Shown here: one piece after another, positions 1-43,173 of the stretch
Layout: the number at the start of each line of letters is the position of its first letter
How positions within the stretch are numbered: the stretch's first letter is position 1
IMG/VR virus record: IMGVR_UViG_3300043470_000527
Location: 1 to 43,173 of that record
Length of the DNA stretch: 43,173 nucleotides
From: a virus
Strand: one strand, 5' to 3'
The notes under the pieces: generated by a model
What the model was told of the DNA's origin: nothing
Seen by the model: only the letters and a program-made list of their open reading frames with translations
Databases searched by the model: none
Translations under genes and position numbers: made by a program

Positions 1-944
1 TGAATACTTATAGACTTTTCAAAGCTGTTTTCAAATTCATTTAGATGATTATTATACACCATACGCATCTGACTTTTCAAGCTTTCTTTGCGTGGCATGT
101 AGACATTTCCAAGATATGTTTCTTTTAGGTATCCTGGAATTCTATCTGGTACTGGAACAATGTCACTATCAATTTTAAAAGCAATGTCGTCCTTATACTC
201 TGCCCACTCCCAAGTTGTAATAGTTGGCATTCCAGTTGCCATAGCTTCTAGTGGCATCATACCAAATCCCTCACCCCATGATGGATAAATAAAACAATGA
301 GTATTGTGCAGGATTCTAAGATAGTCATTAAAAGATACAGACTTCTTTATAGTTTTAATATTCTTGTAAGCAACTTCTGGGCTCACAAGTTTTCCAGTGC
401 CATCATCAACTTGAATCGTATGTCCCTGATCATATGTTTTAAGAATTAAGAATACGTTTTCATCATCTGCAAATTCTTCCAAGAAAGCTTCAACAGCCAT
501 CTGCCCACCTTTTCTAACGTAAGGCTCTCCATTATGTAAAAAGAAAAACTTATCGTCTTGGAGCCTTCTTTTTGCTGGAATAAATTTTCCAGAAACTCCA
601 TGTGGAAAAACATTAATGTGTCCATCATACTTTTTTCTAAAAACATCTGCAGCCCAACTAGAAGCGGTCCAAAGTTCGTCTCCCTTTTTTATACAATCTG
701 CCCATCTATCTGATATCTCAGAAGTTTCATGGCAGGAGTATAGAATATTATAAGACCCAGAAAACAACACATGATTATCTGGAACAGCATAAGATAAATT
801 AACCTTGCTTGTTGGATCAAAAGTGGTTACTTGCACATTATTGTTAGTAAAAGCATTAAGCATGTTTGTAGATGCTAAAGGATAACCCATATCTTGTTTT
901 CCAAAATCTCCACGCATATTTACACCGCTAAGATTTAGTCTCAT
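1..944 (-). CDS. Glycosyltransferase, GT4-like (GT-B fold), 3' end cut by window edge
   Basis: The reading frame stays open for about 314 codons to the left edge, so the C-terminus is missing. The diagnostic GT4 signature EGFGMMPLEAMATGMPTI lies at about positions 205-275, in the nucleotide-sugar-binding half. In that family the acidic residues of E-x7-E contact the sugar nucleotide. Members transfer a sugar from an activated donor; the acceptor (phage DNA, virion protein or a host glycan) cannot be read from sequence. I chose the ATG at 944 because it forms an ATGA overlap with the stop of the small HTH gene upstream and has GGAAG just before it. An in-frame ATG at 956 is possible but would sit directly on its AGAGGA. 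It is the last gene seen in the left operon, after the replication genes. Family call is confident; substrate is unknown. Confidence 0.85.
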   Translation of the reverse strand, partial: MRLNLSGVNMRGDFGKQDMGYPLASTNMLNAFTNNNVQVTTFDPTSKVNLSYAVPDNHVLFSGSYNILYSCHETSEISDRWADCIKKGDELWTASSWAADVFRKKYDGHINVFPHGVSGKFIPAKRRLQDDKFFFLHNGEPYVRKGGQMAVEAFLEEFADDENVFLILKTYDQGHTIQVDDGTGKLVSPEVAYKNIKTIKKSVSFNDYLRILHNTHCFIYPSWGEGFGMMPLEAMATGMPTITTWEWAEYKDDIAFKIDSDIVPVPDRIPGYLKETYLGNVYMPRKESLKSQMRMVYNNHLNEFENSFEKSISI

Positions 945-1111
945 CTTTTCTTCCATGTCCTCTGATCTCTCATTAGTCCAAATTCAGTTAGGTACCTGAA
1001 TATGGTTTGGTGACTTGTGTCACATTCTTTTGCAATTTCTTGTATAGTTTTCTTGTCCACTTGATATCTTTTAGTTAGCCACACCTTTGATTGATATAGT
1101 TTTGCTGCCAT
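941..1111 (-). CDS. Small helix-turn-helix DNA-binding protein (56 aa)
   Basis: This short frame encodes 56 residues starting MAAKLYQSKVWLTKRYQ. Residues about 20-46 (KKTIQEIAKECDTSHQTIFR and following) fit a helix-turn-helix: a first helix with IAKEC, a turn around DTS and a recognition helix HQTIFRYL. The pattern resembles the HTH of resolvases or sigma region 4. It is basic and has no other domain, so it could act as a small transcriptional regulator. It starts 2 bases after the RuvC-like gene stops and ends in an ATGA overlap with the glycosyltransferase. The tight packing and coherent HTH make it likely to be real despite its size. Its DNA target is unknown. Confidence 0.65.
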   Translation of the reverse strand: MAAKLYQSKVWLTKRYQVDKKTIQEIAKECDTSHQTIFRYLTEFGLMRDQRTWKKR

Positions 1112-1112
1112 T

Positions 1113-1679
1113 CTAACGCTCCGTCAACTTGTTAAATGCGTAGTAGGCAATTCCAGTAGCATCGCCAACATCATTGTCTGTAATATCAACACCAAACTTA
1201 TCAATAAAGTAGTTCATTGTTTTTTGTTTTCTGCGTTCTCTAATTGTAGCTTTATACCAGGTAGCAGACTTATCTGGGAACTCTTGCTGGATTGCAAGCT
1301 TATCTGCTTTTGTTGGATTCTTATTGCCAATAAAAGACTGCCATTGAACTGGAGCAACTGTAATTACTTTTGTTTCTGGTCTAAGGATTGCAGATAGTGC
1401 AGCACCAACAATCATAGCAATCTTTAACCCTGCATCAGCTGACCTAACCATAATTGCGGACTCAATTGCTACATAATCAGGTGTTACTAGTTTAGACAAT
1501 GCTTGTGACTTAATGTGTGCATCTCTAACCTTTTCATAAATATCAGATCCAACTATTGGCAACTTTCCCATTCTTGTTGGCTTACCATTTTCAAATAAAC
1601 AAAAAGCTATAGAGGTTGTTGATGCGTCAATACCTAGTACCTTATTTGCGTGATGTTTTTTTAGTGTTGCTAACGACAC
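1113..1679 (-). CDS. RuvC-like Holliday junction resolvase
   Basis: The 188-residue product has the RNase H-fold resolvase pattern. An N-terminal strand ends in GIDAST (Asp18), a middle acidic residue lies in YVAIESA (Glu73), and the C-terminal pair is in DNDVGDATGIAYY (Asp170 and Asp173). These four acidic residues match the metal-binding catalytic set of RuvC. The enzyme would cut four-way junctions made by replication and recombination, and perhaps clear branched DNA before packaging. Length is close to bacterial RuvC (about 170). The ATG at 1679 overlaps the upstream zinc-finger gene by 38 bases, and no later start keeps the catalytic strand. It sits near the RecA-like and Cas4-like genes, which fits a recombination role. 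Confidence 0.85.
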   Translation of the reverse strand: MSLATLKKHHANKVLGIDASTTSIAFCLFENGKPTRMGKLPIVGSDIYEKVRDAHIKSQALSKLVTPDYVAIESAIMVRSADAGLKIAMIVGAALSAILRPETKVITVAPVQWQSFIGNKNPTKADKLAIQQEFPDKSATWYKATIRERRKQKTMNYFIDKFGVDITDNDVGDATGIAYYAFNKLTER

Positions 1680-1944
1680 CTTGCATTACCTCCAATGCTA
1701 TAGATTTCTTGTTTTTTCTTTCTTGTATGTGACAGAGCTCACACTTATCATCTGGATTATATCTACTTAGCTGGGATCCACAACTACATAGTCTTTCTTC
1801 TCCACGAAGCCTAGCCCTTTTCTGATAATACTTCTCCATAATTCTTTTATTTGTTGCAACCCTACAACATTCATTTGAACAATATTTTTGATTATGTGTT
1901 TTAAACTTAAATTCGTTAAGACATTCTGCACAAACTTTTAACAC
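1642..1944 (-). CDS. Double zinc-ribbon protein (100 aa), function unknown
   Basis: Two cysteine clusters are visible. The first is CAECLNEF followed by QKYCSNEC (CxxC...CxxxC, a pattern also seen in the HNH protein of this window). The second is LCSCG, SRYNPDDKCELC (CxC...CxxC). Both suggest zinc binding, probably nucleic-acid contact. The long frame opens at a TTG at 2001 that would overlap the Cas4-like gene by 64 bases. I prefer the GTG at 1944, which overlaps that gene's stop in the string GTGTTAA, starts just before the first cysteine and follows a purine-rich GGTGAGAAG. A basic middle (KRIMEKYYQKRARLRG) could bind DNA or RNA. No enzyme motif is visible. Confidence 0.65.
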   Translation of the reverse strand: MLKVCAECLNEFKFKTHNQKYCSNECCRVATNKRIMEKYYQKRARLRGEERLCSCGSQLSRYNPDDKCELCHIQERKNKKSIALEVMQGVVSNTKKTSRK

Positions 1945-2717
1945 TGACTTCTCACCACTAGCGGATCTATCTTTGTTCTTCCATCTGGTCTTTCTAGACA
2001 AGCAGCAGATACTGGACAGTAGTTACATGGTTTTCCACCTTCTTTAAATGGACGCTTGATATTCTTCTTTTCTTCCCAAGCTTTTCTTACTTCTTTCATC
2101 CAGTTAAAAATATAATCTGAGTAATCAATATTTTCTTCAGACATTACGACAGGCACAATTGCAATCTCGTGGGTGTTCTTGTTTTCATACAGCAAGAATC
2201 CTTCACTTAGGTTCAAAGCCTTCATATAAATAAGTAGCTGAACTATGTGGCTATCAGCTCCCGTTGAAGTATCTTTTCTTATAGAGTACTGCTCATCTTT
2301 AATTGTTTTAATTTCCCCAACAATATCTTCTCCGTCAGCATCTATTATTAAATCTACAAATCCACGAATAGGGGGGTCAACAAGTTTAATTTCTTTTTCA
2401 ATCTCTTTTAAGACACCAGTCTTTTCAATAACCTTTTGTAATCTAGTATGTGCATCTGTTCCATTATCCATTGCAGCAACGCCCTGAGCGTTTACTGTTT
2501 CCTTAAATTCAGCACCATCGAACGCAATTGACCAGTATCTGGGACACGTTCCGTGACCATAACCAACTGTTGATGGAGAAAAGGTAGTCTTCTTTTTAAA
2601 TCCATTAGCTGTTCTACCCTGAAGGTAAGCCCTGCCAATAGAAAGTCTAAACTTTTTAGGGTCTAGCTTTGTATTTCGTGGCTTACTTGTTAGTGTCTTT
2701 ATTAAATTGTTTACCAT
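1938..2717 (-). CDS. Cas4/RecB-like PD-(D/E)XK exonuclease with 4Fe-4S cluster motif
   Basis: The 259-residue protein carries the full Cas4-type layout. There is one cysteine near the N-terminus (GTCPRYW, Cys58), His90 in DAHTRLQ, Asp122 in IRGFVDLI, the E-x-K motif in GEIKTIK (Glu135, Lys137), Gln160 in HIVQLLIYMKAL, and a C-terminal cluster CNYCPVSAAC (Cys231, 234, 240). The four cysteines would hold an iron-sulphur cluster, and the acidic residues and lysine form the nuclease site. In phages such enzymes are thought to resect DNA ends to feed a RecA-type recombinase, and a RecA-like gene lies three genes upstream. No CRISPR genes or repeats are present, so a CRISPR adaptation role is not supported here. 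Confidence 0.88.
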   Translation of the reverse strand: MVNNLIKTLTSKPRNTKLDPKKFRLSIGRAYLQGRTANGFKKKTTFSPSTVGYGHGTCPRYWSIAFDGAEFKETVNAQGVAAMDNGTDAHTRLQKVIEKTGVLKEIEKEIKLVDPPIRGFVDLIIDADGEDIVGEIKTIKDEQYSIRKDTSTGADSHIVQLLIYMKALNLSEGFLLYENKNTHEIAIVPVVMSEENIDYSDYIFNWMKEVRKAWEEKKNIKRPFKEGGKPCNYCPVSAACLERPDGRTKIDPLVVRSQC

Positions 2718-2718
2718 A

Positions 2719-3054
2719 TCAGGCTCCTAAGTTATATCGTGCTACATACTTTAATGCATCTACCACTTTGTCCAAGGAGTCCTTAGTTGTATAGTAAATA
2801 TTTTTTTTTGTGTGATTAATACTTCCTGTTGGACCCTTACCAACAGTTGTATAATAAGTTGCAAGAATACCAAATTTAGCACTCATTGCTTGAAGTTTTC
2901 CAATAAGAGCAACTGCTTGAACTGATGGGATGTCTGGCTTCATCATAATTTTAACAATCATTGCCATTGCCTCATCTAAGTCTGGATCACTCATAAATTC
3001 ATGAATGTCATTAAACTCCGTTACTTGATTAATATACTCAAGGGTTGATTCCAT
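2719..3054 (-). CDS. Hypothetical protein (111 aa), recombination cluster
   Basis: I do not recognise this protein. It is mostly predicted helix in its first 75 residues (an acidic stretch EFMSDPDLDEAMAMIVKIM, then VQAVALIGKLQAMSAKFG), followed by a tail with TTVGKGPTGSINHTKK. There are no cysteines, signal peptide or membrane segment. It overlaps the upstream nuclease-like gene by 17 bases and ends one base before the Cas4-like start, so it is clearly co-transcribed and translated with the recombination genes. A role as a partner of the nuclease or recombinase is only inferred from position. Confidence 0.6.
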   Translation of the reverse strand: MESTLEYINQVTEFNDIHEFMSDPDLDEAMAMIVKIMMKPDIPSVQAVALIGKLQAMSAKFGILATYYTTVGKGPTGSINHTKKNIYYTTKDSLDKVVDALKYVARYNLGA

Positions 3055-3343
3055 TTGCTCTCTCCAATAAATCTTCTAGGGCAGCCCATTCTATTACTGC
3101 CAATCTTATCTTATGTGTTTCTCCAATTGCCAAGAGCAATGCAGGATACTTGTTTTTGTCTGTCTTTAATGTATCTGTAACTATTTTAGACCAAACCTCT
3201 TGGTTTATAGTAAAGCTTTTTGCAGACTCTTTTACATCTACAACAAATTCATCTGTTGAGCCATCTGCTTTTTGATACTGCCCACGACCTGAATTTTTAT
3301 GAGCCTTAGCACCAATTTTCTTTAATTCTCCACGTTCGCTCAT
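3038..3343 (-). CDS. Possible PD-(D/E)XK (Hjc-like) nuclease, small
   Basis: The 101-residue protein has the compact layout of archaeal-type Holliday junction resolvases. An N-terminal helix with acidic residue (SERGELKKIGAKAHKNSGRG) is followed by a glycine-rich turn and then STDEFVVDVKESAKSF, where Asp31 and Asp36-x-Lys38 would be the metal-binding pair and lysine of the PD-(D/E)XK fold. The C-terminal half (QEVWSKIVTDTLK, YPALLLAIGE, AVIEWAALEDLLERA) alternates helix and strand. The call rests on motif shape only; Asp in place of the commoner Glu in ExK is tolerated in the fold. It starts in an ATGA overlap with the zinc-ribbon gene upstream and sits among recombination genes, which suits a DNA nuclease. 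Confidence 0.5.
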   Translation of the reverse strand: MSERGELKKIGAKAHKNSGRGQYQKADGSTDEFVVDVKESAKSFTINQEVWSKIVTDTLKTDKNKYPALLLAIGETHKIRLAVIEWAALEDLLERANGINP

Positions 3344-3522
3344 ATCTTAGCCTCATTTGCGTGACCAGAAGAACAAGTATAAACAAGAATCATTTTATCT
3401 TCATCTAATACAGCATCTGATATAGACTCCAAACAATCTTGGCAAACAAATGTTCCCCCTACTTTGGCTCCAGCAATTTCTTGCTTTGGGGTAACTTTAA
3501 TAAAGTCACTTGGATTTATCAT
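3340..3522 (-). CDS. Small zinc-ribbon protein (60 aa)
   Basis: The product is 60 residues with one CxxC (FVCQDCLESI) and a second half-site CSSGH near the C-terminus, the usual spacing of a small zinc ribbon. The start overlaps the RecA-like stop as ATGA, and its own stop overlaps the next start the same way, so translation of the three genes is coupled. It might be a protein-interaction or nucleic-acid-binding adaptor, but nothing beyond the metal site can be said. Confidence 0.6.
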   Translation of the reverse strand: MINPSDFIKVTPKQEIAGAKVGGTFVCQDCLESISDAVLDEDKMILVYTCSSGHANEAKI

Positions 3523-4526
3523 AACTTAGAATATACCATACTTTCAATGGTATCAAAGATTGCTGGATTATCTCTAACGTATTCAACTACCTTTGCACGA
3601 CCTTGCAATCTTTCATCCAGTACTGTATACCAGGCACCACCACGTTCAATAATGCCCATTAGCTCTGCTGTGTCAACAAGGTCTGCAACCTTATCTACGC
3701 CAACATGTTCTCCCTGAAAATAGAAGTCATAAGATCCACCAATAAACTGAGGTCCAGTTTTATTATAATCAATTGTCCAGTTTACTGGACGACCAACCTT
3801 TTGTTCAATCAAACGGTCACCAACAGCAATCTTGTCTTTAATGGAACTAGCTTCAGATTCTGAAGACCATAATTTTATAATTGTGCTAGAAAAGAACTTA
3901 ACAGCCATACCACCAGTAGGAATATGAGTAGCGTGCATTCCACCAAAGCTGTTACGCTGTTGCGATATAAGTACAAGCAACGTATTTTTATTTGCATAGT
4001 TAAGCATTTTAACAGCATGAGTCATATCTTTTGCTTCTGCACCAATTTGTTTTGTGTCTTGCAATTCTTTAAGCTCGTTTCCATCTTTTTCAAAGTAGAT
4101 GGCAGGTAGTAGTGCTGAGATAGAGTCTACAACAACTATGTCTACACCAGCATTCATTAGTTCAACGGCAACGTCTACCATGTCATTAATAGTTTTAGCA
4201 GAAGAATAAATTAGTTGATCGGAGTCTACACCTAACTTAGTAGCCCACTCAGGGGAATAGGATTGCTCTGAGTCAATCCAGGCACAGGTCTTTCCATTTT
4301 TTTGTGCCTCACCAATCATCTGAAGACAGAAAGAAGATTTACCAGCAGACTTGTTTCCCCAGACTAAAACCTGACGACCATATCCAAGACCACCCTTAAG
4401 TCCAACATTAAGACTTAAACTGGGAGTTGCCTGTTTTTCTATTTCTACTTCTGTTGCTATCTGTACTCTTTTTCTTGTCTTGGGATCTAGCTTTGCTAGA
4501 ATCTCCTCCATTGCTGTCTCGCTCAT
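3519..4526 (-). CDS. RecA-like recombinase
   Basis: The 335-residue protein is a RecA/UvsX-class strand-exchange ATPase. Walker A is GNKSAGKSS (residues 57-65) and Walker B is DIVVVDSISALLP (about 129-141). A loop region with SQQRNSFGGMHATHIPTGGM resembles the L1/L2 DNA-binding part of RecA, and the catalytic glutamate position is plausible in IDSEQSYSPEW. It lacks the extra C-terminal domain of bacterial RecA. It would load on single-stranded DNA and pair it with homologous duplex during recombination-dependent replication or repair. The ATG at 4526 has GGAG ten bases upstream. It overlaps the preceding small gene by 119 bases in another frame, which is unusual. Confidence 0.9.
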   Translation of the reverse strand: MSETAMEEILAKLDPKTRKRVQIATEVEIEKQATPSLSLNVGLKGGLGYGRQVLVWGNKSAGKSSFCLQMIGEAQKNGKTCAWIDSEQSYSPEWATKLGVDSDQLIYSSAKTINDMVDVAVELMNAGVDIVVVDSISALLPAIYFEKDGNELKELQDTKQIGAEAKDMTHAVKMLNYANKNTLLVLISQQRNSFGGMHATHIPTGGMAVKFFSSTIIKLWSSESEASSIKDKIAVGDRLIEQKVGRPVNWTIDYNKTGPQFIGGSYDFYFQGEHVGVDKVADLVDTAELMGIIERGGAWYTVLDERLQGRAKVVEYVRDNPAIFDTIESMVYSKL

Positions 4527-4686
4527 TAAAGTGCATCTCCAAAATTTCTGCCAGTTTCTTTATCTCTGGGCTTCTCATACTTTCTATTTTCTTAATTATT
4601 GAATACATTGTCTCTTCATCATAACTTCTAATTACCATTAGTAATTCTCCGTCTACGCCTTCTAAAAAGTAACCGCTGATTGACAT
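4408..4686 (-). CDS. Hypothetical protein (92 aa), long overlap with RecA-like gene
   Basis: The first 53 residues (MSISGYFLEGVDGELLMVIR and a helical region EETMYSIIKKIESM) precede the RecA-like start and look like a small folded domain. The remaining 39 residues lie over the RecA-like gene in another frame and are low-complexity, rich in Ser, Lys, Asp, Arg and Asn, as expected for an overprinted tail. No family is recognised. It begins 11 bases after the MazG-like gene. The N-terminal half is likely coding; how much of the tail matters is unclear. Confidence 0.5.
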   Translation of the reverse strand: MSISGYFLEGVDGELLMVIRSYDEETMYSIIKKIESMRSPEIKKLAEILEMHFNERDSNGGDSSKARSQDKKKSTDSNRSRNRKTGNSQFKS

Positions 4687-4697
4687 GTTATATTATA

Positions 4698-5042
4698 TCA
4701 CCCTAAAACGCCATGCATTTTTGCTCTATGAGTGTTTATTGACATCTTACGCATTAGTGTTTCATCTAAAGAATCTTTTACGTCACCATGCATTCTTAAA
4801 CCTTCATACAGGTCTAGCACACGAATAATAACATCTGCTAATTCTTCTACTACTTCATTTGCACCCTTTTGCTTTCTAAGTGCTTCTAAAACTTCTGTTC
4901 CTTCTGAATGAATCATAGCAATCTGTTTTGCAAAAAAGATAAATGGGTCTGCCTTTGGCTCTACATTCTCATACATGTAGTCCCAGAAACCTTTTTCAGT
5001 TGCGTTTTTATGAATTTCTTTAGCTAGTTCATCTATGTTCAT
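4698..5042 (-). CDS. MazG-like nucleotide pyrophosphohydrolase
   Basis: This 114-residue all-alpha protein shows the MazG/dUTPase-2 superfamily pattern. A first helix holds acidic residues in IAMIHSEGTEVLEALRK (ExxE-like), and a second holds EVVEELADVIIRVLDLYEG (EExxD), which together bind magnesium and the nucleotide phosphates. Such enzymes hydrolyse nucleoside triphosphates to monophosphates, cleaning aberrant dNTPs or lowering alarmone signals in infected cells; the true substrate is not readable. Its ATG overlaps the polymerase stop as ATGA, so it is translated right after the polymerase, which suits control of the nucleotide pool. Confidence 0.8.
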   Translation of the reverse strand: MNIDELAKEIHKNATEKGFWDYMYENVEPKADPFIFFAKQIAMIHSEGTEVLEALRKQKGANEVVEELADVIIRVLDLYEGLRMHGDVKDSLDETLMRKMSINTHRAKMHGVLG

Positions 5043-8000
5043 ACCTTTTCAAACTCCTTAACTGTGGTACTTCCTGATTGTGTTTGTTGTAAAACGGGTT
5101 TACATACTTTTCCTGGCTTCATATTAATTAAAGAACTAGCATACATGTTTGGAAAGATAACTACTGAGTATAGTTCTTTATCCTTATCTGCCAAAACAGC
5201 GTTTGCCATCTTCTGACCAGTTTTTGTTTTGCGTGGCGTAAAGCTAATAGTGTATAGCTCCTTGTCCGCAAGAGTCATTGTCTTTGCTTGAATATACTTA
5301 ATGAATGGATCATCAGTATTTTTTAAATCTTCTGCTGTTGCATAGGCACCAATTCTATTGTCAGCCACTAGGAAGATATAAATCTTTCCTGGTTCAATAA
5401 TGGTATCTGCTCTATCAAATATGCCAACGCTTCCAGTCTTGTCTACAATCTCAATTCGGCTCCAGCCTTCTCCACGCTTAATGGACTTAACCATTGCAAG
5501 GACAAGAAATGAACCTTCTTCTGAGTAGTCCTCTATGGGCTTTGCATATGCTTCTATCCATCTAGGAATATCACTAGTAAACTCTGGAATGTTTAAGTAT
5601 TCATAATAGCTTTCTTTTTCATATCCAGTTCTTGGATTATCAATAAAGGCTGCCCCACCAATTTTATTTAAAGCCTCTAAAGCACGACTGTTAATGCCAG
5701 ACCCTTTTGCAAGAGAATGCTTTTTAAAAGATTCATAGTCTGCATAAGGTCTTCCAGAAATAATCTTACTTCCAATGTTTTCTGAAATATACTTTACGTT
5801 TCCAAGACCAAATCTAATTGCATCTCCTTCAAGTGCAAAGTCAATATCAGATTCATTAACGTGTGGCAAACGAATAGTAATGCCAATACGCTTAGCTTCA
5901 ATTAAGTAGTCTGTGCGTGTTTCTTTATCTTTTTCATTCTTAAGAAGAGAATACATAAACTCATGTGGGTAGTAACGCTTTAGCCAAGCAGTCCAGTAAG
6001 AAAGCATTGAGTAAGCAACAGCGTGAGACTTATTAAAAGAATATCCAGCGTGTGCTTCAAAGTCGTGCCACAAGGCTTCTGCCTGTTTCTTTTCGATGTG
6101 CTTTGATGCTCCAGTAACAAATCTTTCCTTGTACTGGTCAAACTCTTTTGCATCCTTTTTCTTACCAATAATTTTGCGAACCTTGTCTGCTTCTGCCATA
6201 GACATTCCACCTAGATGAACACAGGCTAACATAACTTGTTCCTGATAAAGAATACATCCATAGGTTTCTTTGGTAAAATCTTTAACAATATCGTGAACAT
6301 ATTTTACTGGAGACTTACCCTTTTTACGCTTAATATATTCTGCACCAATAGTGTTCATTGCACCTGGACGAACCAAAGCATTTGATGCTGCAAGTTCCTC
6401 AAAGTTGTATACACCCATCTTTACAAGCAGGTTTGTATAAGGAGTTGTTTCTGCTTGAAACACACCTTTAGTGAATCCAGCAGTAAGATCTGCATATACT
6501 TCCTTATCGTCCAAAGGTAGATTTGTTAGGTCAACAGCCTTGTTTTTTCTCTCTTTGATAATATCTAGAGTATCGTGAATTACTGCTAAAGTTTTTAGAC
6601 CAAGTGCATCAATTTTAATTAAACCAATGTCTGCTGCTTCTTCCATATCTACAGCTACTACTGGAATTCTAGAATCACTTTGTGTGTCCTTGCGAGTTTC
6701 CATTGGAGCATACTTCCAAATTTCATCCTTAGATGCAACAATTCCAGCAGCGTGCATTCCTGTTCCACGAATGCGACCACGAAGTTTTTCTGAATACTTT
6801 ACAACCTCTGGATATTTTTCACGAAACTCTTTTGAAGAAGCACTAGATATAAACTCATCCCATGTTTCAACACCCTTGAGTGCTTTGTTAACTTCTGGAA
6901 GTGGAACATGGAATGCTCGTGCAACATCTCGCACAACACCCTTATCTTTAAATGTTAAAAATGTAGCGATAGATGCAACGTGCTTATATTGCTCAGTAAG
7001 ATAGTCCTTAACTTCTCCACGCTTACGATCTTCATAGTCAGTATCAATATCAGGAAAGTCATTTCGCTCTGGATTAATAAAACGAAAGAAAAGCAATCCA
7101 TACTTAATCGGATCAACTTCGGTAATTCCTAACGCATAGCAAACCAAAGAACCTGCTGCAGAACCACGACCAGGACCAACCATAATTTCATTATCTTTAG
7201 CCCAACCAATCATATTGCCAACAACAATAAAGTATGATGAAAAGTTTTTAGACTTAATAATTTCTAGTTCTTCTTGAAGTCTTTCTTCGTACTCTGGGAT
7301 TCCATTTAGACCACGCTTATCTAATCCTTCACGAGCAAGTTTTTCTAACTGGCTATCTGGATTGTTGTACTCTGCAGGAAGCAAGTCTAAGTTTTGTTTA
7401 TACTCATAAGAGCCAATCTTATCGGATATCTCTACGGAGTTTTCATATAAATCATCACGATCAATACCTTGGTCTAGCATTAACTGCTTAACGTCTTTGT
7501 GTCCCATAAGAAAGATTTCTAAATCTTTGAATGACATCATGCGATCACCATATAGGTAATCTAAGCGTTCCATCATATCTTTAATCTTCTTGGACCCCTC
7601 AAAGGTTGAGCCCTTTTGAACATTTGGATGTGTGCCAAGAATAAGCATGATTTCTTCTGCTACACGATCTTCAGGAGATGCGTAGTGGCAATCTAAGGTT
7701 ACTGTACTCTTAATGCCCATCTCATCTGCTAGATTAAGCATTGCCATATTAAGTTCTACTGGATTGTGTGGCTGAAGCTCCATGTAAAAATCATCTTTGA
7801 ATACTTGCTTAAACCAATCAGTGTGTTTCCTTGCAAGATCCATATTATTGTTTTGAATTGCCTTAGCAATTATTCCATTCATGCAACCAGAAACAATTAC
7901 TAGGTCTGAAGAGTGTTGTCCTAAAACATCAAAGTCAATTCTAGGCTTCATAAAGAATCCATCATTCCAACCAATTTCAGATAGCTTAGAAAGGTTCTGC

Positions 8001-8302
8001 AATCCCTTTTCGTTTTTTGCTAAAACAATTAAGTGGTTATAAATTTGACCGTCTTCTCCACGATCCTTTTTAGCTCTCTTATCTAGACGATCATCTGTGA
8101 AGTATGCTTCTAGCCCAAGAATAGGTTTTACGTTTGTTTCTTTTGCAGCATTAAGAAAGTCACGGTGTCCACTAAGGGTTCCGTGATCTGTAATTGAAAG
8201 AGCTGTCATTCCAACTTCTTCTGCTCTTTTAAGAAGCTCAGTTGGTGACGAGAATCCGTCCAATAAACTATAGTAAGAATGTGAATGATGATTATGATAC
8301 AT
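5039..8302 (-). CDS. dnaE: DNA polymerase III alpha subunit (DnaE-type, C family)
   Basis: The 1087-residue protein is a full C-family replicative polymerase. A PHP domain spans about residues 3-210, with HHSHSYYSLLDG, ITDHGT, GLEAYF, NHLIVLAKN, SGC and LDCHYASPED, so most metal-binding residues look retained. The palm has PGRGSAAGS (about 377-385) and the catalytic pair in DFPDIDTDYED (Asp418, Asp420), with the third Asp565 in LIKIDALGLKTL. The fingers and helix-hairpin-helix part include GYSFNKSHAVAYSMLSY. An OB fold near residues 950-1010 (MVKSIKRGEGWSRIEIVDK) follows. It would copy the phage genome. The start has GGAG four bases upstream. No separate proofreading exonuclease was found nearby, so the PHP domain may proofread. 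Confidence 0.97.
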   Translation of the reverse strand: MYHNHHSHSYYSLLDGFSSPTELLKRAEEVGMTALSITDHGTLSGHRDFLNAAKETNVKPILGLEAYFTDDRLDKRAKKDRGEDGQIYNHLIVLAKNEKGLQNLSKLSEIGWNDGFFMKPRIDFDVLGQHSSDLVIVSGCMNGIIAKAIQNNNMDLARKHTDWFKQVFKDDFYMELQPHNPVELNMAMLNLADEMGIKSTVTLDCHYASPEDRVAEEIMLILGTHPNVQKGSTFEGSKKIKDMMERLDYLYGDRMMSFKDLEIFLMGHKDVKQLMLDQGIDRDDLYENSVEISDKIGSYEYKQNLDLLPAEYNNPDSQLEKLAREGLDKRGLNGIPEYEERLQEELEIIKSKNFSSYFIVVGNMIGWAKDNEIMVGPGRGSAAGSLVCYALGITEVDPIKYGLLFFRFINPERNDFPDIDTDYEDRKRGEVKDYLTEQYKHVASIATFLTFKDKGVVRDVARAFHVPLPEVNKALKGVETWDEFISSASSKEFREKYPEVVKYSEKLRGRIRGTGMHAAGIVASKDEIWKYAPMETRKDTQSDSRIPVVAVDMEEAADIGLIKIDALGLKTLAVIHDTLDIIKERKNKAVDLTNLPLDDKEVYADLTAGFTKGVFQAETTPYTNLLVKMGVYNFEELAASNALVRPGAMNTIGAEYIKRKKGKSPVKYVHDIVKDFTKETYGCILYQEQVMLACVHLGGMSMAEADKVRKIIGKKKDAKEFDQYKERFVTGASKHIEKKQAEALWHDFEAHAGYSFNKSHAVAYSMLSYWTAWLKRYYPHEFMYSLLKNEKDKETRTDYLIEAKRIGITIRLPHVNESDIDFALEGDAIRFGLGNVKYISENIGSKIISGRPYADYESFKKHSLAKGSGINSRALEALNKIGGAAFIDNPRTGYEKESYYEYLNIPEFTSDIPRWIEAYAKPIEDYSEEGSFLVLAMVKSIKRGEGWSRIEIVDKTGSVGIFDRADTIIEPGKIYIFLVADNRIGAYATAEDLKNTDDPFIKYIQAKTMTLADKELYTISFTPRKTKTGQKMANAVLADKDKELYSVVIFPNMYASSLINMKPGKVCKPVLQQTQSGSTTVKEFEKV

Positions 8303-8317
8303 AAAACTCCAATGATA

Positions 8318-8350
8318 TGGGGGCGATAGTAGTATACACCATCGCCCCCA
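8318..8350 (-). terminator. GC-rich hairpin between SSB-like and polymerase genes
   Basis: The arms GGGGGCGAT (8319-8327) and ATCGCCCCC (8341-8349) are perfect inverted repeats, extended by a T-A pair at 8318/8350, with a 13-base loop. In this AT-rich sequence the stem stands out. It lies in the 61-base gap after the SSB-like gene and before the polymerase. No U-run follows on the transcribed strand, so it may be a partial or factor-assisted terminator, or a 3' stabiliser of the SSB message, rather than a classic intrinsic terminator. Confidence 0.6.
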
Positions 8351-8363
8351 AGGTTGTCAACTT

Positions 8364-9020
8364 CTACCAGTCTGCTGAGGTAGTTGTTGTTACATCTGTA
8401 TCAAGACCCATGAAGAATGATTCTTGATCTGGATAGGTGACGTGACGAGTTGCTGTCTTTTCAAGATCATATAACTCTACGCCATCCCATGAGAATGATG
8501 TGTCATCTGTTGCCAGAGGAAATAAAGAATAGCTGGTCTGTGTTCCAGTACCAGTACGCTTTAAACGCCACATAACATTTGTAATTGATCCAGCATCACC
8601 TGCATATTCGATGATGGTTGTAGTCGTTGGAGACTTTGGACCAACTCCTTGAGACCAAATAGCAACGTATGGATCTTCTGTGCTGTCGTCAACCATTACG
8701 TTTGTGTAATAGCGTAGACGAGCTTTCCATCCTGCCTTTGGATCACGGCGGTGCATCTCACAACCAAAGCAACGACCCTCTTCTTCAAGAGTACAAGCAG
8801 CCTTACGGCGGTAATCCTTTGGGTTTGTGTGTTCTGCTACAACAATTGCAAGACCATTTTCTGCGTTGTAGCTCTTTGAGTCTGCATCTACTTCGTTAAG
8901 AAAACGAATCTTGATGCTCTGTCCATCATCTAACTTCAACCAACGGGCTTTAGGACCATCATGTCCCTTTGGTTTGTCGATTAGGCTTTTAATGTTAGCC
9001 AATCCAGTAATACTTGCCAT
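8364..9020 (-). CDS. Probable single-stranded DNA-binding protein
   Basis: The 218-residue protein sits between primase and polymerase. It holds a likely zinc site CTLEEEGRCFGCEMH (Cys76, Cys84, Cys87, His90), inserted in a beta-rich body: ARWLKLDDGQSIKIRFLNE at the start and RLRYYTNVMVDD and YVAIWSQGVG later. This plan is like T4 gp32 (an OB fold with a zinc finger), and the N-terminal part about residues 25-45 has strand patterns of an OB fold. The C-terminus is short, polar and ends in an aromatic residue (SADW). It has its own strong promoter, an AGGAGA ribosome site and a hairpin after it, as expected for an abundant protein. The SSB call is inferred from these features, not from a search. 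Confidence 0.65.
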   Translation of the reverse strand: MASITGLANIKSLIDKPKGHDGPKARWLKLDDGQSIKIRFLNEVDADSKSYNAENGLAIVVAEHTNPKDYRRKAACTLEEEGRCFGCEMHRRDPKAGWKARLRYYTNVMVDDSTEDPYVAIWSQGVGPKSPTTTTIIEYAGDAGSITNVMWRLKRTGTGTQTSYSLFPLATDDTSFSWDGVELYDLEKTATRHVTYPDQESFFMGLDTDVTTTTSADW

Positions 9021-9041
9021 AATATATTTCTCCTAATATTC

Positions 9042-9058
9042 GGTTCTATACAGGAACC
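9042..9058 (-). promoter_or_regulatory. 5' UTR inverted repeat upstream of SSB-like gene
   Basis: GGTTC (9042-9046) and GAACC (9054-9058) form a 5-bp inverted repeat with a 7-base loop, between the predicted transcription start and the AGGAGA ribosome site. It could be an operator, an mRNA-stabilising 5' hairpin or an autoregulatory site for the SSB-like protein; the sequence does not decide. Confidence 0.4.
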
Positions 9059-9067
9059 TGTTTAACA

Positions 9068-9096
9068 ATTGTATCAGAATGACAAAGCAATGTCAA
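9068..9096 (-). promoter_or_regulatory. Consensus sigma70-type promoter for the SSB-like gene
   Basis: On the minus strand a perfect -35 TTGACA (9091-9096) is followed by a 17-base spacer and -10 TACAAT (9068-9073), with an extended TGA just before the -10. The -35 lies inside the 3' end of the primase gene. The predicted start is near 9061, giving a leader of about 40 bases before the ATG at 9020. This is one of the two best promoter matches in the window. Confidence 0.85.
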
Positions 9097-10027
9097 ATGA
9101 CGCAACGGACTTAAATGCCTCAAGGATTTGTTTGTCTGTCATGTCACCAATATCTTTTATTCCGTCTGGAAAACTAATTTTAGTGATGTGCTTTTCCTTA
9201 AGACTGTTGTAAAGTTTTCTTTCTAGTTCCATTCCTGCCTGGTCTTGATCGGATGCAAGGATGATTCCAGTTGAATACTTACGCAACAACTCTATTTGAT
9301 TCTTCCCAAGAGTAGCACCAAGAGTTGCTACTGCAGGAATATTTAATTGCCACAACCTAATAACATCAAAGGATGATTCTACAATAGCAATGTTTTTATA
9401 CTTAACATTATTTAGGTTAAATAAAACTTTATTTCTTGGAAGTCCAGTAGAATTTTTAAAAGACTTACCTTCAATAGACCTGCCAACAAAACCAACACAA
9501 ACATTTGTATGAGAATAAACTGGGACAGTTACCATCTGTTGCTTTTCTGAATATCCAAGTTTAAAATTCTTAATAGCATCTAATTCTATTTGTCTTGTTT
9601 TGTAGTAGTCTAATCCTTCTTGCGTTTCCAAAAGAGTGTTGTGTAACTTGCGTACAAGTACAGGATCAAATTCTTCAAATTCTTCTTTGGGCTCAATTGA
9701 TTTTTCTATCCTTTCTGAAAAGTCTATACTTTTTGCTGCAGAAGAAATTATTCTAGCAGCTTCAAAATATGTTTTATTTGCTGACCTCATTATTAAATCT
9801 AACAGTGTTCCGTTTTCTCCACAAGAGAAACAGTAAAATAATCCTTTTTCTTTATCTACTTCACAGGCTGGGGTGTTGATGTTATAGTGAAAGGGGCAAT
9901 AAACTAAAAAATGAGTGTCTAACTCTGTTCCAGTTGAGATTCCACAGAGGCTGAGGATTTCTGAGATTTGATCTGAGTCGTAGATATCATGGGTAGGAGC
10001 TTGTTTCCTACCACTCCCTTGAAACAT
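9074..10027 (-). CDS. DNA primase, DnaG-type (CHC2 zinc finger plus TOPRIM)
   Basis: The 317-residue protein has a CHC2-type zinc finger near the N-terminus (YCPFHYNINTPACEV, then FYCFSCGENGT: Cys44, His47, Cys66, Cys69). A TOPRIM domain follows, with NIAIVESSFDVIRLWQL (Glu217) and ILASDQDQAGMELERK (Asp260, Asp262). It would make RNA primers for the replication fork. It is about half the length of bacterial DnaG and lacks a clear C-terminal helicase-binding domain, which is common in phage primases. It lies two genes after the DnaB-type helicase. Its start overlaps the upstream small gene by 109 bases, and no later ATG precedes the zinc finger. Confidence 0.92.
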   Translation of the reverse strand: MFQGSGRKQAPTHDIYDSDQISEILSLCGISTGTELDTHFLVYCPFHYNINTPACEVDKEKGLFYCFSCGENGTLLDLIMRSANKTYFEAARIISSAAKSIDFSERIEKSIEPKEEFEEFDPVLVRKLHNTLLETQEGLDYYKTRQIELDAIKNFKLGYSEKQQMVTVPVYSHTNVCVGFVGRSIEGKSFKNSTGLPRNKVLFNLNNVKYKNIAIVESSFDVIRLWQLNIPAVATLGATLGKNQIELLRKYSTGIILASDQDQAGMELERKLYNSLKEKHITKISFPDGIKDIGDMTDKQILEAFKSVASFDIALSF

Positions 10028-10269
10028 TGTGCCTTAGCCTTTCCTATATATACGCCATAAGTTGTTATTTTAAAATCGAATGAATGACCATTATAGCTTA
10101 CTGAGAAGCAGGTGTCAAGATCTAAGTGGGGAACATACCCCTTTAACCTCATATAATGGTCCATTATTATAGAATATTCAATTTTTAATCGCATAATGTG
10201 GGATTCATCGTAGATTTGACCATCTAAACTAAAATCCTTAATTTTCTTATGCGATATTAAGTTGTTCAC
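9919..10269 (-). CDS. Hypothetical protein (up to 116 aa) between helicase and primase
   Basis: About the first 80 residues precede the primase gene and look folded: MRLKIEYSIIMDHYMRLKGY, VPHLDLDTCFSVSYNG, then FKITTYGVYIGKAKAQ, a helix followed by a beta meander. The last 36 residues overlap the primase in another frame and are Ser/Gln/Lys-rich. The long frame opens at a GTG (10269) with no good ribosome site. The internal ATG at 10194 is another candidate but also lacks one. Its place between helicase and primase suggests a replication accessory role. I recognise no family. Confidence 0.5.
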   Translation of the reverse strand: MNNLISHKKIKDFSLDGQIYDESHIMRLKIEYSIIMDHYMRLKGYVPHLDLDTCFSVSYNGHSFDFKITTYGVYIGKAKAQCFKGVVGNKLLPMISTTQIKSQKSSASVESQLEQS

Positions 10270-10289
10270 ATAACTATTATATTATGATA

Positions 10290-11519
10290 TTAAGTATCAA
10301 TTGGGTCAAAAACCTCTTGAAACTTGCCTTTATCAAAATCAACCATCATGATAAAGTCACCCAAAAACCCATGCCTATTCTTTCTAAAGGCACATTCTAG
10401 GGCATCAGAGTTTTGTTTCCTACCCATAGCAAGAACCCAGTCAGCATCGTAGGCAATTTGTCTAGACCATGCTACTTGTCCTAACTGTGGCACAGACTCC
10501 AAATCTGAGGAATCTCCAGGCGTAGCAGAGGCAATAGCAATGACTGGCACCTGTTCTGAGATAGCCAATAATTTAAGCTCTCTAGATAGATTCTTAATTT
10601 TAACAGTCTCATTTTGATGAGATGCTGCATTGTCTGTCATAAGTTGTAAGTAGTCAATAATAACCATATCTGGCTTGTATTGATCAATCTTGGCTCTAAT
10701 GACATTTGGATTAACTTCGCTTCCACCATCGTTAGATATAATCTTAAACGGTTGCTTACCCTCTAGATATTCTTTAGCCCATTCTTTAAACTCTTGATCA
10801 TTTACACGACCAGCACTCATATATCTATGAGACCATCTGCCATCACCAATAATAGTTAAAATTCTATTTCTAACCTCTTGCTCAGTCATTTCTAGAGAAA
10901 GAATCAGAGGTACCTTTCCATGCTTCCAAGCTTGTACTGCTAGATACAAAGCTAACCAAGACTTACCAATTGCAGGGTAGGCTAATAGGACCCCAAGTTG
11001 TCCCTTTGAGATACCCATAGGCAAACAAACATCAAATGAAGCAATTCCAGTTTTTACACCAACATCACCATTCATAGATTCTTGTCTTGTCTTTTCAAAG
11101 TAACTAACTGCATCTTCAACGTCTGTTACGTCTAGGTCTCTAACCTTTGCCGTAATTCTTGAAAGACTTGCAATATCTTTTGTTAAGGATGTTAATGCTT
11201 TTGAAGACTCATTGCCTTGAAGTAACTGTGCAGCCTTCTTTACTGAACCACGAAGAGTTTCATCTAAGTATGTTTCTTTTAATCTATTTACTGCATATAC
11301 AGTTGGACTTGTTGTTACAACTGGGTCAAAGTCTTTAAACCTATCTACAATAATAGATATGTCTGGAACCTGGCGTGTTTCATTGTAGTAGTCTTTTGTA
11401 AAGTCCCAAATGTCTCCACAGTTTAATAGCAGATTTTCTACATTGTTTTCAAATAGGACATGTATATCTTTATTCTTACAAAGTGCAGTAATTACCTCTG
11501 CCTCTTCACGCATTCCCAT
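10290..11519 (-). CDS. Replicative DNA helicase, DnaB-type
   Basis: The 409-residue protein has the two-part DnaB plan: a helical N-terminal part (about 1-125) and a RecA-fold C-terminal motor. Walker A reads AYPAIGKSW (180-188), with Ala where the first Gly usually sits. Walker B is DMVIIDYLQLM (284-294). H1a-like ILSLEMTEQEVRNRI and a late WSRQIAYDADWVLAMGR region with the FRKNRHG motif match the family. It would unwind DNA 5' to 3' ahead of the fork and work with the primase just downstream. The ATG at 11519 has AGGAG seven bases upstream and overlaps the preceding gene by 14 bases. Confidence 0.93.
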   Translation of the reverse strand: MGMREEAEVITALCKNKDIHVLFENNVENLLLNCGDIWDFTKDYYNETRQVPDISIIVDRFKDFDPVVTTSPTVYAVNRLKETYLDETLRGSVKKAAQLLQGNESSKALTSLTKDIASLSRITAKVRDLDVTDVEDAVSYFEKTRQESMNGDVGVKTGIASFDVCLPMGISKGQLGVLLAYPAIGKSWLALYLAVQAWKHGKVPLILSLEMTEQEVRNRILTIIGDGRWSHRYMSAGRVNDQEFKEWAKEYLEGKQPFKIISNDGGSEVNPNVIRAKIDQYKPDMVIIDYLQLMTDNAASHQNETVKIKNLSRELKLLAISEQVPVIAIASATPGDSSDLESVPQLGQVAWSRQIAYDADWVLAMGRKQNSDALECAFRKNRHGFLGDFIMMVDFDKGKFQEVFDPIDT

Positions 11520-11889
11520 TTAACCACTCCTGCCTAATCTTTGCTAATTCTTTTCTGCGTTCTAGTCTAATAGCTTTATCTTTAATGTCTGCATCATATG
11601 CTTCTAATATCTCATAAAAGTTTTTTAGCATCCATTCTATTGGATGTCCAGCTTTTGATGTAGTAAAGTAATACTCAACCACACTTTTTACTTTTTCGTA
11701 GTCTTCAAACTCATTAAGAACTTCTAAAGCAATATATTTATACTTGTGTAAATTTACATTTATTTTTGTGTTATATTTTTCTTCATAACACTTTTTGTAG
11801 TGACCAACTAAACCAAAAGCTCTACCATCATAGGTTCCGTTTCCCGTGTTGGCTTTCTCAACTAGCTCTGGAGTTAATCGCTGAATCAC
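11506..11889 (-). CDS. Hypothetical protein (127 aa), possible helicase partner
   Basis: The product is largely helical: ELVEKANTGNGTYDGRAFGL, GHYKKCYEEKYNTKINVNLH, a central EVLNEFEDYEKVKSVVEYYF and a basic C-terminal helix DKAIRLERRKELAKIRQEWL. There is no ATPase or metal motif. It lies directly before the DnaB-type helicase with a 14-base overlap and follows the upstream gene by an ATGA overlap. The position and size fit a helicase loader or accessory, but that is inference from context only. Confidence 0.6.
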   Translation of the reverse strand: MIQRLTPELVEKANTGNGTYDGRAFGLVGHYKKCYEEKYNTKINVNLHKYKYIALEVLNEFEDYEKVKSVVEYYFTTSKAGHPIEWMLKNFYEILEAYDADIKDKAIRLERRKELAKIRQEWLNGNA

Positions 11890-12104
11890 TTCTTAAGATC
11901 CTCTTCAATTTCTTTTACTTTTTCCATTAACTTATTTTCAACATAAGTATACACTCTATCCATAGCGATGTCAACATTAGTTTCTGTATCCCTAACGTAG
12001 TCCTCTACTCCAAGTTCAATATGGATACTTTCGTAGTTACCTAGATTTCTTACGAACTTTAGGGCGACTCTTACTTTGGTCGTCTCTTTTTCCACCGAGC
12101 TCAT
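11886..12104 (-). CDS. Hypothetical protein (72 aa)
   Basis: This small acidic protein has a strand-rich start (TTKVRVALKFVRNLGNYESI, HIELGVEDYVRD) and a helical end (TYVENKLMEKVKEIEEDLKK). The 'NLGNYES' pattern is one I associate with small conserved phage proteins of unknown role. The ATG is preceded by GAGGTG at eight bases, which supports this start even though it overlaps the previous gene by 68 bases in another frame. Confidence 0.6.
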   Translation of the reverse strand: MSSVEKETTKVRVALKFVRNLGNYESIHIELGVEDYVRDTETNVDIAMDRVYTYVENKLMEKVKEIEEDLKK

Positions 12105-12357
12105 TTTTTAACACCTCAATTTCTTCTTCTGTTGCAGGTGCAACAAATCCCATAGTACCATAACCGTCCGACATTTCGTCAGAGAGCAATCTTGATAAAG
12201 TCAGCCATCTTTCTGCAATGCCAACCAACGCATCTACATCTTTATTAAATTCCGCAATCTGCTGTGCAGCAACAAGGTTTAATGCTCCAGCCAATATTGC
12301 AGACTCTTCATTTAGTTCGTCTCCAACTAAATATTTTAATTTTTTGTTTAGTCCCAT
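12037..12357 (-). CDS. Hypothetical protein (106 aa)
   Basis: I start this gene at the ATG in TAATG, where it shares bases with the stop of the HTH gene; a longer in-frame start at 12378 would overlap that gene. The product is helical (NEESAILAGALNLVAAQQIA, VGIAERWLTLSRLLSDEM), with a strongly basic tail, KRDDQSKSRPKVRKKSR, most of which overlaps the next gene. No family is recognised. Confidence 0.6.
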   Translation of the reverse strand: MGLNKKLKYLVGDELNEESAILAGALNLVAAQQIAEFNKDVDALVGIAERWLTLSRLLSDEMSDGYGTMGFVAPATEEEIEVLKNELGGKRDDQSKSRPKVRKKSR

Positions 12358-12887
12358 TAAAACTCTTCTGCTCTCCAAACGGGAATAAACTCTCCGTTTT
12401 TATTTTTTATATATAGCATTTCCTTGTTTCCAAGCAAAGCGTCTAACTCATCTTTTGTAGGAACATTGTGCGAAACAACAATTCCATCTTTTCTTGGTCT
12501 ACCCCTATGAACGTTTGCAAAAAACTCTCTTAGCTCATGTATATTTTCTTCAGTAAACCAATAGCTACCAGACTGACCATTTTTAACTAAAAGAGGTTTA
12601 GATACTTGATTGGTCCAAATTGCTCTTCTTATTCTATCTGGGTGCCTATTTAAAAACTTAGAAGCTTTACCTATTCTATAGGCAGACTTTCTAAATTTTT
12701 TAAAATCTGAATAAAGAAACTTTTTTACTTCTTTTGTCTCAAGATCGTAAAGGTGGCATATGTTAGAGGATCTATCTGCTTTAATTACTCGATATAGGTT
12801 ATCGTTTAAAAAGTAAATCCTAGTCTTACTGCTAACTACGCCACGCTTGATTTCTTTAGATATGCCTTTTCCATATTCCAAAGCCAT
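12357..12887 (-). CDS. Helix-turn-helix DNA-binding protein (176 aa)
   Basis: The C-terminal half has a MerR/excisionase-type HTH at about residues 70-120: YRIGKASKFLNRHPDRIRRA, then GSYWFTEENIHELREFF, the usual helix pair with a wing. It is followed by GRPRKDG, an AT-hook-like motif. The N-terminal half (TRIYFLNDNLYRVIKADRSS) is a small beta domain. It probably binds phage or host DNA as a regulator, or acts as an architectural factor. It overlaps the upstream zinc-ribbon gene by 52 bases and is packed among the early-type genes. Confidence 0.7.
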   Translation of the reverse strand: MALEYGKGISKEIKRGVVSSKTRIYFLNDNLYRVIKADRSSNICHLYDLETKEVKKFLYSDFKKFRKSAYRIGKASKFLNRHPDRIRRAIWTNQVSKPLLVKNGQSGSYWFTEENIHELREFFANVHRGRPRKDGIVVSHNVPTKDELDALLGNKEMLYIKNKNGEFIPVWRAEEF

Positions 12888-13030
12888 ACTGCGAATGCAC
12901 CTCTATTTTCTGGATGATTATAAATCCATCTCTTACCACATGAAAAACAAAATAGTTCTACATGGTTTTCCATAAACAAAACTCTATCTGAAAGAACTCT
13001 GCCTCCACATTTATCACACACAAGGTACAT
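12836..13030 (-). CDS. Small zinc-ribbon protein (64 aa)
   Basis: From the chosen ATG at 13030 the protein begins MYLVCDKCGGRVLSD and later has LFCFSCGKRWIYN, two CxxC knuckles of a classic zinc ribbon. A longer frame from 13060 would run into the phosphoesterase gene, while the 13030 start falls one base after that gene's stop. The tail carries an aromatic helix (AFAVWLWNMEKAYLKK). It may bind DNA, RNA or a host protein; no more can be said. Confidence 0.6.
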   Translation of the reverse strand: MYLVCDKCGGRVLSDRVLFMENHVELFCFSCGKRWIYNHPENRGAFAVWLWNMEKAYLKKSSVA

Positions 13031-13031
13031 G

Positions 13032-13841
13032 TTATACCTGGAATTTCTTTCCGTCAACAACGCATGTGTAGTCTGGGGAAACGTGCACTAATTGAATATG
13101 TGGATAAACACCGTTTTCAATATGGGCAATTGCAAAAGCCTTTTGCCAATTATGATTATTTGTGTACATCATTCCAGTGGATTTTTCATCACACATATGA
13201 CCAATTTCATACCCACGAAGAGTCTCACCTAGACCCTTATTGCGAAGCTCGTATGTATTAAAATATACACCTGCACGATGTGAGTGACCACGAATAAGAG
13301 ATACACCAAAGTTGTCAACATCTTTACGAACTGACTCACCTGCGTTTTGTGAAATGGCATTACCATGATGAACGTGAATATCACCAAAGCGATGTGCAGG
13401 TGGTTGATTGTAATAGATGTAGTCGTATCCTAAACTATCTAGATTCCACAGTGCTTCTGGAGTTGTAGCTTCAATGTAGTCTGGGAGCTTTGCATCCACA
13501 TAATCAAACACACGAATGTCGTGGTTTCCAAGAGCAGAAAACAGTTGAGCACTTTTAGCAATCTTTCTAGTCTTAGTATAAAAATCTCTTGCTAGTTTTG
13601 CTTCATGCTTCATAAGGGGAACGATAGCGTTACCGTTGTCGTCCTTATGCATCTTTAAAAACTCTGCTGAGCGTCCTTCTGTGTACTTGCTATAGCAAGC
13701 CTGATCGTCTGTGTCACCTAAGTAATCAATAACATCTGGCTTAAACCATCTCATAACCTTAAACCATAGTTCAATCATTTTGTCATCTTGGTATGGGAAT
13801 TGCTGGTCAGAGGATAGCATCCACTTTAAATCGTTCGTCAT
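13032..13841 (-). CDS. Calcineurin-like metallophosphoesterase
   Basis: The 269-residue protein has the ordered metallophosphoesterase motifs: SSDQQFPYQ (Asp12), YLGDTDD (Asp43), ALGNHD (Asn106, His107, Asp108), VHHG (His158-159) and RGHSHR (His186, His188). The first motif is normally D-x-H; here it reads D-x-Q, so one metal ligand may be replaced. The substrate could be DNA, a nucleotide or a protein phosphate. Phage homologues often sit in replication modules and are seen as Mre11-like or phosphodiesterase-like. It follows the HNH gene by 12 bases. Confidence 0.88.
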   Translation of the reverse strand: MTNDLKWMLSSDQQFPYQDDKMIELWFKVMRWFKPDVIDYLGDTDDQACYSKYTEGRSAEFLKMHKDDNGNAIVPLMKHEAKLARDFYTKTRKIAKSAQLFSALGNHDIRVFDYVDAKLPDYIEATTPEALWNLDSLGYDYIYYNQPPAHRFGDIHVHHGNAISQNAGESVRKDVDNFGVSLIRGHSHRAGVYFNTYELRNKGLGETLRGYEIGHMCDEKSTGMMYTNNHNWQKAFAIAHIENGVYPHIQLVHVSPDYTCVVDGKKFQV

Positions 13842-13853
13842 TTTAATCCTTTG

Positions 13854-14348
13854 TTATGCTGCGGACTTAGATCTTTGTCTACATAGCTTAGAGCAAAACT
13901 TATAATGCTTTTCAGCTTCCACAGGTACAGTGTATATATTGTAGCAGTAACCACAAATTTTTTCAAGTACATTCTGTACCCTACACTGCGAGTTACATTT
14001 TTTTCTTTTTTTAATTATGCTTGGTGGTCCGTAAAAGGTTTTATTGCAACCTTCACATTTTTTAGAAATCCAGTTATCTTTTAGTTTATAAAAAGAAACA
14101 GTCTTCATTCCATGTGCTTTATCATGTTCTGATCTAGTACAGACAAAAAGATTTTCCTCACGATTATCAGTTTTTATTTGATTTATATGGTGAACTGATT
14201 CGTGAGGTTTTAATCTTCTATTTATTTTATTTTCAGAAACAATTATATGTTCCCAGTACCATCCATCTTTCATGGCTTTTGGATGCCTTGGATTTTTTAC
14301 CAAGACATATCCATTTAGTATTTTACGATGATCGTTTTCCAATTGCAA
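13854..14348 (-). CDS. HNH endonuclease with zinc fingers, homing-type
   Basis: The HNH core is HESVHHINQIKTDNREENL (His53-His54, Asn62, Asn66), followed by SEHDKAHG with a likely metal histidine, preceded by WYWEHIIVSENK as in phage HNH enzymes. The C-terminal half carries two cysteine pairs: CEGC and CNSQC, then CGYC and CSKLC, like DNA-binding zinc fingers. Such genes are often mobile homing endonucleases inserted between phage genes. Here it separates a virion-type gene from the phosphoesterase. The frame starts at a TTG overlapping the previous gene by 26 bases, with another TTG six bases on, so the start is uncertain. No intron is evident nearby. Confidence 0.85.
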   Translation of the reverse strand: MQLENDHRKILNGYVLVKNPRHPKAMKDGWYWEHIIVSENKINRRLKPHESVHHINQIKTDNREENLFVCTRSEHDKAHGMKTVSFYKLKDNWISKKCEGCNKTFYGPPSIIKKRKKCNSQCRVQNVLEKICGYCYNIYTVPVEAEKHYKFCSKLCRQRSKSAA

Positions 14349-14799
14349 TATAGTTCACAACCACATTTTTACCTTTGTTAAAAGTTTGATCATCATCAAC
14401 TAGTGTTACTGTTAATTTGCAGCCTTTTGAAGTTATTGCTCCAACAGATGCAGATGCCTTAAATGGTCTTCCACCTCTGCCAGAAGTTGTGCTTTCACTT
14501 AAAAATGATGGGGTGGCAACAACAAGAACATTGTTGTCTGCAAAAGCTGGACTAAAAACAATATCATGTTCGTACTCTCCAGTTCCTGCTGAAGCCTGAC
14601 CAGTAATTCTTTCTGCTAAGATTTGAATTGGTCTTGTTGTAGATTTAAAAAATTGACCCTGAACATCAATTACGTCTGCAACACTTTCAGTGGCTTGATT
14701 CCCTGTGACAGAAGCACCAACTCGTGCTATCTCATCAACTAGGCTATTTAACCATTCTGTAGTTATTGGAAGACCATCCGTTAATCTACTAACGCCCAT
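14323..14799 (-). CDS. Putative minor structural protein (158 aa)
   Basis: The protein begins MGVSRLTDGLPITTEWLNSL and is beta-rich in its second half (EHDIVFSPAFADNNVLVVAT, SKGCKLTVTLVDDDQTF, NVVVNYIAIGKRSS), like a compact sandwich from a tail fibre tip or baseplate component. It follows the coiled-coil gene with a TAATG overlap. It has no enzyme motif, and function is inferred only from fold-like pattern and proximity to the fibre genes. Confidence 0.5.
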   Translation of the reverse strand: MGVSRLTDGLPITTEWLNSLVDEIARVGASVTGNQATESVADVIDVQGQFFKSTTRPIQILAERITGQASAGTGEYEHDIVFSPAFADNNVLVVATPSFLSESTTSGRGGRPFKASASVGAITSKGCKLTVTLVDDDQTFNKGKNVVVNYIAIGKRSS

Positions 14800-14969
14800 T
14801 ACTTAGAGTCCTCTTTTGATGACTTTAATTCTGCAAGTTCTGCATCTTTTGCCTGAAGAGCTTCTGTTGCCTGTGCCTTAAGTACAGCCATTTGTGTTTC
14901 ATACTGGCTTGTAATTTGACCAATACGGTTTTGTAGTTCTTGAACTACTAGTTCTAGTGTTGTTGACAT
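14799..14969 (-). CDS. Small coiled-coil protein (56 aa)
   Basis: From the ATG at 14969 (AGGAGA six bases upstream) the product is a single predicted coiled coil, with heptad-like LVVQELQNRIGQITSQYE and EALQAKDAELAELKSS. A longer frame to 15005 would include the promoter -10 region and is rejected. It is driven directly by a strong promoter. It could be a trimerisation or scaffolding helix for the adjacent structural proteins, or a small regulator. Confidence 0.65.
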   Translation of the reverse strand: MSTTLELVVQELQNRIGQITSQYETQMAVLKAQATEALQAKDAELAELKSSKEDSK

Positions 14970-14996
14970 TATTTCTCCTTTTTGGTTGTCACCTAT

Positions 14997-15025
14997 ATTA
15001 TACATTATCTTTTGGGTTTTGTCTA
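14997..15025 (-). promoter_or_regulatory. Strong sigma70-type promoter for the left-hand operon
   Basis: The minus strand has -35 TAGACA (15020-15025), a 17-base spacer and a perfect -10 TATAAT (14997-15002). It lies in the 79-base gap after the 733-residue fibre gene and before the small coiled-coil gene, giving a leader of about 20-25 bases with AGGAGA. It may start transcription that runs on into the HNH, phosphoesterase, helicase and primase genes. A weak AT-rich 6-bp inverted repeat overlaps the -35. Confidence 0.8.
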
Positions 15026-15048
15026 GTTTTTAAAACTATATTAATAAA

Positions 15049-17250
15049 TTATACTATTGTTTCAACCCATGGATTGGTAGATGAAGTGTATGTTCCAGTA
15101 GTTGCAGCTACGTCTACTCTATTTGTTTGAGTATACTCTACAATTAGTCTTGCTGTACTTTGTGTAAAGTTTGAGATACCACCACTTTTATTAATAAAAA
15201 CCCTAGAATTTGGATCAAGCAATTTGGTGTATAACTGATCGTTTGTTCTATTAATGTTTCCAGAATCAGACCACGAATAGTAGTTAATTGCTGCATTACC
15301 AACATCCACAGTATAAGTTCCTGTTCCAGATGATTCTGTCATTCTTAGGTTTGCAGATACCAGTGTTCTATTTGATGCAAGCTTAATTCCAGAAGCAGAG
15401 AAATCTCCACGACCAGTATATTTAAACCTATATCTTTCTTGTACAAGACTTGAAACTTGTGTTATTGAACTATAACTAACACCAGCCTGAATGTTACTTA
15501 CAGTTCCAGATATTCCGCTTCCAGAAACTGTAAACCAATCTCCATAATCATCTCCTCTTCGACCCCTTAATCTTCTTTCTGTTACTCTTGTATAAAAACT
15601 ATCCGAAGAAGTAAGTGCGTTATTTGTTTCTGTTCCACTTGAAATTGTTGTAGTTGAACTAGCAGATGTGCCAACAGTATAGTTAATTATATTTGTTGAC
15701 TCAACTGGGCTTTGGGTCCAGACTACTTTTGCACCACTTACTATTTTATTAGTAAGACCATATGCTAACACTTTGATATTATAGGTATTTCCTTGATTAT
15801 TAACAACATTTGGTGGGGAAAATACTCTAGATATTGTGGATCCATTTGTAAAAGACTGAGAATCAATAGTTTCATATAGGCTCCAAGTAGAAGCAGAGCT
15901 TGCCTTATAATAAATTCTATAAAAATCTACATCAGCTGATCTGTTGGTCCATCTAATATTTATTTCTGACCAGAATGCTGTGGTTCCAGCATTAGTGGAA
16001 ATTGAAGCTGTAAGATTTGGTCTTGCAAGAGAAAAGAAAGCATTTGGTGAGTAAGCATATTCAACTGTGTTTGATCTTCCACTTCCTTCACCTAAAGTAT
16101 TAAATGCTTCAATTTGGATTCTATAAATAGTATTTGCTCCAGTAGAATAAGTTCTTGTATACTTTCCATCTAAAGATGTAAAAGGAGGGCTTCTGTAATT
16201 AATGCTTGGTGGATAAAATCTTATATCTCCAGAAACAGCTCCAGTGTTTGTTAAAGATAAAGAGACGTTTCCAGTACTTGTATTTATACCAGTAATTGTT
16301 GCACCAGATCTAATTCCAGTTCCTGCAACTCCCCATCCAACAGAAAATCCAGAAGTTACAAGAGTGCTTTCCTGATTAAATATTCTTATTATGTTGCTAC
16401 CAGAAGTTCCAGTAACCCCATATTGATAAGGAGACCCACCATCATCATAGAACCTATAAGAAGACGTATCATATCTAGGCGTTGGAGTCCATTGTAAAGT
16501 TACAGACCCACTTGTTGGACTAGCTGAAAACTTTGACAAATCAGTTATGGGCTCTGGTGCTGCCGTTTCAGTGGTTAAGGAAATAAAGCTTGACTTATCC
16601 CCTACTACTGGAGCACCATCTACAGTTTCAATAGGTACTAAATAAAATACATAGTTTCTTTCTCTTATTGTTGAGTAAGTGTAACTATTGTTTTTTTGAT
16701 AAATCATATTTGTTCCTGGAGTTGTTATTGAAAATCCAGTCCAAGGTTCTGCTAAGGTTAGCTGAGTATTGCTTTGAATACTAGAAACCATTCCAATTTC
16801 AGTTAATACCGTATCTATGACGCTATAAAGAATATTATTTCTTACCAAGGTTGTTGTAAATGTTGTTCCAACCCCAGTAACAGTTCTTGATCCTTGAGTT
16901 AAAAGTAGTTTTTGAGTAGTTGTTATTATGTTTGCAGATACGTCTATGTCAGCTTGTCTAACAAAAGAAGTTGTCAGGTTTCCCAGAGGCTTTACTGAAA
17001 CCCAAAATTGATAAGAGCTTACATTTGGTGCTGCGTTCCAAGTAAAAGTAATGTTATCGTTTGTATGAGTTTCTCGAAAATTTATAACGTTTGACCTTAA
17101 TCTACTATAAAATAATTCCCAAGATCCATCGACTTTTACATATCCTGTTGAAACTGGTTGCCAATATTTATTAACTTTTACATTGGCTTCTGTTATATTT
17201 TGCCAATCACGAGCCCCATTATTTTTACTTGCTCTTACTTCAAAAGCCAT
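15049..17250 (-). CDS. Tail fibre/minor tail protein with FN3-like domains (733 aa)
   Basis: At least three fibronectin type III-like units can be picked out by their W...Y patterns: ITFTWNAAPNVSSYQFWVSV, SVTLQWTPTPRYDTSSYRFY and INIRWTNRSADVDFYRIYYK. Between them are glycine/serine/threonine-rich beta stretches. The N-terminus MAFEVRASKNNGARDWQNIT is followed by KVNKYWQPVSTGYVKVDGSW, a motif common at the start of fibre proteins. It probably forms part of the tail tip or side fibres and binds carbohydrate on the host surface. It shares TAATG with the preceding small gene. There is no enzyme motif or signal peptide. Confidence 0.75.
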   Translation of the reverse strand: MAFEVRASKNNGARDWQNITEANVKVNKYWQPVSTGYVKVDGSWELFYSRLRSNVINFRETHTNDNITFTWNAAPNVSSYQFWVSVKPLGNLTTSFVRQADIDVSANIITTTQKLLLTQGSRTVTGVGTTFTTTLVRNNILYSVIDTVLTEIGMVSSIQSNTQLTLAEPWTGFSITTPGTNMIYQKNNSYTYSTIRERNYVFYLVPIETVDGAPVVGDKSSFISLTTETAAPEPITDLSKFSASPTSGSVTLQWTPTPRYDTSSYRFYDDGGSPYQYGVTGTSGSNIIRIFNQESTLVTSGFSVGWGVAGTGIRSGATITGINTSTGNVSLSLTNTGAVSGDIRFYPPSINYRSPPFTSLDGKYTRTYSTGANTIYRIQIEAFNTLGEGSGRSNTVEYAYSPNAFFSLARPNLTASISTNAGTTAFWSEINIRWTNRSADVDFYRIYYKASSASTWSLYETIDSQSFTNGSTISRVFSPPNVVNNQGNTYNIKVLAYGLTNKIVSGAKVVWTQSPVESTNIINYTVGTSASSTTTISSGTETNNALTSSDSFYTRVTERRLRGRRGDDYGDWFTVSGSGISGTVSNIQAGVSYSSITQVSSLVQERYRFKYTGRGDFSASGIKLASNRTLVSANLRMTESSGTGTYTVDVGNAAINYYSWSDSGNINRTNDQLYTKLLDPNSRVFINKSGGISNFTQSTARLIVEYTQTNRVDVAATTGTYTSSTNPWVETIV

Positions 17251-17609
17251 TATAGGAAAGTTAACCAGATATCGCCTTCATCGCCTACTGTATTTTGAGG
17301 GGATGACTGCGAAATGGTTATTCTTCTATAGGCAGATGGAAGAGTTATTGTGGATATATTTAATCTATCAGTTGCAGATGGGGCATCTATTTCTAACCAA
17401 GTTGGTTTTTTCCAGATAACTCCCTCTCCATCGTTGCTTAGGTAATAGGAATCTTTGTTTTCAAAATCCAAACTTGTAAGTGTTCCATCCGAAGAGTTTA
17501 TTATTACTCCATCTTTGATGAAATCTGATACAGAAAGCCCTCTTTTTGAAACCAAATATGAAGCCTTTAATGGTGTATTAAAGTTATGTAAAACTTTATC
17601 TGCAGACAC
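17250..17609 (-). CDS. Putative minor structural protein (119 aa)
   Basis: This small protein starts at a GTG with GGAGGA upstream. It contains VSKRGLSVSDFIKDGVIINS and SYYLSNDGEGVIWKKPTWLE, a pattern I associate with short fibre-associated phage proteins, and ends GDEGDIWLTFL, a 'GDxWxxxl' end seen in fibre tip domains. It is wedged between two large fibre genes and was likely selected with them. Its exact role is unknown. Confidence 0.6.
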   Translation of the reverse strand: MSADKVLHNFNTPLKASYLVSKRGLSVSDFIKDGVIINSSDGTLTSLDFENKDSYYLSNDGEGVIWKKPTWLEIDAPSATDRLNISTITLPSAYRRITISQSSPQNTVGDEGDIWLTFL

Positions 17610-17618
17610 TTTATCCTC

Positions 17619-20600
17619 CTATGATTGAGCTTCTGACCAAGAAGCAAGTGCAACAACTCTTGAAGTAGTGGTTGAAAGGTTTCTTGCAGTAATTGTCAAA
17701 ATATCTGGACCATTTGGGAATCCAGGGGTTTTTGAATTTCCATCGCCACTCAAAATTGAAGTTCCAAGTTCTCTGATGTCAGCTAGATCAAATCTTGTTA
17801 CAGTGTCAGAGTTTGCTGTTGTTCCACCTGGGAAATCTGTATAGAATGAAAATATAACATCTCCACCCTGTATTAGTCCAGTAGCAGTAATATTTTCAGT
17901 TGAAGAAGTATTGTCAGTTCCATCATGGTAGTATACCTGAGACAATGATCCAGAGCCGACTGATGTTTGCTCCCAAAGAGAAACATTAGTAGGGAAAGCA
18001 GTTCCACCATGAGTAATTCTGTCAGGATTTAAAACTCCTTCTATTAAGAAGGGACCAGTTCCAAGAATTTCTATAGATTCTGGCAAAAGTTGCATTGTGT
18101 TTACAACATCTCTTTTTCCAAAATTTCTACCGATTCCGCTATCTACTGAAGGAGCAATTCTAAGACTAATAAGTGGTCTAGTGGCTCCAGATCCAATTTC
18201 AAGCCTTCTTTTCATTCTTGCACTAAACTTAACACCACGATCTGAGTCATAGCCACCATCCATTATTACAGATGATCCCCAGTGACTTAAGGATGGAGCA
18301 CAAGTTTGAGTTATTACTCTAACAGAAATTTGCTCTGCATTGTTAAATACTAGCTCAATTCCAGATATTGGGGCTCCAGAAGTATTAAAGTTTTGAGCAG
18401 ATCCACCAAGCGTAGAGGAAAGACTAAAGGTTTTTGCTGTAGAGTCAAAAGATACAACATAGTATGGGATAGATGTGTTTAGTGTAACACCAGAAGGGAC
18501 TGTTAATATATCTACCCTAGAACCAACCGCAATTAAACTGTCCCAACTTGCACCAGAAGGAAAACTAAAAACTGTTGCTGTTGGTGCAGTTTGACTTGCA
18601 ACTGTTATTCCAGTCTGTTCTTTATACAGTGCTCCTGGAACAGAAGAGTCTGGGAAAAATGATTGGGCAGATCCTGATCCAGAAGAAAGCCTTGTAACTT
18701 GAGTTACCTTAAATTCTTGATTAAGGTATGGCTGAGGCACATTATTTAAGATAATTTTACTTAGGGGAGGATTTGCTGTTAGTTCTATAGAGGTTCCAGT
18801 TACTGTTGCTCCAAAAGCTCCAAGAATTGTGCCAAGCTTAGTTCCATCTGCTAAATATATAATATCTCCAGCGGTAAAAGATTGGGAAGTGCTAAATGTT
18901 AGAAAAGAGCTGCCAGATGCTGTACTAACTGTACCAACTCCATCGTAACTTCCAGTAACAATTGATTGAGTAGCATTTCTAATAAGAGAAATAGGATACC
19001 CTCCAACAGTAGAGTTAAAAGATCCAACAGCAGTATATTGCATCATTTCTGATGCTGGATTTGCTCCATTTCTTTCAACTAATAGATAACCAATTGGATC
19101 TCCAGAAACTCCCGTTGGGGCAACGGTTCTCCATCCAGTAACGTCTTGCACATAAAGAACTTGATCTCCTGCTTCAAGTCTTAGACCAGAAACATCTGAT
19201 GTTGATGGTATTGTATTTGGACTAGTTGTACCAGCAATTAATTTTGTTCTTGGGGCAAAATGACTAATTTCATATCTTGCAGGAAGATTTCCTGAACGCA
19301 TGTATGATTGTGTGTTTAAGTTGTTGTTTGGTATTCTGTGAAAATATAAAATATCTCCATTAATCATTCTCATTCCGTAGCGAATAAATCCAGAACCGTA
19401 CCAAGTGTAATCAATGTAGATCATTTGCATTTTTGTAGGGTCAAGTATGTATCCAGAAGGACCAGTTGAATCTAGCTTATCTAGATTAAATTGATCTTGA
19501 GGAGTTCTTACTGTTTGAACCTTGTACGCTTTTGCACCAGTTGCAGCAATTCCACGATATGCTGGTGAAACCTTAAGGTTGGTGTTTGAGTCAATATATA
19601 GGACCCTATACACCTGCCCCTTAATTACAATATTGTCTCCAACTACCAGTTGCTTTAAAAATCTAGTATCTTGTCCAATAACAATATTTGATTTGTTTGT
19701 TACAGAAACTGTTCCATAAAGCGGTTTATTTGAAGATCTTTTACAAGCCCAAAGCTTTTCTCCATCATACTCTACAAAAACACCATTCATTTCATTAAAC
19801 ATTCCAACTCTTGTTGCTGCTCCTGCCCATTTTTTAACAGTAACAACAGAGTTTTCTCCAGAAGGGTTTATGTTTGTTGAAAAATTAAATCCTGGGGTAA
19901 TAGTCGTTTTATAAGTAAATGTGTTTTGATTGATTACATCTTGAACCAAGAATTCTCCATTAAATGGGTTATAGTCTCCACCAACAACCTCTATTCCTTC
20001 AATTTTAACGACTGCCCCATATTGAAGACCATGATCCTGAACCGTTTCTACAACTATTGTTGCATTTCCAGTTATAACATCTGATTCAATGTTTTGAATA
20101 TCATAGCTTGGAGTTAATTTTGTTCCAGTTGAAAACTGTAGACCTTTTCCAGATTGATATCTAAATGTTTTTCTAGTTTGTCTAATTTGCTGTAATCCTA
20201 CAACGTTGTTTACTGTACTAATTTGTACTCCACCATTTGCAGGAGTATGTTGAATAAAAGAATCTGGCTTACACACAATAAGAGATCCAGAGTTTACTGC
20301 ACCCGTTGACGTAAAACTAGTACCAATAGTAATTGGAGATTTTACAACTAAGTCAAATGGGTTTGGAACAGACTCTACTATATAAGATCCATTTACCAAA
20401 GAAGCTGAAACACCTGTAGCACCAGTAGCTGACCCATTGATTGTTGATACTCCATTAATTAAAATTGGTGTTCCTGGGATTAACCCATGCGGTTGAGAAA
20501 AACCAATTGTCATGTTGCCACCAGTGAATACAGAGTCTATGTCAAAAGAGTCATATGATCCAAACACGCCTCCAGGAATGTGTGCGTTGTCAAAAGTTCC

Positions 20601-21557
20601 TCCTCCACTAATAGAGGTTAGCGTTCCGTCTAAGATTGAACCACTGGGAACTCGTGCTTTTGATTGATAAGAAAACATTTTGGACACATCAAGAACCATT
20701 CCCGTTCCTGCTGTAGTAAAGGCTGCAGCGGATCCTCCAATTGAATCTGTTATAGTTATTACGTTTGTGCTAAAAGTTCTAACGTAATAAAGAGTATCTA
20801 CTGCAACTGCTGTTGAACCAATGGTGCCAACCGCTCCGCCTAAGCTACTAAAGTATATTGGTTGATTAATAACAAGACCATGATTGTTTAAAGTTAGGTT
20901 TCCACCAGGTGCAGTTACAGCAAACGTCATTGCAGATGGCACTGTTATTGCAAAAGTTCCCTCTGCATTGTTATTTGTCGTTTCTTGAACACTAACTATG
21001 TCGCTTGTTACAAGACCGTGTGGAGATTGAGTGGCAACGTTTATTGCAGATTTAGATCTTGGGCTTGTGCTTGCACTGTAAGAAACAATATCTCCTATTG
21101 CTAAAGCACTCCCACTACTTCCCTTTGAAAAGAAAGAAGCATAATTATTTACTAAAGATAAAGCTTCCCATTTGCTTGGTTGGGTTCCATATTCAAAATC
21201 GGTATCAATCATTGAAAAAGGATGAGCCACTCTCATCTTTCCAACTGAATCCACAACATTATCTGAAGGGGTAAACTTTTCATCATACTCGTCATACATG
21301 ATCTGAAGTTTATCTGTGGAAGCCATATTTCCACAGTAATAATTTAAGACTAGGGTTGTTTTTGAGTCAACTGAGGAACCTGCAACTTCATAAGAGACTG
21401 CATTTAGGTCTGGATCGGAGAAATTATAAATTACCTGATTGGTAGTTACGTTTGTAATAAGAAGAAGATTCTCTCTTTGAATTACCCTTGGAATAACTAT
21501 AGTGTTTTCTGCTGGCGTAAAAACATAGTATGTTTCTAGTAAAACCTTCTTTGCCAT
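17619..21557 (-). CDS. Large virion structural protein, likely tail fibre (1312 aa)
   Basis: The N-terminal part (about 1-150) is a distinct domain ending in DTDFEYGTQPSKWEALSLVN, a pattern I recall from virion proteins of marine phages. From residue about 170 the protein carries several copies of a small beta module marked by HGL (SPHGLVTSDIVSVQE, QPHGLIPGTPILING, QDHGLQYGAVVKIEG), each followed by an 'NG.F.V..v....F' strand pair. The remainder is beta-rich and Gly/Ser/Thr-rich, ending in a globular tip-like region. There are no catalytic motifs. The 1312-residue length and module repetition suit an elongated fibre or tip protein. It starts after an AGGAGA ribosome site 14 bases beyond the previous stop. 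Confidence 0.7.
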   Translation of the reverse strand: MAKKVLLETYYVFTPAENTIVIPRVIQRENLLLITNVTTNQVIYNFSDPDLNAVSYEVAGSSVDSKTTLVLNYYCGNMASTDKLQIMYDEYDEKFTPSDNVVDSVGKMRVAHPFSMIDTDFEYGTQPSKWEALSLVNNYASFFSKGSSGSALAIGDIVSYSASTSPRSKSAINVATQSPHGLVTSDIVSVQETTNNNAEGTFAITVPSAMTFAVTAPGGNLTLNNHGLVINQPIYFSSLGGAVGTIGSTAVAVDTLYYVRTFSTNVITITDSIGGSAAAFTTAGTGMVLDVSKMFSYQSKARVPSGSILDGTLTSISGGGTFDNAHIPGGVFGSYDSFDIDSVFTGGNMTIGFSQPHGLIPGTPILINGVSTINGSATGATGVSASLVNGSYIVESVPNPFDLVVKSPITIGTSFTSTGAVNSGSLIVCKPDSFIQHTPANGGVQISTVNNVVGLQQIRQTRKTFRYQSGKGLQFSTGTKLTPSYDIQNIESDVITGNATIVVETVQDHGLQYGAVVKIEGIEVVGGDYNPFNGEFLVQDVINQNTFTYKTTITPGFNFSTNINPSGENSVVTVKKWAGAATRVGMFNEMNGVFVEYDGEKLWACKRSSNKPLYGTVSVTNKSNIVIGQDTRFLKQLVVGDNIVIKGQVYRVLYIDSNTNLKVSPAYRGIAATGAKAYKVQTVRTPQDQFNLDKLDSTGPSGYILDPTKMQMIYIDYTWYGSGFIRYGMRMINGDILYFHRIPNNNLNTQSYMRSGNLPARYEISHFAPRTKLIAGTTSPNTIPSTSDVSGLRLEAGDQVLYVQDVTGWRTVAPTGVSGDPIGYLLVERNGANPASEMMQYTAVGSFNSTVGGYPISLIRNATQSIVTGSYDGVGTVSTASGSSFLTFSTSQSFTAGDIIYLADGTKLGTILGAFGATVTGTSIELTANPPLSKIILNNVPQPYLNQEFKVTQVTRLSSGSGSAQSFFPDSSVPGALYKEQTGITVASQTAPTATVFSFPSGASWDSLIAVGSRVDILTVPSGVTLNTSIPYYVVSFDSTAKTFSLSSTLGGSAQNFNTSGAPISGIELVFNNAEQISVRVITQTCAPSLSHWGSSVIMDGGYDSDRGVKFSARMKRRLEIGSGATRPLISLRIAPSVDSGIGRNFGKRDVVNTMQLLPESIEILGTGPFLIEGVLNPDRITHGGTAFPTNVSLWEQTSVGSGSLSQVYYHDGTDNTSSTENITATGLIQGGDVIFSFYTDFPGGTTANSDTVTRFDLADIRELGTSILSGDGNSKTPGFPNGPDILTITARNLSTTTSRVVALASWSEAQS

Positions 21558-21571
21558 TTATATTTCTCCTT

Positions 21572-24500
21572 TTATCCTAAAGCAACATCTACCGCTTTAA
21601 ACGGATAGATCCTACTTGTCTTATTTTTATTTGGTCCTGGAAGAACTTTAACGTTAATAGTAGATCCAGATGGTGGTGACTCTGAAAACTTTAACTTTCC
21701 ATCGCCATCAATCGTAAATCCTTTGTAGGATAGAAAACCTGTCTGCCAAACATATTCCCTATTTTGAATAAATGCTGATTGCATTACTCCATTTAAGGAT
21801 ACGGATAGCCTCATTGGGTTATCTAGAACGATTTTTTTCTGATTATATCTAGGCAAAAAGGTATTGTTTCTGCCATCAAAATTACCAGAGAAGTCATCCA
21901 GTTCAATTATATCATAATAAAATCCAGTTACAGAGCCAGTTACTTCAAGATTTTTAATCTTTACGTTTTCACCAAATTGATCTATTTGGAAGGGAGCATC
22001 ATCTGGTTTGCTAGATCCAACAGTAAAACTATAGCTTTTATCGGACTCTTTAGTATTCATGGATGGGGAGGAGGATGCTGTGCTTCCAGATCCAACAGAA
22101 GTTGAGATTAGGTTTGTAAGATTTTTTCTATACTTTATAGTATTGGTGGAAACTTCTGTAATGATTGCAGAATCTGTAAATGGAAGGTCCCCAGGAATAT
22201 TAAGATTGTAAGCATTTAAGGATCCTTTTACTATTTCTTTTATACCAAACAAGCTAACGCTTACTGTTTGTCCAACATCAAGACGGTGGGCAGATGATGT
22301 TTGAAGTGTAACTTCTCCAGATTCAATCTTTATACTTGTAACTGAAATAGAAGGAAACTGTACATCATTAGCATCCCCCAAATATCCATCAGTATATACT
22401 AAAACATACTTTCCAAAAGTATCCTGTCCCACCTTAATTACTGGAAGATAAGATCCGTTTAGTGCAGTTACTTCGTCATAGTATCTTGAAATATTTGAAA
22501 CAAAAATTACATCTCCTGGAACATACTTATCTGCATCTAAAGCATAAATATAACTATTATAGGCTTCATCTCCATTAGCTAAAATAGTTTTAACAGTTTT
22601 AATTCTAGCAACATCTGATTCTTTTTTATAGCTTGAAACATCTGATATAGAGAGGAATAAAGACTTTGACAAATATTCTTTTGGAGTTTTATCTACATTC
22701 CAAACTGGTGGAACGGATTTTGTAGTAATTATTCTAGAATCACTAGAGTTTACAACAACTGGTATATTTGTTGCATGATAGTCTTTGTTATATTCTTCAT
22801 CTAGTGGACCCTCAAGGCTTAGGTTTGCATTTCCAGAGTTATCTACTGGAAGTTTTTCAAAAACTGTAAACTGGGAAGTAATTGTTGTATTTACATAAAA
22901 AGCTCCAAAGCGAATATTGTCATAAAATTTTGGTGGGCTATTTTTTAGTTTAATTAGATTTGGAGTGACAATTTCTTCTACTATTCCAATAAAATCTCCA
23001 CGAACCTCAACATTGTTGACCAACAGTGTTTCATACAATTGATACCCAACTTTAATTTCTGCAAGACTACTATTGCTTATACTTGCAAAAACGCCTCTTG
23101 GGTTTCCAAAAAGATATGCAGATCCTGACACTTGGTTAACTTTAATAATTGTCTTTCCGTCAACAACTTCTGTTTCTTGCTCAAAATCTATTACTGGTAT
23201 GGAATAAAAGCCTGACTTTAGATAAGATGTTGACCCATATGTTCCAGAAAATATATCACCAGATCCAATTACCCATCCAAACTCATTGCCACCAAGTTGA
23301 GCAGAGTTTGCATAAACATCAGTACCTCTAATTTGACTTGCAGATATGTCTCCAGTTATATTTAGTAAGCTAATATCTGGATTCCAAGTTACAGTAGAAT
23401 CAACGCTTCCTATTTTAAAATGTCCATCGTCATACCAGTAGTTATATGGGTTTATGTAAACTCCGTCATTTCCCTCTTGATTAGAAAGTTTTCCAGTTGT
23501 TACAGTAAAAGGACCTGCATCTGGAGTTACAAAGTCGTGTCCAACCTGATCTGAGTCAACATAGGAAACTATAAATGTTCCATTTAAATTCATATAACCA
23601 GTTTCAGTAAACTCAAGATCCGAAACTGTTATTGTATCTCCAACTGTAAAAATTGAAAGCTCTGACGGTGCACTAGTTTTAAATAAGATTTTGTTGTTTA
23701 ATATTTCAACTTCAGATATTGTGTACTCACTATCATTGCTAACAGAAGAACCTATTTTCATTTCTCCATTATTTATAGTTAAGCTTCCACTAAAGTTTCC
23801 AGACGTTGCTTCAATTTCTCCACGAACAGCAACATTATTAAAAATTGCATTTCCAGCAGCTGTTAAAAGCCATCCATCTGATCCAAGGATTTTATTTTCC
23901 CAACCCTCATGAATAACATTTAATCTATTTACTGGATATCCCTCAAAAAGAATTGGTTCAATTGTATAGGTTTGCTCAACACCGTCATCATCTAAATATT
24001 TAACATAAACATCTGATAGAAAAGAGGTAACTAGCTCTACATAGACTTCTTCATCAGTTAGGTCTGCTGTTCCTGTCTGCGTTCCAGCTACAGTAAAAGT
24101 TGTTGAAGTGGCAGAAATAATTAATTTTTTTTCAAAACTGTATCCAGCTGGAAGAATACCAGAAACTCTAACCTGTTGGTCAGCTTGGAAAGAATTATTG
24201 GCGGTATAGGTTACAGTTGTTCCGTTTCCAGAAACTGCAGTTATTGTAGATCTTCTCTTTCCTTGGGGAGATAAAGTATCATCAAAAAAATCTAAAGACG
24301 GATCTGTAAAAACTCTGGTTATTTGATAATTAGAAGCAGAGGTGCTAACATCAATTTCACCTGAGTCCAGTATTACTATATAGTCTCCAGGACCAAAGTT
24401 AAAATTTCTATTTGCTCTATCCCAGATAACAATATTTTTTGGAGCAGAAGGTACGGATCCATTAAAAGACCAAGATGAAAAACTTTTATCGATTACTCTA

Positions 24501-24586
24501 AAAGAGCTTGCTTCTTGATCTAGGTATCCAGATAGATTTGAAAGATTTGTATTTACTCTTACGTCTGTATAGCTTAACTCTGTCAT
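21572..24586 (-). CDS. Tail tip/fibre protein (1004 aa)
   Basis: The centre holds GSDGWLLTAAGNAIFNNVAV and RGEIEATSGNFSGSLTING, the 'GW.L...G.A.F.N..VRG' pattern typical of central tail tip and fibre proteins (the region after the hub in lambda J-like proteins). Upstream of it a beta module (NSFQADQQVRVSGILPAGY) and downstream a second one (SSAHRLDVGQTVSVSLFGI) resemble the HGL modules of neighbouring genes. The C-terminus has YNQKKIVLDNPMRLSVSLNG, a short adaptor-like beta domain. It is likely part of the adsorption apparatus. It is preceded closely by the 364-residue gene. Confidence 0.75.
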   Translation of the reverse strand: MTELSYTDVRVNTNLSNLSGYLDQEASSFRVIDKSFSSWSFNGSVPSAPKNIVIWDRANRNFNFGPGDYIVILDSGEIDVSTSASNYQITRVFTDPSLDFFDDTLSPQGKRRSTITAVSGNGTTVTYTANNSFQADQQVRVSGILPAGYSFEKKLIISATSTTFTVAGTQTGTADLTDEEVYVELVTSFLSDVYVKYLDDDGVEQTYTIEPILFEGYPVNRLNVIHEGWENKILGSDGWLLTAAGNAIFNNVAVRGEIEATSGNFSGSLTINNGEMKIGSSVSNDSEYTISEVEILNNKILFKTSAPSELSIFTVGDTITVSDLEFTETGYMNLNGTFIVSYVDSDQVGHDFVTPDAGPFTVTTGKLSNQEGNDGVYINPYNYWYDDGHFKIGSVDSTVTWNPDISLLNITGDISASQIRGTDVYANSAQLGGNEFGWVIGSGDIFSGTYGSTSYLKSGFYSIPVIDFEQETEVVDGKTIIKVNQVSGSAYLFGNPRGVFASISNSSLAEIKVGYQLYETLLVNNVEVRGDFIGIVEEIVTPNLIKLKNSPPKFYDNIRFGAFYVNTTITSQFTVFEKLPVDNSGNANLSLEGPLDEEYNKDYHATNIPVVVNSSDSRIITTKSVPPVWNVDKTPKEYLSKSLFLSISDVSSYKKESDVARIKTVKTILANGDEAYNSYIYALDADKYVPGDVIFVSNISRYYDEVTALNGSYLPVIKVGQDTFGKYVLVYTDGYLGDANDVQFPSISVTSIKIESGEVTLQTSSAHRLDVGQTVSVSLFGIKEIVKGSLNAYNLNIPGDLPFTDSAIITEVSTNTIKYRKNLTNLISTSVGSGSTASSSPSMNTKESDKSYSFTVGSSKPDDAPFQIDQFGENVKIKNLEVTGSVTGFYYDIIELDDFSGNFDGRNNTFLPRYNQKKIVLDNPMRLSVSLNGVMQSAFIQNREYVWQTGFLSYKGFTIDGDGKLKFSESPPSGSTINVKVLPGPNKNKTSRIYPFKAVDVALG

Positions 24587-24588
24587 AT

Positions 24589-25683
24589 TTACAATACCGC
24601 CGATTTAGAATAGATTACTCTTGACATGCTTGGTCCAACTGAATCGTATGTGTCAGCAACTTGTTGCCACTCACCAACCCAAGAGGATCCACTTTTTGTA
24701 TAGGTTGCAATTGTAAATCTATAGTCTCTAACGTCTGTACCAACATCTAAGTTTGTTTGACTCATTGGTATTGTTGATGGCATTGCTGAAGCTGGTATAG
24801 CTCTTGGTGTTGTTCCCATTACCGTATTGTCATCTACGTTATAAAACACTCCACCCTTTATATAAAAGAAAACTGGAATATGCTTTATGTTGTCAGAATT
24901 TTGTAAAACATTTGGAGCTTGAAGCTCTTCTGGCACAGATACCGTAATGTTTACCTTTGTTTCTTGCTTATCGTCTGGGATCCAACCATATTGATCTGCC
25001 GTTCTACCTGATGATCCAGGAATTGTCCAAGAAAGAGTTATTGTTTTGTTTTTTGTTTCAGGGTCAAATCCCTTACCATTGAACTTAGAATTATCCCAGT
25101 GATCAGTATTTTTATAAGTTACCTTTTTGCCATTTGGTAAAGTAACCGTTTTGGCTGCATTCCATGGAGCTTTTCCCCAACCAACATGAGTCCCAAGACC
25201 ATTTTTCTTTTTTGTTGGGTTGGGGCTTCCTTTTGCATTAAGAAGATTTTGACTTTTTTTACCTGCCGTATAATCTAGCCAATCATAATAGAATGGCTCA
25301 GTATTAACTTTTGTTGTAATTCTTTCTGAGGCTCCTAATATTTCAAAAACTTGATCTTTTGGAGGAAATGGTTGACCAGCAACAATTCTAAAAACATAAT
25401 CAAATGACTCTGCAATTATCATTTGATCAGCTATTGAAGTAACATTTTTTGGTTTTATTTCCCAGTTGCTTCCTGTAACAGTAATGCCCCATTTAAATCC
25501 AGGAACTGTATAAGTTTTAACATCTCTTTTATATTTTGGAGTATATGTAGAAATCAATCTTGGGGAAGAAGGAACAGTAAATTCAATTGAAGGACCAACC
25601 ACAGATTCAGTTGTTGTTTCAACAATCATTCTGTATCTTTTTCCTGGAACAAGACCAGGAACTCGTACTTCTACGTTTGGCAT
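24589..25683 (-). CDS. Putative minor tail/fibre protein (364 aa)
   Basis: The first 45 residues (VEVRVPGLVPGKRYRMIVET and VGPSIEFTVPSSP) look like the end of an FN3-like domain. The middle is charged and Gly/Lys/Asn-rich with aromatic residues (THVGWGKAPWNAAKTVTLPN, TDHWDNSKFNGKGF). A final beta region ends in a PSTIPMSQTNLDVGTDVRDY stretch. I do not recognise the family. Its ATG directly overlaps the previous stop, and it sits in the tip gene block, so a structural role is likely. Confidence 0.6.
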   Translation of the reverse strand: MPNVEVRVPGLVPGKRYRMIVETTTESVVGPSIEFTVPSSPRLISTYTPKYKRDVKTYTVPGFKWGITVTGSNWEIKPKNVTSIADQMIIAESFDYVFRIVAGQPFPPKDQVFEILGASERITTKVNTEPFYYDWLDYTAGKKSQNLLNAKGSPNPTKKKNGLGTHVGWGKAPWNAAKTVTLPNGKKVTYKNTDHWDNSKFNGKGFDPETKNKTITLSWTIPGSSGRTADQYGWIPDDKQETKVNITVSVPEELQAPNVLQNSDNIKHIPVFFYIKGGVFYNVDDNTVMGTTPRAIPASAMPSTIPMSQTNLDVGTDVRDYRFTIATYTKSGSSWVGEWQQVADTYDSVGPSMSRVIYSKSAVL

Positions 25684-26684
25684 TATGTTACCGTCTTATT
25701 AAACGCCATACTTAAATAATACTCTATGTCAAGGACGGAGTTTGTTTCTTTTATAATTGGAGTTGAAAGTGCCGCTCTTGATACCATGCCATACACCGTG
25801 TCAACAGCATCAACGTTGTTGAACCTAACTGCATCTATAACAATATCGGTAGTTGACTTTATGGATATTTCATTTATGTCTGACCATCTTGGATTACCAA
25901 CTTTTGCGGTTTCCATTTCTGAAACTGTTCTTTGAACAAAACCATATGTTTGGGCACCAGTTATAGGAATAGATGCTACATAATAGTCAGTTCCTGTTGT
26001 CCTAAACTGTACGGTAAGAGTGGGAGAGTTTCCTGTAAGTTTTGAATAAGCTATTCTTAATGTGTCAATGGTGTTATACAGGGATAGGTTATAAGCTTTA
26101 ATTTTTGCAGAATCATTTATTCTTACAGTATCATTTGCCTTAATAAAAAGAGCTGTGTTTCCAACCCTAAAACTATATGAAGCTAATGCAGATGTGACAT
26201 AGCAAGATGTTGATGGTGTTGTGCTGCCAGTATTAGGCACTAGAAGAGTTTCCCCTTCTTTCCAAGCATCTGCAGTTGAACCAGAAAACAATGTAGTCTC
26301 ATTAAGTGATTGTGCATTTTTATTTCCATTGCCAGGAAAAAGACCAAGCTCATTAATTACATATCTTTCTCCTTGTGAAGAGCTAGTGCCAAAACTTGCT
26401 TTAAATACCATAGCATCAAAGTTTCCAGAATTATCTAAAAATGACATCTTGACTGGAGCAGATGCAACTCCAAACCCCAAAATATTATTTGGAATCAACC
26501 CAGTGTTTGTATCTATTGCTCCGTTTGCAGTACTATCTAGTCCTACATGAATTTCTCCACCAACTGTTGGCAAGATTCCCATAATTGATTTAAGAATAAT
26601 CACTCTTCCTGCCCTAGTTATAGAGTTTTTTTGCTCTCCAATGTATTCGCCATCTAAGTAAAATTTATAGGTTCCAGTTATCAT
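25683..26684 (-). CDS. Putative minor tail protein (333 aa)
   Basis: The protein opens with GTYKFYLDGEYIGEQKNSIT and RAGRVIILKSIMGILP, followed by VGGEIHVGLDSTANGAID and a NELGLFPG motif, a layout common to phage baseplate or fibre proteins whose N-terminus holds a small adhesion domain ('...INELGL...'). The second half is beta-rich (SPTLTVQFRTTGTDYYVASI). No enzyme site is seen. It is one of a series of closely linked virion genes. Confidence 0.6.
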   Translation of the reverse strand: MITGTYKFYLDGEYIGEQKNSITRAGRVIILKSIMGILPTVGGEIHVGLDSTANGAIDTNTGLIPNNILGFGVASAPVKMSFLDNSGNFDAMVFKASFGTSSSQGERYVINELGLFPGNGNKNAQSLNETTLFSGSTADAWKEGETLLVPNTGSTTPSTSCYVTSALASYSFRVGNTALFIKANDTVRINDSAKIKAYNLSLYNTIDTLRIAYSKLTGNSPTLTVQFRTTGTDYYVASIPITGAQTYGFVQRTVSEMETAKVGNPRWSDINEISIKSTTDIVIDAVRFNNVDAVDTVYGMVSRAALSTPIIKETNSVLDIEYYLSMAFNKTVT

Positions 26685-26702
26685 AATCTTAATTATACCA
26701 TT

Positions 26703-27488
26703 TTAAGAGATTTCATAGCATTTTATGACGTAATTGTTTTGATCATATACTGAGCTAAACGTAAATCTCATGTCATAGTAGGCTACTCCAGAAGATATCC
26801 TGACCTTCTGTGGTAAAAATGTGTCACCCCTTTGTGTTCCAAAAAAATTAATTTTATCTGTATCTAAGACAGAATCGTTAATTTTATTATTTATTTCATT
26901 TACAGAGAAAGAAAACTTATCTTGTTGTAGTGCTTGTTGGGGACCAAATGGCGGTTCTGGTCTAGCTAAGGTACTTACAACATCTTGTGAAATTGCTTCT
27001 CTATCAGCATCAAGGTAAAAGTCTGAAATAGAATTTATACTGCTAAAGTTATATCTCATCAATAGGTCTTTTGCGTTGTAGACCAGAGACAATACCAGCC
27101 TTTTTACTTCTGCAAAGTATTGTTCTTTATAATTTACATCGTCTACTAAACCAGAAGTATTAGAGAGTGTTCCAGTAGATACTTCTGTAGCATCCTGTAC
27201 TAGCTTTTTGCCATCACCACCGCCACTACCGCCACTACCGCCAGTTTTTCCTTTAGGTGGAGTATAAAAATTAGATCCAACACCCTTAAAATTTTTTCCT
27301 GGGTCAGTTACATATTTTTTTACAGCTTTGGCAGTACTCAATGATCCAGTTTTTTGTATCTTTGCTCCAGGACCACCTCGTGGTGTTGTTTTTGGTTTTG
27401 TTATTTTTGCAGTTTCTCTTTGAGTTTCTCTTATTCGTGCCATTTTTTGAGCATTAGTTTCGCCACCTGGACCACTATTTTCAGACAT
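26703..27488 (-). CDS. Virion-associated protein with disordered linker (261 aa)
   Basis: The N-terminal 95 residues are predicted disordered and basic, rich in Lys, Thr, Gly and Pro, and contain a glycine-serine linker TGGSGGSGGGDGKK. A helical part (YKEQYFAEVKRLVLSLVYN) and a short C-terminal beta region (VAYYDMRFTFSSVYDQNNYV) follow. The design looks like a flexible connector between the hub protein upstream and tip proteins downstream. Family unknown. Its start overlaps the preceding stop. Confidence 0.6.
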   Translation of the reverse strand: MSENSGPGGETNAQKMARIRETQRETAKITKPKTTPRGGPGAKIQKTGSLSTAKAVKKYVTDPGKNFKGVGSNFYTPPKGKTGGSGGSGGGDGKKLVQDATEVSTGTLSNTSGLVDDVNYKEQYFAEVKRLVLSLVYNAKDLLMRYNFSSINSISDFYLDADREAISQDVVSTLARPEPPFGPQQALQQDKFSFSVNEINNKINDSVLDTDKINFFGTQRGDTFLPQKVRISSGVAYYDMRFTFSSVYDQNNYVIKCYEIS

Positions 27489-30400
27489 TACAGCATCTCC
27501 CTTAAGCTAACGCCCATTTCAATTCCATCACTATTTGCACTGTAGTTAATTTCAGATAACACATAAGTTTTGTCCCCAATAGAATTATAACAGTAACCTT
27601 TTGCTTTATAAAATACTTTAATCTTATCTCCAAGCTGAAGAAGTGGATTTGGAAAAATATTTGCTTGAATTTCAATTTTTTCTTGAGATGCAAATCTTGC
27701 AATCCATTCTGCAAGAGTTGATGCCTCTTCTCGATTATTTAAATATTCTGCAGAAATATTTATAGCCTGATCTCCGTAAAGCCTCCTATTTATTTGAAGC
27801 TGATCGTTTGGAAGATCTGAATTTATATTCTTTAGATATTCTCCAATATCTACTGTTCCAGAGCTCAATCTTTTTAAGACAATTCCAGAAATAAATACTG
27901 GATATGGGGTCATAGCTCCTCCTATTGGAACCGTGGTGCTAGTAGAGTTGTAAATTGAAAAGGACGCTCCCCAAGATGTTGACTTATAGTCCTTAATAAA
28001 GTAATCTGGACTAACTCTGCTAAGCTCAATTAGGGTAGTTGCAAATGAAGGCTCATTAAACCTTGCTTCTATAAACTTTACCTCTCTTGCAACATTTCCA
28101 AAATCAAAATAGGCTACTGGTATTGATTTTCCAAGTATGGACTGTATGTGTGGTGAGAATATTCCTCTATTTTTTCCAATTGCTATTGCTGACGAATAAA
28201 GTGCAACATTTTCTTTATTTGATGTAGGTAGGGTTGGATAAACTCCATCTGGTGTTGCAACCGCATAAAGATAATCATATATTGCTGTAGAATCATCTCT
28301 TACCATTAATCCTATTTCATTTGTAGAGGAAAGTGGGCTAGGATCATGGGCTTCCATAATTTCTCTACCGTTCAAATAAACCTTAAAATCTTTTTTATTT
28401 TTTGATATTGCAACCTCTAAAGAAAAAGTAATTTTTGCTGCTGGATCACCCTTTGCATGTAAACCCTCAGAGAATTGGATTGTTCTTTCAAAGTCTGTTA
28501 CATTTACATCTGGGAACCAAGCTGCTCTTAGTAAAGTTGGGACAAGCTTACCACCTGAACTTGATACCTTATAGAACTTAACATTGTCTTGTTTTCCTAA
28601 AGTTTGTGGATTATAATTTTCTGAAATACTTGAAACCTCAATAAAGTATCCAGTGTTTGCAGTATTTGTTGATGATATATTAAATCCAAATCCTCCAATT
28701 GCAGAAACTGAACCTGGAGCATCTGCTTTCTTGAAAAGATTCATCTTTGTTCCAATTCTTGTTGGATTAAAGCTGAGTGGTGTTCTATAACCAAAAATAA
28801 ATTGTTGACCAACATCATCTATATTTATTTCACTTGCATCAATCTCGTCTGATAGGTCTGTCTCGGTTCCAGTTTTTCTAGATGGGGCACCCGTCAAAGT
28901 TGCGTATCCACCGTAGGCAAAGGTCGATCTTGAAAGATTACTTAAATCTGGAACCCCAACATCTGTTGCAAGGGTCATCTTTTGTCCATAGTCTTTTACT
29001 TGTCCAGATACTGGGCTATACATTTTACTAGAAAAACTTGTCCATCCATCCGATTCTACATTTTTGTTTGTTCCTGTATGAGAAGAAATTTCGGTGTCTT
29101 TGTAACCTCTTCCATCTTCTTGACAATAAAAAACATATCCCTTTGGTGTGGTTGACTTGCCTTCTGAGTTGTAAGGAGGTGCCAGTTCATCTGGAAAAGA
29201 ATTTACTTCCATTCCAAAATATACTAGCAAAGCATATGGAACAAAGCTAGACCCAGACGGTGCCCTTGACTCATCTGATTTTTTCTCGGCTTCGTTAAAA
29301 TAAATTTTTCTCTCTGAAACAAATCCTGGTCTTGTTATGTAGTAAACAACTCCATAGAACTTAATAAGTTCACTTTCTACAAGAACATAGCCAGAGTATT
29401 TTCCAAGGAAAGAAGCAATAAGATCATTTTCGGTAATAACAATCTGACAGCTTTCTCTTTCAACATCTGTCATAGATGAGTATGCCAACCTTATTGAATC
29501 GTTTCTATTTTTTGCAGTAAAGGTTTCATTTAATAGTATTGTTTTTGGTCTACTATTTTTAATATCTTTAATTATTACTCCAGCAGACAGGATTGCATTA
29601 TTATCGTTACCATCATTTCCATTTGGACTCCAAACTTGCTGGGGGATATACCCAATGTCTCTTGTAAGACTTATTTCTGAAAACCCAGAATCAATTATTT
29701 TTTCTGTTTCTTTTGATAAAGAAGCATATGGATTTTTATCTAGCGAAGCGTTCAATAAACTCATAGATGCTTTTGGAATACCTAAGTCAGAATATGCCAC
29801 CTCACCAGCTGTTATTGGTGGAATAAAAGAATCTTCAAAACTTTCAATATTTGAAGAGTAAACTCCATTTATATAGGCATATTCTGGATCGGAAATGGTG
29901 GCTTCACTAGCGTCACCAACTAAAGTATAGTTCCAAGAGTTTGTTTTTTGAGTCACCGCTTCTTTTGTTCGTACAGTTAAATATCCAAACTGATCAAAAT
30001 ACATAGAAAGCTGTGCTGATTTTGCCAACTCATTAAGGGCTTCAGCAACGGACATTTCTTTTTTGCAATAAAAAAAGTCTATTCTTCTGTCCTCTTCAAG
30101 ATACTGCTCTACGTCAGCTGTTTTATTAAACGAGTATCTGGTAAAACCTGCATTATCTAATAAAATTTTAATTATAGCTGAAACCTTAATTCCATCTAAT
30201 GCTCCTAGCAAAATGTCTGGAGCTGGTTTATCCTGCAAGAATCCCATAAAATCTTCTAACTCTACACTTACTGACCAGTCTGATGACTCGTCCCATGATT
30301 TTGCATATAAAACGTTTATTGGAACGTATTTTGTTGTTGAGCTATAAGTTATAGAATTTAAAATAGTAAATTTAACATTTGGCTTTAACATGTATTCTAA

Positions 30401-31753
30401 AATTGATAGATAGTTTTTGTTACTAATTAAGTTATCCTGATTAAAAAACTTAATATTTCCACCTCCAGAAACTATAGATCCAACAGGAAGACCAAGTGTG
30501 CTATCTCCTAAACTTGAATTTGAAGAAAATGACTCAGTGTAGCTTGTCATATCTACAACCATTCTTGGAGAAATTTCTATGAGGTCCAAGGTGCCATCTT
30601 CTTTTGGATTATTTGCTGAATCAGCAAGTTTCTGTACGGAAAACCTAATTCCTTTTATAGACTGATATCCAGTTGTATCAGATCTTAAAAGACTTGTTAT
30701 TGTTCCCTCTTCCGATACAGATCCAGCTATAACCCATTGCCAAGAACCAGAAACATACTTTCTTGAAAGTCTGAGGATGCCGTCCTTCATTGTTTCATTT
30801 CCTGTGTTTTGATAAATAGTAGTCCAAGTAGAGCTACCTGCAGGAAGAACTTCTACCGTAAAATCTCTTGCATATCCATGAATTGTTTGAGTTTTTACAA
30901 CAATCTTATTTGCTCTTACTTCTTCTGAATAATAAACAAATGCGTTGTTGCCCTTCATTCTTCCAATTGAATTAGAGACTCCAATATCTTGAGCAGTTAT
31001 GCTTCTGGTAGAATTTTTCTTACATCTTCTTGCAGATACCCAGTACTTTGAACCAAAGGTTTCACTTAACGGATAAATTCTATCTGGAGATTGTAAAATA
31101 TTATATGCCCTGGCATTTCTACAATCAGAAAGGATGGTTCTAACCTTTGCAGACTTTATTGTAAAAGGAAAAGTAATTCCAGGATCTGGTCTATCTGGAC
31201 CAATAATCTCTTTCAAACCCGTTAAACTTTTTCTTGTAACATCTTCTACTTGATAGTTTCCAGAAGAAGATACAACTTCATGATAATGACCACCATTATC
31301 CCATCCACCAGTATCTTCAGAAGAATTAAAAGTTTTTGAATATGTTGGATCTGTGTTAGTTGTTGTTCCAATTCCAGTAGTTAGCGTTTCAGCAGTAGGT
31401 GCTGAAGTAACAACAAAAGTAAAAGTTGTAAGGGTAGGCACAGAAACAATAGTCCAAGTTCCGTTAAGCTTGGTTTGCTGCGTTCCAGATGCACCAGAAA
31501 TTATAATAGTATCTCCAGAAATTAAGCCATGATTTGCTGCAGATGTTCCAGTAACTGTAGTTGTACCGTTTCCAATATAATTTGTCATTGTAATTTGTCT
31601 AGAAGCTGCTACAATTGATATTGGATACGATCCAAGATGGCTAACAAGAGTATAAGCGTTATAGTTCCACTCTGCAATTATTTTGTGGCTAGATGATAAT
31701 ACCTTTGAAGACTTATAAAGATTATCAATTTCTGTATCTCCAGTGCTTAACAT
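27488..31753 (-). CDS. Large tail tip / hub-like protein (1421 aa)
   Basis: This is a mosaic tail tip protein. Near the start an HGL beta module (NHGLISGDTIIISGASG) is inserted. At about residues 260-330 lies a discoidin-like stretch (VRANKIVVKTQTIHGYARDF). A central part with SVSVELEDFMGFLQDKPAPD, the helical ALNELAKSAQLSMYFDQFGY and LTVRTKEAV fits a tail hub (gp27-like) region. A lectin/LamG-like region around 1080-1190 (FSLEVAISKNKKDFKVYLNG) follows. The C-terminus (EIQANIFPNPLLQLGDKIKV and LSEINYSANSDGIEMGVSLR) matches the end of siphovirus Gp37-like tail proteins. It probably forms the tail tip ring or hub and contacts the receptor. It follows the distal-tail-like gene directly. Confidence 0.75.
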   Translation of the reverse strand: MLSTGDTEIDNLYKSSKVLSSSHKIIAEWNYNAYTLVSHLGSYPISIVAASRQITMTNYIGNGTTTVTGTSAANHGLISGDTIIISGASGTQQTKLNGTWTIVSVPTLTTFTFVVTSAPTAETLTTGIGTTTNTDPTYSKTFNSSEDTGGWDNGGHYHEVVSSSGNYQVEDVTRKSLTGLKEIIGPDRPDPGITFPFTIKSAKVRTILSDCRNARAYNILQSPDRIYPLSETFGSKYWVSARRCKKNSTRSITAQDIGVSNSIGRMKGNNAFVYYSEEVRANKIVVKTQTIHGYARDFTVEVLPAGSSTWTTIYQNTGNETMKDGILRLSRKYVSGSWQWVIAGSVSEEGTITSLLRSDTTGYQSIKGIRFSVQKLADSANNPKEDGTLDLIEISPRMVVDMTSYTESFSSNSSLGDSTLGLPVGSIVSGGGNIKFFNQDNLISNKNYLSILEYMLKPNVKFTILNSITYSSTTKYVPINVLYAKSWDESSDWSVSVELEDFMGFLQDKPAPDILLGALDGIKVSAIIKILLDNAGFTRYSFNKTADVEQYLEEDRRIDFFYCKKEMSVAEALNELAKSAQLSMYFDQFGYLTVRTKEAVTQKTNSWNYTLVGDASEATISDPEYAYINGVYSSNIESFEDSFIPPITAGEVAYSDLGIPKASMSLLNASLDKNPYASLSKETEKIIDSGFSEISLTRDIGYIPQQVWSPNGNDGNDNNAILSAGVIIKDIKNSRPKTILLNETFTAKNRNDSIRLAYSSMTDVERESCQIVITENDLIASFLGKYSGYVLVESELIKFYGVVYYITRPGFVSERKIYFNEAEKKSDESRAPSGSSFVPYALLVYFGMEVNSFPDELAPPYNSEGKSTTPKGYVFYCQEDGRGYKDTEISSHTGTNKNVESDGWTSFSSKMYSPVSGQVKDYGQKMTLATDVGVPDLSNLSRSTFAYGGYATLTGAPSRKTGTETDLSDEIDASEINIDDVGQQFIFGYRTPLSFNPTRIGTKMNLFKKADAPGSVSAIGGFGFNISSTNTANTGYFIEVSSISENYNPQTLGKQDNVKFYKVSSSGGKLVPTLLRAAWFPDVNVTDFERTIQFSEGLHAKGDPAAKITFSLEVAISKNKKDFKVYLNGREIMEAHDPSPLSSTNEIGLMVRDDSTAIYDYLYAVATPDGVYPTLPTSNKENVALYSSAIAIGKNRGIFSPHIQSILGKSIPVAYFDFGNVAREVKFIEARFNEPSFATTLIELSRVSPDYFIKDYKSTSWGASFSIYNSTSTTVPIGGAMTPYPVFISGIVLKRLSSGTVDIGEYLKNINSDLPNDQLQINRRLYGDQAINISAEYLNNREEASTLAEWIARFASQEKIEIQANIFPNPLLQLGDKIKVFYKAKGYCYNSIGDKTYVLSEINYSANSDGIEMGVSLREML

Positions 31754-32287
31754 TTACACCTCCACCAAATCAATGGATACGTCCCATAGATCGTTATACT
31801 GACCTCTTTTTGTTATAGTAAAATCAAAATTGTCAAAAAATACATTATATTTTTCTACATTGGAACCCGATCCAACTGTTAGATCGTCATTGTTATCATA
31901 TATTAAGAGCATCCAAAAATCATCATAGTTTGCTTCATACCAATCTTTAATATCTATTCCAGCACCAAAACCATCTGAAGTTATAGATACAGAGCCATTT
32001 AATTTTCTTGAAGGAATGTTTTCCCAAGATGTTGAAAAATTATATTTATCTGCCACATGAACAGACCTCATTGTTCCGTCAACCATTCTTCTTTTTGACT
32101 CTAATCTTTCTACAGAAATTTGAAGAGGAGATCTATTGTCATCAGTTAAATACAATGTGGAGCCACCTGTTTGAAAATCCCATTTTCCAGTAGGAGTACC
32201 CTCAGAAAGTTCTGGTAGTGGCTCTTTAGTAGAAAACACAATGAGTGATGGTCTTAACCATTTTTCATCTAAATCAACAGCTGTCAT
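31754..32287 (-). CDS. Minor tail protein, distal-tail (Dit)-like (177 aa)
   Basis: The beta-rich 177-residue product lies between tape measure and hub genes, the place of the distal tail protein in siphoviruses. Visible patterns are LRPSLIVFSTKEPLPELSEG, STSWENIPSRKLNGSVSITS, and DWYEANYDDFWMLLIYD and KYNVFFDNFDFTITKRGQYN near the end, a beta-sandwich pattern like Dit N-terminal domains. A hexamer at the tail end would connect tail tube and tip. Position strongly supports the role; the sequence alone is weaker. Confidence 0.65.
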   Translation of the reverse strand: MTAVDLDEKWLRPSLIVFSTKEPLPELSEGTPTGKWDFQTGGSTLYLTDDNRSPLQISVERLESKRRMVDGTMRSVHVADKYNFSTSWENIPSRKLNGSVSITSDGFGAGIDIKDWYEANYDDFWMLLIYDNNDDLTVGSGSNVEKYNVFFDNFDFTITKRGQYNDLWDVSIDLVEV

Positions 32288-35200
32288 TATATCTTCCTAC
32301 TAAAATTTCTTCTATTTTCTTGTGTGTTAATTGCCTTTACGACTTCTTTTGCAACGGCTCTTGGATCATTTGTTCCAGATGCATCCACATTAATATTATA
32401 GACTGAATTGTTTGAGATTGCTGAAGCGTCAACAAATCCTTGATTATTTTGAGGAACATTATATTTCATTGCTTCAATTCCAGACTTAAGATCTGCTGTA
32501 AGTGGGGATGTTAGGACTGCTTCTCCCTTATGTAAGTTAGCAAGACCATTTGACATTGTAAGACCACCTTCACGCATACCTGGGGGATTAGATCCTGGTT
32601 TAAGACCTGACCACTCAAAGTGTAGGTGAGCCCCTCTTACCTTTCCAGTGTCTCCAGAAAAACCAATTCTTTGACCAGCCCTTACTTGTCCTGGTTCGGC
32701 ATCATATCCGCTTAGGTGAGCGTATAAAGACTCTGTTCCATCATTATGTCTTATAGTTGCGTAGTTTCCAAAACCTGTTGCACTGTATCCTCTTGACTTT
32801 CTTCCAGATGCCATTGCATAAACCGATGTACCTATTCCAACACCATAGTCAATTGCTCTTCCAGGGTACCTTGCACTGTGTGCTTTTCCAGAGCTTGGGT
32901 ATGTGCCTCTTGCAGTTACCCCTGGACTTCCAAAAAGAATTTTTGCAACTTGTCCAAGTAATTCATAATTTGCAATTGTTGGTGCGTTTGAGGGACCTTG
33001 ATCATTTCCTGGCTCTTCTTCTGACTTAGCTGTTTGTATTACATTTCCAATAGCCTTTGCTATAAGATTTGAATTTACTACTCCAAACCCAAGTGCTGTA
33101 GCAGACTGAGAACTACCTGCTTGGGCAGAAACATATCCACCACTTGCAAATTTTCTTTCATTAATTTGATCAAGCATATCAGTTCCATATTCATCAACAG
33201 CTGAGGCACGAACCACATACTCTCCATCTGAAAGTCTTGCTGTAATAGAGTCTGAATTTTTTGTTCCTGGTCCATGAACAATACCACCAGTTGCTCTATT
33301 TGGAATCATTGCATTTCCCTTAATTCCAGCTATGCTGTTATTAATAAGGTCTGTTAATTCTTTTCCACTTACATCGTATTCTTCTCCTGCAGATGTTATT
33401 GCACCAGAAACTATCTTCTTAAAGTCTTTGTCAAAACTGGAAGCAAGATCAGTAACTAATTTTTGTGCCTCTGGGGGAAGCTTTGATGCCATATCTGATA
33501 TAGAGCCAAGATAATTATACATGTCTGTTGCTAAGGCTTCGCCTGGCTTAAGGGCTTTTAATTTTTCAGCCTCTGCAATTGCGGCATCAATTGATTGCAG
33601 TGTTGATGACTTGTTTCTTTGAATTTTTTCATTTTCTCTATCAAGCTGCTCAAGTCTCTTTTCGTGTCTTTCGTCTTCTCCCTCTGCAAGTTCCTTATTC
33701 TTATCAATTTGATCTTGAAGTTTTTCCTCTGCTGCATCTGCCACTTCTTTAATTCTGTCAATTTCTGTAGTTCTTCCAAACTGTGCTGCATTTGAAGCCA
33801 TGTCTTGTTGTGCTTGAAGGAATCCAAAGACATCTCCAGATGCAAGAGACTGTAAGCCACCAAGAGCAGACTGGCGTTGTTGATTTCTAAAGTCATCTGC
33901 TTTATTTTCTTTATCTAGTGCATCAATATACTCTTCTGCACCTTCTCTAATTGCCTTTATTTGTTTTTCTAGTCCCTTATTCTGTTTGTCAATATTTTTT
34001 TGAAAGTTTTTGTGTCTTTTGTTTTCTGCATCTTTAGCTGATTCATTTTTAGCAATAAGGTTATCGTATCTTGCAGTTTCTGCTGCTTTTACTTCATTAA
34101 AACTTGCTATTTGAGCGTCAAGACCTAAGTCTAGTTCCATATCAATTTTTGCAAGAGCATCCATTTCAGCAAGTCTCTTGTTAACAATTTGTGCTTCCTT
34201 ATCTGATAGATCTAAATCTTTAAGTAATCCATTAAGATTAATTCCTGCTGCATGAGCTTGCATAATCAAAAGCTTTGTATCTGTATCGTCTACACTATCG
34301 CCAAGCTTTTCTATTGTGTCAAATATTGGACCATCTTCAATTCCCATTTCTTTGAGAGAGCTCTTTATTGATGCATCTAAAGCAGATCCAACGTCTGATT
34401 GGTTAACTCCAGCAGCAGCACCTTCTCTAAACGCAACTGCAACTGAATCCTTTAATAGTTTAGTTCCTTCTCCTAAATCGGCTGAAAGTAGTGCAGATTC
34501 AATTACTCCGTTAAATTGTCCTTCAAGATTGGCTTTTTTGGTTCCTATAATTTCTCCACTATTTAAACCATATTTTGCTGTTTCTTGGAAAGCCATTCCT
34601 ACCGCAGCAGTTGCTTGTGATTGATTTTCTATTCCACGGAACTTTCCAGCCATAGAAGCAAGCTGACCACCCGTTCCAGAGGCTTGAGCAAGTACAGATA
34701 AAATTTCATTGGCTTGATCTGCAGTAAATCCTTGCTGTAGCATTTTTCCATACTGACCCAAAAACATTGCTGCTGGATCGTTTGTATTTTTTAGCTGTTC
34801 TACAAGTTTTTTGTTTTCTTCCTGGTCAAGTATTGCTTTCTTTAGTGCAGGGTCAACTCCTAATGCAGAAGTTCCTCCACCAAAACCTAAATTCTTGGCA
34901 ATATCTGCATTTGTCTTCATTTGATCATTAACAGATTTTAGAGTAATTCCATAATATTCAGCAGCTGCAGTTTGTGAGGCATACATTGACTCCCCAGCTT
35001 CTCTTGCTTCGCTAATAGCTTTTCTGTATGCTATAACACCTGCAGCTACTGCAGTTACAGCAGCGAGTGCGGCAATTCCAACTGGTCCACCAAGAAGGGC
35101 TAAACCTCTTCCAGCCATCATAAGACCGCTTCCAAGCTTTGATGTTCCGCCAGATGCTATAGACATGCGAGCACCCTTTACAAATGTTGCTGAACCTGCA

Positions 35201-38200
35201 CTTTTAAGTTTTCCACCTGCAGCACCTAAGCCTCCAACACCACCTTGTGCTAACTGCATTGCAGTAGTTGCTAAAAATAATCCGTTTGTAAACTTTGTTA
35301 AACCTGCGGTAGCTTTAGCAAATCCTTCATTCATTGCACCAATTGAGTTCAGTGCAAATGCTGCACCCATTGCTCCACCAGATAATGAAGCTCCACGATT
35401 TAAAATTGATTTGCCCATAGAGGCAGCTCTACCTCTTGCTTTTGACAATCCTGTTATTGAGGCTTTTCCATAGTTTTCTCCAGCTCTTTCTGCACCCTTT
35501 GCATTAGCATTAAGTCTATTTTCAAACGAGTCTGTGTATATTTCTGCTACCTGGTCCGCCTGTCTTTGTACTTCTTTTGCAGGAGACTTTGCTTTAATTG
35601 CCTTTTTTACTCCAGTAGTTGCACCTGTTGCAGCTGGAACTGCTCCGCTTAAGTTAAGTTGTTCTAGTAATGGTAATTGTCCAGATAGTCTTGCTGAAGA
35701 TACTGCTCTACCTGCTGCAATCCAAGGAGGAACTCTACTAGAAACTGATTTTCCTGGAACAGCAGTTTTTCCTTTTTGTGCAACAGAAAGATCTCCAGAA
35801 GCAATTCTAGACTCTACATCCATTAATGCTGCTTCATAAAGCCTTGTTCCAATTCTATCTATTGGTTGATTTCCCTTAATAATTGATCTTGCACTTGCTT
35901 TAAGTTCTTGTTTGCTAAACCCTTCCTCTACCAACTGAGTTATAGCATTACCCATAGATTTTCTAAATGCTACAACGTTACCCTTTGACCCACCTGGTCC
36001 AAGCTTTGTCATCATACTTAGTGTATTATTTTCTGCTGCACTTGCAGCAACAAGATTTGGTGGACTAAATACTTTTTTACCAGTTACTGGATCAACCTGT
36101 GGCGTAATGTGGGTAGCATCAAACTGCTTCATTGCGTTAATAATTTTTTGATTTTGAATGTCAAAGGCTGCAACTATTTGATCAATTATGTCTCCAACTA
36201 TTCCAGTAAAAGGTGCAGACCTTTCTTGAAGAAGACCTCTAATGATTGGATCATTGTTACTTAGTCTTGTTCCCTTTGCAAAACCCTTTATGTTTCCCTG
36301 ATTCATTGCATTAAGAATTGGACCATATTTTTGTGTTGCTGCCTTATTAACAACAAATTCTCCAGGCATCAGTAATGCTGGAACCGAATCAGTATTTCCA
36401 GATCCTGGGACTCCACCACCGTTTGCTCTTTTAATTGGCTTACCCTTAGCTCCTGGAACAAATTGTCCAGGATTTGCAGCAGCTTGATTTCTAAGAGCAG
36501 CAACATATGCACTCATAGTTGAAGTTAGTCTTGCTAAAGTTTGATCTTGTCTTGCATACGCAGATGTAAGTAAGTCTGTAGTTTTAAGAGCAACTATCTG
36601 TTCAGTATTAAGGAGCTCAAACTGTTTTGTTGGAATTCCCATAACTGCACGACCAAGATTTACGATACCCATTGCACCCTTAGTTACATAGCCAAGGAAG
36701 TTTGCAAGGACACCAGTAATCATAACTATTGGACCAGCAATTGCTGTAATTCCTGTTGCCAACTTAATGAAGTTTTTAACAGGTTCTGGAAGATTACTTC
36801 CGAATTCAACTAATTTATTAAACAAGTCTGCGGCTTTTTCTAAGAAAGGTATAACTGATCTAGTCAGGGCTTCTCCAATTGGCAGGAGAGAGGCTTTAAT
36901 TGACTCCATTGCCCTTTGGAATCTCATTGATGTAGACTCTGTAAGAGTTCTAAGTTCCTGGTTTGCAATATTTGCAAGATCTGTTGAAGTTGCTGACATC
37001 AATTTAATTACTTCAACTGTTTGGGATCCTGCCTGATTCAAGTTATCAAAAAGTGCTGCAATTCTAGCAAACTGATATTTACCAAAAACTTGTTCAATAA
37101 TTTGTGCTCTAGAGAATTCATCTAGACCCATCATTGCCTGTTGGAATTCAAGAATTGTAGGCATTAGCTTACCCTTGTTTCTTGTTACAATTCCCTCAAG
37201 GTCGATTCCAAATCCTCTTGCAGTTTCTGCAGCTTGTTTTGTTGGGTTAATTAAAGATGCCATACCAGACTTAATTGCGTTTGCACCTTCAGCAGCGTTA
37301 ATGCCACCTTCCTTCATTGCAACAAGCAAAACAGAAAGGTCTTTAACGTCTCCACCCATTGCTTTAATAACTGGACCAGTCCTTGGAATAGCTTCTGTTA
37401 AGTCCTGAATAGAAACTGATGTTTGGTTTTCAACTGCGTTAAGAAAGTCAATGGATTCTGCAAGTTCTTGTGTACTCATATTAAATGCACTTTGTAGTGC
37501 AAGAGTTGCTTTCATAGCCTCTTGTCTATCTACTTCACCAAGCACTGCAAGACGAGTAGTTTGTTGGATAGAACTTGTTAGCCTTTGCCCTTCAAGACCA
37601 GTTGCTGCTAGGTCTGCAGCAAGGGCTGCAGTTTGACTAACCGCAATACCAAACTTACCTGCAATGTCTTTTGCTAGAAGTTCTACCTGCTTTCTCATTT
37701 CTTGAGAAGCGTTTGTAGTTGTCATGACAAGATCAGATCCATATACCTTTTGGAATCTTGTTAATTCTTTGTCAAAATCTCTAAATGTTTTTGAAAGGCT
37801 TGCACCTAAAATTGTAAGGGGAATAGTAAGACCAACTGTAAGCTGTCTACCAGCCCATTGAGTATTTTTACCCCAGTTGATAAGTTCTCTTGATCCATCT
37901 TGAACCAACTTATTAAATATATTAAACTGTTCTCTAGCAATGTTCATGCTAGTTGTCATATTTTTAGTATCAACAGATAGTGGGGTAATGACCATACCTT
38001 TATTTCTTCCAGTAGCATCTTTTCCAAGGCTAACAATCTCTGATTGAGCCTTTCTTACTTGCTCTACTGCAAGCTTTCTTACTCTTGATCCTTCAGTGTA
38101 GGCTCTTCTTGCTTCTTTAAAATAATCTCTCATATGGAGTTTATTCTTTTGAAGAGCCTCACCGAAGCGATCTACGTCACTTGAAAGATCCACCATTGTG

Positions 38201-38394
38201 GTCTGGAAAGCTCCAAGTGATTTTACATTTGTTCCAAACGAGGTTGCTAATTGTTTTTTAGCAGTTAGTGCAGCTTTGTCTAAAGAATTAAATGAATTAT
38301 TTAATAGAGATATTTCTCTAGCAAGACTTCTAACTTGAGCAATGGCAGGACCAAAGTCCGCATCATACTCAAAGTTTGCGTTAATATCCGCCAT
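32287..38394 (-). CDS. Tape measure protein with M23 peptidase domain (2035 aa)
   Basis: The N-terminal third has the TP901-type tail tape measure domain (RELINWGKNTQWAGRQLTVG, then FGIAVSQTAALAADLAATGL and KEGGINAAEGANAIKSGMAS). Two hydrophobic segments (GPIVMITGVLANFLGYVT and GPVGIAALAAVTAVAAGVI) may insert into the host membrane. A long coiled coil lies around residues 1430-1620. Near residues 1830-1960 is a LytM/M23 peptidase with HSARYPGRAIDYG, YAHLSGY and GAHLHFEW, giving the His-Asp-His zinc site. The protein sets tail length and the peptidase would cut peptidoglycan during DNA entry. I prefer ATG 38394 (AGGAG seven bases upstream) over 38400. It overlaps the chaperone stop by 14 bases. 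Confidence 0.95.
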   Translation of the reverse strand: MADINANFEYDADFGPAIAQVRSLAREISLLNNSFNSLDKAALTAKKQLATSFGTNVKSLGAFQTTMVDLSSDVDRFGEALQKNKLHMRDYFKEARRAYTEGSRVRKLAVEQVRKAQSEIVSLGKDATGRNKGMVITPLSVDTKNMTTSMNIAREQFNIFNKLVQDGSRELINWGKNTQWAGRQLTVGLTIPLTILGASLSKTFRDFDKELTRFQKVYGSDLVMTTTNASQEMRKQVELLAKDIAGKFGIAVSQTAALAADLAATGLEGQRLTSSIQQTTRLAVLGEVDRQEAMKATLALQSAFNMSTQELAESIDFLNAVENQTSVSIQDLTEAIPRTGPVIKAMGGDVKDLSVLLVAMKEGGINAAEGANAIKSGMASLINPTKQAAETARGFGIDLEGIVTRNKGKLMPTILEFQQAMMGLDEFSRAQIIEQVFGKYQFARIAALFDNLNQAGSQTVEVIKLMSATSTDLANIANQELRTLTESTSMRFQRAMESIKASLLPIGEALTRSVIPFLEKAADLFNKLVEFGSNLPEPVKNFIKLATGITAIAGPIVMITGVLANFLGYVTKGAMGIVNLGRAVMGIPTKQFELLNTEQIVALKTTDLLTSAYARQDQTLARLTSTMSAYVAALRNQAAANPGQFVPGAKGKPIKRANGGGVPGSGNTDSVPALLMPGEFVVNKAATQKYGPILNAMNQGNIKGFAKGTRLSNNDPIIRGLLQERSAPFTGIVGDIIDQIVAAFDIQNQKIINAMKQFDATHITPQVDPVTGKKVFSPPNLVAASAAENNTLSMMTKLGPGGSKGNVVAFRKSMGNAITQLVEEGFSKQELKASARSIIKGNQPIDRIGTRLYEAALMDVESRIASGDLSVAQKGKTAVPGKSVSSRVPPWIAAGRAVSSARLSGQLPLLEQLNLSGAVPAATGATTGVKKAIKAKSPAKEVQRQADQVAEIYTDSFENRLNANAKGAERAGENYGKASITGLSKARGRAASMGKSILNRGASLSGGAMGAAFALNSIGAMNEGFAKATAGLTKFTNGLFLATTAMQLAQGGVGGLGAAGGKLKSAGSATFVKGARMSIASGGTSKLGSGLMMAGRGLALLGGPVGIAALAAVTAVAAGVIAYRKAISEAREAGESMYASQTAAAEYYGITLKSVNDQMKTNADIAKNLGFGGGTSALGVDPALKKAILDQEENKKLVEQLKNTNDPAAMFLGQYGKMLQQGFTADQANEILSVLAQASGTGGQLASMAGKFRGIENQSQATAAVGMAFQETAKYGLNSGEIIGTKKANLEGQFNGVIESALLSADLGEGTKLLKDSVAVAFREGAAAGVNQSDVGSALDASIKSSLKEMGIEDGPIFDTIEKLGDSVDDTDTKLLIMQAHAAGINLNGLLKDLDLSDKEAQIVNKRLAEMDALAKIDMELDLGLDAQIASFNEVKAAETARYDNLIAKNESAKDAENKRHKNFQKNIDKQNKGLEKQIKAIREGAEEYIDALDKENKADDFRNQQRQSALGGLQSLASGDVFGFLQAQQDMASNAAQFGRTTEIDRIKEVADAAEEKLQDQIDKNKELAEGEDERHEKRLEQLDRENEKIQRNKSSTLQSIDAAIAEAEKLKALKPGEALATDMYNYLGSISDMASKLPPEAQKLVTDLASSFDKDFKKIVSGAITSAGEEYDVSGKELTDLINNSIAGIKGNAMIPNRATGGIVHGPGTKNSDSITARLSDGEYVVRASAVDEYGTDMLDQINERKFASGGYVSAQAGSSQSATALGFGVVNSNLIAKAIGNVIQTAKSEEEPGNDQGPSNAPTIANYELLGQVAKILFGSPGVTARGTYPSSGKAHSARYPGRAIDYGVGIGTSVYAMASGRKSRGYSATGFGNYATIRHNDGTESLYAHLSGYDAEPGQVRAGQRIGFSGDTGKVRGAHLHFEWSGLKPGSNPPGMREGGLTMSNGLANLHKGEAVLTSPLTADLKSGIEAMKYNVPQNNQGFVDASAISNNSVYNINVDASGTNDPRAVAKEVVKAINTQENRRNFSRKI
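32465..32585 (-). repeat. Tape measure GGxx...GE motif, copy 3 (degenerate)
   Basis: Encodes MREGGLTMSNGLANLHKGEA followed by VLTSPLTADL, a shortened version of the repeated glycine-acidic motif in the tape measure, placed after the M23 peptidase domain. Confidence 0.5.
33150..33310 (-). repeat. Tape measure GGxx...GE motif, copy 2
   Basis: Encodes ATGGIVHGPGTKNSDSITAR then LSDGEYVVRASAVDEYGTDM, matching copy 1 as 'GG.V.G.G..DS..A.L..GE.VV..A....YG..ml...N', placed between the coiled coil and the peptidase domain. Confidence 0.65.
36301..36432 (-). repeat. Tape measure GGxx...GE motif, copy 1
   Basis: Encodes NGGGVPGSGNTDSVPALLMP then GEFVVNKAATQKYGPILNAM. The motif recurs twice more in the same protein. 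In other tape measure proteins this unit is frequent; its function is not established. Confidence 0.65.
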
Positions 38395-39066
38395 GAACAT
38401 CTCCTAACACTTCATAAGCTAATCCCATGTCAGATGTTATTCCATACTCAACGGCTTTTGCCTTTGTTGTATCTCCAGTCAATCTTGCCATCGCCCTCGC
38501 TTGAATTTCTTGGAATGTTGCAGGACGACTGTCATCGTCCTGGTTGTCACTACTATTCTCCATGTCTATTCCGTTTACCATTGCTAGGAATTTATTTTTC
38601 CTATTTTCAGATTCGTACATCGCTTTTAGCGTTGCTACGAGCTCTGGCATTGATAAACTAGACTCTAGTTCATCGTAGTCTTTCCAGTGACCAAGAAGAA
38701 AAACTTCCGCCTCTAGTGCAGCGAGGTCTAGATCTGTCCAGCTAGTTCCTTCGCTGCTTCCAGCAGGTTTGGGTCGTTCAGCTTGATATCAGCAGCCACC
38801 TCCAAGATTTTGTACATTGTCTGAAGATCAAGTGCTTCTTCAAGTGCGTCTCTGTCTTCAGCAAGTGCTGGTGAAAACTGCTTAAAGGCAATTGCAGTGC
38901 AGGTAATAAGCAAGTCAAGGAATTCATCCTCGTTTGTTGACTTTGCTGTACCTTCTGACCACACCTTCATTAGTTCTCTTAGTTTTTTCAAGCTTAGTGG
39001 CTTGACTTCCACTTTTGTTCCGTCTAATAGCTCTAGCTCGATACTTTCGTATACTGTTGTTGCCAA
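38381..39066 (-). CDS. Tail assembly chaperone fusion (gpGT-like) made by -1 frameshift
   Basis: A single -1 slip at CCCAAAC (38767-38773) after 100 codons joins the first chaperone frame to the downstream frame. After LNDPN, translation continues PAGSSEGTSWTDLDLAALEA, then EVFLLGHWKDYDELESSLSM and the 89-residue frame ending in YEVLGDVHGGY. The fused product is about 228 residues. The continuous sense of the joined protein (an acidic helical region and then a C-terminal helical domain) and the canonical heptamer make this convincing. In lambda-type phages gpG and gpGT bind the tape measure and recruit tail tube subunits; the genes sit between major tail and tape measure as expected. Confidence 0.88.
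38728..39066 (-). CDS. Tail assembly chaperone, gpG-like (112 aa)
   Basis: The unshifted product is 112 residues, beginning MATTVYESIELELLDGTKVE with a beta strand pair and continuing helical (LKKLRELMKVWSEG, DEFLDLLITCTAIAF), ending at a TAG at 38728. The fold pattern, size and place between the major tail protein and tape measure fit the G-type tail assembly chaperone. The start codon is TTG, supported by a full AGGAGG five bases upstream. The gene would be made in large excess over the frameshift fusion. Confidence 0.85.
   Translation of the reverse strand: MATTVYESIELELLDGTKVEVKPLSLKKLRELMKVWSEGTAKSTNEDEFLDLLITCTAIAFKQFSPALAEDRDALEEALDLQTMYKILEVAADIKLNDPNLLEAAKELAGQI
38767..38773 (-). 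promoter_or_regulatory. Programmed -1 frameshift site CCCAAAC
   Basis: The heptamer C CCA AAC matches X XXY YYZ in the zero frame (codons CCA AAC). Slipping back one base lets both tRNAs re-pair and moves ribosomes into the downstream chaperone frame. A short CTGCT/AGCAG hairpin begins directly after it, closer than usual for a stimulator, so stimulation is uncertain. Confidence 0.85.
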
Positions 39067-39091
39067 AACTTCCTCCTAATTGTTCTCTTTA

Positions 39092-39097
39092 ATTATA
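39092..39097 (-). promoter_or_regulatory. Possible -10 element upstream of chaperone gene
   Basis: The minus strand reads TATAAT 26 bases upstream of the chaperone TTG, just after the terminator hairpin. No good -35 lies at 16-18 bases, so it may be weak or inactive. Confidence 0.3.
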
Positions 39098-39115
39098 TAG
39101 TATTCTTGATATAAA

Positions 39116-39151
39116 TGAGCAGGACTAGCCATTTCTGACTAGTCCTGATCA
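39116..39151 (-). terminator. Intrinsic terminator after the major tail gene
   Basis: AGGACTAG (39121-39128) and CTAGTCCT (39139-39146) pair perfectly around a 10-base loop. A C-G pair and three more pairs beyond one mismatch lengthen the stem. On the transcribed strand it is followed by TTTATAT. It lies in the 103-base gap after the major tail gene and before the chaperones, suggesting that most transcripts of the abundant tail protein stop here with some read-through. Confidence 0.7.
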
Positions 39152-39169
39152 CGTTTATTAAATTATGAA

Positions 39170-39868
39170 CTAAGCTTGGTTGTAAGCTCTGTCGATGATC
39201 TTGCCGTAAGAAGCATTTCCATCTCCTGCTTCGTTTATAGACGAAGCCAGTAGACGTAGAGTTACTGGGAATACAGTAGCCTCATTTCTTCTAACGCCAA
39301 CAGTTACAGTCTCCATTGAAAGAGCTCTGTATCCAACATAAACTCTTTCTACGAAGTTCTTTGTTGCTGCTGTCTTCTTTTCATCTGGTCCTGGACCAAC
39401 GATAGCGATGGAGCGTTCTACTGGAGAGTATCCAAGAGCACCACCGTTAAGGTTTACTGATTGAACTGGGGAAGACATTGTTCCTGAAAGGTCCGTTGAC
39501 TTTCCACCAATTGCTACCAAGAAGTTTTCAAGTGTGGCTTCTGCAAGTGTTGTATTCAACATTACTCGCTGACCCTGCTTGAAGATTTTTGCAACGTCAA
39601 GTAGCTGATCTACCTGTACTTCACCATAATCTGGTTCGAACGATAGTTCTGCACCTTCCGATGTGTAACCTACTGAGTCCCACTTTCCTGTTGGAGCTGT
39701 TCCTGAGTAGATATCAACATTGTCTGGATCCTGAAGGGATACAGTACATGCTGCAAGAGTTGACGCTACCTTTGGTAGATCGTCTTCTGTAAGTTCTGTG
39801 TCTGTTGTATGTCCGATGTATAATGCACCTGCACCTACAACAATATTTTTTGCGTTTCCTAGTGCCAT
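39170..39868 (-). CDS. Major tail (tube) protein
   Basis: The 232-residue protein begins MALGNAKNIVVGAGALYIGH and shows the beta-rich pattern of siphovirus tube proteins: GYTSEGAELSFEPDYGEVQV, then QRVMLNTTLAEATLENFLVA and a C-terminal VGVRRNEATVFPVTLRLLAS, close in layout to lambda gpV-like proteins. Its position directly before the tail chaperones and tape measure is diagnostic. It has the strongest ribosome site in the window (AGGAGGTG seven bases before ATG), a 5' hairpin, a candidate promoter and a terminator, all fitting very high expression. Confidence 0.88.
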   Translation of the reverse strand: MALGNAKNIVVGAGALYIGHTTDTELTEDDLPKVASTLAACTVSLQDPDNVDIYSGTAPTGKWDSVGYTSEGAELSFEPDYGEVQVDQLLDVAKIFKQGQRVMLNTTLAEATLENFLVAIGGKSTDLSGTMSSPVQSVNLNGGALGYSPVERSIAIVGPGPDEKKTAATKNFVERVYVGYRALSMETVTVGVRRNEATVFPVTLRLLASSINEAGDGNASYGKIIDRAYNQA

Positions 39869-39882
39869 TTTGCACCTCCTGT

Positions 39883-39902
39883 CAAAGTTTGATTAAACTT
39901 TG
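39883..39902 (-). promoter_or_regulatory. 5' leader hairpin of the major tail gene
   Basis: CAAAGTTT and AAACTTTG form a perfect 8-bp stem with a 4-base loop, ending two bases before the AGGAGGTG ribosome site. Placed there it may stabilise the message or keep the site accessible, as in leaders of highly expressed phage genes. An operator role is another option. Confidence 0.5.
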
Positions 39903-39925
39903 GTTTGGTTGCTTCCTCAGAAACA

Positions 39926-39931
39926 ATCATA
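39926..39931 (-). promoter_or_regulatory. Possible extended -10 promoter for the major tail gene
   Basis: The minus strand reads TGGTATGAT, an extended -10 (TGn plus TATGAT), about 58 bases before the ATG at 39868. The -35 region is poor. It sits in the 78-base gap after the tail-terminator-like gene. Confidence 0.4.
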
Positions 39932-39946
39932 CCATGTAAAATCTTA

Positions 39947-40678
39947 TTATGACTTAGTAAATTCATACGTTAAAATAAGGGAAGTTTGGAATTTTCCTGG
40001 CTCAAGGTTATCTACAGACTTCTCATCTATCATATATCCTGACTGATCACATGCAACATATTTAAAGGATATTTCTAAGTCATTTAAATGAGCATTCATG
40101 TCTTGAGCAGATACGTCAAATTTCTTCAAAATATCATAAATGTAATTTTTCACATAGAATATCTGTGGGGCAGACCCAACAATAGTTATGGTTGCCCTTT
40201 CCTTGTTAATTGGATGGAATGTTCCATTTGGCTGGACGAATAAGTAGTCATAAATTATATAGGGTAGCTTTGATGTGTCAATGCCAAGATTTTCATATAC
40301 TGGGTAGAATGGAATAAGGCTAATTTCTGCTACATTTCCAGTTGTTGATGCAACTGTTGTTCCACCAGCTGGAGCCTGAATTTTAAACTGAGTTGGACTA
40401 TCTACTTGAGTTACCTTAAAAATTTTATTATAAGTTGAATTTACTCCAGTAATGTTGCAAAGTTTATTGGCAGTCATACCATGAGCGGTATCTGTAATAA
40501 TTGTAGCAACTCCAGCACTTACAGTTATAGAAGTAATTTCTGCATTTAATCCAGTTATGCTGTATTGAGTAATATCCCATATGTCTGATCCAATAGCAGA
40601 TTGACCAGTAACCTGACCAGTTGCATGATCCCAAATATACCTACATATAAGCCAAATTGGTAGCTTTGTATAATCCAC
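39947..40678 (-). CDS. Tail-terminator-like protein with inserted beta module (243 aa)
   Basis: The flanks fit a tail terminator or tail completion protein: an N-terminal helix (YTKLPIWLICRYIWDH) and a later IPFYPVYENLGIDTSKLPYI with a final beta/helix part (IFYVKNYIYDILKKF, LEISFKYVACD, SLILTYEFTKS). Between about residues 46 and 118 lies an added HGM-type beta module (TAHGMTANKLCNITGVNSTY and TQFKIQAPAGG) of the kind repeated in the fibre proteins. The start is GTG within TAGTG, coupled to the gene before. Terminators cap the tail tube at the head end, so the module may decorate the neck. Confidence 0.7.
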   Translation of the reverse strand: MDYTKLPIWLICRYIWDHATGQVTGQSAIGSDIWDITQYSITGLNAEITSITVSAGVATIITDTAHGMTANKLCNITGVNSTYNKIFKVTQVDSPTQFKIQAPAGGTTVASTTGNVAEISLIPFYPVYENLGIDTSKLPYIIYDYLFVQPNGTFHPINKERATITIVGSAPQIFYVKNYIYDILKKFDVSAQDMNAHLNDLEISFKYVACDQSGYMIDEKSVDNLEPGKFQTSLILTYEFTKS

Positions 40679-41397
40679 TATAGACTCCTCACAATTTTAC
40701 TAGAAGATGCTGCTGCTAAGTTTGCCATATTTGTTATTTCGCCCTTGCTAATTCTTCTAAGAGCAATTCTTGATTCGTTTTGAATGCCCTTCTCTATTCT
40801 ACTAAAGAATTCCATATCTTGTAGGGCTACATTTACCATAGTAGACATAAACTGATTGAAAATTTTTACAAATGATCCCTGTACATAATCTCCTCCAGGA
40901 TTTTGAACTACTACCTTTTGTGAAGATACAATATTACCGTCTATTTCAAATACCAATCTTTTAGCATTTTTTGGAGTAATTGTTACTGGAAGCCCTTCCT
41001 CCATAATAAAAGCCTTGTTCCTAAAAACATATCCACTTTTCCCTGGAACCCTAGACTCTTTAAATCTGTATGTTAATACTGGTTTTCCTGAGCTAGAAAT
41101 GGATGCTTCAAATAGTCTTGCAGCCTTGTCGCCAGTCCTTCCTGGCTCATAAACGTGATGTAATGAATCAGGTCTTGATCTTGCTGCATTATCTACATAG
41201 GCTTCAAAGTAGTTCATTATATACCTGAGACCAGCAACCTGTATTCTTTTCTTATCTTCACCATGAATTCTATTTAATAGTTCTAGTTGAAACTTTGCAG
41301 TTGCAGCAATCTTAGAACCAATATCTCCAGTTTTAAAGGTTTTCGTTTTAGATTTTTTTATTGCAACATTAAGAGCTGAGGTATCTACTCTTGACAT
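40678..41397 (-). CDS. HK97 gp10-like tail completion / neck protein (239 aa)
   Basis: The protein has a long helical start (GSKIAATAKFQLELLNRIHG, IMNYFEAYVDNAARSRPDSL), then a beta region (AARLFEASISSSGKPVLTYR), a pattern common to HK97 gp10-like proteins, here at 239 residues somewhat longer than usual (about 130-170). The segment with FRNKAFIMEEGLPVTITP is typical of gp10-like members with an extra loop. Its place between stopper-like and terminator-like genes supports a role at the head-tail joint. Both ends are coupled by stop/start overlaps. Confidence 0.65.
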   Translation of the reverse strand: MSRVDTSALNVAIKKSKTKTFKTGDIGSKIAATAKFQLELLNRIHGEDKKRIQVAGLRYIMNYFEAYVDNAARSRPDSLHHVYEPGRTGDKAARLFEASISSSGKPVLTYRFKESRVPGKSGYVFRNKAFIMEEGLPVTITPKNAKRLVFEIDGNIVSSQKVVVQNPGGDYVQGSFVKIFNQFMSTMVNVALQDMEFFSRIEKGIQNESRIALRRISKGEITNMANLAAASSSKIVRSL

Positions 41398-41846
41398 TAT
41401 TGAATCACCAGAGACTGAATATCCTGTCTTTGCAAAATTGTTTCATATTCAATAACATGACCTAAATGATCCATTATTGGTGTGCTTCCACGAGGTTCAA
41501 ATATTGTTGCCCCATTTGCACCACCTGCAGATCCAATTCCAGTTAAACCAGATTCTTTCCAAATAACTTCTGTGTCGTTTTTAATGTTTGTTACTCTTAC
41601 TGAGCTGTCAATCGGAGTTTTACTTCTAAACTTTACAAGTCCAGTGATAACATTTAAATAGTTTTTTACTTCAACTGTATTAGAATTGTCTCCTAAGCCA
41701 CTACGGACAACACCCTTAGCCAAACAACTAATAGTTGATGTATTTACCCATGTTTTTTGAACAGCACCTGAGTTTGCGTCCTGTGTCATCGTAGCGGTAT
41801 ATAGATCTGCTGTCATTGTGTATGCTGTTCCAACGATACATGTCAT
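41397..41846 (-). CDS. Head-tail stopper-like protein (149 aa)
   Basis: The beta-rich 149-residue product has DLYTATMTQDANSGAVQKTW at the start, then ISCLAKGVVRSG, NVITGLVKFRSKTPIDSSVR and VTNIKNDTEVIWKESG, a layout like the SPP1 gp16/stopper family, and ends in DHLGHVIEYETILQRQD. In that group the protein closes the portal after packaging and receives the tail. Identification rests on size, beta pattern and order. Confidence 0.6.
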   Translation of the reverse strand: MTCIVGTAYTMTADLYTATMTQDANSGAVQKTWVNTSTISCLAKGVVRSGLGDNSNTVEVKNYLNVITGLVKFRSKTPIDSSVRVTNIKNDTEVIWKESGLTGIGSAGGANGATIFEPRGSTPIMDHLGHVIEYETILQRQDIQSLVIQ

Positions 41847-42773
41847 TTAGATCACCATTAAATCAAATCGTTTGTAATCCTGTAGGAATGAATCTACTAG
41901 TAGGTTTCCCGATCCCAATGATATTGAATCCGAATACTGAATATCAAAGGATTCGTTCTTTACAGACTTGAGTCCCTTATTTCTATAATTAAAATCTGCA
42001 CATCTTAAGTCTTCTACTATAAGAATGGCTGCTTCTCTAATGTCTTCTGGAACATACTTCCATCCAAATTCTCCACGAACTAGGTATGTGCTGTTCTTTT
42101 CAAAAACTCCATACGGATCTAGAATTCTAAATGGCGTAGATTCTGAAACATTTGTTCCAACATCATATACTTTTAAGTGATACTTGCTTTTTGATACTGA
42201 TACTGGATAATCTAATAAGTTAATTTCTGGATCTGCTGTTACGTCATATACAATTTCGTCATCTTTAACAATCTTGTCATATGTTTCAATTCTTTCACCA
42301 ATGTAAAGGGTGTCTGCGTTTTGACCATATGTTAGGATGCTTTTGTATTCAAAATTAAACTTATCATTTGTTATCTTATTAATTAAAAATCTTGCTCGTT
42401 TTTCGAGTCTTTCTAGGTCTGATCTTTTTATTTGACCAGAGCCAGTTGGGGTGGAGCTAATAGTTAAGCCAAGCTCTGAGGCTAATTCATCAATATTACA
42501 GTATGGTCTAACTAGTGATGCAAAAAGAATATCTTCTGAGTAAGATCCTGCATCCACAATCTGTAAATCAATTTGTAGTTTTCTATCATATGCTGTAATA
42601 TCTGATGGGATATCAATAGAAAAATTTACCCCAGAAATTAAAGTTGCCTCATCTGCAAAGAGAACCTCATTAAAATCTAAGTCTGTGATAGTATAAACAA
42701 CAGAGTCAGTACCTGCTGGGGCAGTATATGTAATACTTAGTTCTTCCCCATCGGTTCTGAGGTATTCCTTCAT
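41847..42773 (-). CDS. Head-tail adaptor with extra N-terminal domain (308 aa)
   Basis: Residues 100-308 fit a head-tail adaptor (SPP1 gp15/HK97 gp6-like): helical CNIDELASELGL, LERLEKRARFLINKITNDKF, and the C-terminal PEDIREAAILIVEDLRCADF with FLQDYKRFDLMVI. Residues 1-95 are an extra beta-sandwich-like domain (LSITYTAPAGTDSVVYTITD, DITAYDRKLQIDLQIVD) not usual for the family. In the middle, YGQNADTLYIGERIETYDKI is the beta-hairpin part of adaptors. It would form a ring under the portal. It lies directly after the partial head-region gene. Confidence 0.7.
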   Translation of the reverse strand: MKEYLRTDGEELSITYTAPAGTDSVVYTITDLDFNEVLFADEATLISGVNFSIDIPSDITAYDRKLQIDLQIVDAGSYSEDILFASLVRPYCNIDELASELGLTISSTPTGSGQIKRSDLERLEKRARFLINKITNDKFNFEYKSILTYGQNADTLYIGERIETYDKIVKDDEIVYDVTADPEINLLDYPVSVSKSKYHLKVYDVGTNVSESTPFRILDPYGVFEKNSTYLVRGEFGWKYVPEDIREAAILIVEDLRCADFNYRNKGLKSVKNESFDIQYSDSISLGSGNLLVDSFLQDYKRFDLMVI

Positions 42774-42774
42774 T

Positions 42775-43173
42775 TTATAAATCTACTCCATAAAAGAACG
42801 CAAGTTCTTCTGGCGTAGCCTCCCTTACTTCTTCTTTTGCTCTTCTAATTATATCGTCAGCTTGTGCTTTTGATAACAACTTAAAAGGCTCTTCAAATGT
42901 GAATACTATTCCGTTTCCAACATTTAAAGCACCTCTTGGGTGAACCATCTTTAACAAAACTTTTTCTTGTTTCTTTTCAGTAGGCTCTTCTTTAGTTAAA
43001 ACCTCTACCTGAGTCTCTGTTTTATCTGCTTCTTTATAGTCAAAGGCTTTATCAATGGCATCAAGGATTTCTTGATCAGATAAACCAGTTTCTTTAATGG
43101 CATTTAAGAGCTCAATCTTTTTTGAATTCTTTTGTGTTTCAATTCCTAAAACTTTACAAATAGATTTTAGTTC
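42775..43173 (-). CDS. Head-region protein with HeH/LEM-like start, cut by right edge
   Basis: The reading frame is open from the right edge to the stop at 42775 (132 residues visible; no start in the window). The visible start reads ELKSICKVLGIETQKNSKK then IELLNAIKE, a HeH/LEM or Rho-N-like helical motif that often serves as a short binding module. An acidic linker rich in Glu, Lys and Thr (about 65 residues) follows, then LNVGNGIVFTFEEPFKLL and a final helix EVREATPEELAFFYGVDL. A TTG at 42957 would give only the last 60 residues, but the longer open frame is more plausible. Its position before the head-tail adaptor suggests a capsid-associated protein. Confidence 0.6.
   Translation of the reverse strand, partial: ELKSICKVLGIETQKNSKKIELLNAIKETGLSDQEILDAIDKAFDYKEADKTETQVEVLTKEEPTEKKQEKVLLKMVHPRGALNVGNGIVFTFEEPFKLLSKAQADDIIRRAKEEVREATPEELAFFYGVDL

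Follow-up and report, generated by a model that had tools for sequence, protein, structure and literature searches.

A predicted -1 frameshift of the lambda G/GT kind in a phage tail gene, and relatives that may arrive at the same short and long chaperones by other routes

The question raised by this locus is how two reading frames, lying between the genes for a major tail protein and a tape measure protein, are expressed, and whether they yield two proteins or a single protein in two lengths. The locus lies in virus record IMGVR_UViG_3300043470_000527, of which we analysed the whole 43,173-nt stretch (hereafter the window), and the original prediction was that a canonical -1 frameshift links two tail chaperones here. 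Read from 39066, the minus strand runs TTG GCA ACA ACA ... AAC GAC CCA AAC CTG CTG ... CAG ATC TAG, and from this sequence and that of its relatives we consider it very probable that ribosomes undergo a programmed -1 frameshift here, like that of G/GT in phage lambda. The gpG/gpGT reading is supported by the gene order, the conservation of the slippery heptamer, purifying selection in the -1 frame, a match to a chaperone fold, and relatives that encode the fusion as a single uninterrupted ORF. The elements of the gene are as follows.

39072-39077, minus strand: Shine-Dalgarno sequence AGGAGG, with a 5-nt spacer to the TTG start (from the sequence)
38728-39066, minus strand: 0-frame ORF, the short form G, 112 aa, TTG start and TAG stop (from the sequence, a match to phrog_10504 and the fold)
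38767-38773, minus strand: slippery heptamer C_CCA_AAC, in frame (from the sequence and codon-level conservation, 86/86 heptamer loci)
38728-38730, minus strand: 0-frame stop TAG, the end of the short form (from the sequence)
38381-38767, minus strand: -1-frame extension, the T domain, 128 aa plus TAA (from the open frame, a match to phrog_10474 and dN/dS)
38381-39066, minus strand: whole GT fusion, 228 aa (100 + 128), predicted to arise via the -1 frameshift (from the sequence and a colinear single ORF in a sister lineage)
38648-38650, minus strand: first ATG of the -1 frame (no SD-like motif in freshwater relatives; lies inside continuous fused ORFs)

All the sequence features that had been proposed, with their numbers, were confirmed when the sequence was re-read. 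The TTG start is present at 39066 behind its Shine-Dalgarno sequence, and an SD-like motif also precedes the G start in 21 of 23 non-redundant relatives. The 0-frame codons over the heptamer are GAC CCA AAC, which places C_CCA_AAC in the right phase at 38773-38767, and the zero-frame stop follows AAC after 12 sense codons, the short distance that had been given. Re-reading the -1 frame from 38767 gives PAGSSEGTSWTDLDLAALEAEVFLLGHWKDYDELESSLSMPELVATL..., which continues for 128 residues onto the downstream frame with no stop between 38767 and 38650, the first being the TAA at 38383-38381; together with the 100 residues ahead of the shift this gives the expected length, and the predicted junction reads LNDPN-PAGSS. 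The claim that needed revision was that of two linked chaperones: a gpG/gpGT-type shift is supported, but the locus encodes one chaperone in two lengths, G and GT, with the first 100 residues in common, and T is an alternative C-terminal domain, not a second chaperone.

On this strand G/GT follows the major tail protein gene and precedes the tape measure gene; the two neighbours are annotated as follows.

39170-39868, minus strand: major tail protein, upstream neighbour (phrog_2175, E=1.3e-29; phrog_885, major tail protein, E=1.1e-4; Pfam Phage_TTP_17 just below the cut-off)
32287-38400, minus strand: tape measure protein, 2037 aa, downstream neighbour (phrog_10030, E=2.9e-140; PhageMin_Tail; Peptidase_M23)

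Both G (phrog_10504, E=1.9e-25) and T (phrog_10474, E=3.1e-10) match PHROG families of unknown function, and support from family profiles is weak, a match to Pfam Phage_TAC_19 falling below the cut-off. The structural model of G is good (pLDDT 80.5), and the viral fold that matches it best belongs to a protein annotated as a tail assembly chaperone (E=7e-8); in the PDB its best match, a weak one (E=0.41, TM about 0.44), is 2ob9, the tail assembly chaperone of HK97. The T model is helical and of low confidence (pLDDT 54.7). Orthologues in Streptomyces phages are annotated in GenBank as tail assembly chaperones, and no relatives of G were found in the bacterial or archaeal genomes searched. As to the surroundings, the tape measure protein has an M23 peptidase domain at its C-terminal end (residues about 1848-1931), and its start is likelier at ATG 38394, which has an AGGAG 6 nt ahead of it, than at 38400, leaving an overlap of 14 nt with the end of T. 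On the same strand, a module for replication and recombination (1113-11519) encodes RuvC-like, PD-(D/E)XK nuclease, RecA, DNA polymerase III alpha, DnaG-like primase and DnaB-like helicase proteins, and the window contains no tRNA genes.

Under the proposed mechanism, most ribosomes would read the TTG ORF to its TAG and release the 112-aa G. We infer a rate of slippage at which a minority of ribosomes shift, when tRNA-Pro, paired to CCA, and tRNA-Asn, paired to AAC, move back together by one base onto CCC AAA; the slipped ribosomes would then go past the TAG in the -1 frame and complete the 228-aa GT. If the lambda roles carry over, G and GT would both coat the tape measure protein through their common G part, and GT would use its T part to recruit the major tail protein (PMC5009743). 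Both forms may, again as in lambda, depart before the tail is completed. Among described heptamers, C_CCA_AAG is listed as highly shift-prone in E. coli and G_GGA_AAC is listed for the archaeal virus HCTV-1 (PMC5009743). AAC is probably a less favoured A-site codon than AAG in E. coli, which may not mirror the host of this phage.

CCCAAAC alone is not rare in the window (3 found, 3.9 expected), and across the ~19 in-frame sites of the overlap ~0.1 matches to any XXXYYY pattern are expected by chance; the case for the site therefore rests on conservation. Homologues were taken from viral contigs and 130 cultured phage records (127 Streptomyces, 3 Rhodococcus). In all 86 heptamer-bearing loci of close relatives (65 distinct), CCCAAAC or CCCAAAT lies 14 codons ahead of the 0-frame stop, CCA counted, the distinct loci comprising 55 with CCCAAAC and 10 with CCCAAAT. 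In a further set of 80 loci, partly from the same contigs, GACCCAAA[C/T] is present in every sequence listed. Heptamer bases 1-4 are supplied by the codons of D98 (GAC, 64/64) and P99 (CCA, 64/64), and among the 40 conserved 0-frame columns up to N100 these are the only two without synonymous variation, a pair with a chance of 1 in 780, taking every pairing of the 40 columns as equally probable. N100 is encoded by AAC in 54 sequences and AAT in 10, and the heptamer is kept by both. It could be argued that the heptamer is merely a constrained protein motif, LNDPN, and that the shift has a different site in the overlap or a different mechanism, for example +2 slippage, as LNDP is invariant as protein and 12 more codons precede the stop. 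Protein constraint, however, does not fix GAC over GAT, nor CCA over CCG or CCT, and the heptamer is kept in kind where the protein motif changes: in more distant relatives (L219, L224, L228 and L230) the codons are GAG GGA AAC, giving another canonical heptamer, GGGAAAC. In many relatives, moreover, a -1-frame stop directly adjoins the heptamer region, which rules out a shift farther upstream. We consider a shift elsewhere exceedingly unlikely; by these sequence comparisons, the site is conserved at the codon level beyond protein constraint. Another of the more distant relatives, L263, also has GGGAAAC, only three codons ahead of its 0-frame stop.

A different objection is that G and T are separate proteins, with T (89 aa) started at ATG 38650 by coupling or re-initiation, which implies no peptides from PAGSSEGTSWTDLDLAALEAEVF. 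An ATG does occur at this position in the freshwater clade, and many GenBank records of Streptomyces phages draw T as its own ORF with an internal start. However, no SD-like motif precedes this ATG in any freshwater relative, the Streptomyces phages lack Met at this position, and in one of these, Francob (L083), there is no T-frame start codon until 233 nt beyond the 0-frame stop. Selection was compared in 23 non-redundant sequences, in which the 27 T residues between the 0-frame stop and the ATG (residues 113-139) have a median dN/dS of 0.112, against 0.135 for G and 0.268 for the rest of T; they are the most constrained part and under strong purifying selection, and here the -1 frame is stop-free in 23/23 whilst the other two frames contain stops in 23 and 22. 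The Met at 38650 also occurs within the continuous fused ORFs of the sister lineage, and it is therefore probably just an internal residue and not a start. Separate initiation would, furthermore, leave the invariance of the heptamer codons unexplained. We rejected independent initiation of T on the missing SD, the start-free stretch in Francob, the constraint ahead of the ATG and the Met inside fused ORFs, and regard separate proteins as very unlikely. Because errors often account for frame changes in metagenomic contigs, the change of frame could be ascribed to misassembly, or else to a decayed gene; yet the same frame relation occurs in >80 independent contigs as well as in cultured, finished phage genomes, and purifying selection acts on both sides of the shift. 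Refuted by these independent genomes, error or decay retains a practically negligible probability. The evidence thus supports translation of the -1-frame extension without a start codon of its own, as the frameshift would provide.

One candidate stimulator of the frameshift lies downstream of the heptamer.

38718-38757, minus strand: candidate stimulatory stem-loop, 9 nt past the heptamer and including the 0-frame stop (from pairing in the subclade)

Across 10 distinct sequences of the window's subclade, its stem has 12 pairs with 98.3% of cells paired and 2 compensated pairs, and its score was equalled by 10 of 500 shuffles. The 12-pair stem is not kept in other heptamer-bearing relatives, and outside the window's subclade a family-wide 3' stem or pseudoknot is unsupported. 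In the gpG/gpGT class a 3' stimulatory RNA structure is common, not obligatory, and this stem is plausibly a lineage-specific stimulator that may help slippage, not part of the class definition. An internal Shine-Dalgarno stimulator was considered and rejected: the GGAGG that precedes the heptamer by ~25 nt is not conserved among relatives, and known internal SD stimulators sit nearer to the slippery site.

A sister lineage of 86 metagenomic loci (L226, L251, L253, L257, L262, L265 and L272-L351) shows a different arrangement of the same domains. In this lineage T is in frame with the upstream G domain in one continuous ORF, no conserved slippery heptamer was found at the G-T junction, and in 84/86 loci the fused GT is followed by a second, short G gene, at a distance of 43-57 nt in the loci listed. 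GT/G has the same two neighbours as in the window: 78/86 loci contain both the major tail protein gene and the tape measure gene. These distant relatives from water metagenomes would obtain the same two proteins from a fused gene and a separate short gene, with no frameshift. All 24 frameshift-type loci, by comparison, have a single G ORF. In an unrooted tree, the short-G copies group with the single-G frameshift genes (99/89), whilst the fused copies form a clade of their own.

Another variant is found in the Boydwoodruffvirinae and close contigs, where the codons orthologous to the window heptamer read GAC CCG GAA (CCCGGAA) in 16/16 sequences (L084, L086-L088, L090, L091 and L095-L104). The -1-frame codon just ahead of CCC is a stop in 12/16 of them, and no X_XXY_YYZ heptamer was found between that stop and the 0-frame stop in the CCCGGAA sequences inspected. 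Among the 94 conserved columns of this group, the same codon invariance is seen in only six others, all of them Lys AAG.

It is likely, on our assessment, that one orthologous family has at least three ways to a short and a long chaperone: a canonical X_XXY_YYZ shift (CCCAAA[C/T] or GGGAAAC), a CCCGGAA shift, and a continuous GT with a short G gene. If true, CCCGGAA would be a genuine slippery sequence, and tailed phages could use a frameshift or a two-gene layout interchangeably. Two genes in place of a frameshift amount to a natural experiment, and the replacement supports the view that the frameshift serves to supply a short and a long chaperone. We consider these comparative results worth more than the site itself, which nonetheless corrects the annotation of this phage and many relatives, where T is given as a separate gene or as hypothetical.

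The site belongs to the well-known lambda gpG/gpGT class, of which it is an ordinary member with no new mechanism: as in lambda, a small gene flanked by those for the major tail protein and the tape measure has a -1 shift site close to its 3' end, at an X_XXY_YYZ heptamer, giving short and long products with a common N-terminus. The heptamers themselves differ, C_CCA_AAC in the window and G_GGA_AAG in lambda, and the likeness is one of layout, not of sequence comparison. The class was recognised as conserved by Xu, Hendrix and Duda (2004), according to the review PMC5009743.

Closer counterparts are found in Streptomyces phages of the Stanwilliamsviridae (Karp, Francob, Wakanda, Annadreamy and BillNye), which have orthologous G and T (33-44% identity, tblastn) in the same gene order in larger genomes of about 126-136 kb. 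In the Loccivirinae the heptamer CCCAAAT occupies the same place as CCCAAAC in the window. G and T of the Stanwilliamsviridae are mostly annotated as two genes; several GenBank records (L082, L084-L089, L090, L091, L093 and L094) draw T as a separate, internally started ORF, which cuts off its conserved N-terminal part, and among the records viewed a joined CDS is given only for Francob and for Francesca (L092), a Rhodococcus phage. The CCCGGAA of the Boydwoodruffvirinae is absent from the window's gene and identical to the 'threetwotwo' motif of PRFect, called hypothetical by its authors (PMC10885494). As it takes the place of the canonical heptamer in the orthologous codons and is conserved at the codon level, that motif gains evolutionary support as a candidate slippery site. 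Finally, T4-like tail assembly chaperones have short and long forms from two genes with no frameshift, according to the passage of PMC10885494 that cites Vladimirov et al. 2022 (doi 10.1016/j.virol.2021.11.003), and so far as that passage describes them they resemble the lineage with a fused GT and a short G gene; in contrast, the window uses a frameshift, and the two-gene relatives described here are orthologous to the frameshifting gene.
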